64,000 nucleotides of DNA from Gammaproteobacteria bacterium (GTDB taxonomy: Bacteria; Pseudomonadota; Gammaproteobacteria; Pseudomonadales; Azotimanducaceae), in the NCBI GenBank assembly GCA_026706665.1, contig JAPOYI010000224.1, positions 1-64,000 of the forward strand. Direction: 5' to 3'. Under the pieces are notes generated by a model. That model was not told the DNA's origin. It saw only the letters and a list, made by a program, of their open reading frames with translations, and made no database searches. The position numbers were made by a program, and so were the translations under genes. Below are positions 1 through 64,000 of this stretch, in pieces; the first letter of the stretch is position 1, and each line of letters opens with the position of its first letter.

Positions 1-178
1 CCTTGCGGCACGATGCGTAGTCTGTTGTCAGTCACTACTTATCATGACTCGGCAGGCCTAGCCCATATAGAGAAAGCTGCGGCGCGCCGTGCGTTGGGTA
101 CAATGCGCGCCGCATTGCGGGCACACCGCGTCGGCCGCGGATTTCACGCTGGCCGGTTACGACCCACGTCGGTAGGAA

Positions 179-1453
179 ATGCAATACGCGCAACTCGACA
201 TCGCCGATCTTGAACGCGAGTTGGCCACGCTGGCCCAACGCCATTCGGCGGTGAGCGGCTCCAACCTCTCGCTCGATCTGACGCGCGGCAAGCCTGCGCC
301 GGAACAACTGGACCTTGCCAATGCCCTCGACGGCATCCTCGAAGGCAACTACATGTCGGCCACCGGCATCGATGCGCGCAACTATGGCGACTTGCGGGGA
401 CTCCCGGAGGCTCGGGAACTGGGCGCGGAGATCCTTGGGCTGGACCCGGACCGAATCATTGCCGACGGCCCCAGCAGCCTGACCCTGATGTACCAGGTGA
501 TCGACGCGGCGTACCACTACGGGCTGAGCGGGCCGGCCTGGTCGAGTGAGGCCCCGGTCAAGGCGGTCTGCCCGGTGCCGGGCTACGACCGGCACTTCAC
601 GATCACCGAGTCGTTCGGTATCGAGATGATCAATGTGCCGATGAATGCGGCCGGGCCGGACATGGATCGCGTGGAGGCACTGGTCGAAGCCGACCCCTCG
701 ATCAAGTGCATGTGGTGCGTGCCGAAGTACTCGAATCCTTCCGGCTGCATCTACTCGTCGGAAACCGTTCAGAGGATCGCGGCGCTTGCCAACCGTGCCC
801 CGGCGGGATTCATCGTAATGTGGGACAACGCCTACGCCGTACACGACTTCGAGTTTCCGCCGGCCGAGCTGGACGATGTTCTCGCCCACGCCGAGAGGTG
901 CGGCACCGCCGACAACGTGGCGGTGTTCGGTTCCACATCGAAGATCACCTTCGCAGGGGGAGGCATCAGTTTTGTCGCCGGCAGCCCGGCAATGCTTGAC
1001 AGGCTGGAGTCGCGCATGTTCGTGATGCTGATCGGGCACGACAAGGTGAACCAGCTTCGGCATGTCAAGCTGCTCCACGGCCGCGTCGAGGAGCACATGC
1101 GGGCGCACGCCGACCTGGTGCGGCCCAAGTTCGAGGCAGTGGATCGAATCCTCAATGAGTCTCTCGACGGTCTCGGCATCGCCGAGTGGTCGCGGCCCCG
1201 GGGCGGCTATTTCATCGTGGTCGACACAATCCCGGGACTGGCGGCAGAAGTCATTGACCTCGCCGGACGCGCCGGCGTGAGATTGACCCCCGCTGGCGCG
1301 ACCCATCCGTATGGTCGGGACCCCGACGACAGGACCATCCGGCTGGCGCCCACGTTCGCCGCGCTCGAGGAAGTGGAGGCGGCAACGGCAGTGCTGTGCC
1401 TTTGCATTCGTCTAGCGAGCGTCCGCCGGATTCGCGCCGACAGGGACGCATGA
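179..1453 (+). CDS. Class I aminotransferase, aspartate aminotransferase family (PF12897 type)
   Basis: A 424-residue PLP enzyme. The N-terminal stretch SNLSLDLTRGKPAPEQLDL and the later KYSNPSG segment are typical of the PF12897 aspartate aminotransferase family rather than the AspC type. The Schiff-base lysine is probably K255 in the motif GSTSKITFAGGG, and WDNAYAVHDF carries the Asp and Tyr that hold the cofactor. It would transfer amino groups between aspartate (or a related amino acid) and 2-oxoglutarate in the cytoplasm; the substrate is inferred from the family. The start ATG at 179 puts the family N-terminus right at the beginning. The stop overlaps the next gene (ATGA), so it is probably cotranscribed with the helicase. 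The last 18 or so residues look like a degenerate tail and may reflect a shifted stop. Confidence 0.85.
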   Translation: MQYAQLDIADLERELATLAQRHSAVSGSNLSLDLTRGKPAPEQLDLANALDGILEGNYMSATGIDARNYGDLRGLPEARELGAEILGLDPDRIIADGPSSLTLMYQVIDAAYHYGLSGPAWSSEAPVKAVCPVPGYDRHFTITESFGIEMINVPMNAAGPDMDRVEALVEADPSIKCMWCVPKYSNPSGCIYSSETVQRIAALANRAPAGFIVMWDNAYAVHDFEFPPAELDDVLAHAERCGTADNVAVFGSTSKITFAGGGISFVAGSPAMLDRLESRMFVMLIGHDKVNQLRHVKLLHGRVEEHMRAHADLVRPKFEAVDRILNESLDGLGIAEWSRPRGGYFIVVDTIPGLAAEVIDLAGRAGVRLTPAGATHPYGRDPDDRTIRLAPTFAALEEVEAATAVLCLCIRLASVRRIRADRDA

Positions 1454-2598
1454 GCGACGACACCTTCTCAGGCTACGGACTGCCGGCGCCCCTGCAGCGG
1501 GCGATCGAGGATCTCGGTTTCGAACGCTGCACGCCGGTGCAGAGCGAGGTGCTCCCCTACAGCCTTTCTGACTATGACATCACGGGACAGGCACAGACGG
1601 GCACCGGCAAGACCGCCGCGTTTCTCATCACGATACTGACGCGGCACGTGGAAGATCCGCTCGAACGACCGAACCCTCCGGGGACGCCCCGGGCGTTGAT
1701 CCTTGCCCCGACGCGCGAGCTGGCGTTGCAGATCGAGGCGGACGCCATCGACCTGTCGGCGCATCTCGACACGACGATCATTGCGGTGTTCGGCGGCCTC
1801 GACTTCAATCGCCAGATCGATCGCCTGCGGGGGGGAGAGGTGGACATCCTGGTGGCGACACCCGGACGCCTGCTCGACTTCTGCAGCCGCGGCGTGATCG
1901 ATCTCAGGCGCGTCGAAACGCTCGTGATCGACGAAGCAGACCGCATGATGGATATCGGCTTCATCCCGGACGTTCGCCGCATCGTTTACCAGACGCCGCA
2001 CAAGCGGCACCGGCAGACGCTTTTTTTCAGCGCGACGTTCAACGACGACGTGATGCGCCTCGCGCAACAGTGGACGCTGGACCCGGTGCATGTCGCCATC
2101 GAACCGGAATCGATTGCCGCCGAGGCCGTGGACCAGCATTTCTGGATGCTCTCCGACGCGGAAAAACGCGACACCATCGTCCGGTTCGTGGGTAGCCACC
2201 AACCGGGCCGGACGCTGATCTTCGTGAATCGGCGCGACGCCGTGCACAACCTGGTGCGATACCTGAAGCGGCGCGGCATCGAATGCGAGGGCCTGGCGGG
2301 GGACATTCCCCAACGCAGGCGCCTCTCCACGCTTAACCGTTTCAAGCGCGGCGACGTCGGCCTGGTGGTCGCGACGGACGTCGCCGGACGTGGAATCCAT
2401 GTCGAAGGCATTACCCACGTCATCAACTTCGACCTACCGGAAGACGCGGAGCACTACGTGCACCGGATCGGCCGGACGGGGCGCGCCGGCGCCACGGGCA
2501 CGTCGATCAGCTTCGTTTCCCAAGGCGACGCCTTCAACCTGCCGGCCATCGAGGAGTTCTTGGGCCACGCCGTGGAGTGCACGTTGCCGGACCTGTGA
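1450..2598 (+). CDS. DEAD-box ATP-dependent RNA helicase, RhlB-like
   Basis: A 382-residue helicase with all core motifs in order: Q-motif (GFERCTPVQ), motif I AQTGTGKTA, Ia PTRELALQ, II DEAD (VIDEADRMMD), III SAT and VI HRIGRTGRAG. The opening YGLPAPLQRAIEDLGF and short C-terminus resemble RhlB, the degradosome-associated helicase, but without the long basic tail of some members. It unwinds RNA duplexes using ATP. I chose ATG 1450, which overlaps the previous stop as ATGA, over an open extension to 1396 that lies inside the upstream gene. A short hairpin (2620-2634) follows the stop. The exact paralogue (RhlB versus RhlE/SrmB) is not certain. Confidence 0.88.
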   Translation: MSDDTFSGYGLPAPLQRAIEDLGFERCTPVQSEVLPYSLSDYDITGQAQTGTGKTAAFLITILTRHVEDPLERPNPPGTPRALILAPTRELALQIEADAIDLSAHLDTTIIAVFGGLDFNRQIDRLRGGEVDILVATPGRLLDFCSRGVIDLRRVETLVIDEADRMMDIGFIPDVRRIVYQTPHKRHRQTLFFSATFNDDVMRLAQQWTLDPVHVAIEPESIAAEAVDQHFWMLSDAEKRDTIVRFVGSHQPGRTLIFVNRRDAVHNLVRYLKRRGIECEGLAGDIPQRRRLSTLNRFKRGDVGLVVATDVAGRGIHVEGITHVINFDLPEDAEHYVHRIGRTGRAGATGTSISFVSQGDAFNLPAIEEFLGHAVECTLPDL

Positions 2599-2676
2599 CC
2601 TGGCGCTCGCACAGACCTGGGCAGCAGTGCTGCCTTCGCTTATTTGAGTCTGGCCCCACGGTGGTAGGATGAAGAC

Positions 2677-4197
2677 GTGCATATCCCGAAAGGGACTTTT
2701 TTTGCGAACCCAAGAGTCTACCGAACGGACCGCAAGGGGCGACCGTTGAATCTCCCTTGGACGCCGGTCAGGGACTACGAAACCCCGCCAGGCGAGCTCG
2801 CCGATGGCGAGCTGCGTGCCCTTTCGAGCGTCTGGATGGAACAAAAGGACACGCTCGGCGAATCCGCCGCCGTTGATCACTTCAACGAACGACTGAGGCG
2901 CGAATGGGCTATCGAAACAGGTCTCATCGAGCGCCTGTACACGCTTGATCGCGGGATCACCGAACTGATGATCGAACGGGGAGTGAACGCGGCTTTCCTG
3001 CCCAGCCGCGCTTCCGACGATCCCGAACGCACGGCGGCTCTCATCGGCGATCAACAACAAGCGATCGAGAGCCTGTTCGCTTTCGTCAGCGGCGGGCGGG
3101 TGCTCTCGACGAGCTACATCAGGGAACTGCACAGCCTGTTTACCCGCAACCAGGAGTCTGTGGAAGGACGGGACCAGTTCGGGCATCGCGCCAACGTTCC
3201 GCTGATTCGAGGCGACTACAAGCAGCAGCCCAACAATCCGACAAGGCCCGACGGTACGGTCCATGTGTATTGCCCTCCGGAGCACGTCGCCTCCGAAATG
3301 GACCGATTGATCGCGTGGCATCGAGAACATTCCGATGTCCCCCCGGAAGTGGAAGCCGCGTGGTTGCACCATCGGTTCGTCCAGATTCATCCATTCCAGG
3401 ATGGCAACGGTCGCTTGGCGCGGGCACTGGCGACGTTGATCTTCATCAAGGCCGATTGGCTCCCGCTGGTCGTTCGCGACGATGAACGGGACAGGTACAT
3501 CGGCGCATTGGAAGCCGCTGACCAAGGAGATCTGAGACCACTGGTTCAGTTCTTTGCAGCCGTGCAGCGTCGCCAATTCATCAATGTAATCGGGATCGCG
3601 CGAGACATCAGGCAGTCGTTGCGCGTCGACGCGCGGATCGAATCCATCCGCCAGCAGCTTGCGGCGCGACGGGATGCGTTGGCCAAGGAGTGGGAGACGG
3701 CGGTGCAAAACGCCGAAAGACTACGGGAAATCACCACGGCCAGGCTCACGGAAGTCCGCGACACACTTGCTGCCGCCGTCGGCGACTACCAGGAGTTCAC
3801 TTTGTTCGTTGACGATGAGACTGATCAAGGTGGCAAGAGTCACTATTTTCATCGACAAATCGTCGCTTCGGCCAAGGAACTGGACTATTACGCCAACACC
3901 AGGCAACACCGGGCCTGGGTACGTTTGGGCATCGCCGACGGAAGGCAAAGCAACATACTGTTTTCGTTTCACGGAATCGGTCATCAATTCCAGGGCGTAT
4001 TGGCGTGTTCGGCATCGTGGTTTCAGCGAGTGGCATCTGACGAGGGGACAGAGACTTCGGGTGATTCGCCTCTGTGCGACGAGGTCTTTCAGGTCAACTA
4101 CAAGGAAGACATCGCAGATGTTGAGATTCGCTACGCCGACTGGTTGGAACGCGCGCTCGAACGCGGCCTGGCCATGTGGGAGAGGACGACGCTCTGA
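2677..4197 (+). CDS. Fic-domain protein (predicted AMPylase or related transferase)
   Basis: A 506-residue protein starting at GTG 2677. The Fic signature HPFQDGNGRLAR lies near residue 238 with the catalytic His, the anion-binding GNGR and the two Args intact, so the enzyme should be active. Fic proteins transfer AMP or other phosphate-containing groups to Ser, Thr or Tyr of target proteins. An N-terminal Fic_N-like helical segment precedes the catalytic domain, and a roughly 200-residue C-terminal region of unknown role follows, with a helical part around residues 320-370. I do not clearly see the (S/T)xxxE(G/N) inhibitory motif. No antitoxin-like small gene sits beside it. The stop overlaps the nitrilase start (TGATG). 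Target unknown. Confidence 0.85.
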   Translation: MHIPKGTFFANPRVYRTDRKGRPLNLPWTPVRDYETPPGELADGELRALSSVWMEQKDTLGESAAVDHFNERLRREWAIETGLIERLYTLDRGITELMIERGVNAAFLPSRASDDPERTAALIGDQQQAIESLFAFVSGGRVLSTSYIRELHSLFTRNQESVEGRDQFGHRANVPLIRGDYKQQPNNPTRPDGTVHVYCPPEHVASEMDRLIAWHREHSDVPPEVEAAWLHHRFVQIHPFQDGNGRLARALATLIFIKADWLPLVVRDDERDRYIGALEAADQGDLRPLVQFFAAVQRRQFINVIGIARDIRQSLRVDARIESIRQQLAARRDALAKEWETAVQNAERLREITTARLTEVRDTLAAAVGDYQEFTLFVDDETDQGGKSHYFHRQIVASAKELDYYANTRQHRAWVRLGIADGRQSNILFSFHGIGHQFQGVLACSASWFQRVASDEGTETSGDSPLCDEVFQVNYKEDIADVEIRYADWLERALERGLAMWERTTL

Positions 4198-5123
4198 TGG
4201 CTGAGAACGGCGGCGACGTATTCGCCGATGACCCCATGACCGCCAAGACGCGGGTTGCCGTGGTCCAGATGTGCGCCACCGCCGACATGGAGAACAACCT
4301 CCGTTGCACCGAAGCGCTCGTGGCCGATGCGGCCGCGGCGGGGGCGGAGGCGGTATTCGCGCCTGAGACTTTCACGTTCATCGGTCCCGGCCGAATCCGG
4401 TCTCAGATACTGGAACCGCTGCCGGAAGGTGGCCCGATATTCGAGCGTTGCCGGGCGATGGCGGCGGACAACGGGGTGCACTTCGTGTTCGGCTTCCACG
4501 AAACGGGGCCAGAGGGGCGCGCTTACAACACCTGCGCGCATCTCGACCCGGCCGGCCGGCTACGGGCGATGTACCGCAAGATACACCTGTTTGACGTGGA
4601 CCTGGCCGACGGCACGCGCCTCCTGGAATCCAGATACACCGAGGCGGGCGATACCCCGGTGGCCACGGAACTGCCGTTCGGCCTGCTGGGCCTGTCGATC
4701 TGCTACGACCTGCGCTTCCCGCACCTGTATCAGCGGCTGGTCGATCTTGGTGCGGTCGCGTTGGCGGCGCCGGCCGCCTTCACCAGTGCGACGGGACCGG
4801 ACCACTGGCACGTACTCCTGCGGGCGCGGGCGATCGAGTGTCAGGCATATGTGATCGCCGCCGCCCAGCATGGCGAGCATGGTCATGCCAATCGTTCCTC
4901 CTTTGGCCACGCGCTGATCGTCGATCCCTGGGGCGACGTCATCGCGGAATGCCCTGGGGACGGCGACAGTTTTGCCATCGCCGGCATCGATCCGGAACGT
5001 GTCGCGCAGGTGCGGCGCGACCTGCCGAGCATCGCCAATCGGAGGCCCATCGCTGACGGCGTGACAGGACGGCATCGGCCCGGCCCCGGTGCGGGCGTGA
5101 GGCAGGCGGAAGATGCCGGCTGA
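4197..5123 (+). CDS. Carbon-nitrogen hydrolase (nitrilase superfamily, Nit1/omega-amidase-like)
   Basis: A 308-residue enzyme with the nitrilase triad: Glu in FAPETFTF, Lys in YRKIHLFDVD and nucleophile Cys in SICYDLRFPHLY. The SICYDLRFP form and overall length match the Nit/NitFhit and omega-amidase branch, which hydrolyses deaminated glutathione or omega-amides rather than true nitriles. Start ATG 4197 overlaps the Fic stop (TGATG); an internal ATG at 4236 is an alternative and would remove 13 unconserved residues. The end overlaps the next gene by 11 nt, pointing to one transcript running from the helicase or Fic gene onward. Substrate assignment is family inference. Confidence 0.87.
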   Translation: MAENGGDVFADDPMTAKTRVAVVQMCATADMENNLRCTEALVADAAAAGAEAVFAPETFTFIGPGRIRSQILEPLPEGGPIFERCRAMAADNGVHFVFGFHETGPEGRAYNTCAHLDPAGRLRAMYRKIHLFDVDLADGTRLLESRYTEAGDTPVATELPFGLLGLSICYDLRFPHLYQRLVDLGAVALAAPAAFTSATGPDHWHVLLRARAIECQAYVIAAAQHGEHGHANRSSFGHALIVDPWGDVIAECPGDGDSFAIAGIDPERVAQVRRDLPSIANRRPIADGVTGRHRPGPGAGVRQAEDAG

Positions 5124-6176
5124 CGGGTCCCCATCCCGTAACCCGTGGATGGTTGCGGCGGCGTTTGTCGTGATCGCGGCCGGTATCAAGGCGGCGGAGG
5201 CCATCATGGTGCCGTTCCTGCTGGCGGCCTTCATCGCCACGGTGGCTGCGACGCCGATGTTCTGGCTGCATCAGCACCGCGTGCCCATCGGTCTCGCGAT
5301 CCTGGCGGTCATCGCCGGGCTGCTGGTCGTCCTGTTCGGTCTCGGCGCCGTGGTCGCGCAACAGGTGGCCGTGTTCGCTGCCGCGCTGCCGGGGTACGAG
5401 GCGAAGGCGACCGAGTTCGCGCAGCGGGTGCTGGCGGAACTCAGCGCCTTGGGCGTTGAGTTCTCCGTCGACTGGATCCTCGAAGCCTTCAATCCCGCCG
5501 TCGCCTTCTCCATGGCGGGCAACACGCTGCGCGGCTTCCAGAACGTGCTTTCGAACGGATTCCTGATCCTGCTGACGGTCATCTTCATCCTGGCCGAGGC
5601 GTGGAGTTTCCCGCGAAAGCTGCGCGAGACGCTCAAAACTCCCGACCGCGACATGCCGTACTTCGAGCGTTTCGCCGAGAACGTCAATCGCTACATCGCC
5701 ATCAAGACCACCACCAGCATGGGGACCGGCGTTGCCGTCGGTGTCTCGATGGCCGTGATCGGCGTCGACGTTCCCATCCTCTGCGGCCTGCTCGCCTTCA
5801 TGCTGAACTACGTGCCGACCATAGGCAGCATCATCGCCGCGATACCCGCCGTGCTGCTGGCGCTCGTGGAGCTTGGCCCTGCCGACGCGGCGGTGGCCGT
5901 CGCGTGCTACGTGGCAATCAACGTGGTCGTCGGAAACTACGTCGAGCCGAAGTTCATGGGCCGGGCGCTCAGCCTTTCGACGCTGGTGGTGTTCCTGTCC
6001 CTGGTCTTCTGGGGCTGGATGCTGGGTCCCGTCGGCATGCTTCTGTCGGTGCCCCTGACCATGACCGCGAAACTGGCGCTGGAAGCGAATCCGTCGAGCG
6101 AGTGGCTGGCGCACCTGCTCGGTCCGGCGGAAGCGCCGGCGCGCGTGGTGGAGGAGGGCCCCGGCGAGGCGGAGCC

Positions 6177-6180
<4 letters not shown>
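5113..6180 (+). CDS. AI-2E family transporter (PerM/YdiK-type membrane protein)
   Basis: A 355-residue inner-membrane protein with paired hydrophobic segments near the N-terminus, a soluble central part and about five further membrane segments in the second half, the standard layout of the AI-2E/PerM family. The GFLILLTVIFILAE segment and the PTIGSIIAAIPA loop are characteristic. Some members export autoinducer-2 or act as ion antiporters, and the substrate here cannot be told. It overlaps the preceding gene by 11 nt and its stop overlaps the HisC GTG start (GTGA), so it is in the middle of a packed operon. Confidence 0.85.
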
Positions 6181-7260
<1,080 letters not shown>

Positions 7261-7277
<17 letters not shown>

Positions 7278-7731
7278 GGAAATCGACGCCATGGTGCCCC
7301 GGCCCCATCGGCACCAGTTCAACGACAACGCGGTGCGGATGACGCGATCGCTGTCAGATGCCGTCGGGATGCAACGCATCGGTATTCACCTGGTCCGCCT
7401 GTCGCCGGGACGGGACAGCACGGAGTTTCACTACCACGACTCGGACGAGGAGTTTCTCTACGTGTTGTCGGGACGCGGTATCGCGGAAATCGGCCAAGAG
7501 CGTTTCGAAGTGGGGCCGGGGGATTTCATGGGCTTCGGCGCTCCGTCCAAGCCGCACGCGATGCACAACCCGTTCGACGAGGACCTCGTCTACCTGATGG
7601 GAGGAGAACGAAACCTGTCGGACGTCGTGCACTATCCCCGAATCGAGCGGTCGCTGGTAAAGAGCGGAGGCCGCCGCGCCTGGGCCGACTGGGACAACCT
7701 GCACGACTTGCAGGCCGGCCGCAGAAAGTAA
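7261..7731 (+). CDS. Cupin-domain protein
   Basis: A 156-residue single-domain cupin. Motif 1 is seen as FHYHDSDEEFLYVLSGRG, giving two His and a Glu as metal ligands, and motif 2 as GPGDFMGFGAPSKPHAM with the last His. Such small cupins bind a metal and may act as a sugar or amino acid isomerase, dioxygenase or sensor; the reaction cannot be fixed from sequence. ATG 7261 overlaps the end of the HisC gene by 17 nt, making it the last member of the + operon before the strand switch at 7.8 kb. Confidence 0.8.
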
Positions 7732-7824
7732 ACGGGCGACCGCCGAGAGAGCCGAAGCCGCCTCGCCGTCGCCCGCGATGGCGTTCGCTGGACCTGCCGC
7801 CAGTGCGGCAAGTCCAGACGTCGG

Positions 7825-8724
7825 TTACGTGACCTTGAACATCCCGCCGGCGGGACCGCCGCCCCTGCCGATGGACCATTGCCAGAAGCCAGGCGTGACG
7901 CATGGATCCGGCAGCATGCGGGAGAACTTGTCCTCCGGCCGCATGTAGGTCGTGATCATGCCGGCTTCCCATTCGACAAAGTAGTTCCTGTTGGGATCGG
8001 TGTCGGCCGGGCCGCGCCCCTGCCGCATCAGGCAACCGGTTCCGCCGTCGATGGCGAATGAAATGGTATTGCCGCCCTCGGTGCCCTGTGCCTTCAGCTT
8101 CGCGACCGTGGCGTCGTCCAGGCCACCGGGAGAGAAATCCATGGACAGCCGGACCTTGCCCTCGTAGATGACTTCCGACCGGTCCTTCTCCACCGTCATC
8201 TCGTCGCACACGTACTTGGGCCAGCCCCAGCAGTTGCCTTCGAGACATGTATAGAAGTTGGGTACCGGCACGCTGATCACGAGCCAGGATTCGATCCCGT
8301 CGGGACACAGCGCCTTGACCATCACCCGGCCTTCCATGAACGGTGCCACGCCGCGGTTCATGTCCCAGTAAGAGAGCATGATCTCCGGCTTCTCCGGCAT
8401 CTTGAGCGGCGCGTACATGTACGACTCGTAAAGGTCGAGGTCGACGGGCTCGATGATGGTGCAGTGGCCATAGGACCCGGCCCCGGCCTTCGCCAGCTCC
8501 GCGCACTCCTCGTCGGTAAGCGCCGGACGGGTTGCGCCGCCGCCGCCCATGTCCATGCCCACGATCACGTCGCGATCCCTGTCGGCGACCCAGTTGGCGA
8601 CGTTCTCGAGCAGGATTCTCGCGAGGATCTCGCGATCCTGCTCCTCTTTCATGTCGGTGAAACGCATCTGCTTGCCGGACGCGTGTTTTTCTCTCGGAAA
8701 GGTAACCATCGTACCCATGCGCAA
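7825..8724 (-). CDS. Acetoacetate decarboxylase-superfamily protein
   Basis: A 299-residue protein. The stretch WGWPKYVCDEM in the middle resembles the G(F/Y)PK motif of acetoacetate decarboxylase, where the Lys forms the Schiff base with the beta-keto acid; preceding it are LVISVPVPNFYTCLEGN and the PLKMPEKPE segment, also like this superfamily. ADC-like proteins decarboxylate beta-keto acids or catalyse aldol-type chemistry. The protein is a little longer than typical ADC. It stands alone on the minus strand between the cupin and a membrane protein. Superfamily membership is fairly likely; the substrate is unknown. Confidence 0.6.
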   Translation of the reverse strand: MRMGTMVTFPREKHASGKQMRFTDMKEEQDREILARILLENVANWVADRDRDVIVGMDMGGGGATRPALTDEECAELAKAGAGSYGHCTIIEPVDLDLYESYMYAPLKMPEKPEIMLSYWDMNRGVAPFMEGRVMVKALCPDGIESWLVISVPVPNFYTCLEGNCWGWPKYVCDEMTVEKDRSEVIYEGKVRLSMDFSPGGLDDATVAKLKAQGTEGGNTISFAIDGGTGCLMRQGRGPADTDPNRNYFVEWEAGMITTYMRPEDKFSRMLPDPCVTPGFWQWSIGRGGGPAGGMFKVT

Positions 8725-9110
8725 TAAATCCTCTCTACATCTGTTCCGCTTCAGTCCGACGCGACCGATCCGCCGGACCTCTCCAATGCCATCGTGGCGC
8801 TTTTCGCATCCCCCGATCGGCCCATGGCTTCGATGATGTTAACTGACCGCTCTTCGGAGGGTCAACGCGGCGCGAAGTGCGCCAGCAGTTCTCATTCGGG
8901 CGATTGACTCATTTGGTTTCGGGATTCTCCGGGATTGTGGTCGTACTTGTGTCATTTTGGCTCGGCGCCCTAGTATTCGGCATTGGCGACGGCGCCTGCC
9001 GGCGCACCATGAATCAAATCAACATTCGTGCGGGCACTGGCTGAATCCTGAAGGAGACAACGAATGTGACCGGCGAGCTTTCGCAGGCTCAAGTGTGGAT
9101 CTTCTCTACC
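8725..9110. other. Intergenic region without a recognisable gene
   Basis: This 386-base gap lies upstream of the decarboxylase-like gene (minus) and downstream of the small membrane protein gene (also minus), so it should contain the promoter of 7825-8724. On the + strand a good ribosome binding site (AAGGAG, 9050-9055) precedes GTG 9066, but the frame shows about 20 plausible residues and then runs antisense through the next gene. It may be the 5' scrap of a lost gene. Confidence 0.4.
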
Positions 9111-9536
9111 TTATCGGTCGCTCGGCTGGAACGCATGCCGCGCCCGCCACAGGGCGATGGCGGGCACCATGAATACCGCCATAGCCACGACGCCCATGGC
9201 CCAGCCGGCACCACGGTCGTCCACCAGGTTCCAGACCAGCATGCTCAACGCAACCTGGGCCACGTACACCGCCGCCCACGGCCACATCCAGCGCGCCATC
9301 TTCCAGAATCCATAGGCGCCCGCGCCGTACACCAGCCAGTGCAGGAGCCCTGTCGCCTTGGCCCACCAGCCGTGCAGCACGAACCCGAACCAGACCTCCT
9401 CGTCCGCCGCCACGGGTTTGCCGAACAGGTCGTACGGCAGGTAGATGAGAGTCATGTAGACGCAGAACAGGAAGATGAGATTCATCCACCAACTGCGCTT
9501 GGCCCATGCGGCCCGGATGTCGAAGTTCAAGTGCAA
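9111..9536 (-). CDS. Small multispanning membrane protein of unknown function
   Basis: A 141-residue hydrophobic protein with four probable transmembrane helices (about residues 15-35, 50-72, 80-102 and 112-130) and many Trp residues. I do not recognise a family. It lies 53 bp downstream of the lipase-maturation-factor gene on the same strand and may be cotranscribed with it, which would place it in the same envelope-related task. No catalytic motif is visible. Confidence 0.6.
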   Translation of the reverse strand: MHLNFDIRAAWAKRSWWMNLIFLFCVYMTLIYLPYDLFGKPVAADEEVWFGFVLHGWWAKATGLLHWLVYGAGAYGFWKMARWMWPWAAVYVAQVALSMLVWNLVDDRGAGWAMGVVAMAVFMVPAIALWRARHAFQPSDR

Positions 9537-9589
9537 CCCGCCCGTTGCGAAGCGTCAATGGAGGCGAAGTATGGCGGTTGTCGTGCCGA

Positions 9590-11362
9590 TCAATCCAGCG
9601 TCAGGGGTTCGTGGGTGACCTTCGGCCTCCGCAGTTGCGTGGGCGGTAGCCAGGTCGTCGCTTCGCCGCGTACCCACCAGTCGCCCGTGGAGGACTTTTC
9701 CGCCGGCGTGGAGAATCGGTACCGATGGCGCACGATACGAACGAACTTCGGTCGTGCTCCGTCGAAGGGGTCGGCCACTAGCTTCAGCACGTCGGGACGC
9801 GCCTCGAGCAGCGCGAACGCGAGGTCATGGGTCCAGGGCGCGCCCTCGGGCCTCGTCAGGGCGGCGAACCACATCTGCCAGTCGAGGCGCGGCTGATGCG
9901 GCGTTGCCCAACGGGGTGGGGCGGCGACATCGTCCGGTTTGAACGGAAAGACGTAGGGCGACCAGGTGTGCCCGTCCATGGACCCCTGGACGACGAGTTC
10001 GTCCCGCCGCTTCGTCATCACGGCGAAGAGCCCGTACGGGTTTGCGAGCCGTAGGGGTGCGGTCGTTTCGGTCAGGAGGGCCATCGGCGCGGGAAGCCGA
10101 AAGACGTTGTGGAAGGTGACGAGGATCCCGAGTGCCATGATGGCGGCGGCGAACGTCTTCGACAGCTTGCGTCCAGGACTCGCCGTGACGCCTCGAACGA
10201 CAGGTCTGGTCCACCGGTCATCGAGCAACGCGATGCACAGCACGATGGTGAGGATGTTGAAGAAGTTGTAGTTCCCGGTAGCGAAGATCAACACTTCGAG
10301 GAGCACGAAACCGCCGGCCGCCACAAGCCGCAGATTGCGCGGAAAGAAAATCAGGAAGGGCAGCGCGAGCTCGATGACGAAAGTCAGGCACACCGACCAC
10401 TCAAGCAATGTCACTGGGAGGTGGTGCGCATACCACGCAAGCGCCGTCGGCAAGGGCTGGGTTTCGAAGTGGAAGGCGAGGGCGGAGCCGTCGGCCCAGG
10501 TGGGATCACCGCTCGCCAGTTTGACGAACCCCGAAAGGAACATGAACCGGAACAGCGCGAGCCGCGCGAGCCACACCCCGAAACCCGGCGCGCGGGCAAG
10601 TACCGCGGCGACGACGAAGCACTCGACGAGGAAGATGTCCCACTGGTAGGCAAGGAACACCTGGCCGGCGGAGAGCAGCGACAGGTAGCAGGCGTAGGCG
10701 ATCGCTGCGCCGGTGCAGCGCCAGCGGCCGAGAAGGACGGTGAGCGTGGCCAGCGTGCCGAGCGCGCATACCGCGTTCAGGGCCGCGGGGGAGGCATCGA
10801 GCCAGAACACCGTGGGCAGGAGCCAGAGCCGTTCAGCGCCATAGCGGTGGGCGACCACATCGAGGAAGTCCTCTGCCGGGAGTACGCCCTGGGGTCCGAT
10901 CAACCCGTCGATCTGCCACCAGAGGGAGAGGAAGGCGAAGAGGCCGCAGAGCGCGATGCCGCGGATGACGAGATCCGCCGTGACGTTGAACTCCGCTCGG
11001 CGTGGTTGCTGCCCGAACAGCGGCCGGGCGAATGCGAGGCAGGCTCCCCGATGCCGGGAAACCCACTCGTAGACGGCGTTGGAAGTGGCGGCGAAGCCGG
11101 GCAGACGGCGGTACAGACTGTCCCAGAAGCGGATGCCGCCGATAGCCAGGGTGCGAAACGCCGCGCCGGCCCGCTCGAAGCGTTCGCCGTCGGCGAAGAG
11201 TTGGATGCTGGCGGCGAACTCGGCTTCGGTGACGCCGGGATGGTCGGCCATCACCTCCTGGTAGGGCCGATATTCGACGGCATCCGAAGTGACCGATTCT
11301 GCGTACTCGACGGTGTATCGGCAGAATGCGCAGTCGCCGTCGTAGACGAGCCGTGGCTTCAT
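9590..11362 (-). CDS. DCC (DUF393) thiol-disulfide oxidoreductase-like domain fused to lipase maturation factor family domain
   Basis: A 590-residue membrane protein. Residues 1-110 form a DUF393/DCC domain with the motif YDGDCAFCRYTV, including the C-x-x-C pair. The remainder matches the LMF1/LMF2 family: several membrane helices, AYQWDIFLVE, FRFMFLSGFVKLASGDPTW and HFETQPLPTALAWYAHHLP are hallmarks. In animals LMF1 assists lipase folding in the ER; bacterial members are uncharacterised and presumed to act on exported proteins at the inner membrane. I chose ATG 11362 because MKPRLVYDGD begins the DCC domain directly; a GTG at 11386 would add eight residues. The small membrane protein downstream may be its partner. 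Confidence 0.85.
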   Translation of the reverse strand: MKPRLVYDGDCAFCRYTVEYAESVTSDAVEYRPYQEVMADHPGVTEAEFAASIQLFADGERFERAGAAFRTLAIGGIRFWDSLYRRLPGFAATSNAVYEWVSRHRGACLAFARPLFGQQPRRAEFNVTADLVIRGIALCGLFAFLSLWWQIDGLIGPQGVLPAEDFLDVVAHRYGAERLWLLPTVFWLDASPAALNAVCALGTLATLTVLLGRWRCTGAAIAYACYLSLLSAGQVFLAYQWDIFLVECFVVAAVLARAPGFGVWLARLALFRFMFLSGFVKLASGDPTWADGSALAFHFETQPLPTALAWYAHHLPVTLLEWSVCLTFVIELALPFLIFFPRNLRLVAAGGFVLLEVLIFATGNYNFFNILTIVLCIALLDDRWTRPVVRGVTASPGRKLSKTFAAAIMALGILVTFHNVFRLPAPMALLTETTAPLRLANPYGLFAVMTKRRDELVVQGSMDGHTWSPYVFPFKPDDVAAPPRWATPHQPRLDWQMWFAALTRPEGAPWTHDLAFALLEARPDVLKLVADPFDGARPKFVRIVRHRYRFSTPAEKSSTGDWWVRGEATTWLPPTQLRRPKVTHEPLTLD

Positions 11363-11502
11363 CGGGGGATCATAGCCCGCGGCCACATGAACGGGTATCC
11401 GTTGCGGCGGGCGTCTGCCGCCATGTGCGGCGGGGGCATGGTCGGGTATCCTGCGACCGAAAGCATGGGCCGCCGGCCTCGATGGCGCCGCAGGAGTATC
11501 GA

Positions 11503-11943
11503 ATGAAACGCATCGCGCTGATCGTGCTGGCTATCGTCATCGTGATCTATGTCGGGTTGATTCTCGTCCCCGTCGATCCGGTTGAGCGCAGGCCCGGCCT
11601 GGGCCTCAGCGGCGACCTCGCCGCCGCGCAGGACACGGATTGGGCGTTCTTTGAAGGCCGCACCCAGGCTTGGCTGGAAATGCATACGTGGTACCTGGTT
11701 CCGCACTCCATCACGGTCAGCGCCTGGGCGGATGACGGCACGCTGTACGTCGGATGTAGCCGATGCGACACCAAGGTATGGCCCAACCACGTTGCGCGGG
11801 ATGATCGGGTACGGCTGAAGATCGGCGATGAGATATATATGCGCCGGGCGGTGAGAATCACTGACTCCGCGGAACTCCAGGGTGCAATGGGTGATCGGGA
11901 AGTCCGGCCCGGTTACGCCCTGTTCCGGCTTGACCCGCGATGA
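11503..11943 (+). CDS. Membrane-anchored small protein, possibly PNPOx-like split barrel
   Basis: A 146-residue protein. ATG 11503 is preceded by AGGAG (11492-11496). Residues 4-24 are a hydrophobic anchor or signal segment, followed by a soluble domain. The part running SAWADDGTLYVGC to KVWPNHVARDDRVRLKIGD resembles the flavin-binding split barrel of pyridoxamine-phosphate-oxidase-like or nitroreductase (F420-type) proteins, where a strand recording substrate exposure is followed by W-x-x-N; this is a tentative resemblance. Its stop overlaps the start of the PhyH gene (ATGA), suggesting coupled expression. Function unknown. Confidence 0.6.
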   Translation: MKRIALIVLAIVIVIYVGLILVPVDPVERRPGLGLSGDLAAAQDTDWAFFEGRTQAWLEMHTWYLVPHSITVSAWADDGTLYVGCSRCDTKVWPNHVARDDRVRLKIGDEIYMRRAVRITDSAELQGAMGDREVRPGYALFRLDPR

Positions 11944-12968
11944 CGGCACCGCCGCCTGCCGCTGCGCCGGTGCTCCCGAGGGCGGCGGACTACAACGTCG
12001 GACACGCCGCCTCGCAAGCGGTGCCCGAAGACATCGTCGTGCCCCGGGCGACGGTGTACGAGGACCCCGGCTTCGTAACACGGAAGTCGTGGCTAAACAG
12101 TCGCGAAGCCGCCTTCTTCAAGACCTGGGGCTACATGGTGAAGCGTGGCCTGATCGATGACCCTGAGACGTTTCGGCGGATAGTCGATCAGATCTGGCGC
12201 AACGTACCGCGCGGCCTCCTCCGGCGGGACGATCCGGTCACCTGGACCGATGCGCCGGACGCAGACTGGACCGAGGAGGATGCCCTGCGTGTCGGGCTTC
12301 TGGCCGGTGGCAACTGGAAGATGCGCTCGAGGGAGGGCATCGGCACCGAGGGCTTTCTGGTCGAGGCGATCGCGAACCATCCCGCCATGCGCGCCCTCGC
12401 GGAAGCGTTCATCGGAGGTCCCGTGAAGCGCGCGGAACGCGTGCGGGGAATCTACTGCATCTTCCCGGCGGCTCCCGATGCTGCCGGCCAATATCGTCCC
12501 CACGCGGACAATGCGGCGGCGCACCTGTCGGCCATGGTGATCGCCGATACGACGCCGCCGGGCACGGGCGGGTTCACGGTGTGGCCGGGATCGCACCGCC
12601 GCCTGCACATGCACTGGGACACCGTACACGGCGGCGCGATTTCGCGGGAAAAGAGGGAAAGCTATCGCCTCGCCCGGGACGCGATATTGCGCGACATCGC
12701 GCCGGTGGAGTTCACCGGCGTTGCGGGAGACGTGGTCTTCTGGCATCCGCGCCTCCTGCATTCGGCTGGTGTCAACCGCTCGGCGGACGGGGGCGTTCCC
12801 CGGATTCGCGTGATCGTGCCCTGCGACTACGAGCGCGCGGACCGCAGCCACTTCGACGACATGGAGTTCGGCCCGGGTGCCCGGTACCAGTGGTGGATCG
12901 ATACGCGCAACTTTCGCGAGGACGTGGCGCCCACCGAAGACAACATGTGGCGCGACTGGGCGATCTGA
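11940..12968 (+). CDS. Phytanoyl-CoA dioxygenase (PhyH) family oxygenase
   Basis: A 342-residue Fe(II)/2-oxoglutarate-dependent dioxygenase. The iron-binding H-x-D is in RPHADNAAAHLS, the distal His in WHPRLLHSAGVN, and the 2-oxoglutarate-binding Arg in PRIRVIVPC; GTGGFTVWPGSH is the usual loop between them. Such enzymes hydroxylate small lipids or secondary metabolites; substrate is not predictable here. It overlaps the preceding small membrane gene by four bases (ATGA). A second, shorter PhyH protein is at 15710, and PhyH expansion is common in marine and host-associated proteobacteria. Confidence 0.85.
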   Translation: MTAPPPAAAPVLPRAADYNVGHAASQAVPEDIVVPRATVYEDPGFVTRKSWLNSREAAFFKTWGYMVKRGLIDDPETFRRIVDQIWRNVPRGLLRRDDPVTWTDAPDADWTEEDALRVGLLAGGNWKMRSREGIGTEGFLVEAIANHPAMRALAEAFIGGPVKRAERVRGIYCIFPAAPDAAGQYRPHADNAAAHLSAMVIADTTPPGTGGFTVWPGSHRRLHMHWDTVHGGAISREKRESYRLARDAILRDIAPVEFTGVAGDVVFWHPRLLHSAGVNRSADGGVPRIRVIVPCDYERADRSHFDDMEFGPGARYQWWIDTRNFREDVAPTEDNMWRDWAI

Positions 12969-13327
12969 CACACCAAGTTTTCTGTCTGCGCGATTCTTTT
13001 TGGGGCGTTTGTTGCAGGGCTAACGTTTCGTCGTGATCGAAAGCCGACCCGGAACTCCTGATCCTGGTGCCCTTGCGGGCGTGGCCTGGTTCTGTGTGCG
13101 ACGAAATGGCGGGGCGCGCAAGTGTGGGTGGCTGCGGGACGCCTCGTTGCACGGTCTGGCGAACCGAGTCGGAGCGCGGCGCGGTGAAAATCGTTGAGGC
13201 ATGTCTCGCAGACGACTTTCGAGTCGTTCCCCTGGACCGCTTCAACCACACCTTCATTCGCCGGGCCCGAGGGATTCTCGGAATCGAGCTCTCGCATGGT
13301 GGGACCACCGAACGGACCGCGCCGACC
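12969..13327. other. Non-coding stretch downstream of PhyH gene
   Basis: No frame on either strand shows a recognisable protein or ribosome binding site over these roughly 360 bases. It probably represents decayed DNA belonging to the same lost gene as the beta-hydroxylase remnant that follows. Confidence 0.4.
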
Positions 13328-13492
13328 CAGAAGGTCGACGTAGTGGCCATGGCCGGGCATGGGCAGGAGATCGAAGATCAGGTGTGTCCGAGTCACCCGG
13401 GCCGGATTCCGGGCCGCGTGCTCGATCTTGTTGTTGAACACCCAGAGCTCTCCCTCTCGCATGACGACCGTTTGATCCCCCGCTCGTAGCAG
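13328..13492 (-). pseudogene. Remnant of an aspartyl/asparaginyl beta-hydroxylase-like gene (C-terminal core only)
   Basis: On the minus strand a 55-residue stretch contains MREGELWVFNNKIEHAARN followed by RTHLIFDLLPM. This is the second half of the double-stranded beta-helix of AspH/LpxO-type Fe(II)/2-oxoglutarate hydroxylases: G-E-x-W-x-F-x-N, the distal iron ligand H, N-P and R-x-x-L-I-x-D. The upstream half with the first His and Asp is missing, no start codon with a ribosome site is present, and both flanks are unlike coding sequence. It is therefore a fragment left by deletion. Confidence 0.6.
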
Positions 13493-13662
13493 GCTCCCCG
13501 GGGGCTCCGGAGCAGGAAGCTTCGAGCGTCGGCGACTCGATCCCTGGAGTCGTCGTGCCGGTTTTGCCGACCATGAGTCAACCCCGGATGGGAGCCGCAT
13601 CAAGGGCCGTTTTACGCGGTCGCGGCCGGTCCATAGAATCTTTGAGGTCAGCGGAGCAAGAT

Positions 13663-14082
13663 ATGCCCATCAAGAACATCTTCGCCGAAGTACAGGCGGT
13701 CAAGCAGAAGATCCAGAACCTGACTATCGAGCAGTTCAAGGCCGAGTGCGAAAAGAACCCCGACCTGCTGCTGCTCGACATCCGCGAGATCCAGGAGCGG
13801 GTGGATCTCGGCACCATTCCCGGCGCGCTGCACGCGCCTCGAGGCATGCTCGAATTCTGGGCCGACCCGGCGAGCGTCTACTACCGCGACTGGTTCGGGG
13901 AAGACCGGCGAACGGTCCTGTTCTGCGCCGCCGGTGGCCGTTCGGCGCTTGCGGTCAAGGCGTTGGAAGACATGGGATTCACGGACGTGGCCCACCTGGA
14001 GGTGGGATTCAATGGCTGGAAGGAGGCCGGCCAGTCGGTCGAGGACGTACGAGCCACCAGCCGCTGGGTGCGGCGAGAGTAA
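13663..14082 (+). CDS. Rhodanese-like sulfurtransferase domain protein
   Basis: A 139-residue single-domain rhodanese. The LLLDIREIQERVDLGTIPGA segment is the CH2A-like part, and the active-site loop reads FCAAGGRSALAVKAL with the catalytic Cys at about residue 88; GFNGWKEAG is the typical C-terminal motif. It would transfer sulfane sulfur from thiosulfate, a persulfide or another donor. ATG 13663 follows a GGAG (13652-13655). It stands alone between the beta-hydroxylase remnant and the surE gene on the opposite strand. Confidence 0.85.
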   Translation: MPIKNIFAEVQAVKQKIQNLTIEQFKAECEKNPDLLLLDIREIQERVDLGTIPGALHAPRGMLEFWADPASVYYRDWFGEDRRTVLFCAAGGRSALAVKALEDMGFTDVAHLEVGFNGWKEAGQSVEDVRATSRWVRRE

Positions 14083-14142
14083 CGCGGACGCCGGCGCCTG
14101 GGCGGGCGAAATGGGCCGGCCCGAACGGTTGACGGGTCTCGC

Positions 14143-14976
14143 TTAGTTCCGGGTCAGGTAGGATCGCGCGGCCCGCAACTCGTGGCCCGCGGTCGCCCCA
14201 TGGGCACGATGCCCGGGCTGGAATGGTTCGCCAGGTGCGCCGACCGGCCCCCACACCTCCACGGTCCCTTGCAGTGACGTCACGGCGGCGTAACCCGCCC
14301 GGACGGCGGCGAGGTCCGTATCGACGTCTGGCTGTTCCCCGGTTTCCTCGAACTCGAAATGGAGCTGGCCGTTCTCGATTCCGGAAATGGCTCCGCGAAC
14401 GCTGTTGAACGTGGCCAGTCCGGTCCACCGGATGCCCATGACCTCGTCGCGCGGCAGACCGGGCACATTGAGGTTCACAAGCCCTCTTTCCGGGCCGTCG
14501 GCCACGGCCGGGAGCACCTCGACGGCCAGTTCGGCGGCGGTCTCCCAGTGCCATGGTTCGGACCGGGCCAGGCTCACCGAAAGCGCCCGGAGGCCGAAGT
14601 TCTGGGCTGCCAGCGCCGCGCCGATAGTACCGCTGTGCAGCGCGGACCGGCCGGTGTTGAGACCCGCGTTGATGCCCGAGATCACGATGTCCGGGCGTGG
14701 GGAGAAGGCCTCGAGATTGGCCGCCATCACGCACAGCGCGGGCGGGCCGCCGATGGCGTAGACCCGCCCCTTGAGCCCGTCGATGGATGTCTCCGTCAAG
14801 GCAACCGGATGATGGGGAGATATGGGTCCGAGCGCGGCGCCCGTGCCGGAGGCGTCGTGGTCGGGCGCGGCGACGGCGACCTCGTAACCCGCCCGCTCGA
14901 CATGCCGCGCCAACGCATGGATGCCGGGACTGTCGACTCCATCGTCGTTGGTGATGAGAACTCGGGTACCCGCCAT
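14143..14976 (-). CDS. surE: 5'/3'-nucleotidase SurE
   Basis: A 277-residue phosphatase. It starts MAGTRVLITNDDGVDSPGIHAL, the SurE signature with the metal-binding Asp pair, followed by AAPDHDASGTGAA and ISGINAGLNTG with the Ser and Asn metal ligands. SurE removes phosphate from nucleoside 5' and 3' monophosphates, mainly in stress and stationary phase. ATG 14976 is chosen because the conserved N-terminus begins there; the open frame continues upstream into a dispersed repeat, so that extension is not real. It is not in the usual surE-pcm-nlpD-rpoS neighbourhood. Confidence 0.9.
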   Translation of the reverse strand: MAGTRVLITNDDGVDSPGIHALARHVERAGYEVAVAAPDHDASGTGAALGPISPHHPVALTETSIDGLKGRVYAIGGPPALCVMAANLEAFSPRPDIVISGINAGLNTGRSALHSGTIGAALAAQNFGLRALSVSLARSEPWHWETAAELAVEVLPAVADGPERGLVNLNVPGLPRDEVMGIRWTGLATFNSVRGAISGIENGQLHFEFEETGEQPDVDTDLAAVRAGYAAVTSLQGTVEVWGPVGAPGEPFQPGHRAHGATAGHELRAARSYLTRN

Positions 14977-15027
14977 GTGTTTCGTCCCGTATTGGAGTCG
15001 GCCGCACTTCCGATCCCTGATGGGAAA

Positions 15028-15111
15028 GCCTTCAGCCGGGGGAGCTTCCCCGACCGCCGGCGCGCAAGGAAGTGCCGCCACTCGCCCCGTCGCCGGAGGC
15101 GTACTTGTGCA
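15028..15111 (+). repeat. Dispersed ~84-bp repeat, copy A
   Basis: Begins GCCTTCAGCCGGGGGAGCTT and ends GGAGGCGTACTTG, with the internal hairpin CCGGGG/CCCCG and a central GTGCCG. Same orientation as the copies at 29.66, 29.74 and 62.47 kb. It is the most divergent copy and lies in the gap between surE and the ammonium transporter remnant. The right end is uncertain because the CTTCCATG terminus of the other copies is altered here. Confidence 0.7.
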
Positions 15112-15235
15112 AATGTTTCGAGCGCCTTGCCGGATCGGCGCAGGCGTCGTTGGCGACCGGGAGCGGATGATACCCTGAGATACGCTGGCCGGTTCCAGTG
15201 GCGCGTCGCCGCCATGTTACGCTGCGACGGAGCAC

Positions 15236-15636
15236 TTGGCCGGGGTCGGTTTGGACGGCGAAACCCAGTTCGTCCTCAGCAGTTTCTCTTTCCTGTTCTG
15301 GGGCGCGCTGGTCATGTGGATGTGCGCGGGCTTCACCATGCTCGAAGCCGGGTCGGTGCGCACCAAGAACGCATCGGTCGTCTGCCTGAAGAACGTCGGC
15401 CTGTATGCCATTGCCGGGCTCACCTTCTGCCTCGTCGTCTACAACATCATGTTTGGCGGCGTTGAAGAGACGGGTCTCCTTGGCTATGGCTCCACCGGGT
15501 TGGAGAGGACATTGTTGTGATGATCGACTGGACCATGGGTGCCCGCATCGGCCCGGACGTTGAGGCCATGGGGCAGGATGTCAGCGAACTCGGCATCGAG
15601 GCGTTTCCCGAATTCGTTCCGGCGATGGAGGATTGA
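15236..15636 (+). pseudogene. Ammonium transporter (Amt) gene with large internal deletion
   Basis: The first part (15236-15519) encodes an Amt N-terminus: two membrane helices with WGALVMWMCAGFTMLEAG, then VRTKNASVVCLKNVGLYAI and YNIMFGG, the classic opening of the family. The frame stops at 15518-15520. Immediately after, in another frame (15521-15636), follows a short piece with VEAMGQDVSELGIEAFPEF, which is the conserved cytoplasmic C-terminal tail of Amt proteins. About 300 central residues, including the ammonium pore and its twin His, are missing. The gene cannot make a working channel. The 5' end starts at a TTG with no convincing ribosome site. Confidence 0.75.
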
Positions 15637-15709
15637 TGTTCTGGGTGAGATTCCGCCACGCCCTGGCCGGGGTCCGATGTGGTTGGCGATAAAATGAGAA
15701 GCTGGCTCG

Positions 15710-16411
15710 ATGGCGGGAATGCGATCTATGGGACCTGGAGAATGGGGACAGAACGTAGACCAGATCAAGCGGGATTTTCTCCGCGACGGCTGTGTCATCA
15801 TCCCGGGGTTCCTTTCGCAATCGGAATTGTCGGAGCTTCAGGCCCGCACCGAGCGCTGCATGCGGGAGCACATGTCTGTGTGGGATGGCCCGACCACGAA
15901 GAACCTCCAGGACATGGATCCCTGGTTCGGGGAACAACTGCGGCGCGGACGGCAGGTCGGGTTGATCGAGACACTGCTCGACGATGCGCTGGAACCCGCT
16001 ACAGCCGCCTACTTTGATCGGGTTCCGCACGAGTCCGGGGCGATCCCTCCGCACTTTGACGCCATTGGCCATCGGAGGAAGGGAGCGACGATCTGGATTG
16101 CCCTCGACAGGGCGGACCAGGAAAACGGCTGCCTGCGCTATGTCAGGGGAACACACAGACTGGACCTGCCGAACAGGTTGGGGCTTGATTTCGACGCCGA
16201 GAGCGAAGGCGCGATCCCGGTCGAGCTCGATCCCGGAGATGCGGCCATCCACAACTCGCGTACGGTGCATTGGTCGGAGCCGAACCGGAGTGAGCGGTCG
16301 CGCAAGGCGATCTCCTACTTTTATTGGGCCGAATCGTCGAAGGGGAACGGGAAGTACGCCGACTTCGCCCGCTACGTGAACCAGCCGAAGCAGGCAAGAC
16401 AGCCGGTGTAG
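15710..16411 (+). CDS. Phytanoyl-CoA dioxygenase (PhyH) family oxygenase
   Basis: A 233-residue Fe(II)/2-oxoglutarate oxygenase. The first iron ligands are in PPHFDAIGHRRKG (H-x-D), the distal His in NSRTVHWSEPN and the co-substrate Arg in RSRKAISYFYW. QENGCLRYVRGTHRLD is the common loop. The opening IKRDFLRDGCVIIPGFLS is the usual PhyH N-terminus; ATG 15710 or 15719 could be used. A 30-bp gap separates it from the aldo/keto reductase gene, so the two may act together on one small molecule; that is only inference. Confidence 0.83.
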   Translation: MAGMRSMGPGEWGQNVDQIKRDFLRDGCVIIPGFLSQSELSELQARTERCMREHMSVWDGPTTKNLQDMDPWFGEQLRRGRQVGLIETLLDDALEPATAAYFDRVPHESGAIPPHFDAIGHRRKGATIWIALDRADQENGCLRYVRGTHRLDLPNRLGLDFDAESEGAIPVELDPGDAAIHNSRTVHWSEPNRSERSRKAISYFYWAESSKGNGKYADFARYVNQPKQARQPV

Positions 16412-16441
16412 ATCGAGTGAGAATGGAGGCAACGGGATACG

Positions 16442-17383
16442 ATGCAGACCGTTAGGCTGGGACGCACCGGCCTCGAAGTGAGCGCTGCGGGACTCGGCTG
16501 CGGCGGCCATAGCAGGCTGGGCACGGGGACCGGCCACGACGAAAGCCACGCGGTGCGCATAGTCCGGCGCGCGATGGACCTCGGCATCAATTTCATCGAC
16601 ACGGCGCGTGTCTACGGGACCGAGCCGGCGGTGGGGAAGGCCATCAGGGGGCGTCGCGACCAGGTGGTGATCTCCACCAAGGTGGGTCCCGGTTTTGGTG
16701 CGGATGGTGTGCTGCTCACACCCGAGGGACTCACCGAGAACCTGGAGAAGAGCCTCAGGGCGCTCGGGACCGACTATGTGGACGTGTATCACCTGCACGG
16801 TGTGCGTCCGGCGCAATATCGGCACTGTGTCGAATTCCTCGTCCCTGAGATGCGGCGTCAGCAGGAGGCCGGAAAGATCCGGTTCCTCGGTGCCACGGAG
16901 ACGTTCATTCGCGATCCGCAACACCGGTTGTTCCAGCGGGCGCTTCCCGACGACCATTTCGACGTGATCATGGTGGGTTTCAGCATGCTGAACCCCTCGG
17001 CGCGGGAACGGGTGTTCGCGCAGACGCTCGGGAAGGACGTGGGCACCCTGATCATGTTCGCCGTGCGCCGGGCGTTGAGCCGGCCCGAAGCCCTCCGGGA
17101 ACTGTTGGCGGAGTTGGTCGGGAAGGGCGTCGTGGACGCTTCGCTAGCGGGCGACGACCCACTTGGCTTTGTGGCTCGGCATCCCGATGTCGAGTCGCTG
17201 GTGCAGGCGGCCTACCGTTTCTGCCGGCACGAGCCGGGGGCGCATGTCATCCTCACCGGCACGGGTAACGTCGCGCACCTCGAGGCGAACGTCGCCCATA
17301 TCCAGGCGCCGAAACTGCCGGACGAAGTCGCCGATCAGCTCGAGGCGCTCTTCGGATCCGTCGATTCGGTATCGGGGAACTGA
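16442..17383 (+). CDS. Aldo/keto reductase
   Basis: A 313-residue NAD(P)H-dependent oxidoreductase of the AKR fold. It opens with RLGRTGLEVSAAGLGCGG, has the catalytic Asp and Tyr in NFIDTARVYG, Lys in ISTKVG and the His in VYHLHGV. The family reduces aldehydes and ketones or oxidises sugars; substrate unknown. It follows the PhyH gene on the same strand. Shortly after its stop the opposite strand carries a purU remnant, so sequence has been lost at its 3' side. Confidence 0.85.
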   Translation: MQTVRLGRTGLEVSAAGLGCGGHSRLGTGTGHDESHAVRIVRRAMDLGINFIDTARVYGTEPAVGKAIRGRRDQVVISTKVGPGFGADGVLLTPEGLTENLEKSLRALGTDYVDVYHLHGVRPAQYRHCVEFLVPEMRRQQEAGKIRFLGATETFIRDPQHRLFQRALPDDHFDVIMVGFSMLNPSARERVFAQTLGKDVGTLIMFAVRRALSRPEALRELLAELVGKGVVDASLAGDDPLGFVARHPDVESLVQAAYRFCRHEPGAHVILTGTGNVAHLEANVAHIQAPKLPDEVADQLEALFGSVDSVSGN

Positions 17384-17462
17384 TTGCCCTGATCGGGCCT
17401 GGCGCTATTGGAAAACCGCCGTGCGTGCGCCGTTCAGCAGCACGCGGTGCTCCGCCGAGCGC

Positions 17463-17636
17463 GGCCTCCCCGCTGAAGCGTATCCGCATGAAGAAACGCC
17501 TGGTCTCGGGATCGCCGAACTGATCGCTGGCGACGATGTTGCAACCGTGGCCCATCAACCAGTTGCTGACGGCGAACACGAGTCCCGGCCGGTCCGGGCA
17601 ATGCAGGGTCAGAATGTACTCCGATGCTTGGCCCAT
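17463..17636 (-). pseudogene. purU: N-terminal ACT-domain remnant of formyltetrahydrofolate deformylase
   Basis: Reading the minus strand from ATG 17636: MGQASEYILTLHCPDRPGLV, then NWLMGHGCNIVASDQFGDPE and RRFFMRIRFS. This is the opening ACT domain of PurU nearly word for word, but the open frame then becomes unlike protein and none of the 220-residue formyltransferase-like catalytic domain follows. The gene was cut by a deletion whose edge lies close to 17.46 kb, next to the aldo/keto reductase stop. It is not functional. Confidence 0.75.
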
Positions 17637-17741
17637 CTATGCGGGTTTCTCCGTTTTCGGGTCGAGTATACTCACGAATCAGCTTCCCCCCGATTCATCC
17701 CGTGTGAAACGCCTTTACGGAACGCCAGGGGTTCAAGTCCC

Positions 17742-20072
17742 GTGGACCAGCGCGGCATAGCAGGAAAGCAATTCGCCGGGCGCTTCGCCGAGCGGATACT
17801 CGCGTCCCGGTGGCGGGTCATCGTGGCTGCGGTGCTGCTGGTTGCGGCGGCGTCCGGCGGCATCGCGCGGCTCGAATTCGCCGCCGACTACCGCATCTTT
17901 TTCGACGAACACAATCCGCAGCTCCTGGCGCTGGAAGAGCTGGAGAATACCTACGGGAAGAACGAGAACATCGCGTTCCTGGTCGTCCCGGACAACGGGG
18001 ATGCCACCTCCGAGGACGCCCTCGATGCCGTTGTCTGGCTCACGGAGGCCGCCTGGCAGACTCCGTATGTGAGGCGCGTCGACTCGCTCGCCAACTTTCA
18101 GCACACCACCGCCGACGGTGACGACCTGTATGTGCAGGATCTCGTTGATCCGCTGGAACTGAGCCGGGCCGAGGCGCGCGAGCGTATCCGCGGCATCGCC
18201 CTGTCGGACCCCCGTATCGCTGGCGTCATCCTGTCCCTCGCCGGCGACGTCACGGTCGTGAACGTCACGATAGAAATGCCGCAGGAGGACCTCCTCGCGG
18301 CCGTGAAGGAAGTTGCCGTATTCGCCAGGTCGATCGGGACCGAGGCCGAAGAGACCTTCCCCGGAATCGACATTCGCGTCGTCGGCACGGTCATGGTCAA
18401 CCAGACGTTCGTGGAAGCCTCGATGGACAGCCAGATGGTGTTCCTGCCGGCAAGCCTCGTGCTCATGGCGCTGATCCTCGGCGTCCTTACCCGGGGCTGG
18501 GCGGGGGTCGTGGCGACCGGACTGGTGATCGTCTTTTCCATTTTCGCGTCCATGGGTCTGGGCAGTTGGGTCGGCCTCCCGTTTTCCCCGCCCATTTCAC
18601 CGGCGCCGACCATTGTGCTGATGATCGTCGTGGCGAACTGCGTGCACGTGCTGGTGGCCGTGCAGCAGCGTTTGCGTGCAGGGGATTCGCGTCAGGACGC
18701 GATCGTTGAAGCCATCAGGCTCAACCTGCACCCTGTGTTCCTGGCGAGCCTCACCACGGCGCTCGGATTCCTCAGCATGAACTTTTCCGAAGTGCCGCCC
18801 TACCGTCACCTCGGCAACTTCGTCGCGTTCGGTATCGGTGCGTCCTTCCTGCTCTCGGTGACGTTTCTTCCGGCCCTGCTTTCGCTCCTCCCGATCCGGG
18901 CCGCAAAGGAGCGGCGGCTTCGGGGACCTTCCATGCGGCTGCTGGCGGACACTGCGCTACGCCACAGAAAAGTGCTGTTCTGGGGATGGGTAGTGGTCGT
19001 CCCCGCCATGGTCTTAGCCATTCCGCGCAACGACCTCAACGATGTCCTGGTGCACTTCTTCGACGAGAGCGTCGAGTTTCGGCAGGACACGGACTTCATG
19101 GACGAACACCTGAGCGGGAATACCCTGCTCGAATATTCGCTGCACGCTGCTGTCGAGGGTGGCGCCACCGATCCCGAATTCCTCACCGAGGTCTCGAACT
19201 TCGCCGACTGGTACCGTGAACAGCCACCGGTACGCCATGTGGCGGTGATCACCGACACCTTCAGGCAGCTCAACCAGAGCATGCACGGCGATGACCCCGA
19301 CGCCTACCGGATTCCGGAGACCCAGGAACTCGCCGCGCAGTACCTGTTGCTCTACGAACTCTCGCTTCCGCAGGGTCTGGACGTGAACAATCAGATCGAC
19401 AGGTCGCGGTCGGCCACGCGCGTATCGGTGTCGACAGAGACGCTTTATTCCCGGAATCTGCTTGAACTCAATGCGCGTGCCCAGGCCTGGCTCGACGAGA
19501 ATGCGCCGTACGTGGGCGAGGTCAACAGCACGGGCCCCTCAGTCCTCTTTGCCTACATCGGGCAGCGCAATATCCGCGCCATGCTGATCGGCACGCTGGT
19601 CGTGCTGGTGGCCATTTCCGCTATTCTCCTCTTCGCCCTGCGATCGCTGCGGCTGGGCCTGATAAGCATCGTGCCCAACCTGATTCCGGCCGTGCTCGGC
19701 TTTGGCGTCTGGGGCCTGGCGGTCGGACAGGTGGGAATCTTCCTGTCCGTGGTGGTGGCCATGACGGTGGGCATCGTCGTTGACGATACGGTGCATTTTC
19801 TCGCCAAGTACCGCCGCGCGCGGCGTGAGTACGGCCAGGATCCCGACGACGCGGTGCGTCATGCGTTCGACACCGCGGGCCGGGCCCTGATCACGACGAC
19901 GGTCGTGCTGGTGGCCGGATTCCTGATATTCGTGTTTTCGCCGTTCGTTCCCACCGCCCAGGTGGGCGTCCTGACCGCCATGATCATCGGCTTCGCGCTC
20001 ATTGCGGACCTGACGCTCCTTCCGGCGCTGCTGATGGGTGTGGACCGAAGTTCAGGGAGGCGTGCCGGCTGA
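17742..20072 (+). CDS. RND superfamily (MMPL/HAE3-type) transporter
   Basis: A 776-residue inner-membrane transporter. One helix near residues 22-42 is followed by a large periplasmic domain, then five or six helices, then a second repeat of the same plan (helix near 410-430, loop, helices at the C-terminus), giving the RND duplication. GTG 17742 gives a sensible N-terminus; no ATG lies near and the open frame upstream is not protein-like. Members of this group usually work with a LolA-like periplasmic protein and an outer-membrane barrel. Both partner types occur here, but 14 kb away at the other end of the RiPP cluster (33857 and 34672), so the three may form one export route. It precedes the HlyD-like gene by 70 bp. 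Confidence 0.85.
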   Translation: MDQRGIAGKQFAGRFAERILASRWRVIVAAVLLVAAASGGIARLEFAADYRIFFDEHNPQLLALEELENTYGKNENIAFLVVPDNGDATSEDALDAVVWLTEAAWQTPYVRRVDSLANFQHTTADGDDLYVQDLVDPLELSRAEARERIRGIALSDPRIAGVILSLAGDVTVVNVTIEMPQEDLLAAVKEVAVFARSIGTEAEETFPGIDIRVVGTVMVNQTFVEASMDSQMVFLPASLVLMALILGVLTRGWAGVVATGLVIVFSIFASMGLGSWVGLPFSPPISPAPTIVLMIVVANCVHVLVAVQQRLRAGDSRQDAIVEAIRLNLHPVFLASLTTALGFLSMNFSEVPPYRHLGNFVAFGIGASFLLSVTFLPALLSLLPIRAAKERRLRGPSMRLLADTALRHRKVLFWGWVVVVPAMVLAIPRNDLNDVLVHFFDESVEFRQDTDFMDEHLSGNTLLEYSLHAAVEGGATDPEFLTEVSNFADWYREQPPVRHVAVITDTFRQLNQSMHGDDPDAYRIPETQELAAQYLLLYELSLPQGLDVNNQIDRSRSATRVSVSTETLYSRNLLELNARAQAWLDENAPYVGEVNSTGPSVLFAYIGQRNIRAMLIGTLVVLVAISAILLFALRSLRLGLISIVPNLIPAVLGFGVWGLAVGQVGIFLSVVVAMTVGIVVDDTVHFLAKYRRARREYGQDPDDAVRHAFDTAGRALITTTVVLVAGFLIFVFSPFVPTAQVGVLTAMIIGFALIADLTLLPALLMGVDRSSGRRAG

Positions 20073-20142
20073 AGCGGCGACCGCATGGCGGTGCGGCGCA
20101 AGCACCGGGCCCGTACGAGTTTGCATATACTTGTTTCGTCTC

Positions 20143-20682
20143 ATGAAGGCGCCTGCACCCACGGTCGTGTTCAATAATCCATTCGACTCATTCCACAATA
20201 CGGTTGCGGAAGCAAAGGAAGAGCGCGAACAACTCGACCGTTTGCTGACAATCTCCACACCGCGGGAGCGTCTGCTCGTTGTCGGCATCGCCCTCCTTCT
20301 GTGCATTGCGGCGGCGTGGCTCTTCTTCGGCAGCGTAGTCCGTACCGTTACCCTGGACGGTGTGCTTGTGGCACCCGGCGAGGGCACGGCGTCCATTGCG
20401 GCCTTCGTCTGGATCGAGAGCGGCGTCGCGCCGGAGATCGAGGTCGGCATGCCCGCGGGGATCGAGCTGTCCGGGGCGGATGGCTCGCTTGACGGTGAAG
20501 TCGCGAAAGTCGCGGCTTTACCCGTACCCGACCGGGTGGCGGCGTTGGCGCCGGTGTTCCCGCACCGAATCGATATCGGGCTCGAAGAAGATGTTCTTTT
20601 CCCTGCAGGTCTGGAATGCCGGATCGTGATTGAACTCGGCAGGCAGGCTCCGGTCGCGCTGTTTGGAATGAGGCGGCAATAG
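20143..20682 (+). CDS. NHLM-type bacteriocin secretion protein (short HlyD-like adaptor)
   Basis: A 179-residue protein with ATG 20143. The segment EEREQLDRLLTISTPRERLL followed by a single membrane helix (about residues 45-66) is the signature of the HlyD-like member of nitrile-hydratase-leader-microcin export systems. A short periplasmic domain follows, far shorter than a full membrane fusion protein with coiled coil. It would link the two NHLM ABC proteins downstream to the periplasmic side. Its stop is one base before the next start (20684), so it is translated with them. Confidence 0.75.
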   Translation: MKAPAPTVVFNNPFDSFHNTVAEAKEEREQLDRLLTISTPRERLLVVGIALLLCIAAAWLFFGSVVRTVTLDGVLVAPGEGTASIAAFVWIESGVAPEIEVGMPAGIELSGADGSLDGEVAKVAALPVPDRVAALAPVFPHRIDIGLEEDVLFPAGLECRIVIELGRQAPVALFGMRRQ

Positions 20683-20683
20683 C

Positions 20684-22885
20684 ATGGCGGCGCGCGCCGC
20701 GAGCGCCCGAAATAGCGACCGGGCCGCATCGCGGAGGGTAACGACGCCGGTCCTGTTGCAGATGCACGCGACCGAATGCGGTGCCGCCTGTCTCGGTAGC
20801 GTACTGGGTCACTTCGGGCGGTGGGTGCCGCTCACCGAATTGCGCGAGAAGTGCGAGGTGAGCCGGGACGGCAGCAGCGCCGCGAGCATCGTGCGTGCCG
20901 CCAGGCACTACGGTCTCGAATCCAGGGGCTTAAGCGTTCGCGCCGAGGCCCTGAAAAAGCTGCAGTTGCCGCTGATCGTGTTCTGGCAATTCAGCCATTT
21001 CCTGGTCGTCGAAGGAGTCGATGACCGCTACTTCTATCTCAATGACCCGGCCACGGGCCGCCGCAGGCTCTCCGCGGAAGAGTTCGACAAGGGCTACAGC
21101 GGAATTGTGCTCCGGTTCGAGCGCGGTCCCGATTTCGAGACCGGTGGCGAGCGGCCCGGCCTGTTCGAGCAATTGGGTACCTTGCTGGCCGGATCATGGA
21201 ACGTGCTTGCCGGGACTATTGCCTGTGGACTCATGCTGACGCTGCTGGCGCTCATCGTGCCCGTGTCTCTCGGTTTTTTCGTCGACAGCGTGCTGAATAG
21301 CCATGGGCCGTGGGGCGGAGTGGTGGCTGCCCTGATCGGCGGCGGCATCCTGGTGTATGCCCTGTCCCTGCTGAAGCACAGGTTCCTGCAACGGCTCGCG
21401 GTCAGGATCTCCGTGATCGGCTACAACCGGGGCCTGTCAAGGCTGCTGCGGTTGCCGGTGGAGTTTTTTGACCACAGGCTGGTCGGCGACGTGACTGACA
21501 GGGTTTCGTCCATCGACCGGGTCGCGAAGAACCTGACCGAGCAGTTCCTCGTCCTCCTCATCGACATGGCAATGAGCACCGTGTTGCTCGTCGCGATGTT
21601 GGCCTGCGACATCGCGCTCGGGCTCATCGTGGTCTTGCTGGGGCTCCTGCACGCCTTGCTGGCCCGCTTCGTGGGTGCGCGCCGGGCTGTTCGAATCGAA
21701 GCGATGCGGCGCGAACAGGGTTTGCTCATCGGGGTCGGCATGCAGATGTTGAGCCATGCGGAAAACCTGCGCATGACGGGATCGGACGACCGTTTCTTTT
21801 CCCGCTGGAGCGGCCAGCAGGCGCGCGAACTGCATGCGCGCCAGCTCTGTTCCGAACTCGGCCAGGTCGATACCGCGCTTCCGGGGCTGATTGCCGCACT
21901 TCGCAGCGCGGCGATCCTTGGTGTTGGGGCATTCATGGTCATGGCCGGGGGAATGACTCTGGGAACGCTGGTCGGCGTCTACATCCTGGCGGAGATGTTC
22001 CTGGCGCCCGTGGGGCGTTTCCTGGAGTTCGCCGAAAAGCGCCAGGCGCTGGAAACCGATTTGCAGCGGCTGGAAGATATCTCGAAGACCGCTCCCGACC
22101 CCGTTTTCGGCCGGCGGAGCCCGGAATCGGCATCGATCCCGACGTTCAACGGCCGGCTCCAGCTTGCCGGCCAGCTTGAACTCAAGGACGTCACCTTCGG
22201 CTTCAACAGGAGCCGGCCACCGCTGCTGAAGGACTTCAACCTCGTGCTTAAGCCCGGGCAGCGGCTGGCCGTGGTCGGTCCCAGCGGTTCCGGCAAGTCG
22301 ACCCTGGCGCGTCTCGTTGCGGGGATCTATCGGCCCTGGTCGGGCGAGATCCTGTTCGATGGCCACCCGAGGGACGAGATTCCCGAGGAAGTGCTGCGGC
22401 GTTCCATCTCCATGGTGGACCAGGACGTGGTGCTGTTCTCGGCCTCCGTTCGGGACAACATCACGCTTTGGAATCCCGCTGTTCCGGACGAAGCCATCGT
22501 CGCGGCGACGAGAGACGCCTGCATCCACGACGAAATCCTGGTCAGGCCCCACGGATACGCGACCGCGGTCGAGGAGGGCGGAGTGAACTTCAGCGGCGGC
22601 CAGCGGCAACGGCTGGAGATCGCCCGCGCGCTGGTGGGCCATCCGACCGTGCTCATTCTGGACGAGGCCACCAGCGCCCTGGATGCCGCCACCGAGGAAT
22701 TTGTCGACGATGCCCTGCGGCGCCGCGGCGTTACCTGCCTGATCGTGGCGCACAGGCTCAGCACGGTGCGGGACTGCGACGAGATCATCGTGCTGGACAA
22801 GGGCGTGGAAGTGCAGCGCGGCGCGCACGACGAGTTGATCGCAGACCGTGATGGCACGTACTACAAGCTGGTGAGGTCTGGCTGA
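20684..22885 (+). CDS. NHLM peptide exporter: C39 peptidase / permease / ATPase ABC transporter
   Basis: A 733-residue ABC exporter. Residues 20-140 are a C39 peptidase: catalytic Cys in ATECGAACLGS, His in FWQFSHFLVVEG and Asp in YLNDPATG. Six membrane helices follow at about 160-430. The nucleotide-binding domain has Walker A GPSGSGKST (about residue 531), signature NFSGGQRQR and Walker B VLILDEATSALD. C39 transporters cut the leader after a Gly-Gly or Gly-Ala-like site and export the core, here presumably the LCCCW peptide of the precursor at 33349-33600. It fits the family of NHLM peptidase/permease/ATPase proteins. It overlaps the start of the second ABC gene by one base (TGATG). Confidence 0.92.
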   Translation: MAARAASARNSDRAASRRVTTPVLLQMHATECGAACLGSVLGHFGRWVPLTELREKCEVSRDGSSAASIVRAARHYGLESRGLSVRAEALKKLQLPLIVFWQFSHFLVVEGVDDRYFYLNDPATGRRRLSAEEFDKGYSGIVLRFERGPDFETGGERPGLFEQLGTLLAGSWNVLAGTIACGLMLTLLALIVPVSLGFFVDSVLNSHGPWGGVVAALIGGGILVYALSLLKHRFLQRLAVRISVIGYNRGLSRLLRLPVEFFDHRLVGDVTDRVSSIDRVAKNLTEQFLVLLIDMAMSTVLLVAMLACDIALGLIVVLLGLLHALLARFVGARRAVRIEAMRREQGLLIGVGMQMLSHAENLRMTGSDDRFFSRWSGQQARELHARQLCSELGQVDTALPGLIAALRSAAILGVGAFMVMAGGMTLGTLVGVYILAEMFLAPVGRFLEFAEKRQALETDLQRLEDISKTAPDPVFGRRSPESASIPTFNGRLQLAGQLELKDVTFGFNRSRPPLLKDFNLVLKPGQRLAVVGPSGSGKSTLARLVAGIYRPWSGEILFDGHPRDEIPEEVLRRSISMVDQDVVLFSASVRDNITLWNPAVPDEAIVAATRDACIHDEILVRPHGYATAVEEGGVNFSGGQRQRLEIARALVGHPTVLILDEATSALDAATEEFVDDALRRRGVTCLIVAHRLSTVRDCDEIIVLDKGVEVQRGAHDELIADRDGTYYKLVRSG

Positions 22886-25827
22886 TGCGCGACGCGGCGT
22901 CGGAGTTCACATCACTGGCCGAACTCGCTGCTCGCTCCGGCACATCGGTGCCCTGCGCGGGCAACCTGCCGGTGAGTCTCGACGACGCGGAGAGTGTCTG
23001 GTTCATCGACCAGGGCACCGTGGACCTGTTCCTGGTCGAATTCAGGGACGGTGTGGAGCAGGCGGCCCCGCAGCATCTGCTGCGCCGGGAATCGGGCATG
23101 TTTCTGCCGGGTGTCGCGCCGGATGAACGGGACCCGGCCAAAGGCAAGGACACGACCCTCAGCCTGGTCGCCAAGGGGTTGCCCGGTACGCTTCTGAAAC
23201 GCCTGCCGGCGTCCAGCATGTCCGACGTCGACCCGGCGGAGCTGGCGTCACAGACCGACACCTGGCTTACCGCCATGACGGACACGCTTTCCCGGTTCGT
23301 CGACCATCTTCCGCGCGCCACGGCGCTGGCCGAGCCGGGTCTGACCCAGAACCTGGCGCCCTGCACGCTATCTGTCCGGCGCGGGGTGGTGTGGGTATCC
23401 AGGCCGCCGCCCGGTGCGGTCCTTTTCATGGACGTGGTTGACGAAACGGAACTTGCCGAGGCGGGCGGTCCGCCCGAAGCGGTCGTGCCGTTGACGCGGT
23501 CGAGTTGGCTTACCCTGTTCGACGAGGCGACCCTGGCGGGCACGTCGTCCGAGACACTGGCCCGGCGGGGCATCCTGTTGCCGGCGGTCGCTTCCTTTCA
23601 CGCGATCGCTTTCGCGCTCGAACGGCTGAACCGCCGGCTTGCGGTGGTCGACGATGCGAATCTGGAACGCGAGCGGACCGCCAGCCGGCGCACCGCCGAA
23701 GAAGCCGCGCGGCAGCGGCTGTTCAACATCTACGACCTGCCGGTTGGCCGGGATGCCAGTGTCGAGGACACGTCCCTGGCGGATGCCCTGGAGATGATCG
23801 GCCGTCACGAAGGAATAGATTTCAGGATTCCGGCTCGCTCGGGGTCTTCCGATGCTCCGGGCCTCGTCGACATTCTTGACGCGTCAGGTGTACGCGCCCG
23901 GCGCGTGCGGTTCAGGGCCGAGGGAGACTGGTGGCGCGGCGACAGCAACGCGATGCTGGGATTCCGCGCCGAAGACGGCCAGCCGGTTGCGCTGCTGCCG
24001 GGCGCATTCGGGCGTTACCGGGAGGTCGATCCGGTCACCAGGCGCCGTGTCCGGGTTTCGGCGCAGCGCGCCGGCGCGCTCGCGCGGGAAGCCTGGATGT
24101 TCTATCGGCCATTGCCGCCGGGGCAAGCCGAGCCCGCCGACCTGCTGAGAATCGCCATGCATGGATCGGCGGCAGACCTGGGGCGGCTCGTGGTTGCCGG
24201 GCTTCCGGGAGGCCTGGTCAAGCTGCTCCCGGCGCTGGCGCTAGGATTCGTCGCGAATCACGTGGTGACAGGCGGTAGTGCCGGAGCGCTCTATGCGGTG
24301 GCCATGGCGCTGGCGGGGTTCGGCCTGCTTGGCGCGCTGCTGCACCTCTTTCAGGGGACGGCGATGATGCGCCTCGAGGGGCGCGCGTCACGAGTCGAAG
24401 CCGCTTTCTGGGATCGCCTAATGCGCCTTCCGCCAAGCATTCTGCACCGCCATCCCGCCGGCGACCTGGCCATGTCGGGAATGACGTTCCAGAATCTTCG
24501 CGACGGCCTGCAGGGCGTGATTGCCGATAGCGTGCTCGCGATCATCTTCCTGCTTCCCGTTTTCGGCCTCATCTTCTTCTACGACACCACGCTCGGCGTC
24601 ATCGCCCTCGCTTTCAGCGTGGCTTCGATCCTGGTCACGGTAGTCCTCGGGTTGCGCCAGCTACCCCCTTGCGGGCGGATGCTCGGCGCGGCGCGCCGCG
24701 TTGCCGGCCGCCTGTTTCAGATCGTCGGCGGTATCGCCAAGCTGCGCGTGGAGAACGCGGAAGGGTCGGCTTTCGCCATGTGGGCGCGGGACTATCGCGA
24801 GCAGAAGCGGGCGGAACTCGAACTGGGCGGCCTCGAGGGACACTCGCGGGCATTCGGCGCCGCGCTTCCCTTTCTTGCCGGCGGAGTGCTGCTGCTGGCC
24901 GTGGTAACGGTGGGCGACCGCAGCGTCCCGGTCGGCGACTTTCTCGTCGTCTACATCGTCTTCATCACGTTCCAGACCGCGATCGCCCGGCTTGGCGACT
25001 CATTCGGCACGATCGCAGCCATGCTGCCGGCGTTCGATCAGATGCGCCCGCTGCTCGCGGCCGTGCCTGAAACCGAAATCGAGGGTGAGCCGGTTGAACG
25101 CCTCGGGGGCGAAGTCCTTTTCGACCACGTTTCCTTTCGCTACGACCCCGACGGACCGTTGATTCTCGACGACGTCACGATTCGGGCGCGTCCCGGCGAG
25201 TTCGTCGCGATCGCCGGCGAGTCCGGTGCGGGCAAGAGCACCCTGTTCCGTCTCGCGCTTGGAATCGACCGGCCATCCGCAGGTGCGGTGTACTACGACG
25301 GACGTGATCTGAGGCACCTGAACCTGAAGCAGGTGAGACGGAAAATAGGCGCGGTGCCGCAGTCGGTGCGGCTGCATCCCCAGGATCTCTGGGACAACAT
25401 CGTCGCGCACCACGAGGGCACCACGACCGACGAAGTTTGGGAAACGGTCCGCGCCGCCGGCATCGAAAGCGAAGTCAAGGCCATGCCCATGGGCTTGATG
25501 ACGATGGTCGGGGCCAGCGGAGCGGTGCTTTCGGGCGGCGAGGGCCAGCGCGTCACCATCGCCCGCTCGCTGATGGGCAGCCCGCGCATCATGCTGCTCG
25601 ACGAGGCGACCAACTGGCTCGACAACGAGAGCCAGGCCGAGGTCATGCAGAACCTCGCCCTGCTGACCTCGACCCGGATCGTCATCGCCCATCGCCTTTC
25701 CACGCTGGAACAGGCTGACCGCATCTACGTGATGCAGGCCGGAAGGGTCGTGCAGCGCGGCTCCTTCATGGAACTCATGGAGGAGGACGGCGTGTTCAGG
25801 GAACTGGTCAGAAGGCAGGTCGCCTGA
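22885..25827 (+). CDS. NHLM bacteriocin system ABC transporter, permease/ATP-binding (second subunit)
   Basis: A 980-residue protein. The first 400 residues are a soluble regulatory part typical of NHLM ABC2 proteins, including the EEAARQRLFNIYDLP-like segment and the Trp-rich GDWWRGDSNAMLGF region, with no C39 motif. A six-helix permease follows at about 430-690 and an ATPase with Walker A GESGAGKST (about residue 777), signature LSGGEGQRVTIARS and Walker B IMLLDEATNWLDN. The Asn after the Walker Glu/Ala segment is slightly unusual. It is expected to dimerise with the upstream C39 exporter. Start ATG 22885 overlaps the previous stop, and the next gene begins 15 bp after its end. Confidence 0.9.
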   Translation: MRDAASEFTSLAELAARSGTSVPCAGNLPVSLDDAESVWFIDQGTVDLFLVEFRDGVEQAAPQHLLRRESGMFLPGVAPDERDPAKGKDTTLSLVAKGLPGTLLKRLPASSMSDVDPAELASQTDTWLTAMTDTLSRFVDHLPRATALAEPGLTQNLAPCTLSVRRGVVWVSRPPPGAVLFMDVVDETELAEAGGPPEAVVPLTRSSWLTLFDEATLAGTSSETLARRGILLPAVASFHAIAFALERLNRRLAVVDDANLERERTASRRTAEEAARQRLFNIYDLPVGRDASVEDTSLADALEMIGRHEGIDFRIPARSGSSDAPGLVDILDASGVRARRVRFRAEGDWWRGDSNAMLGFRAEDGQPVALLPGAFGRYREVDPVTRRRVRVSAQRAGALAREAWMFYRPLPPGQAEPADLLRIAMHGSAADLGRLVVAGLPGGLVKLLPALALGFVANHVVTGGSAGALYAVAMALAGFGLLGALLHLFQGTAMMRLEGRASRVEAAFWDRLMRLPPSILHRHPAGDLAMSGMTFQNLRDGLQGVIADSVLAIIFLLPVFGLIFFYDTTLGVIALAFSVASILVTVVLGLRQLPPCGRMLGAARRVAGRLFQIVGGIAKLRVENAEGSAFAMWARDYREQKRAELELGGLEGHSRAFGAALPFLAGGVLLLAVVTVGDRSVPVGDFLVVYIVFITFQTAIARLGDSFGTIAAMLPAFDQMRPLLAAVPETEIEGEPVERLGGEVLFDHVSFRYDPDGPLILDDVTIRARPGEFVAIAGESGAGKSTLFRLALGIDRPSAGAVYYDGRDLRHLNLKQVRRKIGAVPQSVRLHPQDLWDNIVAHHEGTTTDEVWETVRAAGIESEVKAMPMGLMTMVGASGAVLSGGEGQRVTIARSLMGSPRIMLLDEATNWLDNESQAEVMQNLALLTSTRIVIAHRLSTLEQADRIYVMQAGRVVQRGSFMELMEEDGVFRELVRRQVA

Positions 25828-25841
25828 GTCGGCCGAAATCG

Positions 25842-27143
25842 ATGAGAGATCCCATCGACGCGACAAGGCGTCTCCTCTCAAAGGCGGGAAAAGACCTGGG
25901 ATTTCGGGCGCGCCTGCTCGCCGATCCGAAAGCCGTGATCGAAAGGGAATTCCGCGTCACGCTGCCCGAAGGCCACGAGATTCACGTCCACGAAAACACC
26001 CATGCCGCGACGCATCTCGTGCTCCCGCCCCTGGATGGACGCAGCGAGGAGGAGCGGGAGGCGGCGAGGACCGGTGCGGCCTCACTCGAATTCCTGAAAA
26101 AGACGATGTACGACCCCGCGCCCCCGATGCGTCCCGCCGCAACGCGCCCGGAAAGTGCGCGGGTGCGCGCCGCTTCGCGACAGGCGCTTGCCAGGGCGGC
26201 AAGGGAGAGCATTCGCCGCGGTCTCGGCTTCCTGGAGTCCGCCATCGACGGGGACGGGGCCTGGCACTGCATCCGGTTCAATACCGCCGACCCCGACATT
26301 CCGCGGCATTTCGAGAGACCTGCCTTTGTCTCCGCGCTCTGCGTGCTCGCGCTCGAGAATTGCCGCGAGGCGCGGGCGAAAGCCATCTGCGCCGCCACCC
26401 GGTCATATATCGCCGATACCATGGAATACCCGGGGTTCTGGCGCTATTACCGGCACCTGCCGCAGGATCTCGACAGTACGGCGCTGTGTTCGCTCGTGCT
26501 TGGATCCCACCCCTGGATCCTGCTCGGCAGGAACGTTCCCCGGATACTGGCCAATCGGGACGAGGAAGGCCGGTTCATGACCTGGGTGCTGGCCGAAGAC
26601 GAGCCCGACGTGGTGTCGACGTTTCGTATCGAGGCCGACCCGGTCGTCAATGCCAACGTCATCGGCTACCTTGGCGACCATCCTGAAACCGGGGATGCCA
26701 GGGCGTGGCTGGAGTCCCTGGTTACCGAAGGGAGCCTCGAGGGCTCATCCAAGTGGTATCCCGACGTGGTCGCGATCTACTATGGCATCGCCCGTGCCAT
26801 GGTCCGGACGCAGCCCACCCTCGATCGACTGCGCCCGGTACTCGCCGATCGTATTCTCGCCCTGCGCGACGAGCAGGGCGAGTTCGGCAACGTCCTCCAG
26901 ACCGCGCAGGCGGTATCGGCGCTCTTCAATGTCGGCCGACTTGACCGGATCGACGCCAGGCGCGAAGTGGACAGGCTCCTCGGCGAGCAGCGCGAAGACG
27001 GTAGCTGGCCGGAGTTGCTCGCCTTTGGCGATGCGTCGCTGAAGTGGGGCGCGGTCGGGCAGATAGGACATGGCTCCGAATCCGTAACCTCCGCGTTTTG
27101 TATCGAGGCCCTGGAGCGCCTCACCGAGGCCTTGGGGGCGTGA
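25842..27143 (+). CDS. NHLP-leader-like domain fused to terpene cyclase/prenyltransferase-type alpha-toroid protein
   Basis: A 433-residue protein in two parts. Residues 1-80 look like the proteusin leader itself: FRARLLADPKAVIEREF, then EIHVHENTHAATHLVLPPLD and an acidic EEEREAARTG, in the same order as the precursor at 33349-33600. Residues 120-430 form an alpha/alpha-barrel of squalene-cyclase/prenyltransferase type: repeats GDGAWHCIRF, PQDLDSTALCSLVL, REDGSWPELLAFG and HGSESVTSAFCIEALERL (G-D/E-G-x-W and D-x-x-S motifs). The LDST pattern only partly matches a class II cyclase DxDD. It sits between the exporter genes and the hydroxylase gene, same strand. Function is unknown; modification or chaperoning of the precursor is possible. 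Confidence 0.75.
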   Translation: MRDPIDATRRLLSKAGKDLGFRARLLADPKAVIEREFRVTLPEGHEIHVHENTHAATHLVLPPLDGRSEEEREAARTGAASLEFLKKTMYDPAPPMRPAATRPESARVRAASRQALARAARESIRRGLGFLESAIDGDGAWHCIRFNTADPDIPRHFERPAFVSALCVLALENCREARAKAICAATRSYIADTMEYPGFWRYYRHLPQDLDSTALCSLVLGSHPWILLGRNVPRILANRDEEGRFMTWVLAEDEPDVVSTFRIEADPVVNANVIGYLGDHPETGDARAWLESLVTEGSLEGSSKWYPDVVAIYYGIARAMVRTQPTLDRLRPVLADRILALRDEQGEFGNVLQTAQAVSALFNVGRLDRIDARREVDRLLGEQREDGSWPELLAFGDASLKWGAVGQIGHGSESVTSAFCIEALERLTEALGA

Positions 27144-27202
27144 GCGAATGCAGGTCACCCGGTCCGGTGATAGCATGACCTTCAAGTACCGGGTCCGTTA
27201 GA

Positions 27203-29602
27203 GTGGCTGGCATGCCGCAGGATACCGCCGCAACTGGTGGCCCAGACAGGGCCGATATCGCGCCGCCTGTCGAGCCGTCGATCAAGAACGCTCTTCCGCA
27301 TTATTTGCCGCTGGGGATCTTTCCGCTGATTTTTCTCGCCCTGGTCCATGGCGGCTGGTGGCTTCTGCCGGCGTTTCTCTTCATGAGCGTCGCCGCGCAG
27401 CTCGACAAGGCTCTGGGCCCAGATGGGCGCAACATGCCGTTGGGGACGCCGGAGCGCCGCCTGCGCTGGCACAACCTGCCGGTCTGGTCGTGGGCGTTCC
27501 TTTGGCCGCCGACCCTCATCCTTGGCATGTGGCAGGTCCTTGTCGCAGACCCCTTCGCCATCTGGGAAGAAGTCGTCCTCGTGATCTTGCTGACCATGGA
27601 AGCGCAGGCGGTATTCGTGGTGGGTCACGAACTGATTCACCGGCGCTCTACCTGGGAAAGACGAATCGGCGAATTCCTGCTTTCTTCGGCGTCCTATCCG
27701 CAATACGCGACGGAACACCTGTACATCCACCATGCCAAGGTCGGCACACCGGATGACGCGGGATCCGCGCCCAAGGGGGAGAGTTTCTGGCGGTATTTCC
27801 CCAAGGAAGTCGCGAGCAACCTCACCAATTCCTGGAAGGCTTCCGGCGAACGCCTGGCGCGGCGCCGCCTGCCCGTGTGGCACTACAGCAATCCGTTCTG
27901 GCGCTACGGCCTGAGCCTCGTGTTCTGGTATGGACTGGTGTTCTGGATGGGCGGCATCTGGGCGGTGCCGGCGTTCATTTTCCTGGGCCTCTCCTGCGTC
28001 TTTTCGATGAAGATCAGCAACTACTTTCAGCACTACGGCCTGCGCCGGGTCCGACTGCCGAACGGCCGCTGGGAAAAGGTGCAGCCGCGCCATTCCTGGA
28101 ACGCCGACTGGAAGTTCAGCAACTGGATGTTCTTCAACATGCAGAGGCATGCCGACCATCATGCGATGGCGACCCGCCACTATCCCCTGCTGCAGATCGG
28201 CAGCGCCGACGAGTCGCCGCAGTTGCCGGGAACGTACGGCGACATGATGAATCTCGTCCTGCGGCCGAAACGCTGGTTCGAGAAGATGGACCCGCTGGTG
28301 GATCAGTGGCGCAGCCACTTCTATCCGGAGATCGATGACTGGAGCGCCTACGACAGCCCCATCACCGCGTCTCGACCGGACGCCTTCGAGGCGATAGTCG
28401 AGATCTTCGGCGCCGCCCCGAGGCTCGCGGGATGGATCGAACGCAACCCGGAACTGCTCGACAACCTGCAGGATCGGGAGTTCACGGATATCGACCTGCC
28501 GAAAGGGTTCGGGCCGGACCAGGAATACGAGGCGATCGCCCGGCGCGGGCTGGCACGACTCTACTGGACGATGGAGATGGGCGTGCAGGAAATGCGGGAC
28601 CTGGTCGCCGATTTGCCAGCGGCGGATGCGAAGGACACCGCTGAAGTCGTACGGAACTGGTCGAACGACAAGGCGTTCCAGATCGGGATGCATGTCGTGC
28701 GCGGAAACCTGTCGCTGGCGGAGGCCAGGGTTGCACTCTCCAATCTCGCCGAAGCATCGATTTCGACGGTGCTTTCCGCGGTGGTCGCCGATTTCGTCGA
28801 CCGGGCGGGGCCGTTGCACGGAGGCGTCGTTGCTGTGGCGCTGGGCGACCTTGCCAGCCGGGAGGTGTATCCGGGGGTGGCGATCGACATGCTGTTCGTG
28901 CATGACGGCGGGGAGTCGGGCGGGATATGTCAGCGTTTCGGGGAGATTCTGACGGATTTTGCGCAGGACAGCCTGTTGTTCTCCGCGGCGAAGCGTAAGG
29001 CAGGCTCGAACGTACTTGCCGGGGTCCCGCTCTCGGGGCTGGCCGGGCATTGCGGCAGCTCCGCCTCCGGTGAAGTTCCCGTCCTTACGCGGGCGCGCTG
29101 CGTATTCGAATGCGGCGATGCCGGAATCGGCCGCCGCTTCGACGAAGCTCGGCGCGAAGTCCTCGCTGGATGCGGCGCGGACGCGTCCCTGGTCGACCGG
29201 CTGCGCGGCTCAGGGGAAGGCCCCGCGGCAACGGACGTGTCCACGTATGCCGTTGCGCGCGGTGGGCTCGACGATGTCGAGACGATCGCGCGACTCCTGC
29301 AGTTGACGGATGCCGCGGATGCCGCGGCCAGCCTTGACGATCCGGCCCCGACGGCGGCGGCGGTTTTCGACGCCGCGGGTGCCGAGCCACTGGCGCAAGC
29401 CGCGGCCATGTGGCGTGACTTGCAGGGCATCCAGCGCCTCATCGGCGAACAAGGATTCGACACGGGCGCGGCAGGGGCGAAGGTCAGGTCCCTGGTTGCG
29501 AGCGCCTGTGGGCATGAGGACTTCGATGGGCTCGAATTGGCGATCGCCGAGACCGCATCCCGGGCGGCCGCCGAGATCGATGCGCTTGTTTCGCGCGCAT
29601 GA
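27203..29602 (+). CDS. AlkB-type membrane hydroxylase fused to a degenerate GlnE-like nucleotidyltransferase domain
   Basis: A 799-residue fusion. The N-terminal 390 residues have several membrane helices and the three His boxes of membrane di-iron hydroxylases: HELIHRR (about 141), HLYIHHAK (about 172) and QRHADHH (about 313), with the alkane monooxygenase arrangement. From about residue 470 the sequence follows glutamine-synthetase adenylyltransferase: FQIGMHVVRGNLSLAEARV, then LSNLAEASISTVL and VVAVALGDLASREVYPGVAI, and later LTRARCVFECGDAGIG. In GlnE the GSDxDL motif holds the metal-binding Asps; here it reads GVAIDML, so one Asp is lost and adenylylation is doubtful. Start GTG 27203, or ATG 27212. 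It could hydroxylate a lipid or the peptide; the role of the tail is unknown. Confidence 0.8.
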   Translation: MAGMPQDTAATGGPDRADIAPPVEPSIKNALPHYLPLGIFPLIFLALVHGGWWLLPAFLFMSVAAQLDKALGPDGRNMPLGTPERRLRWHNLPVWSWAFLWPPTLILGMWQVLVADPFAIWEEVVLVILLTMEAQAVFVVGHELIHRRSTWERRIGEFLLSSASYPQYATEHLYIHHAKVGTPDDAGSAPKGESFWRYFPKEVASNLTNSWKASGERLARRRLPVWHYSNPFWRYGLSLVFWYGLVFWMGGIWAVPAFIFLGLSCVFSMKISNYFQHYGLRRVRLPNGRWEKVQPRHSWNADWKFSNWMFFNMQRHADHHAMATRHYPLLQIGSADESPQLPGTYGDMMNLVLRPKRWFEKMDPLVDQWRSHFYPEIDDWSAYDSPITASRPDAFEAIVEIFGAAPRLAGWIERNPELLDNLQDREFTDIDLPKGFGPDQEYEAIARRGLARLYWTMEMGVQEMRDLVADLPAADAKDTAEVVRNWSNDKAFQIGMHVVRGNLSLAEARVALSNLAEASISTVLSAVVADFVDRAGPLHGGVVAVALGDLASREVYPGVAIDMLFVHDGGESGGICQRFGEILTDFAQDSLLFSAAKRKAGSNVLAGVPLSGLAGHCGSSASGEVPVLTRARCVFECGDAGIGRRFDEARREVLAGCGADASLVDRLRGSGEGPAATDVSTYAVARGGLDDVETIARLLQLTDAADAAASLDDPAPTAAAVFDAAGAEPLAQAAAMWRDLQGIQRLIGEQGFDTGAAGAKVRSLVASACGHEDFDGLELAIAETASRAAAEIDALVSRA

Positions 29603-29654
29603 ACCCGCCGGGTGACCCGGCGCTGAAATCCCAGGCGCCATCCCGGACGGAGGA

Positions 29655-29738
29655 GCCCTCAGCCGGGGGATCTTCCCCGATCGCTGATGCGTAGGGACGT
29701 GCCGGCATTTCCCCCGCCGTCGGAGGCGTACTTCCATG
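29655..29738 (+). repeat. Dispersed ~84-bp repeat, copy B
   Basis: Begins GCCCTCAGCCGGGGGATCTT and ends GGAGGCGTACTTCCATG. Directly followed after three bases by copy C in the same orientation, forming a tandem pair in the 133-bp gap before the YcaO gene. Internal hairpin CGGGGGATCTTCCCCG and palindrome TGCCGGCA are present. The last ATG (29736-29738) is the first in-frame ATG of the YcaO frame. Confidence 0.85.
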
Positions 29739-32126
29739 AGAGCCTTCAGCCGGGGGGCATTCCCCCGACCGCTAATGCGTAGGGACGTGCCGGCATTTCC
29801 CCCGTCGTCGGAGGCGTACTCCCATGAAAGTACGCGGCGCGGCATCCTGACCAGGACCGACCCTGCCGACAGCGGTCCAGTCGAACTCCCCGCGCTCACC
29901 CCGCATCTCGTGTTTCGCGCGATCGGAGAACAGCAGGCGCTCCTGGTCTCGGATTCGTTCAATACGCTGCTGCACGGCGAGTTGACCTGCGATCTCCTGC
30001 CGCTGCTGGACGGCCGGCGCTCCCTGGGCGGGATTGCCGCCGCGCTTGACGGCCGCCACGCCGCCGCCGATGTGCGGGCAGCGGTGGCGTCGCTCTCTTC
30101 CAGGGGTTATGTCGTATCCGGGAAGCACGGCATGGACCGGAGCCGGGCGGCCTACTGGTCATCGCTCGGCGCTTCGCCACGCTGGGCGGAGCGGCGCCTG
30201 GCGGAATCGAGCATCTCGGTCACGAGCGACGGCGACCGCCTGGTCCGGCACCTGGAACGGTCCGGGATCACCGTGGGACCGGACAATCCGAACCTCGCCG
30301 TGATCGTCTGCGGCGACTATCTCGAAGTGCGCCTGGCGGAAGTGAATCGGCGCCAGCTTGACTCCAACGCGCCGTGGATGCTGGTGCGACCGGGCGGCAT
30401 CGAGCCGCTGTTCGGTCCCGTCTTTCGGGGGGACGAGGAGTCCCCTTGCTGGGACTGCCTGGCATACCGCCTGCGCAGCCACCAGGAAGTTCACAACTTC
30501 CTGCGTAACCTTGCCGGCGAGAAGGGCGCCTTCAAGCCGTTTGCGGCGGACCCGGCGGTGCTCGACGCGTTGTGCGGACTGATTGCCGCGGAGATCGCCA
30601 AGTGGCTGGTGCTGGAAGAGATTGCGCCCGTTCACGAACACGCGATCGCGATGCATCTCGGCACGCTTGCAAGTTCCCGGCATCGGGTGGTGCGCCGGCC
30701 GCAATGCGCGGTGTGCGGCGACGAGGCGCTATACCGTCCGGATCGCCCGCCGGCCGCCCTGCGTCTCGAGTCCAGTCCCAAGTCCGTCAGCAACAGCGGT
30801 GGCACCCGCACCGTGGCCCCGGAAGTCACGCTGGCGAACTACCGCCACCTCGTAAGCCCCGTCAGTGGGGTCGTGACCTGGCTCAGGCGCACCACCGACG
30901 AGACCGATTCCTGGCTGCATGTCTACTGGGCCGGAAGCAATCTCGGGATGCGAAGCCGAACATTAAGTTCGCTGAGGAGGAGTCTCCGCAGCAAGAGCGC
31001 CGGCAAGGGCAGCACGCGCGATCAGTCCAAGGTCAGCGCGCTCTGCGAAGCGGTCGAGCGCTACTCGGGCGCCTTCCACGGGGACGAGATCCGAAGGCTG
31101 AAGCGATTCGCCGAGTTCGCCGGCGCAGAAGACGCGATCCATCCCAACGACGTGCAGCTTTTCAGCGACTGCCAGCTCGACAATGCCGAGAGCATCAACG
31201 CGAAAGGCCACCCCTACAATGTCGTCCCGCCACGGCTCGACCCGGACGCGGAAATCGGCTGGACACCGGTATGGTCGCTGACCGGGGAGATGCACCGCTA
31301 CCTGCCGACCTCGATGCTCTACAGCATGGCGCCGGAACAGCGCGCGCCTTACGACCTGATCGCCGATTCCAACGGCTGCGCCGCCGGCAATACCCTGGAA
31401 GAGGCGATCCTGCAGGGCTTTTACGAACTGGCCGAGCGCGACGCGTTCGCGATCTGGTGGTACAACCGACTGCGGGTGCCCGCGGTCGATCTTTCGAGCT
31501 TCGACGACCAGTACCTCGCAGCGGCGGCGGAGCAGTACGCCGTGTATGAACGGGAGGTGTGGATGCTGGACGTCACCGCCGACATCGGGATTCCCGCCTT
31601 CGTCGCGCTCTCGCGCAGGCCGGCCGCAGAAACCGAGGACATCATTTACGGTGCCGGCGCCCATGCCGACCCGCGTATCGCGGCCCTGAGGGCGCTTTGT
31701 GAACTGAACCAGTGCCTCACCTGGTTGCCGCGTCCAGGGAGCGGCGACGGCCGGCCCATGATCGATGATCCGCTGGCGCTCAAGTGGTGGAGGACCGCCC
31801 GACTCGCCGACTGTGACTGGCTGGCGCCCAAGGCGGACGCCGCCCTGCGCGAGGCTTCGAGTCATCCGTTCGTCGAATCGGCGGATACGCGCGACGACAT
31901 CGAGTATTGCCGCTCGCTTGTCGAAGCGCAGGGCCTCGAGTTCCTGGTTCTGGACCAGACCCGGCCCGACGTCGGCATGCCCGTCGTGCGGGTCATCGTG
32001 CCGGGCATGCGCCACTTCTGGGCCAGGTTCGCGCCCGGGCGCCTGTACGATGTGCCAGTCAGCATGGGCCACCGCGAGCAGCCCCTCGCTGAAGCCGAAC
32101 TGAACCCTGCGCCCGTCATCGCGTGA
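29736..32126 (+). CDS. Fused E1-like/YcaO cyclodehydratase (TOMM azoline-forming enzyme)
   Basis: A protein of up to 796 residues. The first half is an E1-like (ocin-ThiF type) domain that binds the leader, with the zinc tetrathiolate pairs SPCWDCLAYR (about residue 237) and QCAVCGDEAL (about 323). The second half is a YcaO domain: STRDQSKVSALCEAVERYSG, then DSNGCAAGNTLEEAILQGFY with the ATP/Mg-binding Glu and Gln, ending in a Pro-containing LNPAPVIA tail, as typical. It converts Cys, Ser or Thr to azolines with ATP, here likely the three Cys of the LCCCW core. The N-terminal 30 residues come from repeat copy C; no other good start is present before the domain, so ATG 29736 or 29778 is used. 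It is followed after 9 bp by the next gene. Confidence 0.9.
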   Translation: MRAFSRGAFPRPLMRRDVPAFPPSSEAYSHESTRRGILTRTDPADSGPVELPALTPHLVFRAIGEQQALLVSDSFNTLLHGELTCDLLPLLDGRRSLGGIAAALDGRHAAADVRAAVASLSSRGYVVSGKHGMDRSRAAYWSSLGASPRWAERRLAESSISVTSDGDRLVRHLERSGITVGPDNPNLAVIVCGDYLEVRLAEVNRRQLDSNAPWMLVRPGGIEPLFGPVFRGDEESPCWDCLAYRLRSHQEVHNFLRNLAGEKGAFKPFAADPAVLDALCGLIAAEIAKWLVLEEIAPVHEHAIAMHLGTLASSRHRVVRRPQCAVCGDEALYRPDRPPAALRLESSPKSVSNSGGTRTVAPEVTLANYRHLVSPVSGVVTWLRRTTDETDSWLHVYWAGSNLGMRSRTLSSLRRSLRSKSAGKGSTRDQSKVSALCEAVERYSGAFHGDEIRRLKRFAEFAGAEDAIHPNDVQLFSDCQLDNAESINAKGHPYNVVPPRLDPDAEIGWTPVWSLTGEMHRYLPTSMLYSMAPEQRAPYDLIADSNGCAAGNTLEEAILQGFYELAERDAFAIWWYNRLRVPAVDLSSFDDQYLAAAAEQYAVYEREVWMLDVTADIGIPAFVALSRRPAAETEDIIYGAGAHADPRIAALRALCELNQCLTWLPRPGSGDGRPMIDDPLALKWWRTARLADCDWLAPKADAALREASSHPFVESADTRDDIEYCRSLVEAQGLEFLVLDQTRPDVGMPVVRVIVPGMRHFWARFAPGRLYDVPVSMGHREQPLAEAELNPAPVIA
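29742..29826 (+). repeat. Dispersed ~84-bp repeat, copy C (read through by the YcaO frame)
   Basis: Begins GCCTTCAGCCGGGGGGCATT and ends GGAGGCGTACTCCCATG; by eye it agrees with copy B at about nine bases in ten. Its whole length is stop-free in the reading frame of the cyclodehydratase gene, so it encodes that protein's N-terminus, from the start at 29736 or at the ATG inside the repeat at 29778. Confidence 0.85.
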
Positions 32127-32135
32127 GGAGGCCAT

Positions 32136-33254
32136 ATGGACATTGACCAGGCAGTCACGTTGACGCAGGACCGTCTCGCCGAAGAGGGCGGCACCATGGC
32201 CGACCTGCTCGGGCACTTTCGGAGCATGGTTTCGCCCGTCCTCGTGGGAGACCCGGAATGGGAGCGCGTCCTGCGATGCGCAGGGCAACTGCCGATCACG
32301 ATGGGCGCCCTACCGTTCGGTCTCGAACTGCCGTTGCATGAACGAAGGCCGCAGGCGGATTTCGGCGTCTCGCTCGCGAGCGGAACCAGGCCGGCGGCGT
32401 TTTTCCGGGAACATGCACGAAATGACGGAACGGACGAGACTGCCGGGGCGATCGGGCGGCTGTTCGCGGAGATGGATGAAGGGAACTCGCCCCTGCGTGC
32501 AATCGTCGGCCCGAAGTTGATGCTGGAGTACGACATCGGCTCGGCCCGGGACGGCGAGAATCCGCTTCCGGCAATGTTCCTGCGTCCGGGCGAACGGCCG
32601 ATCATCGGCGACTCTGGCCAGGAGAACGATGTTCTCACGGTGGTCGACGCGCTCGTTTCCTGCGTGGGATGGGAGCGCAGCGAGGCGGAACGGAAGAACG
32701 TCGAATGCGTCTACCTGGCGCAGCCGGAAGATACGCGCCTCGATTCGTTCGGCGTATTCCCGTCTCGCGAACGTTCCGTACGCCTCGCGATCATGGGGTT
32801 CAAGACGCCAGAGGAGCTACGGATCTACCTTGAAAACGCGGGTTGGCCAGGTCAGATTCCGGCTGTCGAATCGGTCATTGCACGCTTCAGGGGACGCGCG
32901 AACATCGTCAGGTCTGGTGTGAATCTCGACGTACGCGAAGAGGGTGTCGGTCCGACACTCGGCCTGACCCTCATGGTGAAGCAGAGATATACGAAAGACT
33001 CGCGCTATTGGCTCGACGGCCTGACGGACTGGGACCCGTTCCTGCAAGCCCTGGGCCATGAGGACATCGTCGTTGGAGAGAAGCTGGCGGCGCTCGGCGG
33101 CTGGGTATCCAAACCGACCACGCTGTTCGCAAGGTCCGGACGCTACGTGCTGCTGCGGGGCATCCACCACATCAAGCTGGTCATTTCCGGAAACCGGCTA
33201 CGACAGGCCAAGGCCTACGTGTTCCTGGTGCTCTCCGGGGCGGTTCCCGACTGA
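32136..33254 (+). CDS. Uncharacterised protein of the RiPP cluster
   Basis: A 372-residue soluble protein without a signal peptide or membrane helices. I do not recognise its family. A GGAGG (32127-32131, GAGGAGGCC) precedes ATG 32136, nine bases after the YcaO stop, so it is translated with the cyclodehydratase. Visible features: an early NxxPLHE-like segment, a run of charged residues in the middle, LTLMVKQRYTKDSRYWLDG and a basic, hydrophobic C-terminus with HHIKLVISGNRLRQAKAY. No catalytic motif stands out. It may be a partner or tailoring protein for the precursor. It ends just before the bidirectional gap to the precursor gene on the opposite strand. Confidence 0.7.
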   Translation: MDIDQAVTLTQDRLAEEGGTMADLLGHFRSMVSPVLVGDPEWERVLRCAGQLPITMGALPFGLELPLHERRPQADFGVSLASGTRPAAFFREHARNDGTDETAGAIGRLFAEMDEGNSPLRAIVGPKLMLEYDIGSARDGENPLPAMFLRPGERPIIGDSGQENDVLTVVDALVSCVGWERSEAERKNVECVYLAQPEDTRLDSFGVFPSRERSVRLAIMGFKTPEELRIYLENAGWPGQIPAVESVIARFRGRANIVRSGVNLDVREEGVGPTLGLTLMVKQRYTKDSRYWLDGLTDWDPFLQALGHEDIVVGEKLAALGGWVSKPTTLFARSGRYVLLRGIHHIKLVISGNRLRQAKAYVFLVLSGAVPD

Positions 33255-33266
33255 GGGGCCAGACAC

Positions 33267-33298
33267 AAAAAACCCCGCCGGCCCGCTTGATGCGGGGT
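33267..33298 (-). terminator. Rho-independent terminator of the precursor peptide gene
   Basis: On the minus strand ACCCCGC and GCGGGGT (33292-33298 with 33272-33278) form a 7-bp stem, followed by six Us (33267-33272). The loop is about 13 bases. The run of T's only follows in the minus direction, so it ends the precursor transcript and protects the convergent + transcript from it. Confidence 0.75.
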
Positions 33299-33348
33299 GG
33301 ACGGGGGTCAGTTCGAGCTATGCGCCGGCCAAGTGCCGGCTGCCGGTT

Positions 33349-33600
33349 CTACCAGCAGCAGCAAAGGCCCGCAGAGATAGCTTCGAGTTGCTCCTCGGTG
33401 ATGTTCGGATCCGGCGGCAGGGCGAGATGCACTGTCTGCATGTCGCTTTCGTGAACCTGGATCGTCATCGACTCGGGAATCGTAATGCCCAATTCGGCGC
33501 TGATCGTCGTCTTGGGATCTGCAAGCAGTTGTTGCCTGAACTCGGCGTCGAGCGCGGACTTCTCGACAATCTGCTGCAGCATTTCGTCGCCACTTCTCAT
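33349..33600 (-). CDS. Proteusin-type RiPP precursor peptide (NHLP leader, core ending LCCCW)
   Basis: An 83-residue precursor. ATG 33600 has a strong ribosome site (GGAGGAAT, 7 bases upstream). Leader: MRSGDEMLQQIVEKSALDAE, FRQQLLADPKTTISAELGI, then TIQVHESDMQTVHLALPPDP, the nitrile-hydratase-alpha-like leader typical of NHLP (TIGR03793-type) precursors. The end reads EEQLEAISAGLCCCW then stop: after a possible Ala-Gly cleavage site only five residues remain, three Cys and a C-terminal Trp. The Cys are targets for the YcaO cyclodehydratase (29736-32126), and the Trp for the halogenase (35932-37251). Gene lies opposite to all the others of the cluster, with its own terminator, so it can be expressed at a higher level. 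Confidence 0.93.
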   Translation of the reverse strand: MRSGDEMLQQIVEKSALDAEFRQQLLADPKTTISAELGITIPESMTIQVHESDMQTVHLALPPDPNITEEQLEAISAGLCCCW

Positions 33601-33613
33601 TGCATTCCTCCAT

Positions 33614-33629
33614 GCGCGGCGAACCGCGC
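33614..33629 (-). promoter_or_regulatory. UUCG-tetraloop hairpin in the precursor 5' UTR
   Basis: On the minus strand GCGCGG-TTCG-CCGCGC forms a perfect six-pair stem with the very stable UUCG loop (in a C(UUCG)G-like context). It lies just upstream of the AGGAGG-type ribosome site of the precursor gene. Such hairpins stabilise mRNA or block ribosome access depending on position; the effect here is unknown. No strong sigma-70 match was fixed upstream. Confidence 0.5.
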
Positions 33630-33856
33630 CAATCAAATGCATTCGAGACGTTACGCTACGTTGTCGCAGCGCACAAGGCACCGCAAGCAATTCAAATGAG
33701 CCGATTTAGTTTTCCTAATGGATGAACTTGCGGTTTCTTTTGCCGTGACGGGTCGTCCGGGAAGCACGGTACAATGCAACAAGTCCATCCACGGGACCGG
33801 TGCGGATGTTCCCCAACCACGAGACCATTGAAGAATGGTTTATCGGCCAGGGCTGG

Positions 33857-34672
33857 ATGAAGGACTTCGCATCCCGCTGGCGCGCTTCGTTCAAGGTTCT
33901 GGCACTGGCGAGCCTCTGCCTGCCCGGCATACATGCGCTTGCCCAGGAAGAAACGCCCGAAGACAAGGGACTGAGGATCGCGCGGGAGTCAAGCGCCCGC
34001 AATGAGGGATTCGGGGACCACACCGCTGGTATGACGATGGTGCTCCGCGACCGGCAAGGCCGCGAGAGCGTCCGCCAGATGCGCTTCAAGGTGCTGGAGG
34101 TGGAGGGGGACGGGGACAAGAGCCTGTTCGTGTTCGACCAGCCACGAGACGTGCAGGGAACCGCGCTCCTGACCCACGCGCACGTCAACACCCAGAACGA
34201 CCAGTGGCTGTACCTGCCGGCGCTGAAAAGGGTGAAACGCATCAGCGCTTCGAGGCGTTCGGGCGCCTTCATGGGTAGCGAGTTTTCCTACGAGGACATG
34301 AGCTCTCCAGAGGTGGACGAATACACCTACAGGTATCTTCGCGACGAACCCTGCGGGGAACTCACCTGCACGGTGATCGAGCAATTTCCGCTCGACGAGA
34401 AGTCCGGATACAGCCGCAAGGTCATCTGGCAGGACACCGGCGAGCTCCGAACCTGGAAGATGGAGCTTTACGACCGCAGGGGCTCGCATCTCAAGACGCT
34501 CACTTTTGCGGACTACCGGCAATACCTGGATCAATACTGGCGGGCAGGCGAACAGACGATGGTGAATCACCTGACCGGCGCGAGCACGGTGCTCGAATGG
34601 ACCGACTTCCGGTTCCGCACCGATCTCGATGAAGGCGAATTCACCCAGACCGCGCTTCGCCGGGTGCGCTGA
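33857..34672 (+). CDS. LolA-like outer membrane lipoprotein-sorting family protein
   Basis: A 271-residue exported protein. From ATG 33857 there is a standard signal peptide (basic start, core KVLALASLCLPGIHALAQ). The mature part contains QRHTAGMTMVLRD-like and QWLYLPALKRVKRISASRRSGAFMGSEF, followed by SYEDMSSPEVDEY, which is the hallmark of the LolA-like family usually encoded with MMPL/HAE3-type RND pumps and an outer-membrane barrel. It is thought to carry lipidic cargo across the periplasm. An upstream GTG 33800 or ATG 33806 would add about 17 residues. TACAAT (33770-33775) is a possible -10. It overlaps the barrel gene start (TGATG). Confidence 0.82.
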   Translation: MKDFASRWRASFKVLALASLCLPGIHALAQEETPEDKGLRIARESSARNEGFGDHTAGMTMVLRDRQGRESVRQMRFKVLEVEGDGDKSLFVFDQPRDVQGTALLTHAHVNTQNDQWLYLPALKRVKRISASRRSGAFMGSEFSYEDMSSPEVDEYTYRYLRDEPCGELTCTVIEQFPLDEKSGYSRKVIWQDTGELRTWKMELYDRRGSHLKTLTFADYRQYLDQYWRAGEQTMVNHLTGASTVLEWTDFRFRTDLDEGEFTQTALRRVR

Positions 34673-35901
34673 TGCGATTCGCCGCCGCTTTTTCTGCGCT
34701 TGCGCTCACGGCGGCCGCGGGTGCCGGAGCGCAGACGCTTGATTTCTCGGGTGACCTGAGCCTGCAGGCGCGGTGGTATCCGCAATCGCCCGCCTTCCCG
34801 GCGCAACGTTCCAGTACCGGCGGGCTGGTCGTCGAGCCGTCGCTATACGGGGAGGTCGGGGAGCGAACCAGTTTCACCCTAACCCCGCTTTACCGGTACG
34901 ACAGTGCCGACTCGCAGCGTACGCATGCCGATGTCCGGGAAGCATATCTCCTGACCTATGGAGACTGGGGCGAGAATTCCTGGGAGCTGCGGCTGGGACT
35001 TGACCGCGTTTTCTGGGGCGTGGCCGAGTTGCACAACATCGTCGATGTCGTCAACCAGCTCGATCTCGTCGAGCACCCGCGCGATCGGCCGAAGCTAGGC
35101 CAGCCGATGGCGCACGTGACGGTTTCGGGCGACTGGGGCGTGGCCGAGTCGTTCCTGCTGCCGTATCACCGCAAGCGCACGTTCCCGGGCCCTTCCGGCC
35201 GCCTTCGGTCGGGGCTTCCGATCGAAGAAGACGCGGCCTACGAGAGTGACGCCGAGGAGCGCCACGTGGACTTCGCGTTTCGCTACAGCAATGCCGTGGG
35301 CCTGCTTGACTTCGGCCTGACGGCCTTTAGGGGAACAAGCCGCGAACCCTCCTTTCTCGTCCGCCAGCAGACCGCGCCGCTGCCGGTAGCCGAGCCATCG
35401 TTGATCCCTTGCTACGAGCAGATTCGGCAGTTCGGGGTCGACGCGCAACTCACGACTGGCCCCTGGCTCTACAAGATGGAAGCCATTCGCCGTAGCGGAG
35501 CACGAAATCTCCTGGGACAGGAGGAGGACTATGGGGCCCTGATCCTCGGCCTGGAACGCGCGCTCTATTCCCTGTTCGGTTCGGCAGCGGACCTGACCCT
35601 GCTCACCGAATGGCTCTACGACGGGCGCGGGCCCCGCGCCAACGGTGTCTGGGACAACGACCTCTTCATCGCGGGCTTCCTGGGGTTCAACGATGTGCAG
35701 GGCACCGAGCTTGTCGCGGGATTCCTGGGTGACCTGAACCACGACTACCGCGCATTGAACCTGGAACTGAAGCGCCGCCTCTCGGAGAACTGGTCGATGC
35801 GGCTGGAAGCGATCGTGAACCTCGCCGCGGACCCTGAAGACCTGACCTACGATGGACGCCGTGACAGCTTCCTGGGCGTGGATTTCACCTACAGCTTCTG
35901 A
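34672..35901 (+). CDS. Outer-membrane beta-barrel protein, RND-partner type
   Basis: A 409-residue exported protein with a signal peptide (residues 1-20, cut after GAGA). The body alternates amphipathic strands and ends in Phe (VDFTYSF), the hallmark for Bam-dependent barrel insertion. Features such as ELRLGLDRVFWGVAELHNIV and LVEHPRDRPKLGQP occur in the barrel family found beside LolA-like proteins and MMPL-type RND transporters. It may provide the outer-membrane end of an export route from the RND pump at 17742. It overlaps the previous gene by one base (TGATG) and is followed by the halogenase after 30 bp. Confidence 0.75.
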   Translation: MRFAAAFSALALTAAAGAGAQTLDFSGDLSLQARWYPQSPAFPAQRSSTGGLVVEPSLYGEVGERTSFTLTPLYRYDSADSQRTHADVREAYLLTYGDWGENSWELRLGLDRVFWGVAELHNIVDVVNQLDLVEHPRDRPKLGQPMAHVTVSGDWGVAESFLLPYHRKRTFPGPSGRLRSGLPIEEDAAYESDAEERHVDFAFRYSNAVGLLDFGLTAFRGTSREPSFLVRQQTAPLPVAEPSLIPCYEQIRQFGVDAQLTTGPWLYKMEAIRRSGARNLLGQEEDYGALILGLERALYSLFGSAADLTLLTEWLYDGRGPRANGVWDNDLFIAGFLGFNDVQGTELVAGFLGDLNHDYRALNLELKRRLSENWSMRLEAIVNLAADPEDLTYDGRRDSFLGVDFTYSF

Positions 35902-35931
35902 TGGGGGTTCCCGGTCGGTGAAAGCAGGCGA

Positions 35932-37251
35932 ATGTCCCAACGTGCCCGCCCGGCCGACTTGTGGAAGTCACCTGGCATGATGCAGCCGGGCAGCAACTCC
36001 TTAAGAAAGATCGCGGTTGTCGGGCGAGGAACCGCGGGCTCCCTGGCGGCCGCCAGCGTAACGCGCCAGCACCCTGACAGCGACCACGAACTGCACCACA
36101 TATACGACTCGCGCATCCCGGTCATCGGGGTGGGCGAGGGCAGTTGGCCGAGCCTCGTGCAGGAACTGCAGCAACTGACCAACCTGCCGCACGAGACCGT
36201 CCAGCAGCGCCTCAACGGGACCCGCAAGTACGGCGTTGCGTTCGAGGGGTGGGGTCGGCGCGGCAGAGACTTCACGCATTACTTCACGCCGCAACAGGTG
36301 TCCTATGCCTACCACCTGTCCGCGGACTTCATGGGCGAGTTGCTGGAGAAGAGCACGCGCGCGCGCCACGTCGATGCGAGAGTACTCGACATCACGAAGG
36401 TCGAGGGTGGCGCGCAGGTGGAATTCGAGGACCGGGCGCCGGAGCGTTACGACCTGGTCTTCGATGCCCGCGGGTTTCCCAGGGAGCTCCATGCCGACGA
36501 GCACATCGACATTTCCTTCATCCCCACCAATACGGCCGTCATCCGCCGCTGTCCGGCGATCATCGAATCAGGGCAGGACGGGCCGGTCTTGCAACCCACT
36601 TACACCCGCGCGGTCGCGCGTCCGCATGGTTGGGTATTCGTCATTCCGCTCACGGTGCACACCTCCTATGGGTACATCTTCAACCGTGATGTCACCAGTC
36701 TTGAAGAAGCCGAGGCGGACTTTGACACTTTCCTGGAAGCGGACGGCGTATCGGAGTTCGAGCAACGCGCCGTCATCCAGTTCCCCAACTTTGTCCACCG
36801 CCAGATCTTCGATGGTGCGATTGCGCGGGTCGGGAACGCGGCGGCCTTCATGGAACCGTTGGAGGCGACGGCCATCGTATCGGCCCAGTTGCAGATCGGA
36901 ATGGTGCTCCAGGTGCGCCTCAACCGTCCGGCAGAGCATGTCAAGCGCGATGCGCCGACGGTCAACCGGTTTCTGATCAACAACATGCTGGGCTACGGCC
37001 TGTTCGTCGGGTGGCACTACTCCTGCGGCTCCAGGTACGACAGCGAGTTCTGGCGTTACGCCCGCGAGCACGCCTGGACGCGGCACCGGGAGGCGGCGGA
37101 CCCCGAAGTGGTGGATTGCGCCGCCCTCGAGAAGTTCGAAGACATGATCGGCCTGTTGAACCAGCCGGTCATTGACAAGGCGGACTGGCATCGGATGTGC
37201 GCGGTCCCGCTCACCAGCTACGCCCAGATTTTCCAGGGCCTGGGCTGTTAG
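35932..37251 (+). CDS. Flavin-dependent tryptophan halogenase-family protein
   Basis: A 439-residue flavoprotein. The FAD fold opens with IAVVGRGTAGSLAAA, and the conserved SRIPVIGVGEGSWP is the known S-x-I-P-x-I-G-V-G-E segment of tryptophan halogenases. The Lys in RKYGVAFEGW probably corresponds to the catalytic Lys that directs hypohalous acid. The family W-x-W-x-I-P motif is GWVFVIP here, so one Trp is Phe. The protein is shorter than free-Trp halogenases (about 520 residues). Because the precursor core ends in Trp, a peptidyl-Trp halogenase, bromine or chlorine, is plausible. Start ATG 35932; an alternative at 35977 lies close to the FAD motif. Confidence 0.82.
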   Translation: MSQRARPADLWKSPGMMQPGSNSLRKIAVVGRGTAGSLAAASVTRQHPDSDHELHHIYDSRIPVIGVGEGSWPSLVQELQQLTNLPHETVQQRLNGTRKYGVAFEGWGRRGRDFTHYFTPQQVSYAYHLSADFMGELLEKSTRARHVDARVLDITKVEGGAQVEFEDRAPERYDLVFDARGFPRELHADEHIDISFIPTNTAVIRRCPAIIESGQDGPVLQPTYTRAVARPHGWVFVIPLTVHTSYGYIFNRDVTSLEEAEADFDTFLEADGVSEFEQRAVIQFPNFVHRQIFDGAIARVGNAAAFMEPLEATAIVSAQLQIGMVLQVRLNRPAEHVKRDAPTVNRFLINNMLGYGLFVGWHYSCGSRYDSEFWRYAREHAWTRHREAADPEVVDCAALEKFEDMIGLLNQPVIDKADWHRMCAVPLTSYAQIFQGLGC

Positions 37252-37280
37252 CGTCCGCCCCGGAACATCTCGGCAGAGGC

Positions 37281-37499
37281 TCAGCCGAACTGGCGTCTGC
37301 GCCAGCGCCTGTACTCTTCGAGGCCGTTCCTCTCGAGTACATGGTCGCGCTTGAAAGCCTGTGCCGCACACACCGCGGAGAGGATCAGAAACGGAATCCC
37401 GGGCAGGAGTGGGATGACGATGCCGACCAGGCCGATGACGAGGCACAATAGCCCCATGGCGAACCAGCAGATGCGTATCAGCGCCGAGCGTTCGTACAT
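37281..37499 (-). CDS. DUF454 family small membrane protein (YbaN-like)
   Basis: A 72-residue protein with two membrane helices. GLVGIVIPLLPGIPFLILSA followed by AFKRDHVLERNGLEEYRRWR is the DUF454 signature (PLLPG/T-x-PF). The role of YbaN-type proteins is unknown. It is on the opposite strand to its neighbours and probably marks the end of the RiPP cluster. Confidence 0.75.
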   Translation of the reverse strand: MYERSALIRICWFAMGLLCLVIGLVGIVIPLLPGIPFLILSAVCAAQAFKRDHVLERNGLEEYRRWRRRQFG

Positions 37500-37746
37500 G
37501 GATGTTCCTTTTGGTTGATTGACCAGACAGGACGCAACTCTCGTGCCAGATGCTCTGGGTCATGGAAAAGGCAACAGTTTCAGACACTTGCTGGACCCAT
37601 TGGCTTTTGCTACGCGAAGACCGTATGGCGAAGTTGGTGTATTTCACCGATTGTTGGCGAAGCTCGCCCACACGTTGATCCCTGCGGCAGCGGGTCCGGT
37701 CTACGATGGCTATACTCGGTGCCGTGGACAACCGCGAGGGGGCAAC

Positions 37747-38619
37747 ATGATGGGATCGGTTACGAGCGATTACCTGGTATCGGCGGATGATCTCGACCGC
37801 GCTCTCGGAGACCCCGACCTGCGCCTCTTCGAGACCGCCGCCAACCTGGAGCCTAAGGGTCCCGGCATGGAGCGCGAACTCGGGCGGGTAGCCTTTGACC
37901 GCCGGCACATCCCGGGCGCCCAGTTTCTCGACCTGGCGGGCGACGCGGCCGACACGGCCAGCGGACTCGAATTCACCCTGCCGGAACCCGCCGCGCTGGA
38001 GGAACTGTTCCGGCGCCTCGGCGTCAACATGGACAGCCGCGTCGTGCTCTACAGCAGCAGCAGCGTGATGTGGTCGACGCGCGCCTGGTGGTTGCTGCAC
38101 TACCTTGGCTTCGAGCGGATGTCGGTGCTCGATGGTGGCTTCGACGCCTGGCGCGGCGGCGGTCGACCGGTGGAAAGGGTCGTGCCGCGCTTCCCTCGCG
38201 GTGATTTCGAGGCGCGTCCCCGACCGGAGGTCTTTGCGGACAAGCAGGCGGTGGCCGACGCCATCGGCGACTCCGCCGTACGCACGGTGAACTCGCTCGG
38301 CGCCGCGATGCACCGTGGCGAAACGCGGTCCAGCTACGCCCGCCAGGGGCGCATCGCCGGCAGCGGCAATCTGCCGTTCAGCGAACTTCTGACCGAAGGA
38401 CGATTCAAGTCGACCGACGAGATGCGAGCGGTCCTTGCGGCGTCGGGCATGCTGGACGCCGATCGGGTCATCACGTACTGCGGCGCCGGCATCGCGGCGA
38501 CCATCGACGCTTTCGCCTGCGTCCTTGTGGGCCAGGACCGGGTGGCGGTTTACGACGGATCCCTGTCGGAATGGGCGCTCGATCCGAACGCGCCGATGGA
38601 GACGGGCGCAAGCGGTTGA
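37747..38619 (+). CDS. Thiosulfate / 3-mercaptopyruvate sulfurtransferase (tandem rhodanese)
   Basis: A 290-residue protein with two rhodanese domains. The first (residues 10-125) is inactive, with no Cys in the loop after VVLYSSSSVMWSTRAWW. The second has the active-site Cys in VITYCGAGIAATIDAF, about residue 245. The GAGI loop differs from both the CRKGVT-type loop of thiosulfate sulfurtransferases and the CGSGVT loop of mercaptopyruvate enzymes but is nearest the latter. I use ATG 37747; the frame is open further upstream (to 37519) but that stretch is unlike the family. It stands alone on the + strand after the DUF454 gene. Confidence 0.85.
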   Translation: MMGSVTSDYLVSADDLDRALGDPDLRLFETAANLEPKGPGMERELGRVAFDRRHIPGAQFLDLAGDAADTASGLEFTLPEPAALEELFRRLGVNMDSRVVLYSSSSVMWSTRAWWLLHYLGFERMSVLDGGFDAWRGGGRPVERVVPRFPRGDFEARPRPEVFADKQAVADAIGDSAVRTVNSLGAAMHRGETRSSYARQGRIAGSGNLPFSELLTEGRFKSTDEMRAVLAASGMLDADRVITYCGAGIAATIDAFACVLVGQDRVAVYDGSLSEWALDPNAPMETGASG

Positions 38620-38690
38620 GGGACGGTCGCTGCGGGTGGTACCAGTGTCGTGTGACACGAGTGAAGGTGTTCCCGGCGGTCGGGCCAGCC

Positions 38691-39530
38691 TCATGGCTCG
38701 GGTCGAATCCGCAGAAAGCTTGCGAAGCGAGGTATGCCGCTGCCGGTCTTGCCGTAGTGCCTGTACGTGACCGTCGTGCCGACGGGCGGTGGCCTGCGGC
38801 GCGTTTCGTCGGAGAATCCCGTGCCGAGCCTGAAACGGCGGCCGTCCGGCATCTCGACCAGAAGCGAGCCGAGCATGCCGATGTACTTGCCCCGGCCCGG
38901 CAGATGGGCGACAACCACGGCCTCGGCGTCCTGGTGGACCTTCAGTTTGAGCAGATCGTTGGAGCGTCCTCGTCGGTAGTACGAGTCGCCCCTGCGCAAC
39001 ATGAGGCCTTCGCCGCCGTTGGCCACGATCCGATCGAGCATGGCCATGAGTTCGGCGTCGTTTTCGACCCGAAACTGCTTGACCAGTCCAATGCTTGAAG
39101 TCTCCGGGGTGTCGAGCAGTTTCCGGAGACTTGCCAAGCGTTGATCGAAGGTACCCGGGTGATCCAGCAGGTCGAACACCATGTAGCGCACGCCGCGCCA
39201 CGCGTCCTCCCCCATTGGCTGCCGACGAACGATGCCGGACAGTCTCTCGAAGGTGCCGCGGCCCATCCACAGTTCGCCGTCGAGTGCGACCTCCGGAAAC
39301 CCTTCGACGAACGCCGCGGGCGCGTTGAAGCGGTTGCCCCGGCGAGAGTAGAGCGCCTCACCGTCCCACCACGCGCGGACGCCGTCGAGCTTCTCGCTGA
39401 CCCAGTACGCCTCGAGATCGACGTTGTCTCGGTAGACGTTGGCAAGGGACAGGGCCGGCGGTTCGATCTCGGCGGCCGTGGCGTTCCAGAAAAGAAGGAC
39501 GGCGGCGGCGATACCGAGCGTGCGACACAT
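38691..39530 (-). CDS. ATP-dependent DNA ligase with signal peptide (LigE-like)
   Basis: A 279-residue minimal ATP-dependent DNA ligase. After a signal peptide (MCRTLGIAAAVLLFWNATAA) comes the nucleotidylation motif SEKLDGVRAWW, with the adenylated Lys, the EGLMLRRGDS motif III/IV region and a short OB-fold ending with the KVHQDAEA-like motif V and VTYRHYGKTGSG. This is the periplasmic LigE type of proteobacteria, which seals DNA during uptake or in biofilm matrix. ATG 39530 is preceded by GAGG and gives the signal peptide at once; the frame extends to 39836 over non-coding sequence with a hairpin repeat. Confidence 0.88.
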   Translation of the reverse strand: MCRTLGIAAAVLLFWNATAAEIEPPALSLANVYRDNVDLEAYWVSEKLDGVRAWWDGEALYSRRGNRFNAPAAFVEGFPEVALDGELWMGRGTFERLSGIVRRQPMGEDAWRGVRYMVFDLLDHPGTFDQRLASLRKLLDTPETSSIGLVKQFRVENDAELMAMLDRIVANGGEGLMLRRGDSYYRRGRSNDLLKLKVHQDAEAVVVAHLPGRGKYIGMLGSLLVEMPDGRRFRLGTGFSDETRRRPPPVGTTVTYRHYGKTGSGIPRFASFLRIRPEP

Positions 39531-39775
39531 GGTGAACCTCGAAACGGGCGGCGAACACGAGGCCGCAAGGATTGCCTGTTTCGTGCGTGTGCGGTAGCGG
39601 ATAACAGCGGGATTTCGCGTGAGAATTTCCCCATGAGAGCGCCCCACGGCCGGTGCCTTCGGCTTCGGTTTGTTCTGGCGAGGGGAACCCCCTCGCGCTC
39701 CCCGGGCCCGGCCCCGCTCGTCGACCATGGAACAACGGCCCCCGGTCGCTGGCGCTCCCGGGAGGCGGTTGTTCC
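39531..39775. other. Intergenic region upstream of the DNA ligase, with GC-rich repeat-like element
   Basis: Contains the promoter side of the ligase gene (minus) and a GC-rich element starting with GAGAATTTCCCC and GGGGAACCCCCTCGC, which ends in the long inverted repeat annotated at 39725-39779. No gene is visible. Only one copy was seen in the window. Confidence 0.45.
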
Positions 39776-39779
39776 ATGG
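39725..39779. repeat. 55-bp inverted repeat (CCATGGAACAAC ... GTTGTTCCATGG)
   Basis: The 12-base arms CCATGGAACAAC and GTTGTTCCATGG are exact complements at 39725-39736 and 39768-39779; the next bases extend the stem with GGCCCCCGG opposite CCCGGGAGG imperfectly. The right arm shares GGAGGCG...TTCCATGGAAG with the right end of the dispersed 84-bp repeat, so the two elements may be related. Role unknown: a REP-like element or attenuator. Confidence 0.7.
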
Positions 39780-40139
39780 AAGTCGGGTGTACCATCGTCC
39801 GTCAACGAAGCGAACGACACGATGATTTTCAATCACGCCAGCTTGAGGCGCGGGCGCGCAGGATAGAAACGAAGGGCGCCGACGGGTTGGGTTTGCGCGT
39901 ACACAGGGCGCTGAGTTGGCTGGATGCCGCGGAGCGTTGCGGGGACGATGACGACGCCAGGTTCATATTTCTCCGGATTTCGCTCAATGCGGCGTACCGG
40001 ATGAGATCAAGCGGGAGTCGACCCCGGAACAGGCGATACTTGATCGCTTCCTGCAACGGCTGGTCGATCTCGACTCTGACAACCTCCTTTACGAGCTGTT
40101 CGGTGACTGCCACTTCGGTCCGGGTGGTCGGCGCTTGAG
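39776..40139 (+). pseudogene. Frameshifted and truncated HEPN-like domain gene
   Basis: From about 39840 one frame reads LGLRVHRALSWLDAAERCGD and then RFIFLRISLNAAY (to about 39996). At that point the coding sense jumps to another frame reading DEIKRESTPEQAILDRFL and then LVDLDSDNLLYELFGDCHFG before a stop at 40139. Together this looks like the first two-thirds of an uncharacterised HEPN-type family whose members read RALSWL...RFIFLWIAFNAAY...LVDLD...L, of roughly 200-250 residues. A one-base deletion at about 39997 explains the shift, and the C-terminal part is lost. HEPN proteins are often RNases of toxin or defence systems, but the copy is dead. Confidence 0.55.
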
Positions 40140-40311
40140 TTCCAGCTGACTCTACCAATAGGTATTACCAATAATCCAAACAAATGGATAGCAACTGGTT
40201 GACACTACTACTTGCTGGTGGCAGTGTTGAGGCCTTGTAGACCATATGCAGCACAGTTCCATCAAATTGGAATTACCGATTTGCATTACGCAACACCCAA
40301 GGGGGTCCGAC

Positions 40312-43300
40312 ATGCGTGCCACTACTGCTTTTGCCTCTCTGCGTTCGTCATGGCTGCTCGTGCTATGTGCGCCAATATTGCTGCCCCCAGCCGCGGCCCT
40401 CGCCCAGCAGGAGGACGACGGTGCCGACCTCATTGAGGAGATCGTCGTCACAGGCACGCGGCGCACGATCCAGGACTCGATCCAGCTCAAGCGGAATTCG
40501 GTCGAGATCGTCGACGGGCTGAATGCCGACGAGATCGGCGCGCTGCCGGCCCTGTCCATCGGTGAAGCGCTGGAGACTGTCACCGGCGCGGCGACGCACC
40601 GCGAGAACGGCGGCGCGACCGAGGTTGCCATCCGTGGATTGGGGCCTTACCTCGGCACCACCACCGTCAATGTCAGAGAGTCGACCAACGGCAGCGGCAA
40701 CCGCGCGGTCAACTTCAGCATCTTCCCTTCCGAATTGTTCAATTCCATTGCCATTCACAAGACGCAGTCGGCGAGCTACATTGAAGGCGCCGTCAGCGGT
40801 CAGGTTCAGCTGACGACCAGGCGACCGATCGAGTACGGCGACCAGCGCGCGCAATTCAGCCTCAAGGGCTCGGCGCATCCCGACGACGCCAATATCGATG
40901 GTCAGAGCATGGGTCACCGCACGACTGCAAGCTATATCAATTCATGGGAAACCGAGGGGTTGGGCAATATTGGCGTATCCTTCGGCGCCCAGCTGCGCGA
41001 CGACTCGAACCCCGAGGCGGAAGCGACGCACACCACGGGAGGCGGGCGGTTCGAAGCCTGTGTGCTGGAATCATTCGACTCCACGGCGCAGCCGCTTGAC
41101 ACATCCGGTCGATGCGACGAAAACGGCAGCGATCCCGACCTCAGCAACGATCAACTTCAGGACCTCATCGATTCCAGCCCCAATTACAACAGCGTCGCGG
41201 ATATTCCGTTTGCCTATATTCCCCGTGATCGCCAATTCCGCCGGAATACGACGGACGATGACCGTCAGGCGTTTTTCGGAGCGATCCAGTGGCAGCCCAG
41301 TGACCGTTTGGAATTCATGGTGGACTTCCAGCAGTCCGAGCGGGATCAGAAGGAACTCCGCCAGGATCTTCAGTTCGGAGGAACCCAAAACAACCTGCGG
41401 GACGTCGTTTCCGACCCGCGTACGGGCCTTCTGCGGAGTTTCGTCGCGGATACCGATATCCGGTCCAAGACAACGGACTTCGTGCGCTTCGAAGAGTACG
41501 AAGGCGCTGGCCTGAACGTTGCCTGGCAAGCCACGGATAACCTGGAAGTTTCATTCGATGCGGCGTTTGCGGACACCGGGCGTACCGAGACGGATGTGGA
41601 GGTTCGACTGGCTGCGAACGAGGTATTGGTCACGGATCCCGACGACATATCCAATAGGGAAGAGTTCTGGGTCAGGTTCGATGTGAATGCGTCCGGAACG
41701 GATGGGCTTGCATTGCCGACGGTTCTCAGCACGGACGGCAGCAGTTCCCGCGATCCCGCTTCGCTCCTGGATTTCGACATCAACGATCCCCGCTACTTTA
41801 CCGCCAAGGATCGCGTGCAGGTTCGAGCCAGGCAGCAGATTCGCGAACACACGATCGATGCCTTGAGGCTGGATCTGTCCTGGTACACCGAGCTGGGTAT
41901 TGTCAACAACATCCAGGGCGGCGTACGCCTTTCGTCGCTTGAGTATCGGACCTTCGGTGGCAATCGCAGCCGTGCTGGCATTAATCGATGGGACGATGAG
42001 GATCTTGACGGCGTCCCCCACGGGAGTAACAACACGCCTGAGATCCGCGCGGCCGTCTTCAATGCCGCCAACAAATGCGGACAGTCCAGTTTTCCGGAGC
42101 CTGATTTCCTGTCGGAGTCCAGAGGCGGCCTGGATCTCATCACGTTCGCGCACGGCATCGGCTCCGGCACCGGATGGGCGACATTCGATCACGGCTGTTT
42201 GCTCGATGAACTGCTCGTAAACTACGGCGGCAGGTCCGCAATTCGCTACGAGAATGGAATCGAGACCAACAGTATCGACTTGACCGAAGATGTGACGGCT
42301 TTCTACTTGCAGGCCAACTACGAATCGCTGATGTCTGGCAGGCCGGTTCGAGGCAACTTCGGTGCGCGTGTTGTGCAGACGGACGTCGATTCGATCGGCT
42401 ACCGGACCCCGCTCACCGTCATACAGGAAGACGGCTTGTATTTTGTTGAGGCGGAATCGGGCGCGGAGTACGAAAGCGTATTGCAAGCCAATAGCTATAC
42501 GGAAGTCTTGCCCAGCCTGACCTTCATCATGGATTTCAATGAAGATTGGGTCTTCCGAGCCGGAGTATTCAAGGGCATTTCGCGTCCGGATCCCCACTCC
42601 TACGGGAACAGCCGCTCCATCAATACCAACGACTCCGACGATCCGGAGTCGGGCTATGCCAGCCTGGAAGAAGCGGTGCATGGCATCAGCTCGCCGGGCA
42701 ACCCGAAGTTGCAGGCTTTGCCGTCCTGGAATGTCGACGTTGGTGTGGAATGGTATGCCAACGAAGATACGTTGTTGGCGGCCGGTGTCTACTGGAAGCG
42801 GTTTCAGGGTGCGTTTGAGAACGCCTACCAGCCGGAAGACATCCTGATTGACGGAAATGTAGTGACCGGCTCCGTGAGAACCACACAGGTTTCCGACAAC
42901 AAGAGCGACCTCAATGGAATAGAAATCACCGCGACGCATTCGTTCGACTACTTGCCCGGACTTTGGGGCGGCTTCGGTGGGAAGTTCAGCTACAACTATG
43001 CGGATTCCGATTTTGAATTCGAGGATGGGCACGGCGGCGACGGTATTGCCTTCGATGCCGACGGCAATCCGATTCCACGCCTGGGCCTGTTGCCGCCGGC
43101 CGGGTTGTGGGGGCTGTCGCGTCATACCAGCGCCACGCAGATCTACTGGCAGAATGATCGCATCAATGTGCAGGTGATCTATAAGGCGCGGTCGCGGTAC
43201 TTCCAGGGTTTCGGTCGCGATACGACCGCCCGCGTTCGATACGTGGCCGACTACAATACGCTTGACCTTCGCTTGCGCGTCGATGTCACCGACTATATTG

Positions 43301-43428
43301 AACTGTCACTGGAGGGCATTAACTTGCTCAGCGAGCCGCGTATGGATTACCGCGCGTTGGTGGGCCAGGTTGTCCAGACCCTGGAGTATGGTCCGCGAGT
43401 ATTCGCCGGCGTCAGGGCGAGGTTCTAG
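40312..43428 (+). CDS. TonB-dependent outer-membrane receptor
   Basis: A 1038-residue receptor. ATG 40312 gives a signal peptide (hydrophobic core SWLLVLCAPILLPPAAALAQ). A TonB-box-like EEIVVTGTRR follows, then a plug domain (VEIVDGLNADEIGALPALSI, VAIRGLGPY) and a long barrel ending with an aromatic residue in RARF. It lies at the head of the alginate genes with the regulator, two lyases and MFS transporter, so it should import alginate oligomers across the outer membrane with TonB energy. It has the length of SusC-less proteobacterial carbohydrate receptors. No SusD-like partner is present. Confidence 0.88.
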   Translation: MRATTAFASLRSSWLLVLCAPILLPPAAALAQQEDDGADLIEEIVVTGTRRTIQDSIQLKRNSVEIVDGLNADEIGALPALSIGEALETVTGAATHRENGGATEVAIRGLGPYLGTTTVNVRESTNGSGNRAVNFSIFPSELFNSIAIHKTQSASYIEGAVSGQVQLTTRRPIEYGDQRAQFSLKGSAHPDDANIDGQSMGHRTTASYINSWETEGLGNIGVSFGAQLRDDSNPEAEATHTTGGGRFEACVLESFDSTAQPLDTSGRCDENGSDPDLSNDQLQDLIDSSPNYNSVADIPFAYIPRDRQFRRNTTDDDRQAFFGAIQWQPSDRLEFMVDFQQSERDQKELRQDLQFGGTQNNLRDVVSDPRTGLLRSFVADTDIRSKTTDFVRFEEYEGAGLNVAWQATDNLEVSFDAAFADTGRTETDVEVRLAANEVLVTDPDDISNREEFWVRFDVNASGTDGLALPTVLSTDGSSSRDPASLLDFDINDPRYFTAKDRVQVRARQQIREHTIDALRLDLSWYTELGIVNNIQGGVRLSSLEYRTFGGNRSRAGINRWDDEDLDGVPHGSNNTPEIRAAVFNAANKCGQSSFPEPDFLSESRGGLDLITFAHGIGSGTGWATFDHGCLLDELLVNYGGRSAIRYENGIETNSIDLTEDVTAFYLQANYESLMSGRPVRGNFGARVVQTDVDSIGYRTPLTVIQEDGLYFVEAESGAEYESVLQANSYTEVLPSLTFIMDFNEDWVFRAGVFKGISRPDPHSYGNSRSINTNDSDDPESGYASLEEAVHGISSPGNPKLQALPSWNVDVGVEWYANEDTLLAAGVYWKRFQGAFENAYQPEDILIDGNVVTGSVRTTQVSDNKSDLNGIEITATHSFDYLPGLWGGFGGKFSYNYADSDFEFEDGHGGDGIAFDADGNPIPRLGLLPPAGLWGLSRHTSATQIYWQNDRINVQVIYKARSRYFQGFGRDTTARVRYVADYNTLDLRLRVDVTDYIELSLEGINLLSEPRMDYRALVGQVVQTLEYGPRVFAGVRARF

Positions 43429-43530
43429 TTCATGTCCGAGGCTGCGGGCAACCCTCTCCGGGCTGCCCGCGACCATCGGCGGATCAATTGCCCGGATCAG
43501 CAACCCACGGGCCTTTGCGAGAAGCGATCA

Positions 43531-44274
43531 ATGACAGGTAAGCGACTTTATCACTCGGTGGCCGACCGGATCCTCACCATGATCGACAACGGCACGTTTC
43601 CGCCCGGCAGCCGACTGCCGGGCGAGCGGGAGATCGCTGACCAACTCAACGTCAGCCGGGTCACGGTGCGGGAGGCAGAAATCTCCCTGCAGGCGCGCGG
43701 CATCATCCAGGTCAAGACGGGTTCCGGCGCCTATGTGCTGGACCCGTCGAAGCACAATGGGAGCCTGCCGAGCGTCAGCGCCTTCGAGTTGACCGAGGCC
43801 CGCACGCTGTTCGAATCGGAGGTGGCCGCCCTTGCGGCGCGGGACATCAGCGACGAGACGTTGAGCCGCCTTGAGCGGTACCTTGAGAAGATGGCGGGCA
43901 ACGGCGCGGACGCCGAGCGCGAGGCCGAATTGGCGGATCGGGACTTTCACCTGACAATCGCATCGGCCAGCGGCAATGCCGCGGCGTGCCATGTCGTGGA
44001 GATGCTGTGGCGGATTCGCATGGAGTCGAAACCGGTGCGCCGGGTATACGACTCGGTGTGTCATCACGACTCCGAGGCGCGGGAGGCCGAGCACCGGGAG
44101 ATTCTCGACGCGCTGCGCGCGCGGGACCCCGCGGCGACCCGCATCGCAATGCGCGAGCATTTCCGGCGCCTGATCGAGGCGATGCTGGACGTCACCGAAG
44201 AACAGGCGCTGGAGGAGCTTCGACGGAAGGCGACCGAGAGCCGCGAACGGTTCCTCACCAGCTTTCAGCTCTGA
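43531..44274 (+). CDS. GntR-family (FadR subfamily) transcriptional regulator
   Basis: A 247-residue regulator. Residues 1-70 form the winged helix: YHSVADRILTMIDNGTFPPG, LPGEREIADQLNVSRVTVRE and the wing RGIIQVKTGSGAYV. The rest is the helical FCD effector domain, with DRDFHLTIASASGN and the metal-binding His pattern (HREILDAL, MREHFRRL). FadR-type regulators respond to a small carboxylic acid. Located between the TonB receptor and PL6 lyase, it probably responds to a uronate-derived product (such as 2-keto-3-deoxygluconate) and controls the alginate genes. ATG 43531 is chosen because MTGKRLYHSV is the usual N-terminus. Confidence 0.9.
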   Translation: MTGKRLYHSVADRILTMIDNGTFPPGSRLPGEREIADQLNVSRVTVREAEISLQARGIIQVKTGSGAYVLDPSKHNGSLPSVSAFELTEARTLFESEVAALAARDISDETLSRLERYLEKMAGNGADAEREAELADRDFHLTIASASGNAAACHVVEMLWRIRMESKPVRRVYDSVCHHDSEAREAEHREILDALRARDPAATRIAMREHFRRLIEAMLDVTEEQALEELRRKATESRERFLTSFQL

Positions 44275-44321
44275 TTTCGGGCGCCCGCGCGGGACAACCC
44301 ACGTCAAGGAATGGGGATTTG

Positions 44322-46517
44322 ATGATCCGAATCGCGCTGGCCGCGCTGACCTTCGTGCTGAGCCAGACAGGGCTTGCCGAGACGCTGCTTGTCGGTTCCC
44401 AGGACGAGTTCGAGGACGCCGTCGACGACCTCAAGCCCGGCGATACGATCATGCTGGCCAACGGCGCATGGCGTGATTTCGAAATCCTCTTCACCGGGTT
44501 CGGCACAGCCGAACAACCGATCGCGCTGACGGCCGAAACCAGGGGCGAGGTCTTCATCACCGGTCAGTCCAACCTGCGCATGGCCGGAAAGTACCTGGTC
44601 GTATCCGGACTGATCTTCAGGGACGGCCATACACCCACCAACACGGTGATCTCCTTCCGCCGCACCCGCGGCGACCCGGCCTACCACTCGCGCGTGACCG
44701 AAACCGTCGTCGACCGGTTCAATAACCCGGAGCGTCACGAGACCGATTTCTGGGTGATGATGTACGGCAGGCACAACCGCTTCGATCACAACCACCTGGT
44801 CGGGAAAAGCAATGCGGGCGTCACCATGGCGGTACGGCTCGACAGCGAGGAAAGCCGGGAGAACCATCACCGCATCGACCACAACTATTTTGGTCCCCGG
44901 CCGATCCTCGGCGCCAACGGCGGCGAGACCCTTCGGATCGGGACCAGCCACCACTCACGGACCGATTCCTTCACGACGGTCGAGAACAACTATTTCGACC
45001 GGTGCAACGGCGAGCTTGAGGTCATCTCGAACAAATCCGGCGGCAACACGTTTCGAGGCAACCTTTTTTTCGAATCGCGCGGCACGCTGACGCTGCGCCA
45101 CGGCAACGGCACCGTGGTGGCGAACAACGTGTTTCTGGGCAACCGCGCGGACCACACCGGCGGCATCCGCGTCATCAACGCCGACCAGGTGGTGCGCAAC
45201 AATTACATGCACGGGCTGACCGGCCATCGTTTCGGCGGTGCGCTGGTGGTCATGAACGGCGTGCCGAACTCGCCGCTCAACCGCTACGACCCGGTCGTCA
45301 ATGCCGTCATCGAGAACAACTCGATCATCGACAGCGACCATGTGGAGCTTGGCGCGGGCAGCGACGAAGAGCGTTCGGCGACGCCCACCGACAGCGTGTT
45401 CGGATCGAACCTGATCTTCAACGAAGACGGGCGGAACATCGTTGCCGTCCACGACGATGTCGGCGGCATCGAGTTTCGGGGCAACGCAACCAACAACGTG
45501 GATGAACCGGCGCTGACGGAGGGTTTCGTCAACGCGTCGCTTGAGCTGGCGGCGGCCGACAACAGGCTGCTGTATCCGGCGGACGGGCAATTCGCGGATG
45601 TGGGCGCGAGCCGGGAGCTCAAGGTGCTTGACCGGGAGAGCACGGGCGTATCCTGGTATCCGAAGGCCGGCCCCGGGATGCGCTTCGATACCGGCGAGAC
45701 GATCTCCATCGGTGCCGGTGAGGACGCGATCTTCGACGCGGCGGCCGGCGCCGGCGCTGGCGACGTCATCGTGCTTGCGCCGGGCGGGTACCTCCTGACG
45801 AAAACCATCGTCGTCGACCGGCCTCTGACGATCCGGGCAGCCCCGGGGACGGCGAGCATCGAGTTCGAGCGCACCGCGCTGTTCGAGATCGCCGACGGCG
45901 GCAGCCTGAAGTTGAGCGGCCTGACGATTTCAGGCCGGGCCGCGCCGGACGTTGCCGGCAACTCGGCCATCCGCACGCACCGCTACTCGATGCTGGGCAA
46001 CTACGCCCTGGTCGTGGAGGACTCGACGATTCAGGATCTCGATACCAACCATTCGTTCAATTTCCTGTCCGTCGCGAGGCATACGTTCGCCGACCGCATT
46101 GAAATCGCCGATTCCGTCTTTCGAAACATCACCGGACACGTCCTGTCCCTGGCGCAGGAAACCGACGATCTCGGCCTCTACAACGGCGAGTACATTTCCA
46201 TTGTCGGGTCAACGTTCCAGAACATCGGGGGGGCGGTGGCGGACATCTACCGGGGCGGCACCGACGAGAGCACCTTCGGGCCGCATTTCGAACTGCGCGC
46301 GTCCTCGCTCGACTCGGTGGGCAACGGTTCCCGCAACAAGTCCGCCGCCTCCATCCGGCTGCTGGGGGTGCAGGCGACCGACATATTCGACAATGTCGTT
46401 GCCGACAGTCGGCCGGTCCGCGTGATCCACACCGTCGGCGATCCCGTAACCCGGTTGGGGGACAATCGGCTTGAGAGGACGCCCGAACCGATCATCCGTG
46501 AATTCGGCGGGCAATGA
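44322..46517 (+). CDS. Polysaccharide lyase family 6, alginate lyase (chondroitinase B-like)
   Basis: A 731-residue exported enzyme. ATG 44322 gives a signal peptide (LAALTFVLSQTGLAE). The right-handed beta-helix of PL6 is marked by GQSNLRMAGKYLVVSGLIF, FDHNHLVGKSNAGV and the active-site part ISNKSGGNTFRGN and LTLRHGNG, where Lys and Arg correspond to the catalytic pair of chondroitinase B. A second beta-helix-like domain fills the last 250 residues, as in two-domain PL6 enzymes. It cleaves alginate, often preferring mannuronate-guluronate links. It lies within the alginate locus after the regulator gene. Confidence 0.88.
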   Translation: MIRIALAALTFVLSQTGLAETLLVGSQDEFEDAVDDLKPGDTIMLANGAWRDFEILFTGFGTAEQPIALTAETRGEVFITGQSNLRMAGKYLVVSGLIFRDGHTPTNTVISFRRTRGDPAYHSRVTETVVDRFNNPERHETDFWVMMYGRHNRFDHNHLVGKSNAGVTMAVRLDSEESRENHHRIDHNYFGPRPILGANGGETLRIGTSHHSRTDSFTTVENNYFDRCNGELEVISNKSGGNTFRGNLFFESRGTLTLRHGNGTVVANNVFLGNRADHTGGIRVINADQVVRNNYMHGLTGHRFGGALVVMNGVPNSPLNRYDPVVNAVIENNSIIDSDHVELGAGSDEERSATPTDSVFGSNLIFNEDGRNIVAVHDDVGGIEFRGNATNNVDEPALTEGFVNASLELAAADNRLLYPADGQFADVGASRELKVLDRESTGVSWYPKAGPGMRFDTGETISIGAGEDAIFDAAAGAGAGDVIVLAPGGYLLTKTIVVDRPLTIRAAPGTASIEFERTALFEIADGGSLKLSGLTISGRAAPDVAGNSAIRTHRYSMLGNYALVVEDSTIQDLDTNHSFNFLSVARHTFADRIEIADSVFRNITGHVLSLAQETDDLGLYNGEYISIVGSTFQNIGGAVADIYRGGTDESTFGPHFELRASSLDSVGNGSRNKSAASIRLLGVQATDIFDNVVADSRPVRVIHTVGDPVTRLGDNRLERTPEPIIREFGGQ

Positions 46518-46631
46518 TGTCCCGAGGGCCGGCAAGCGATACGAAACTTCCGGTGCCGGGCTGCCGTCCACCGGCGACCATCGCGATGTCCGCCGAACAG
46601 CAGGGAAGCAAAGCGAAGGAGTAAGGCAACC

Positions 46632-47903
46632 ATGTCCCGAGGCTACTTGAGATGGGTGGTGGTCACCCTCGTGGCGATCGCCACGGTGATCAACTATGTT
46701 GACCGCAACGCGCTGGCCATCATGTGGGTCGAGATCGGCCCGGAACTGGGCATGGACGAATTCGACTACGCCCGGCTGGTCATGGTCTTCATGGTGGGCT
46801 ACGCCATCGGTCAGGCCCTGTTCGGCAAGATATTCGACATGATCGGCACGCGGCTGGGATTCGTGCTCGCCATCGTCATCTGGTCCGTGGCCATCATGCT
46901 GCATGCCGTCACGCGCACCTTCGCCTCGCTCGCGGCGATGCGCTTCACCCTGGCCTTCGGCGAAGCCGGCAACTGGCCCGGCGCGACCAAGAGCAACGCC
47001 GAGTGGTTCCCCATCCGGGAACGCGCCCTCGCCCAAGGCATATTCAATTCCGGCGCGTCCCTCGGCGCCGTCATTTCGGCGCCCGCCATCGCGCTTCTGT
47101 ACCTGCAGTTCGGCTGGAAGGCCACTTTCGTCATCATCGGCCTGTTCGGGTTCTTGTGGCTCGTTCCCTGGCTGCTCATATTCAAAGCCCCGCCGGATCG
47201 GCACCCGTGGCTTTCAGCGGAAGAACGCGAATACATCCTCACGGGCCAGCGGGACGAAAGCGCGTCCGCAGACGAGGAACAGGTCGCGCCCGGCTGGTTC
47301 GAAATGCTGCGCTATCGGCAGAGCTGGTCCGTGGTCGCATCGAGGTTTTTCCTGGATCCCATCTGGTGGCTGTTCGTCAGTTGGCTGCCCATCTACCTCG
47401 CCGCGACATTCGGTTTCGACATCGAGCAGATCGGGTTTTCCGCCTGGGTTCCCTATGTCGGCGCTGCGGCCGGCGCGATTTTCGGCGGCTGGCTGGCCCG
47501 CTTCCTGCTTGAAAGGGGCCGAACGGTCGACTTTGCGCGCAAGCTGACGATCACGCTGGGCGGGATCATCATGCTGCCGGCCCTGCTCCTGACAGCGGCC
47601 GCATCCACGCCTCTGTCGGCGATACTCCTCATCGCGGTCATCCTGTTCGGATTTCAGACCGCGATCGGCAACATTCAGACGCTGCCGAGCGACTTCTTCT
47701 CCGGCAAGTCGGTCGGTTCGCTAGCCGGCGTTGGCGGCGCCGCTGCCGTCGCCGGCGTGCTGATCACCACCGATCTCATTCCGCGGATCACCGAGGCATC
47801 TTTCGCGCCCGCCTTCATTCTGGGCGCGGCGCTGGTGCCGCTTGCGATCCTTTCGGTATGGATATTCGGTGGCCGGATTCGCCCGCTGACCACCGAGAAC
47901 TGA
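46632..47903 (+). CDS. MFS transporter, anion:cation symporter (hexuronate-type) family
   Basis: A 423-residue transporter with 12 predicted helices. The motif NYVDRNALAIMWVEIGPELG near the start and FTLAFGEAGNWPGATKSNAEWF are characteristic of the ExuT/hexuronate branch of the ACS family. Between PL6 and PL17 lyase genes, it should import the unsaturated uronate monomers or short oligomers released by them across the inner membrane. An AAGGAG lies at 46615-46620 ahead of ATG 46632. Confidence 0.88.
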   Translation: MSRGYLRWVVVTLVAIATVINYVDRNALAIMWVEIGPELGMDEFDYARLVMVFMVGYAIGQALFGKIFDMIGTRLGFVLAIVIWSVAIMLHAVTRTFASLAAMRFTLAFGEAGNWPGATKSNAEWFPIRERALAQGIFNSGASLGAVISAPAIALLYLQFGWKATFVIIGLFGFLWLVPWLLIFKAPPDRHPWLSAEEREYILTGQRDESASADEEQVAPGWFEMLRYRQSWSVVASRFFLDPIWWLFVSWLPIYLAATFGFDIEQIGFSAWVPYVGAAAGAIFGGWLARFLLERGRTVDFARKLTITLGGIIMLPALLLTAAASTPLSAILLIAVILFGFQTAIGNIQTLPSDFFSGKSVGSLAGVGGAAAVAGVLITTDLIPRITEASFAPAFILGAALVPLAILSVWIFGGRIRPLTTEN

Positions 47904-47927
47904 ATCAAGGATGCAGCGCGAAACGGA

Positions 47928-50156
47928 ATGGCCATATCGAGGCTGATATTCGGGCTGACCATTGCGCTGACAGCGCAAGCGGACGCACACCCCAATCTGA
48001 TCCTTACCGAGGCCGGCGTCGAGAGAATCAGGGCGGAACTGGGCATCGTCCCCCTGTTCGACGCCACCGTGGAGCGCGTCAAGGCGGAAGTGGATGCTGA
48101 AATCGAACTCGGAATAGACACCCCGATCCCGAAAGATCTTTCCGGCGGCTACACGCACGAGCGGCACAAGCGCAATTTCCTGGTACTGCAACAGGCGGGA
48201 GCGCTGTTCCAGATCCTGGAGGACGAAAAATACGCTGTCCATGTCCGCGACATGCTCTTTCGGTATGAGGCCATGTACAAGGACCTGCCCCTTCATCCCC
48301 AGCAACGGTCCTATGCGAGAGGAAGGCTGTTCTGGCAATGCCTGAACGACAGCAATTGGCTGGTGTACGTGAGCCAGGCCTACGACGCCATCCACGACTG
48401 GTTGTCCGAACAGGAACGGCAAACACTGGAACAGAATCTCTTTCGTCCGTTTGCCGACTTCATATCGATCGAAAACCCGCAGTTCTTCAACCGGATACAC
48501 AACCACAGCACCTGGGGCGGCGCGGCAGTGGGGATGATCGGCCTGGTCATGGAAGACGAGGAATTGGTGCGGCGGGCCTTGTACGGCATTCAGGACGATG
48601 GCCTTGGAGTGGGAGCCATCGACGATGACGGAGGGTTCATCCGGATGGAAGGACAAAGTACCGGTTTTCTGGCGAACCTTGAGGCGCCTTTTTCGCCGGA
48701 CGGGTATTACACAGAAGGCCCCTACTACCAACGGTACGCCATGTATCCGTTCCTGGTCTTTGCCCAGAGCCTGCACAACGTCCGGCCCGATCTGAACATC
48801 TTCGAGCACAAGGACAGCGTGCTCCTCAAAGGGGTCGATGCGCTCTTGAGTCTGTCGGATGCGGATGGCGAGTTCTTCCCCCTGAACGACGCGCAGAAGG
48901 GCATGTCCTACCATTCTCGCGAGCTGGTTACGGCGGTTGACATTGCCTACCACGTGGGCGGACGGGACGCGAAGCTCCTGAGCATTGCCGAAGAGCAGGG
49001 CCAGGTCCTCCTGGATGACGCGGGATTCTCGGTTGCCGCCGCTATCCGCGACGGCAGGGCGCAACCATATGAGAAATCGACCATCAACCTGACGGACGGG
49101 CACGATGGCCGGCAGGGCGGCGTTGCCGTGCTGCGCCAGGGCGATGAAGATCTGACGCTCGTCTTCAAGTACACGGCCCAGGGCCTGAGCCATGGCCACT
49201 ACGACAAGCTCTCATTCTCCCTCTACGAAAAGGGTGACGAAGTCCTTCAGGACTACGGGATGGCGCGTTTCGTCAACATCGGGCAGAAGGGAGGCGGCAA
49301 CTACCTGACGGAAAACACCACTTGGGCCAAGCAGACGATCTCGCACAACACGCTCGTACGGAATGAGACGTCGCATTTCGAGGGGAGGTATGAGATCGGC
49401 AGCGAGCACCACTCGGAACTCCAGTTCCTTGACGCCTCCGACAACGGGGTTCAAGTGGTAAGCGCTTTCGAAGACGACGCCTACCCCGGGACGGTAATGC
49501 AACGGACCATGGCATTGATCAAGAACGAGCGTTTCGAAAAGCCATTCCTGCTGGACATTCTCAAGGTGATCTCGGACGCCGAGAGTCAATACGATCTGCC
49601 CTTCTATTTCATGGGTCAGGTCATGAGGGCAAACTTTGCCTACGAATCGCCGGCGGCATTGCGCGCCCTTGGGGAAAAAAACGGATATCAGCACTTGTAC
49701 CTGGAAGGCACAGGCAAACCTTCCGGCAACAACACAGTGCTCTCGTGGATGGGCCATGGAAAATTCTACACGCTAACGTCGGCGACCCATGCTGCCGACG
49801 AGTTGCTGTTCACAAGAATCGGCGCCAACGATCCGGAGTTCAATCTGCGCAGGGATGCGGCCTTCATCATTCGAAGAAATGGCGTCGCGAACACTGTCTT
49901 CGCGACAACCGTGGAGCCCCACGGAAGCTACAGCCCGGTATCCGAAATTGCCGTCAATGCAAACAGCAATATCGCAGAGCTGAATGTCGTGTACGACGAT
50001 GACGATTACACGGCAGTGATGATCGAGGACGTCCAGGGGCATGCCAGCATCTTCGTATTGTCGAATGACGATGCATCTGCTTCTTCAGAGCATGAATTGG
50101 AAATTGACGGCAGGACCTACGAGTGGTGGGGACCCTGGCACCACTCTGAAATCTAG
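47928..50156 (+). CDS. Polysaccharide lyase family 17, oligoalginate lyase (heparinase II/III-like)
   Basis: A 742-residue exported enzyme. The signal segment IFGLTIALTAQADA is followed by HPNLILTEAGVERIRAELG, the usual PL17 start. An alpha/alpha-barrel domain contains RSYARGRLFWQCLNDSNWLV and FNRIHNHSTWGGAAVGMIGL with the catalytic Asn, His and Tyr region, and the heparinase II/III beta-sandwich (VLRQGDEDLTLVFKY, GLSHGHYDKLSFSLY) follows with a Zn-binding His region. PL17 enzymes release monomers exolytically from alginate oligomers, completing the work of the PL6 enzyme. ATG 47928 is 24 bases after the MFS stop. Confidence 0.9.
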   Translation: MAISRLIFGLTIALTAQADAHPNLILTEAGVERIRAELGIVPLFDATVERVKAEVDAEIELGIDTPIPKDLSGGYTHERHKRNFLVLQQAGALFQILEDEKYAVHVRDMLFRYEAMYKDLPLHPQQRSYARGRLFWQCLNDSNWLVYVSQAYDAIHDWLSEQERQTLEQNLFRPFADFISIENPQFFNRIHNHSTWGGAAVGMIGLVMEDEELVRRALYGIQDDGLGVGAIDDDGGFIRMEGQSTGFLANLEAPFSPDGYYTEGPYYQRYAMYPFLVFAQSLHNVRPDLNIFEHKDSVLLKGVDALLSLSDADGEFFPLNDAQKGMSYHSRELVTAVDIAYHVGGRDAKLLSIAEEQGQVLLDDAGFSVAAAIRDGRAQPYEKSTINLTDGHDGRQGGVAVLRQGDEDLTLVFKYTAQGLSHGHYDKLSFSLYEKGDEVLQDYGMARFVNIGQKGGGNYLTENTTWAKQTISHNTLVRNETSHFEGRYEIGSEHHSELQFLDASDNGVQVVSAFEDDAYPGTVMQRTMALIKNERFEKPFLLDILKVISDAESQYDLPFYFMGQVMRANFAYESPAALRALGEKNGYQHLYLEGTGKPSGNNTVLSWMGHGKFYTLTSATHAADELLFTRIGANDPEFNLRRDAAFIIRRNGVANTVFATTVEPHGSYSPVSEIAVNANSNIAELNVVYDDDDYTAVMIEDVQGHASIFVLSNDDASASSEHELEIDGRTYEWWGPWHHSEI

Positions 50157-50302
50157 CCCGTCGCGAAAGTCCCCGCGTTCAACCGGCGATGCATCCCGCA
50201 CGGCTGCCACCCCTTCGGTATGGGATGCGGTCGGACCGGGCACGACGGTTGATCGTCCCGGCTATGGGAGGCTAGTGTTCCGTCAAGCTGTCCGGACGAT
50301 GG

Positions 50303-51265
50303 CTACGGCTGCTTCAGTCCGGCAAGATCGCGGGCGTCCTGGATGCGGCCGCGATCCGTGATCCAGCTCGTGACGAGTTCGGCCGGGGTCACATCGAATG
50401 CGGGATTTTGAACCTGCACGCCCGGGGCGGCCCGAATCGATTCGGTCACTTCGCTTGCATCGCGCTGCTCGATATCGACGTCGGCGCCGGTTGCGGTATC
50501 CGCGTCGAAGGTCGATGACGGTAGGGCCACGTGGAAGGGAACGCCGTGGTAGCGGCTCGCGATGGCGATGCCCCGTGTGCCGATCTTGTTCACGACGTCG
50601 CCATTGGCCGTCACGCGGTCGGCACCGACGATCACGAGGTCAATGTCCCCTTGAGACATCAAGTGCGAAACCATGCTGTCGCAGATCAGGGTGACGTCGA
50701 GACCGGCCTGAAGCAGTTCCCACGCCGTCAGCCGCGCCCCTTGCAGGAGCGGGCGCGTTTCATCGACGAACACCGTGAAGCGGACGCTGGCATCGTGCGC
50801 GAGATATAGCGGCGCGGTCGCGGTTCCGAGCGTGGAGACGGCGAGCGCGCCCGCGTTGCAGTGGGTCAGGACCGCGCTGTTCTCGGTGATCAGCCCCATG
50901 CCGTTTGCGCCGATCGCACGACACATTTCGGTATGTTCACGGTGAATGGTCTCCGCTTGCGCAACGGGGTCGTTCGCACGGAGCACGCGGTTGACCGCCC
51001 AGGCGAGATTGATCGCGGTGGGACGTGCGGCGACGAGCACCCGCGCAGCTTTCGCCAAGTCTCCGCCTGCGCGGACCGCAAGAGCCATGCCGTATGCCGC
51101 AGCGATACCGATGGCGGGTGCGCCGCGCACCTTCATGCTGGCGATGGATGCGGCCACCATTTCGGCACTCGTCTGCTCTTCGTAGACGACCGTCTCCGGC
51201 AGCTTGCGCTGGTCGAGCAGCCACAACCTGCTGCCCTCCCACCGAATCGCAGCGGGTACGGTCAT
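50303..51265 (-). CDS. mtnA: S-methyl-5-thioribose-1-phosphate isomerase
   Basis: A 320-residue enzyme of the methionine salvage pathway. It converts 5-methylthioribose 1-phosphate to 5-methylthioribulose 1-phosphate. Signature elements: SMKVRGAPAIGIAAAYGMAL, LTHCNAGALA with the catalytic Cys and IVGADRVTANGDVVNKIGT with the catalytic Asp. No other mtn gene lies nearby. ATG 51265 gives the normal N-terminus (MTVPAAIRWE). Confidence 0.93.
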   Translation of the reverse strand: MTVPAAIRWEGSRLWLLDQRKLPETVVYEEQTSAEMVAASIASMKVRGAPAIGIAAAYGMALAVRAGGDLAKAARVLVAARPTAINLAWAVNRVLRANDPVAQAETIHREHTEMCRAIGANGMGLITENSAVLTHCNAGALAVSTLGTATAPLYLAHDASVRFTVFVDETRPLLQGARLTAWELLQAGLDVTLICDSMVSHLMSQGDIDLVIVGADRVTANGDVVNKIGTRGIAIASRYHGVPFHVALPSSTFDADTATGADVDIEQRDASEVTESIRAAPGVQVQNPAFDVTPAELVTSWITDRGRIQDARDLAGLKQP

Positions 51266-51425
51266 GGCAACTGACTTGCCGGATCAATTGCGCCGAGCCG
51301 CACCCGCCTGTGTCCGACAGATCGCGAAGCCCTGGTCTTCAACGGATACTGTGTATCCGCGAAGCATCTCTCGAAGGAGACGTTACGTCGCAAACGCCAG
51401 TTCTGATTGCATGGTCGTCGCCCGG

Positions 51426-51740
51426 TCACGTCAAGGCGAGCGCGAAGCGTATGGCCTCTGTCACCTGGTACATCCTCTCCGTTGACAGAGTTGTCAACAG
51501 CGCACCCAGTTTTGCCTGCGGGACAGTTTGCAGGTGATCGCAGTTCACGGCGCAATCGCGTGGCATTCCGTCGTCTATTGACAACGCCACTTCGCTGGGG
51601 ATTTCGCGAACATTGGTTGTGACGGGAGCGACGGTGACCTCATGCAAACTGGCGATGACCGGGTTCCGCGTCAGAATCAGCGCTGGTCGTCGCTTGTCTG
51701 GTGGAGCGAAACGGTACCACCGGATTTCGCCGTGGCGCAT
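51426..51740 (-). CDS. MazF/PemK-type toxin (endoribonuclease)
   Basis: A 104-residue toxin. HGEIRWYRFAPPDKRRPALI is the MazF opening with the conserved R(R)P, and ASLHEVTVAPVTTNVREIPSEV has the typical V-A-P-V-T segment; KLGALLTTLSTERMYQVTEA is the C-terminal helix. MazF toxins cut mRNA at short sequences. Its ATG overlaps the antitoxin's stop by one base, so the pair is co-translated. The antitoxin comes first, which is the usual order. Confidence 0.85.
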   Translation of the reverse strand: MRHGEIRWYRFAPPDKRRPALILTRNPVIASLHEVTVAPVTTNVREIPSEVALSIDDGMPRDCAVNCDHLQTVPQAKLGALLTTLSTERMYQVTEAIRFALALT

Positions 51741-51988
51741 CAGCCATCTTCCCAGGCATTATCGCCCCACGCCCGATCCTCTTCTGGAATGGAAAACTCT
51801 TGTGGAGTGGGTGGAATCCGCTGATACCCCGCTATGTGCCGCGCATCCAATTCCGCCTCGTCGTAGCGCGCCAGGGCGGCCCGCAGTGCTTGTCGCGCGA
51901 ATCCTGAGCGGGTCGCGCCGAGTCGCTTCACCCGTTCGTCGACCCGCTCCACGAGTTCGTCATCGATTGTGATTTGAATGGTTCTCAT
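51740..51988 (-). CDS. Ribbon-helix-helix antitoxin of the MazF pair
   Basis: An 82-residue protein with the RHH fold: MRTIQITIDDELVERVDERV and RLGATRSGFARQALRAALA, followed by an acidic C-terminal tail (PTPQEFSIPEEDRAWGDNAW) that would bind the toxin. The TTG/TAT-rich segment just upstream (51989-52010) is AT-rich and could be its operator, to which the RHH domain would bind for autoregulation. Gene order antitoxin-toxin on the minus strand. Confidence 0.83.
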   Translation of the reverse strand: MRTIQITIDDELVERVDERVKRLGATRSGFARQALRAALARYDEAELDARHIAGYQRIPPTPQEFSIPEEDRAWGDNAWEDG

Positions 51989-52049
51989 AGCTATACATTA
52001 GCCTATACCCATAGCTATTGGAATGTGGAACCGAAGTGTTGGATGCGGA

Positions 52050-53234
52050 CTAGGCCGTGCGGGTCTCGTCATCGGATGCCTTGCGGACCTCTTCCAACGC
52101 ATCAATCAATTGATCCACGTCCGCGTCGGTGTGGGCCGCTGTCAGCGTGATACGCAGCCTTGACGTGCCTTCGGGCACCGAAGGCGGACGGATGGTCGTG
52201 CAGAGGCAGCCGCGTTCCTCAAGGGCCCGGCTCATGTCCAGCGTGGCTTGGGGGTCGCCGACGATCAGGGGCTGAATGGGAGACGCCGACTCGGGCAGGA
52301 CAAATTCCAGGTCCGCTGCACCTGCCCGGAATCGTTCAACCAGCGACACCAGCCGATCCCGCCGCCACGACTCGGCCTTGGCTATGGCGAGACTGGCGAG
52401 TGTTGCGACGGCGATCGCGGGTGGCATGGCCGTCGTGTAGATGTAGTTCCGGGAACGCTGGATGAGCGTCTCGATGAGCGCCTCGCTGCCGGCGACGAAC
52501 GCGCCGGACGTGCCGAACGCCTTGCCGAAGGTCCCGACCAGCACCTGCACGTCGTCGACCGTGTATCGCGCCGGATCGACGAGGCCGACGCCGCCCGAAC
52601 CATGCACCCCCATCCCATGTGCGTCGTCGATCATGACCCAGGCGTCCCGCCGCCTGGCGACGGCGATCAGATCGTCCAGGCGGCAACGGTCCCCATCCAT
52701 GCTAAACGTGCCGTCGCTGACGACGAGTTTTCGGTTGGCGTCAGTTGCCAGTTGCCGATCCAGATCGTCGCAGTCGAGATGCCCGTACCAGGCGAAACGC
52801 GCGCGGCTGATCCATCCCCCGTCCAGCAACGACGCGTGATTCAACCGGTCCTCGCACACCAGGTCGCCGACGGACAGGAGCGCGTTGATGACGCCGACGT
52901 TCGCGGCATAGCCACTGGAATAGACGAGTGCTCGCGGCCGCCCGGTGAACTCGGCGAGGGTGGCTTCGAGTTCCTCGTGCGCCTCCGTGTGGCCACAGAC
53001 GAGGTGCGATGCGCCGGTGCCCACGCCCCAGCGCCCGACACTCTCCTTGAGTGCCTCCGCGACGCGCTCGTCGCCAGCCAGACCGAGATAGTCGTTGCTG
53101 CAGAAGTTCAGCAGTTCACGCCCGTCGACCCGGATCGCGCGGCCCTGCCGGCTGCCGACGTTTCGGCGCCTCCTGTACATGTTGTGAGCACGAAGTGAAT
53201 CGAGCCTTTCCTGGAGGTCGGTGAAGCCGGGCAT
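52050..53234 (-). CDS. bioF: 8-amino-7-oxononanoate synthase-like PLP enzyme (BioF/KBL family)
   Basis: A 394-residue alpha-oxoamine synthase. The N-terminus FTDLQERLDSLRAHNMYRRR and FCSNDYLGLAGDERVAEAL are BioF-like, and the PLP Lys is in VGTFGKAFGTSGAFV. It condenses an acyl-CoA or pimeloyl-ACP with alanine to give 8-amino-7-oxononanoate, a biotin step. ATG 53234 begins the conserved N-terminus; the frame extends to 53306. No bioC, bioH or bioD lies nearby, so assignment to biotin rather than another aminoketone product is reasonable but not certain. Confidence 0.82.
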   Translation of the reverse strand: MPGFTDLQERLDSLRAHNMYRRRRNVGSRQGRAIRVDGRELLNFCSNDYLGLAGDERVAEALKESVGRWGVGTGASHLVCGHTEAHEELEATLAEFTGRPRALVYSSGYAANVGVINALLSVGDLVCEDRLNHASLLDGGWISRARFAWYGHLDCDDLDRQLATDANRKLVVSDGTFSMDGDRCRLDDLIAVARRRDAWVMIDDAHGMGVHGSGGVGLVDPARYTVDDVQVLVGTFGKAFGTSGAFVAGSEALIETLIQRSRNYIYTTAMPPAIAVATLASLAIAKAESWRRDRLVSLVERFRAGAADLEFVLPESASPIQPLIVGDPQATLDMSRALEERGCLCTTIRPPSVPEGTSRLRITLTAAHTDADVDQLIDALEEVRKASDDETRTA

Positions 53235-53385
53235 GCTTCGATCATAGCGCGTGCCCTCGGCCGACGTCGCGGCATTCTCCTTGAAGCACGCGGGGCGTTG
53301 GCGCACGCCAGCAGGAGCCGTGACCGGGGCAACAAGAGTCCATCTCCCATCGATCCGACATGGGCGTTCGAGCTACGGTTGTCGG

Positions 53386-53481
53386 ATGGACGCACCGACG
53401 TCCGATCATGACTCTACGGACGAAATTGACGTCGTCAGCGCACTTGACAACATTCCGTCCGAGGAATATATCGACGAATGA
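53386..53481 (+). CDS. Possible 31-residue acidic ORF coupled to HigB-like toxin
   Basis: An ATG at 53386 opens a 31-residue frame (MDAPTSDHDSTDEIDVVSAL, then IPSEEYIDE) whose stop overlaps the toxin start as ATGA. The acidic composition and exact coupling suggest a real leader or translational-coupling peptide. No ribosome site is clear and there is no known family, so it may be chance. Confidence 0.25.
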   Translation: MDAPTSDHDSTDEIDVVSALDNIPSEEYIDE

Positions 53482-53838
53482 ACTGGGACGTCGAGTACAC
53501 GAACGAGTTCGGTGTGTGGTGGGCCAGCCTATCGGCGGAGGAGCAGGACGACGTAACCGCCATAGTAGAGCTACTGATGGAGAAAGGACCACGTCTGTCG
53601 TATCCCTATTCTTCCGGTGTCCAGGGTTCTCGCCACGCTCACGTGCGGGAACTGCGTCCAAAGCGGTGGGAGACCGATGCGTGTCTTCTATGCTTTCGAC
53701 CCAAGACGATCGGCGATCTTGCTGATCGGCGGCGGCAAATCGGGAGACGGTCGATTCTACCGGCGCTTGGTACCGCTCGCAGACCAGCTATACGACGAGC
53801 ACCTTGAAGAGTTGAGACGAGAGGGGTTGATCGAATGA
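53478..53838 (+). pseudogene. HigB/RelE-like toxin gene, frameshifted
   Basis: The first part from ATG 53478 reads MNWDVEYTNEFGVWWASLSA and then SGVQGSRHAHVRELR (to about 53658). Another frame then continues with SGGRPMRVFYAFDPRRSAIL, GGGKSGDGRFYRRLVPLADQ and LYDEHLEELRREG. This is one HigB (phage-derived Gp49-like) toxin of about 115-120 residues split by a +1 shift near 53656, at the run CGTCCAAAG. Unless there is a sequence error or programmed shift, the toxin is inactive. The antitoxin gene follows with a four-base overlap. Confidence 0.75.
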
Positions 53839-54155
53839 GCGGACGAAAGGCCTTCAGCGACCTCACGAAGGGTCTTGCACCGGAGCGCCGAGCGCGTGTC
53901 GACGCAAAGAAAACCGAGTTTCGCGCAGCCATGGCACTTCATGAGCTTCGCAAGGCGAGAGCAATGACGCAGAAAGCCATAGGCGAAGCACTGAACGTCA
54001 ACCAGCCCGCAGTCGCGAAGCTGGAGCGGCGGACGGACATGTATGTTTCCAACCTGCGCGCCTATATCGAAGCGGTAGGCGGCGAACTGAGTATTGTCGC
54101 CAGGTTTCCGCAAGGTGATGTGGCCATCACAAATTTCTCCGACGCCGCCGAATAG
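53835..54155 (+). CDS. HigA-type antitoxin (XRE helix-turn-helix)
   Basis: A 106-residue protein. The HTH domain includes RKARAMTQKAIGEALNVNQP and AVAKLERRTDMYVSNLRAYI, then a VGGELSIVARF beta-strand end typical of HigA antitoxins of the HigBA (toxin-first) type. It overlaps the end of the toxin frame (ATGA at 53835). It probably still represses its promoter even though the toxin is broken, and may counter HigB homologues elsewhere. Confidence 0.8.
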   Translation: MSGRKAFSDLTKGLAPERRARVDAKKTEFRAAMALHELRKARAMTQKAIGEALNVNQPAVAKLERRTDMYVSNLRAYIEAVGGELSIVARFPQGDVAITNFSDAAE

Positions 54156-54248
54156 GCAAACCTGCTACCCAAATTGGAGTTTCTGGCGCCGTCCCGCAGG
54201 GGCGATCCGCCATCGACCTGGCATACGCGTTCGACCTACCGTTAGCGG

Positions 54249-56120
54249 ATGGTTGTGCCGCCATCCGAGACTTTCCGGGAGCATCCTTCAGCGGATGGGC
54301 AACGTGGCGGCAGGGCTCGGTTCGACGCGGCATGTCGATTCCTTTCTGTTGTGCGGGAGGAAGCAAAGGCGGTTTTCGACGCCGTCTTCTCTGTGTTGCT
54401 CGCGCTCGGTGCCGTTGTCGGGACCGGACATCTCACCGGTGTCGCCGGCGCGGCGTTCGCGCTGACTTCGGATTTCGTGGCGCTGCACATGGCCGACGCG
54501 TTCCGGGTGCCGGCGTACCTGATCGCCATCTACTGCGGCGCAGAGATCGCGCACCGGGAAGCCGGGGCAACCATCGGGGCGAAGGCTGCCGCGTTATGCG
54601 TTGCTCTCGTCGCGATGTTGACCGTCTTCGCGATCATGGCCATCGGCGTTCAGACCGTTCGCGGAGAATCCGAGGTGGACCTCGTTCTCTGCGCGTACGC
54701 CACCCATGTCGATTTCGGCTGGCACATGGTGCTGCTGGGGACGGTGTCCATGGTGCTGCAGATCAGCTTGCGCGAGGTGCTCCCGAACTGCACAGCCGCC
54801 GACACGCGGTGGGCGAAGCTGTTTTCCGGCAAGCGGTTGGGTATGTCGATCGTCGCGGCGGTGTTGCTCGCCGCCTGGGTGCTTGACGGTATGGATACGC
54901 CGTTCGGTCCGGGTCCTGCGCAATATTCCGGGATGAACGGTTACGGTCATCATCTCGGACCGTTCTACGTGTCCGGGCTCTATTGGACGGCCCTCGCCGC
55001 GCTCCTCTTGCTCGCGTCGCATTTGCGGTCGCAGCGTGACGAATTCGCTCGCAAGGGGCGGCGGCTCGCTGGAAGCATCGGCAACGTTGGCGTGCCGGCG
55101 CTTGCGATCTGGATCGGCACCGGTTGGTGGATCTGCGCAGACAGGATCGACCCGCAGGCGTCGCCCGTGGGGCAGGAAGACCAGCTCGTAGCCAGTTCCG
55201 GTGTTCCGCACGTCGTGGCTTGGGACATCGAGGTCGACATCGATCCGGTAGAGCGAAGACTCGAAAGCCGGGGTTCGGCGTTGCTGGCAAACGTCCGGGC
55301 CGAACCGATACGCGAACTCACGCTCCTCGCCCCGAGAGGAGCCCGCCTCACGAGCATCGATATCCCGAATACGTCGGCGTTGGAGCGGAACCCGGAGTTC
55401 CATCGCTACGCCTTCGCCCGGCCGTTGCGTTCCGGCGAGCGGGTCAGGATGCTGTTCGAACTGGCTTTTGAGGGACGTGGCATCGACCCTGGCGGGAGTG
55501 CGGCCCTGCTGGTCGACAACGGCACGTTCGTCGAAAGCGGCGATGTCGTGCCGTCGTTCGGCCATGACACGGGGCACGAAGGGGAAAGGGTCCCGGCCAC
55601 CCGGATCAGGACCGTCATCGGCACCAGCCTGGACCAGGTGGCCGTCGGTCCGGGAGTACTGCTGCGCGAGTGGAAGCAGAACGCGCGGCGGTATTTCGAA
55701 TATGTCCGAGGTCCGCATGCGTCCCGCGTGGAGGCGCCTGGCCGTCCCGCCCTCGCATTCTCGATTCACTCCGGCAGGTATGCGGTTGCGCGCCACCGCT
55801 TCAACGATATGACCGTCGAGGTCTTCTACCATCCGGGCCACGAGCGCAATGTCGACGCGATGTTCCGATGCGTCGGGAAATCCCTTGCGAGTCGAACCCG
55901 GGGGCCGGCGCCCTATCCGGACGCGTTGCTGCGCGTCATCGAGTTCCCTTACGCGGGCGAGACGCGCGTGACTCCCGATGCGATCCTGTTCTCAGAGTGG
56001 CGTGAATTCGCTTTCGGCCTGCGCGGCGGTCGTGGTATCAACGCGCTGTGCGAGAGCGTGGACCGGGCGATCGCGCGCCAGGTGGCGGGTTCCGCGGCGC
56101 TGGGTTCGGGGCAACCCTAG
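54249..56120 (+). CDS. ABC-2-type permease/M1 aminopeptidase-like membrane protein, C-terminally truncated
   Basis: A 623-residue protein. Residues 40-300 contain about six membrane helices (with TGHLTGVAGAAFALTSDFVA and GYGHHLGPFYVSGLYWTALA). A soluble domain follows, with VVAWDIEVDIDPVERRLESR, GSALLANVRAEPIRELTLL and a pre-catalytic segment VEVFYHPGHERNVDAMF, much like the N-terminal half of the large ABC-permease/M1-aminopeptidase fusions. Those continue with the zinc motif (HExxH near E-x-A-H-Q-W-W); here the protein ends at SVDRAIARQVAGSAALGSGQ, without any HExxH. It is therefore about half the usual size and lacks a peptidase centre. Starting ATG 54249 is uncertain. Its end overlaps the following convergent gene by four bases. 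Confidence 0.6.
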   Translation: MVVPPSETFREHPSADGQRGGRARFDAACRFLSVVREEAKAVFDAVFSVLLALGAVVGTGHLTGVAGAAFALTSDFVALHMADAFRVPAYLIAIYCGAEIAHREAGATIGAKAAALCVALVAMLTVFAIMAIGVQTVRGESEVDLVLCAYATHVDFGWHMVLLGTVSMVLQISLREVLPNCTAADTRWAKLFSGKRLGMSIVAAVLLAAWVLDGMDTPFGPGPAQYSGMNGYGHHLGPFYVSGLYWTALAALLLLASHLRSQRDEFARKGRRLAGSIGNVGVPALAIWIGTGWWICADRIDPQASPVGQEDQLVASSGVPHVVAWDIEVDIDPVERRLESRGSALLANVRAEPIRELTLLAPRGARLTSIDIPNTSALERNPEFHRYAFARPLRSGERVRMLFELAFEGRGIDPGGSAALLVDNGTFVESGDVVPSFGHDTGHEGERVPATRIRTVIGTSLDQVAVGPGVLLREWKQNARRYFEYVRGPHASRVEAPGRPALAFSIHSGRYAVARHRFNDMTVEVFYHPGHERNVDAMFRCVGKSLASRTRGPAPYPDALLRVIEFPYAGETRVTPDAILFSEWREFAFGLRGGRGINALCESVDRAIARQVAGSAALGSGQP

Positions 56121-57124
56121 AAGCTGAACCTGTCGCCGGTGAATGCGGAAAACGTGGCGCGCGCTTCGGGGTGGATGGCGTCGACCGGGGTGATCGGGGC
56201 GATGATGTGCGTGTGAATGCCCGCGGCTGCATCCGCGCGAATGCCGTCGCGTACTTCCTCCGCGCTGCCGATGAGGGCGATCTCGTCGATCAGTTCCTCG
56301 GAGAACGCGGCCGCGGTCCGGGCACGGTCCCGGTTCGCCCAGCCTTCCGTGAGTTCCCGGGCGGCGTCTTCGTAGCCGGACCATGCGAGAAACCTGTTGT
56401 AGACCGGATTGGCGTAGTAGGGGGCGTAGCCGGCGCGGAATCGACCGTAGCCTTCCTGCTTGTCGCTGGTGACCAGGACCACCTTGCGGTTGACGATCTC
56501 GATGTCCTCGAAGTTCTTTCCGGCCCGGGCAGCGCCGATCCTGACGTGCTCCATCATCTTCGGCAGCGCCTTCTTCGGCCACAGGTTGAACACCACGCCG
56601 TCGCCGTACTCTGCCGCCATCTCGATCATCTTCGGCCGGAGCGCCGCCAGGTACAGCGGCGGGGGATTGTCCATGGGGGCCTGCCGGTAGCCGTTGCTGG
56701 CGAGCGTCTCGAGATCGAAGTCGGTGCGTTCCCCGGTCAGCATGTGGCGCACGATGATCGCGGTCTCCTTCACGCGCGTCAGCGGCTTTTCCAGCGGGAT
56801 ACCGTTGAAGCGGGTCATGATCGCCTCGCTGGACGAGCCGAGACCCATGACGAAGCGTCCGGGGTACACCTGGCCGAGCACATTGGCGGTGGCTGCCAGC
56901 ACGGACGGGGCGCGCGTGTAGACCGGCGTGACGGCGCACCCGACGCGCATTCTCCTGATGCAGGTGCCGAGCGCCGCCAGCATGGTCAGCGAGTCCGGCG
57001 ATGCCGCATCCGAGAACCAGGCGTCGTGGTAACCGTTCGCCTCGGCCCATTGCACGAGCTGAATGTTGTCTTCCAGCCGGTTCGACATGGGCATCGTGAT
57101 CGCGATGCGCCTGGTAAGTGCCAT
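56117..57124 (-). CDS. Luciferase-like (LLM class, F420-type) oxidoreductase
   Basis: A 335-residue flavin or F420-dependent enzyme of the bacterial luciferase fold. TMLAALGTCIRRMRVGCAV and VYTRAPSVLAATANVLGQVY and then GRFVMGLGSSSEAIM are the phosphate-binding and family motifs. It resembles F420-dependent LLM enzymes, although FMN use cannot be excluded. ATG 57124 is chosen by the family N-terminus (MALTRRIAITMP). A second LLM gene is at 58394-59416 and an ACAD10-like kinase lies between, suggesting an alkane- or lipid-related catabolic group; that is inference. Confidence 0.83.
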   Translation of the reverse strand: MALTRRIAITMPMSNRLEDNIQLVQWAEANGYHDAWFSDAASPDSLTMLAALGTCIRRMRVGCAVTPVYTRAPSVLAATANVLGQVYPGRFVMGLGSSSEAIMTRFNGIPLEKPLTRVKETAIIVRHMLTGERTDFDLETLASNGYRQAPMDNPPPLYLAALRPKMIEMAAEYGDGVVFNLWPKKALPKMMEHVRIGAARAGKNFEDIEIVNRKVVLVTSDKQEGYGRFRAGYAPYYANPVYNRFLAWSGYEDAARELTEGWANRDRARTAAAFSEELIDEIALIGSAEEVRDGIRADAAAGIHTHIIAPITPVDAIHPEARATFSAFTGDRFSF

Positions 57125-57225
57125 CGTCCGCTCCGCTACGGGTTCGTTCGCCGCAGCGTCGCATTTTGCGGCGGCTCGGCGCAACCGTATATCCTTGGCC
57201 TACCCTCGGGTCAGCGGCTGCATCC

Positions 57226-58278
57226 ATGAGCGAAGTCGAACTCACGCCGGTGCGGGAAGCGCACCGTTTCGATGAAGGCGCATTGCGCGCGTACATGGCC
57301 GATCACATGGATGGATATGCGGGCGCGCCCCTCACGGTCCGGCAGTTCGAAGGCGGTCAGAGCAACCCGACGTTCCTGGTGGAGACGCCGGGAGGCGAGT
57401 ACGTCATGCGCAAGCAGCCGCCAGGCGAACTGTTGCCCTCGGCACACCAGGTGGACCGCGAATACCGGGTGATGGACGCCCTCGGGACCACCGATGTGCC
57501 GGTGCCGAGAATGCACTGCCTGTGCGAGGACCCGGGCGTGATCGGCACGAAGTTCTACGTCATGGAGCATGTCCGGGGCCGGCTGTGGACGGACAACCTG
57601 CTGCCCGCCGTGAGCCGCGAGGAGCGGCGGGAAATCTATCTCGACATGGTTCGCACGCTCGCGCGGCTGCACAGCGTGGACCCGGCGACGGTGGGCCTTG
57701 CCGAGTTCGGCCGGCCGGGCAACTACTTCGCGCGGCAGGTCAACCGCTGGAGCAGGCAGTACATCGCGTCCGAGACGGAGACCATAGAAGCGATGAACGC
57801 CCTGATCGAGTGGCTGCCCAGGAACCTTCCGGACGACTCGCCGCCGGTCATAGTGCACGGCGACTACCGGCTGGGGAACCTGATCATTCACCCCACGGAA
57901 CCGCGCGTAGCCGCCATCCTCGACTGGGAGCTGTCGACCCTTGGCGACGGCATGGCGGACTTGAGCTATTGGTGCCAGGAATTCTACGGCGACCCGCAGG
58001 GCAAGGGCCTTCCGGGCGCAGACCTCGAGGCGTTGAACATCCCGGGCGAGCGGGAAATCGTGGACGCCTATTGCCGGGAGGCGAATCGCCCGGCCATCGA
58101 GAACTGGCCGTTCTACATCGCCTTCAACATGTTCCGCTCCGCGGGCATCGTGCAGGGGGTCTACAAGCGGGGCCTCGACGGCAACGCGAGCTCCGAGCAC
58201 GCGCTCGAATACGAGAAGGCCGCCCGCGAGCGCGCCGAGCGGGGCTGGGGGATCGTGCAGGAGATGCTGCGCGGGTAG
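57226..58278 (+). CDS. Phosphotransferase (APH family), ACAD10/11-like
   Basis: A 350-residue kinase-like protein. QFEGGQSNPTFLVETPGGEY is the nucleotide-binding loop, MRKQPPGELLPSAHQVDREY gives the Lys region, the catalytic loop reads VIVHGDYRLGNLIIHP and the metal site ILDWELSTLGDGMADLSYWC. This is the APH domain found at the N-terminus of ACAD10/ACAD11, which phosphorylates 4-hydroxyacyl-CoAs for lactonisation-independent degradation. Here it is a separate protein, convergent with LLM gene 58394-59416. ATG 57226 begins the usual N-terminus. Confidence 0.83.
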   Translation: MSEVELTPVREAHRFDEGALRAYMADHMDGYAGAPLTVRQFEGGQSNPTFLVETPGGEYVMRKQPPGELLPSAHQVDREYRVMDALGTTDVPVPRMHCLCEDPGVIGTKFYVMEHVRGRLWTDNLLPAVSREERREIYLDMVRTLARLHSVDPATVGLAEFGRPGNYFARQVNRWSRQYIASETETIEAMNALIEWLPRNLPDDSPPVIVHGDYRLGNLIIHPTEPRVAAILDWELSTLGDGMADLSYWCQEFYGDPQGKGLPGADLEALNIPGEREIVDAYCREANRPAIENWPFYIAFNMFRSAGIVQGVYKRGLDGNASSEHALEYEKAARERAERGWGIVQEMLRG

Positions 58279-58393
58279 GAGTTCGACTCCGGGTCAGCCG
58301 AGACCGAGAACGGCGTAGTTTCCGTCGAGAATGACGGGCCAGACGGTCATCGACGGCCTCCGCCGGCCCGCGGGGGTTCACCTGGCTCCACCA

Positions 58394-59416
58394 TCAGAGC
58401 ATCTCTTCCGCGATCAGCGTCAGGGCTTCGTTTGAGCCGCCGCCGATCATCAGGGTCGAGACGTTCGTTCCTCTCCAGCGTTGCAGGCGCTCGCGGATGC
58501 GGTCCGCCGGACCGACCAGGTGGCAGGCGTCGATCAGTTCGGCCGGCACCGCCGCCATTGCCTCGTCGCGGCGGCCGGAAAGGTAGAGATCCTGGATCCT
58601 GGCAGCGGCTTCCTCGAAGCCCAGCGCCTTCGCGTAATCGTTGTAGAAGTTCCGGCCGCGCGCCCCCATGCCACCGATGTAGAGCGCCATGGTGCCCCGG
58701 ACGGGGCGCATGCACTCTTCGACGCTGTCGCCCATGACGACCGTAACGAAGGGCGCGAAATCGAACTCGGCGGCGGTCCTGCCGGAAGCTTCCAGACCCT
58801 CGCGAACGGGTTGCTCGAATACCGAGTACTTCTCGGGGTCCATCCAGATCGGGAAGAATCCGTCGGCGACTTCCGCCGCCGCCCGCACGCCTCTCGGCGT
58901 GATGCTGGCCGCGTAGATCGGGACGTGTTCGGCGCAGTGCAGAATGCTCTTCAGGGGCTTGCCGAGACCCGTGGCGCCGGGGCCGGAAAAAGGCAGCTGG
59001 TACTGGTCGCCGTTGAAGACCGCGGGCTCCTCGCGCGCGAGGATCTTCCGGATGATCGCAACGTATTCCTTGAGCCGTGTGACGGGCTTGCCGTAGGCGA
59101 CGCCGTGCCAACCCTCCACCACCTGCGGGCCGGACGCACCCAGGCCGAGCATGAAGCGCCCGCCGGAAAGTTGCGCCAGGGTCATGGCTGTCATTGCCGT
59201 CATGGCTGGCGTTCGGGCGGACATCTGCATGATCGCGGTGCCCACGCGGATGCGCTCGGTTTGCGCAAGGATCCAGGCCGCCGGAGATACCGCGTCCGCA
59301 CCGTAGGCTTCGGATGTCCACGCCGAGTCGTAGCCGAGGGCTTCGGCGTGCCGTATGCGATCCATGGGGAGGTGGACAACGCGGCCGCCATAGCCGCCCA
59401 ACAGGCCGAGTTTCAT
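58394..59416 (-). CDS. Luciferase-like (LLM class, F420-type) oxidoreductase
   Basis: A 340-residue enzyme of the same fold as the gene at 56117. [20 protein letters not shown] at the N-terminus and [20 protein letters not shown], with [20 protein letters not shown] at the end, are typical. Sequence conservation with the first LLM is modest, so they are not recent duplicates. It probably uses FMN or F420. ATG 59416 is the family start. It precedes on the minus strand, after 28 bp, the glutaredoxin-like gene 59444-59698, which may be upstream in the same transcript. Confidence 0.83.
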
Positions 59417-59443
59417 GGTTTCGCTTCCCTTGTACTGGTGGTG

Positions 59444-59698
59444 TTACGCGTCGACCCGGGACAGGTATTCGATGATGTCGTTCGATTCGTACAGCCAGGT
59501 GGACTCGCCGTCGGGCCCGGTTATCTTGAGGCAGGGCACCGTGGAACGCCCTCCGCCGATGCAGAGTTCGCGGAACGCAGCCACGTCGCGCATGGTGTCG
59601 CGCATGGGCATTTCAATGCCGGAGCGGTCCAAAAACGCGCGCACGCGCCGGCAGAACGGACAGGCGTCGTACTGATAAAGCACGTATTGTTCGTTCAT
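59444..59698 (-). CDS. Glutaredoxin/GST N-terminal-like thiol protein
   Basis: An 84-residue glutaredoxin-fold protein. The active site reads YDACPFCRRVRAFLD (C-P-F-C) near residue 12, with TVPCLKI giving the cis-Pro and ESNDIIEYLS the C-terminal helix of GST/glutaredoxin N-terminal domains. It likely reduces disulfides or binds glutathione. Start ATG 59698; a longer frame to 59731 has no support. It is divergent from the DsbA-like gene (27 bp gap). Confidence 0.85.
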   Translation of the reverse strand: MNEQYVLYQYDACPFCRRVRAFLDRSGIEMPMRDTMRDVAAFRELCIGGGRSTVPCLKITGPDGESTWLYESNDIIEYLSRVDA

Positions 59699-59724
59699 TC
59701 CGTGAATTGTGACACACTCGGCCC

Positions 59725-60426
59725 ATGGCAAGGAGAGTTCGCAGGACCGAAGACAAGATTCGCCTCATCCGCTACGCGAGCATAGGGTTCGTCGCGCTCG
59801 TCGCCGTGCTGACCGTGGCGGTCGGAATCTTCTACGGCGCCGGCGCCGGCGCCGGGGGAGAAATCGCCGAGGATGACCACTACCGGCTGATCGAGGGTGC
59901 GCGGCAATCCCGGTCCCGGACCGTGGAGGTGGTCGAGTACTTCTCATACACCTGCGTGCTGTGCCGCGACTTCGATCCAATGCTTGAAGACTGGCAGGAG
60001 ACCCTGCCGGAGGGGGCGAGTTTCCGCCGCGCGCATGTGGGATTCTCCGGCGGGGCCGAGGTTCTCGCGCGTGCGCACATCGTGCTTGGCCAGGAGCAGG
60101 CCCTCGAAGCGAATCACGAACGCCTGTTTCGGGCCATCCATGAGCGCAATCGACAGTTCACGGGCCGCCAGCAGATCGCGGATTTCGTCGACGGATACGG
60201 AGTCGAGCGGGATGCGTTCCTGGCCGCCATCGACCAGCCGGGCGTTCGCAGGGCCGTCGCAGCGATCGATCGCGCATTTCGCGACGCGGACCTGGTCGGA
60301 GTGCCGGCGATGGTGGTGGCGGGCAAGTACGTCGTCAACATGGAACTCGGCCGCAAGCAGGCCCTCGCGGTCGTGGATCAACTGGTGCGCGAGGAACTCG
60401 AAGCGCGGATGGCGGACGAAGCTTAA
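59725..60426 (+). CDS. Membrane-anchored DsbA-like thiol-disulfide oxidoreductase
   Basis: A 233-residue protein. A membrane anchor (about residues 16-37, IGFVALVAVLTVAVGIFYG) is followed by a DsbA fold: EYFSYTCVLCRDFDPMLEDW with C-V-L-C, the long helical insert (residues 110-180) and VGVPAMVVAGKYVV with the cis-Pro. It likely oxidises exported proteins from the periplasmic face. CVLC is an unusual dipeptide for DsbA, where CPHC is common, and resembles membrane-tethered homologues. Confidence 0.82.
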   Translation: MARRVRRTEDKIRLIRYASIGFVALVAVLTVAVGIFYGAGAGAGGEIAEDDHYRLIEGARQSRSRTVEVVEYFSYTCVLCRDFDPMLEDWQETLPEGASFRRAHVGFSGGAEVLARAHIVLGQEQALEANHERLFRAIHERNRQFTGRQQIADFVDGYGVERDAFLAAIDQPGVRRAVAAIDRAFRDADLVGVPAMVVAGKYVVNMELGRKQALAVVDQLVREELEARMADEA

Positions 60427-60467
60427 GAAGACGAGGGCTTGGGCACCTGAGCACGCCGAAGAAATCG

Positions 60468-61034
60468 TCACGCGGGCGGCCGCGTCAACTGGTCCAGCGC
60501 GAACGCGACGTAGATGCGCGTATCCCGGAGACTGCCGTCGTTCGCGATCAAGTCCTTTTTCAACAGTGATTGCAAAGTGAAGCCGAGCCGTTCCGCGACC
60601 CGCCAGCTGCGCCGGTTGAGATCGTCCATGCGAATCTCGACGCGCTTGGCGCCCAACTCGAACAGCGCCTTCGCGAGCCACCAGGTCGACTCGCTGACAT
60701 AACCGTTGCCCGTCTCCCCCGTCCGGCACCAGTACCCGATCTCGAAGCCGGGCAGGTTCCAGTCGATGCGCGGCATTCCGGTGGCGCCTATGAGGCGGCC
60801 GGTGTCCCGGTGCAGTATCAGGAGTTCCGCGGTGCTTCCGTTGTTGTAGCGAACGGCGGCGTCCCGGGCGAATGCCTCCGACTGATCCACGGTCGGCAGT
60901 TCCCTCGCCCATTGCATCCACGGGGACAGTTCCGCGAACGATTCGTGCACGGCCTGGTTGATCATGGTGCCGTCTCCGGCCCGCGGACGCCGCAACAGGA
61001 GGCGCGGCGTGACGATTTCTTCCGGCAGTCTCAT
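60468..61034 (-). CDS. GNAT family N-acetyltransferase (RimJ/RimL-like)
   Basis: A 188-residue acetyltransferase: PEEIVTPRLLLRRPRAGDGT at the N-terminus and GYWCRTGETGNGYVSESTWW, ELGAKRVEIRMDDLNRRSWR, VAERLGFTLQSLLKKDL mark the RimJ/RimL branch. It probably acetylates a protein N-terminus or small molecule. The start overlaps the GlcF stop by four bases (ATGA at 61034), placing it as the fourth gene of the glycolate oxidase transcript. Confidence 0.83.
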   Translation of the reverse strand: MRLPEEIVTPRLLLRRPRAGDGTMINQAVHESFAELSPWMQWARELPTVDQSEAFARDAAVRYNNGSTAELLILHRDTGRLIGATGMPRIDWNLPGFEIGYWCRTGETGNGYVSESTWWLAKALFELGAKRVEIRMDDLNRRSWRVAERLGFTLQSLLKKDLIANDGSLRDTRIYVAFALDQLTRPPA

Positions 61035-62209
61035 TGCAGCAACTGCAGCCAGTGGACGACGGGCACGTCGCTGCCATCGGCGAGATGCATCTGGCAGCCG
61101 ATGTTCGCGGTGGCGATGACGTCGGGGCGGTGTTCCATCAATGCGGCCGTCTTGCGCTGTTTCAGATCGCTCGCGATCTCGGGCTGCAGTATCGAGTAGC
61201 TTCCGGCGGACCCGCAGCAAAGGTGCGCATCGCGTACTGCCAGCAACTCGTATCCGGCCCGGCCCAAGAGGTCTTCGACGCGGCCGTTGATCTTCTGGCC
61301 GTGCTGCAGGGTACATGGCGCGTGCCAGGCGACCCGATGCATGTCCTCGCGCTTGCCGAACTCGAACTCGTGGAGGAGTTCGGAAGCATCGCAGACTCTT
61401 GCCGCGAAACGCGTGGCGGCGGCCGCGTAATCCGGTGCCAGGGCCAGGATACGATCATACTCCTTCAGCGTGACGCCACAGCCCGTGGCCGTGGAGACGA
61501 TGCGGTCGGCACTGGGCCAGTCCATTTCGTCCAGGTTGTGCGCAATTTCGGACCGCGCCCGCTCGGCGTTTCCGAGATGCAGGCTCAGACCCCCGCAGCA
61601 GCCTTCGTTGGGGTCGAACCGGGCCGCGATGCCGCGGTCCGCGAGCAGTTTCCTGAGATGAACGTTTACTTCCGGGGTCATCACGCGCTGTACGCAGCCC
61701 TGCAACAACAGCACTTCGCCGGTGCCCGCCGCCGCATCCGGCTCCGGTGGACGGCGCAGCATCGCGCGCAGGTGCCGCGGCGCCAGGCGTTCGAACGGCA
61801 GGGCGGCCCGAAGCCAGCGGCGCAGCTTCTCAGGGTGGGGAACGACGCGCGTCAGCCACCAGCGAACAAGGCGTTCCAAGAGACCGCGCCCGGGGCGGCG
61901 CTCGAGAAAACCGCGGCCGATTTCGAGCAGTTCGCCGTACCGCACACCGGACGGACAGGTCGTCTCGCAGGCGCGGCAGGTGAGGCAGCGGTCCAGGTGC
62001 GTGGTGACGGCGGCATTCGGCGTCTGGGTCTCCAGCATTTCCTTGATCAGGTAGATGCGTCCCCGCGGGCCGTCGAGTTCGTTGCCTAGCACCTGGTAGG
62101 TGGGGCACGTCGCATTGCAGAAACCGCAGTGCACGCAGGACCGAAGGATCGCGTTCGCGCGCTCGCCGTCGGGTGTCGCGAGAAACCCTGCCGGCAGGTC
62201 AGTCTGCAT
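61031..62209 (-). CDS. glcF: Glycolate oxidase iron-sulfur subunit
   Basis: A 392-residue subunit. Two 4Fe-4S clusters bind to CVHCGFCNATCPTY and CLTCRACETTCPSG near the N-terminus. Two CCG domains follow, with NEGCCGGLSLHLG, HAPCTLQHG and LCCGSAGSYS. It passes electrons from GlcD/GlcE to the respiratory chain in the oxidation of glycolate (or D-lactate) to glyoxylate. ATG 62209 gives MQTDLPAGFL and overlaps the end of glcE by 11 bases. Confidence 0.92.
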   Translation of the reverse strand: MQTDLPAGFLATPDGERANAILRSCVHCGFCNATCPTYQVLGNELDGPRGRIYLIKEMLETQTPNAAVTTHLDRCLTCRACETTCPSGVRYGELLEIGRGFLERRPGRGLLERLVRWWLTRVVPHPEKLRRWLRAALPFERLAPRHLRAMLRRPPEPDAAAGTGEVLLLQGCVQRVMTPEVNVHLRKLLADRGIAARFDPNEGCCGGLSLHLGNAERARSEIAHNLDEMDWPSADRIVSTATGCGVTLKEYDRILALAPDYAAAATRFAARVCDASELLHEFEFGKREDMHRVAWHAPCTLQHGQKINGRVEDLLGRAGYELLAVRDAHLCCGSAGSYSILQPEIASDLKQRKTAALMEHRPDVIATANIGCQMHLADGSDVPVVHWLQLLQ

Positions 62210-63323
62210 GGGAGAGGAGTTTAGTGTTGAGGATTCCCGCAGGATCGAAGGCGGCCTTGAGCCGGCCCATGTACTTCCTGACCGCCGGGGCGACATCGGC
62301 GAGGCGAGGCGGAAACGACGCCGCGTACCCGCCGGCGACGCGCGCCCTGGCCCGCACGGTGTCCGCGTCGGCGTCGGTGCGCCACCAGATTCTCGCGCTG
62401 GCCCACTCCGTCAGGGTGTTCGCTTCGTCGAAGACGCTTCCGAGCGGCAGTGAGAGCATCCATAGACGGCCGGAGCCTTCAGCCGGGGAATCTGCCCCGG
62501 CCTCTGACGCGTGAGAAAGCGTTGACGTTCCCCCCGTCGATGGAGGCGTACTTCCATGGAAGCCCGAGAAGAAGGGATGGGTGTGATCGCGCACACCCTG
62601 GAAAAACAAATCGTCTTCGACTTCGAGGTCGAGGTCGAGTCCCGCTGCCGCGTGCGAGGCGGCCTCGTGGCTGCCAGACAGCCGAATGCGCAACACGCCG
62701 CCGCAATAGGCGGTGGCCGTGACCGGCAAGGGCTTGCGAAGCAGGTCTGAGATCAGTCGGTGCGCCGTGTCGGGCGTACATTCGCGGGCCAGTGTCAGCG
62801 AGGTTTCCGGCAGGGGGCGGACGCGAAGACTGACGTCGAGCAGGAGTCCGAGGGTGCCGAAGGCACCGGCCATCAAACTCGAGACGTCGTATCCCGCGAC
62901 GTTCTTCAGCACCTGTCCGCCAAACGAAAGCCTCTGGCCCATGCCGTTGACGATGGTGACGCCGAGAAGGGCGTCACGCGCCGAGCCGAACCAGGGCCGG
63001 CCCGGCCCGGCGAGCCCTGTTGCCACCGCGCCACCGAGCGTGCCCCGGCCGCCGAACAGCGGCGGTTCAAAGGGCAACGCCTGACCGCTATCCGCGAGGA
63101 CCGATTCGATGTCATTCAGATGTGAACCCGCCCGGGCGACAACGACCAACTCGTCGGGACGATAGTCGACGACGCCTTCGTGGCCGGCCGTCGAGACTGT
63201 TTCCGATCCGTTGGGCGTACCCGATTTGCTGCCGCTGCCGACGATGGTGAGGGAACGGCCAGTCTCGCTGGCTGCGGCGACGGCGGCGGTTAGCGGCTCG
63301 GAACGGTCTCCGTCGGACGGCAC
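62199..63323 (-). CDS. glcE: Glycolate oxidase FAD-binding subunit, with in-frame repeat insertion
   Basis: A 374-residue FAD-binding (PCMH-type) protein: SEPLTAAVAAASETGRSL, GGRGTLGGAVATGLAGPG, DALLGVTIVNGMGQ and GQVLKNVAGYDVSSLMAGAFG are the hallmark motifs, and KYMGRLKAAFDPAGILN the C-terminal end. I use GTG 63323, overlapping the GlcD stop, since the frame upstream lies within glcD. Residues 256-284 (HGSTPPSTGGTSTLSHASEA and the next nine residues) are encoded by repeat copy D. The insert sits between VRDHTHPFFSGF and GRLWMLSLPLGS, a loop in other GlcE proteins. Whether the enzyme still works is unknown, but the frame is intact before and after. Confidence 0.88.
   Translation of the reverse strand: MPSDGDRSEPLTAAVAAASETGRSLTIVGSGSKSGTPNGSETVSTAGHEGVVDYRPDELVVVARAGSHLNDIESVLADSGQALPFEPPLFGGRGTLGGAVATGLAGPGRPWFGSARDALLGVTIVNGMGQRLSFGGQVLKNVAGYDVSSLMAGAFGTLGLLLDVSLRVRPLPETSLTLARECTPDTAHRLISDLLRKPLPVTATAYCGGVLRIRLSGSHEAASHAAAGLDLDLEVEDDLFFQGVRDHTHPFFSGFHGSTPPSTGGTSTLSHASEAGADSPAEGSGRLWMLSLPLGSVFDEANTLTEWASARIWWRTDADADTVRARARVAGGYAASFPPRLADVAPAVRKYMGRLKAAFDPAGILNTKLLSHAD
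62472..62558 (+). repeat. Dispersed ~84-bp repeat, copy D, inside glcE
   Basis: Begins GAGCCTTCAGCCGGGGAATC and ends GGAGGCGTACTTCCATG, the same orientation relative to the window as copies A-C. The 87 bases are 29 codons in the glcE frame (minus strand), without stops, so the insertion kept the frame. It shares ends with the other copies but is more diverged in the middle, where TGACGCGTGAGAAAGCGTTG replaces the TGATGCGTAGGGACGTGC of copy B. Confidence 0.85.
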
Positions 63324-64000
63324 TAGAATCGCTCCAGTTCCGCGTGCGGCAGTGCGCCGCCCCTGACATGCATGCCGCCGAGTTCCGAGCAGCGGGCGAG
63401 GGTTGGAATCGCCTTGCCGGGGTTCATCAGGCCTTCGGGGTCGAAAGCGGCCTTCAGCCGGTGGAACTGGTCGAGTTCCGCATCCGCGAACTGGGCGCAC
63501 ATCGCGTCGAGTTTCTCGACCCCGACGCCGTGCTCTCCCGTGACGGTCCCGCCCCGCGCGACGCAGAGCTTGAGAATTTCGCCGCCGAACTGCTCGGCTT
63601 TTTCGAGTTCGCCGGGCTTGCTGGAGTCAAAGAGGATCAGCGGGTGCAGGTTGCCGTCCCCAGCGTGGAAGACGTTCGCCACCGGGAGCCCGAAGCGCTC
63701 CGACAGGATAGCGATCTCGGTCAGTACGTCGCCGAGTTCGCGGCGCGGGATGGTGCCGTCCATGCAGTAGTAGTCGGGCGCCATCCTCCCGGCGGCGGGA
63801 AAGGCCGCCTTGCGTCCGCGCCAGAGGTTCTCGCGCTCGGCCTCCTCGGAGGCGATGCTCACGCCCGCCGCGCCGGCCTCGTCGAGGATGCCGCGCACGA
63901 TTTCGACGTCCGCGTTCACGCCCTCCTCGGTGCCATCGAGTTCGCAAAGCAGGATCGCCGCGGCGTCGCGCGGGTATCCCGCGTTGGCATAGTCTTCGGC
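63323..64000 (-). CDS. glcD: Glycolate oxidase subunit GlcD, C-terminal part (cut by window edge)
   Basis: The visible 225 residues include AAAILLCELDGTEEGVNADV, EEAERENLWRGRKAAFPAAG, CMDGTIPRRELGDVL and HAGDGNLHPLILFDSS, then GTVTGEHGVGVEKLDAM and LKAAFDPEGLMNPGKAIP. These are the C-terminal cap domain motifs of GlcD-type FAD oxidases (FAD-oxidase_C) with the metal or substrate His. The N-terminal FAD-binding half lies beyond position 64000. Its stop overlaps the GTG start of glcE, so glcD is first in the glcDEF operon on the minus strand. Confidence 0.92.
   Translation of the reverse strand, partial: AEDYANAGYPRDAAAILLCELDGTEEGVNADVEIVRGILDEAGAAGVSIASEEAERENLWRGRKAAFPAAGRMAPDYYCMDGTIPRRELGDVLTEIAILSERFGLPVANVFHAGDGNLHPLILFDSSKPGELEKAEQFGGEILKLCVARGGTVTGEHGVGVEKLDAMCAQFADAELDQFHRLKAAFDPEGLMNPGKAIPTLARCSELGGMHVRGGALPHAELERF

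Follow-up and report, generated by a model that had tools for sequence, protein, structure and literature searches.

A gene at positions 25842 to 27143 of a 64,000-nucleotide stretch of DNA from a Gammaproteobacteria bacterium (contig JAPOYI010000224.1; hereafter the window) encodes, in one reading frame, an NHLP leader-like domain followed by a barrel with the predicted fold of a class II terpene cyclase. The gene lies in an srp cluster, close to a predicted aromatic prenyltransferase gene and to a precursor whose core, LCCCW, ends in tryptophan (Trp). We put at about an even chance the reading that the fusion protein cyclises a prenyl chain attached to the C-terminal Trp of LCCCW by the protein encoded at 32136-33254, with its built-in leader acting in cis.

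The fused gene and its cluster

The fused gene is a single open reading frame of 433 codons with zero internal stops, and is made up of the following parts.

25842..27143, + strand: fused gene, NHLP leader-like domain and class II terpene-cyclase-like barrel, 433 amino acids
25842..26075, + strand: NHLP leader-like domain (residues 1-78)
26076..26132, + strand: conserved segment in the place of the core (residues 79-97)
26133..26183, + strand: variable linker (residues 98-114; dN/dS 0.78)
26184..27140, + strand: alpha/alpha barrel (residues 115-433), resembling the single beta domain found in class II terpene cyclases
26466..26480, + strand: D209-L-D211-S-T, aligned with the catalytic motif DLDTT in drimenol synthase
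26757..26759, + strand: Tyr306, aligned with the catalytic Tyr427 of the drimenol synthase AsDMS

The original prediction, that one protein joins a leader-like domain and a barrel of squalene-cyclase type, is borne out by matches to both parts. The NHLP leader profile TIGR03793 matches residues 7-65 (E 1.2e-11; 44.2 bits, under the curated cut-off of 50.9), NHase_alpha matches residues 17-64 (E 3.7e-5; 23.6 bits, under the Pfam cut-off of 27.2), the solved NHLP precursor MprE7 (8tb1) matches residues 10-79 (E 1.7e-8), and SQHop_cyclase_C matches residues 352-392 (E 1e-5; 25.2 bits, under the Pfam cut-off of 26.1). With the whole fusion protein as query, the sole other match in the genome was the window's own precursor (E 4.7e-12, 35 % identity), in an alignment that runs past the stop of the precursor.

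The fusion is widespread. Of the 8000 candidate proteins with most words in common with the query, 1061 scored as homologues (E <= 0.001). The top 120 of the 1061, the query among them, have 99-100 % query coverage, and the others in this set are 73-91 % identical to the query. A genome scan found 163 relatives, of which 80 loci were kept, from metagenome-assembled genomes titled Gamma-, Alpha- and Deltaproteobacteria, Acidobacteria, Nitrospira, Gemmatimonadetes, Latescibacterota, Opitutales and others. Leader and barrel residues share one frame in every one of these 80 loci as well as in the window. Of the 81 leaders only that of L038, truncated at a contig end, is incomplete. This single frame (81/81) rules out the two-gene annotation artefact that had been named as one way to refute the prediction and, judged from the reading frames, the fusion is a genuine single gene.

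The dN/dS ratios, calculated from the 211 of 3240 pairs with 80-99 % identity, were 0.31 for residues 5-63, 0.34 for 64-78, 0.16 for 79-97, 0.78 for the linker and 0.22 for the barrel; all pairs together gave the identical order of the five segments. The segment in the place of the core is by this measure the most conserved part of the fusion, and the fused leader is under purifying selection, with several of its positions invariant across many phyla. The surroundings of the fused gene, listed below, match the srp cluster of sponge bacteria, reportedly described by Nguyen et al. in 2021, a cluster that is widespread in sponge microbiomes.

17163-20072: MMPL transporter
20038..20682, + strand: HlyD-like secretion protein
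20684..22885, + strand: NHLM ABC transporter with C39 peptidase
22885..25827, + strand: NHLM ABC transporter, second subunit
27203..29602, + strand: fatty-acid-desaturase domain joined to a GlnE-like domain
29736..32126, + strand: YcaO cyclodehydratase of SrpC type, with leader-binding region TIGR03882 (residues 212-380)
32136..33254, + strand: predicted ABBA-fold aromatic prenyltransferase, 372 amino acids
33349..33600, - strand: NHLP precursor of SrpE type, core LCCCW
33800-34672: LolA-like protein
34672-35901: DUF1302 protein
35932..37251, + strand: tryptophan halogenase of SrpI type

The core LCCCW is that of SrpE, as given in PMC10858898 and PMC10286304, and the locus is therefore an srp cluster, in which this core is accompanied by a YcaO and a Trp halogenase. 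A YcaO with the leader-binding region was found in 41 of the 44 fused loci with full flanks. The desaturase and the GlnE-like adenylyltransferase domain share one frame, and a relative of this gene occurs in 35 of the same 44 loci. Relatives of the MMPL (22/44), LolA-like (14/44) and DUF1302 (13/44) proteins are found less widely; these three could serve the export of a lipid-like product.

In the searched main texts of PMC10858898 and PMC10286304 no prenyl group, terpene or cyclase is mentioned for srp, "prenyl" occurring just once, in the title of a reference; the review PMC12615548 mentions neither prenyl nor terpene, and the structure of the final srp product is not given in the texts searched. 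According to PMC10286304, Trp was brominated at indole C6 in the absence of the prenyltransferase and fusion genes, and recombinant SrpC modified SrpE only partly.

The predicted cyclase, its partner and leaderless relatives

The barrel is predicted to have the fold of a single-beta-domain class II terpene cyclase, the modelled fold being nearest to drimenol synthase and MstE; the model of the fusion is middling (pLDDT 73, pTM 0.74) and its weak stretches include residues 197-207, 253-260 and 397-406. The full-length query matched drimenol synthase at E 8.6e-6; when residues 113-433 were searched alone drimenol synthase was not found, and squalene-hopene cyclase only was retrieved (best E 2.2e-4). 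Identity between the fusion and AsDMS is 17-20 %. By alignment D209, D211 and Y306 are each invariant (81/81), the motif reading DLDST and not DxDD. The diphosphate-binding residues of AsDMS are mostly replaced in the fusion, as expected for a substrate without a diphosphate, such as that of MstE.

The original prediction left unnamed both the chemistry of the barrel and its partner, the predicted prenyltransferase. The protein encoded at 32136-33254 gave no Pfam match and no PDB sequence match at E 10, and is predicted to have the fold of an ABBA aromatic prenyltransferase. All 44 loci with full flanks carry the gene, and the prenyltransferase profile matched 29 of the 30 genomes searched. 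Prenyltransferase and cyclase are separate genes in the window and separate open reading frames in the fetched loci that hold both, which is not the arrangement of NctPC.

Further paralogues of the prenyltransferase lie beside seven precursors without a terminal aromatic residue (GGECIC, VCQC, LCACM, RCCC, SAGCM, WCCCGN and a longer one), with no cyclase found beside them in the fetched DNA, a comparison that is weak since L122 (the WCCCGN copy, counted also among the 65 precursors described below) and L120 share a contig with an srp fusion, at distances of about 5 kb and 21 kb respectively. Second NHLP precursors near srp clusters (L050, L056, L063, L068, L073 and L074) have the cores MCCCGI, WCCCGN or WCCCGQ. 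The acceptor need not be Trp, since paralogues adjoin cores with non-aromatic ends and these six second precursors are without a C-terminal Trp. One NHLP cluster (L119:1-18001) holds two distant prenyltransferase copies and three precursors (GGECIC, VCQC and LCACM), with no cyclase match in the fetched DNA, and judging by these cores perhaps prenylates Cys.

The barrel profile was also run against the 78 different whole genomes in which the 80 loci lie. Five more distant cyclases were found in four genomes (200-223 bits, against 595-667 for the fusions), and a fifth genome held a barrel fragment nearer to the fusion type (58 % identity). The five distant cyclases are without an NHLP domain, having 7 to 68 residues ahead of the barrel; D211 and Y306 are kept in all five and D209 in four, and every one shares its contig with a separate NHLP precursor. 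Four of the five adjoin a distant prenyltransferase, NHLM transporters and a precursor with Trp or Tyr as the last residue of its core (AVPTSGGW, AVPTGDW, FAPGGDSW and IAPTDDSY). The precursor near the fifth (L118) ends in GGCWSYG, and no prenyltransferase match lies nearby. A YcaO or halogenase of the window's type was not found in the fetched DNA of these five clusters (four whole contigs of 13.6 to 32.5 kb, and 13.5 kb of L129 minus its first 3 kb). The leaderless clusters indicate that a prenyltransferase-cyclase module belongs to NHLP clusters more generally, the leader being an extra feature of the srp cyclase. Proteins of about 310-360 amino acids that look alike by eye lie beside leaderless cyclase clusters (L115:9491-11409, L117:64-1140 and L129:7060-7989); a Pfam scan of L115:10486-11409 and L129:7060-7989 gave no match.

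The leader-like domain and its origin

Residues 1-80 had been expected to take the leader fold. The AF2 model, built from a 20-row alignment, has four helices as in an NHLP structure (7-17, 19-27, 29-37 and 69-77), at middling confidence (block pLDDT 30-82 over residues 1-80), and is without the beta hairpin, no strands being present in residues 38-66. The helix pattern is that reported for an NHLP precursor in PMC10858898.

The precursors of the fused loci provide the measure for the end of the domain. Sixty-five precursors were collected from the 80 loci and the window, of which 59 have the core LCCCW, four MCCCGI and two WCCCG followed by Asn or Gln. All 65 carry (I/L/M)X4(L/M) at -12/-7 and AG before the core, and have 13 residues between LPP and Gly(-1), a spacing shared by 48 of the 53 fusions parsed by this count. 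Leaders of the main SrpE copies are 84 % identical on average, and LCCCW is invariant in all 59 main copies, from metagenome-assembled genomes of many phyla; such constancy is unusual for a secreted peptide.

In the fusions Gly78, which aligns with the final residue of the SrpE leader, is invariant (81/81), and position -2 is Thr in 63 of 81. The L(X)4L motif is absent at -12/-7: Arg72 occupies the position of the second Leu in the window, position -7 being Arg in 80 fusions and Gln in one, and position -12 is Leu (35), Phe (33), Tyr (8) or Arg (5). According to PMC12455567 and PMC10858898, the YcaO MprC and the brominase SrpI require L(X)4L, which the LahT protease also reads. In the contact of NHLP leaders with a YcaO, helix 1 takes part alongside this motif (PMC12455567). 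The helix-1 positions that contact the YcaO in MprE7, mapped from alignments, differ between the fusion and SrpE. The hairpin histidines 50 (80/81) and 58 (81/81) are kept in the fusions and are common to the fusion, the SrpE-type precursors and those of the cyclase clusters; by eye they are absent from MprE7.

A proteusin precursor would have a short core, whereas 355 residues follow Gly78 in the fusion. The suggestion of a fused substrate-enzyme is thus unlikely in its literal sense, there being no core and neither Cys nor Trp in residues 79-97 in any of the 81 fusions, though Ser81 and Thr88 of this segment are invariant. The companion suggestion, that the domain tethers the enzyme to the machinery that reads leaders, is weakened by the Arg at -7 and by the low identity to SrpE leaders, from which the fused leader is about as distant as from other NHLPs.

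The fused leaders have a mean identity of 34 % to the main SrpE copies, 35 % to the second copies, 31 % to MprE7 and 32 % to nitrile hydratases, and are 37-41 % identical to the precursors of the leaderless cyclase clusters. For the trees, leaders of identical sequence were collapsed into one (175 reduced to 169). In the FastTree phylogeny the fused leaders form one clade (79/79), grouped with the leaderless-cluster precursors and L121 (support 0.864). In a more careful tree of 55 of 181 leaders they are not one clade, because the nitrile hydratase outgroup joins among them, and they form one clade in 4 % of bootstraps. Constraining them with the leaderless-cluster precursors gave a slightly higher likelihood (p-AU 0.53-0.59), and constraining them with SrpE was 15 log units worse (p-AU 0.11), neither grouping being rejected.

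Proposed function, alternatives and related systems

The predicted cyclase fold, the invariant catalytic residues and the constant prenyltransferase partner together make cyclisation of prenyl-Trp the most likely activity, and we infer that prenylated Trp is the substrate of the fusion. In the proposed pathway SrpC forms thiazolines and SrpI brominates Trp, as published for both; the protein encoded at 32136-33254 would equip Trp with a prenyl chain of C10-C20, which the fusion would protonate and cyclise by means of D211 and Y306. Against this reading count the middling model, the low identity to AsDMS, the absence of any prenyl group from the srp texts searched, and the bromination obtained without either gene. 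The fused leader would fill the leader site of the cyclase itself, leaving the enzyme active on a core borne by a foreign leader (that of SrpE) or already freed. This action in cis, drawn from analogy, is the weakest part of the explanation. It is favoured because engineered leader-joined enzymes are constitutively active, if of limited efficiency (PMC5141572 and PMC13003496), and because a cyclase adapted to leaders of another type could act on the SrpE core only with such a leader supplied. The fuller statement, that this is a natural leader-fused RiPP cyclase with a captured cis leader and that the srp product is a brominated, thiazoline-bearing meroterpenoid peptide, is put forward tentatively, with roughly one chance in three.

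The main rival to action in cis, which we regard as unlikely though well short of negligible, is that the leader domain is a docking module, binding the leader-binding region of the YcaO or the prenyltransferase and so holding the cyclase where SrpE is processed. A YcaO with that region accompanies the fusion in this cluster and in 41 of 44 fused loci and had no match in the fetched DNA of the five leaderless clusters; the leaderless contigs are short, and the link is confounded, since fused versus unfused probably represents one evolutionary event. Arg in place of the -7 Leu in 80 of 81 fusions argues against docking on the YcaO, MprC being inactive with both Leu of the motif changed to Ala; helix 1 too contacts the YcaO in NHLP leaders (PMC12455567), so that contacts of the folded part could remain, but the contact positions of this helix are those that differ between the fusion and SrpE. 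Docking is compatible with the shared hairpin histidines, with the prenyltransferase MppC, modelled as holding the folded part of its leader (PMC12715784), and with the partial modification of SrpE by recombinant SrpC (PMC10286304), which leaves room for a missing partner. A bound fusion would, however, compete with SrpE.

Two further explanations are less likely than docking. It may be left over from an old precursor gene that ran into the cyclase gene and now aids only folding or solubility, as the five relatives without a leader domain might suggest; purifying selection on the leader (0.31, against 0.78 in the linker) and its invariant positions across many phyla make this improbable. Slightly less probable again is an export signal that routes the cyclase through the C39/NHLM transporter, with cleavage after Gly78 and cyclisation outside the cytoplasm. 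The invariant Gly at -1, the LPP-Gly spacing of 13 as in the precursors, and the transporter genes directly upstream of the fusion fit such a route, but Thr stands at -2 in most fusions where all precursors have AG, Arg stands at -7 whereas the LahT protease and C39 domains read L(X)4L, and the strong conservation of the next 19 residues is unexplained by a mere cut site.

Action of a prenyltransferase and a cyclase on a peptide Trp is known from NctPC and ChrPC (PMC13290415), the NctPC cyclase being MstE-like; both activities there lie on one chain, whereas the window has two genes and its cyclase bears a leader-like domain instead. The chemistry would thus be akin to that of NctPC and ChrPC, and the new elements would be the naming of an ABBA-like partner gene and the leader-fused form. 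In the literature searched, which for srp comprised the later papers, the form was found described only for engineered enzymes. AsDMS and the merosterolic acid synthase MstE share the predicted fold, and AsDMS also the active-site DxD and Tyr, but in AsDMS there are also a HAD domain and a pocket for diphosphate, at most positions of which the fusion differs. The srp cluster (SrpE, SrpC, SrpI; PMC10858898, PMC10286304) has the same LCCCW NHLP precursor, YcaO and Trp halogenase; the window has an NHLM transporter. PalX/PalQ (PMC10853753) likewise combine an NHLP precursor with a prenylated C-terminal Trp, PalQ being of the isoprenoid-synthase kind and not ABBA, in a three-gene pal cluster without a cyclase gene. 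The mpp cluster (PMC11791876, PMC12715784) is also a RiPP cluster in which a halogenase, a prenyltransferase and a terpene synthase occur together, but has a Nif11-type leader and a lanthipeptide, and no fusion is described in the passages searched.

The engineered LctCE and HalCE2 (PMC5141572) carry leader and tailoring enzyme on one chain; they are man-made, whereas the fusion is natural and joins a structured NHLP leader to a putative terpene-cyclase-type barrel. Together, the fusion and its unfused relatives would provide a natural counterpart to this joining of leader and enzyme by engineers, and they allow direct tests of how a tailoring enzyme is switched on or positioned by a structured leader. 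The prenyltransferase-cyclase pair predicts a terpene-bearing srp peptide, with mass shifts that chemists can look for, and the fusion may bear on the poor performance of recombinant SrpC.
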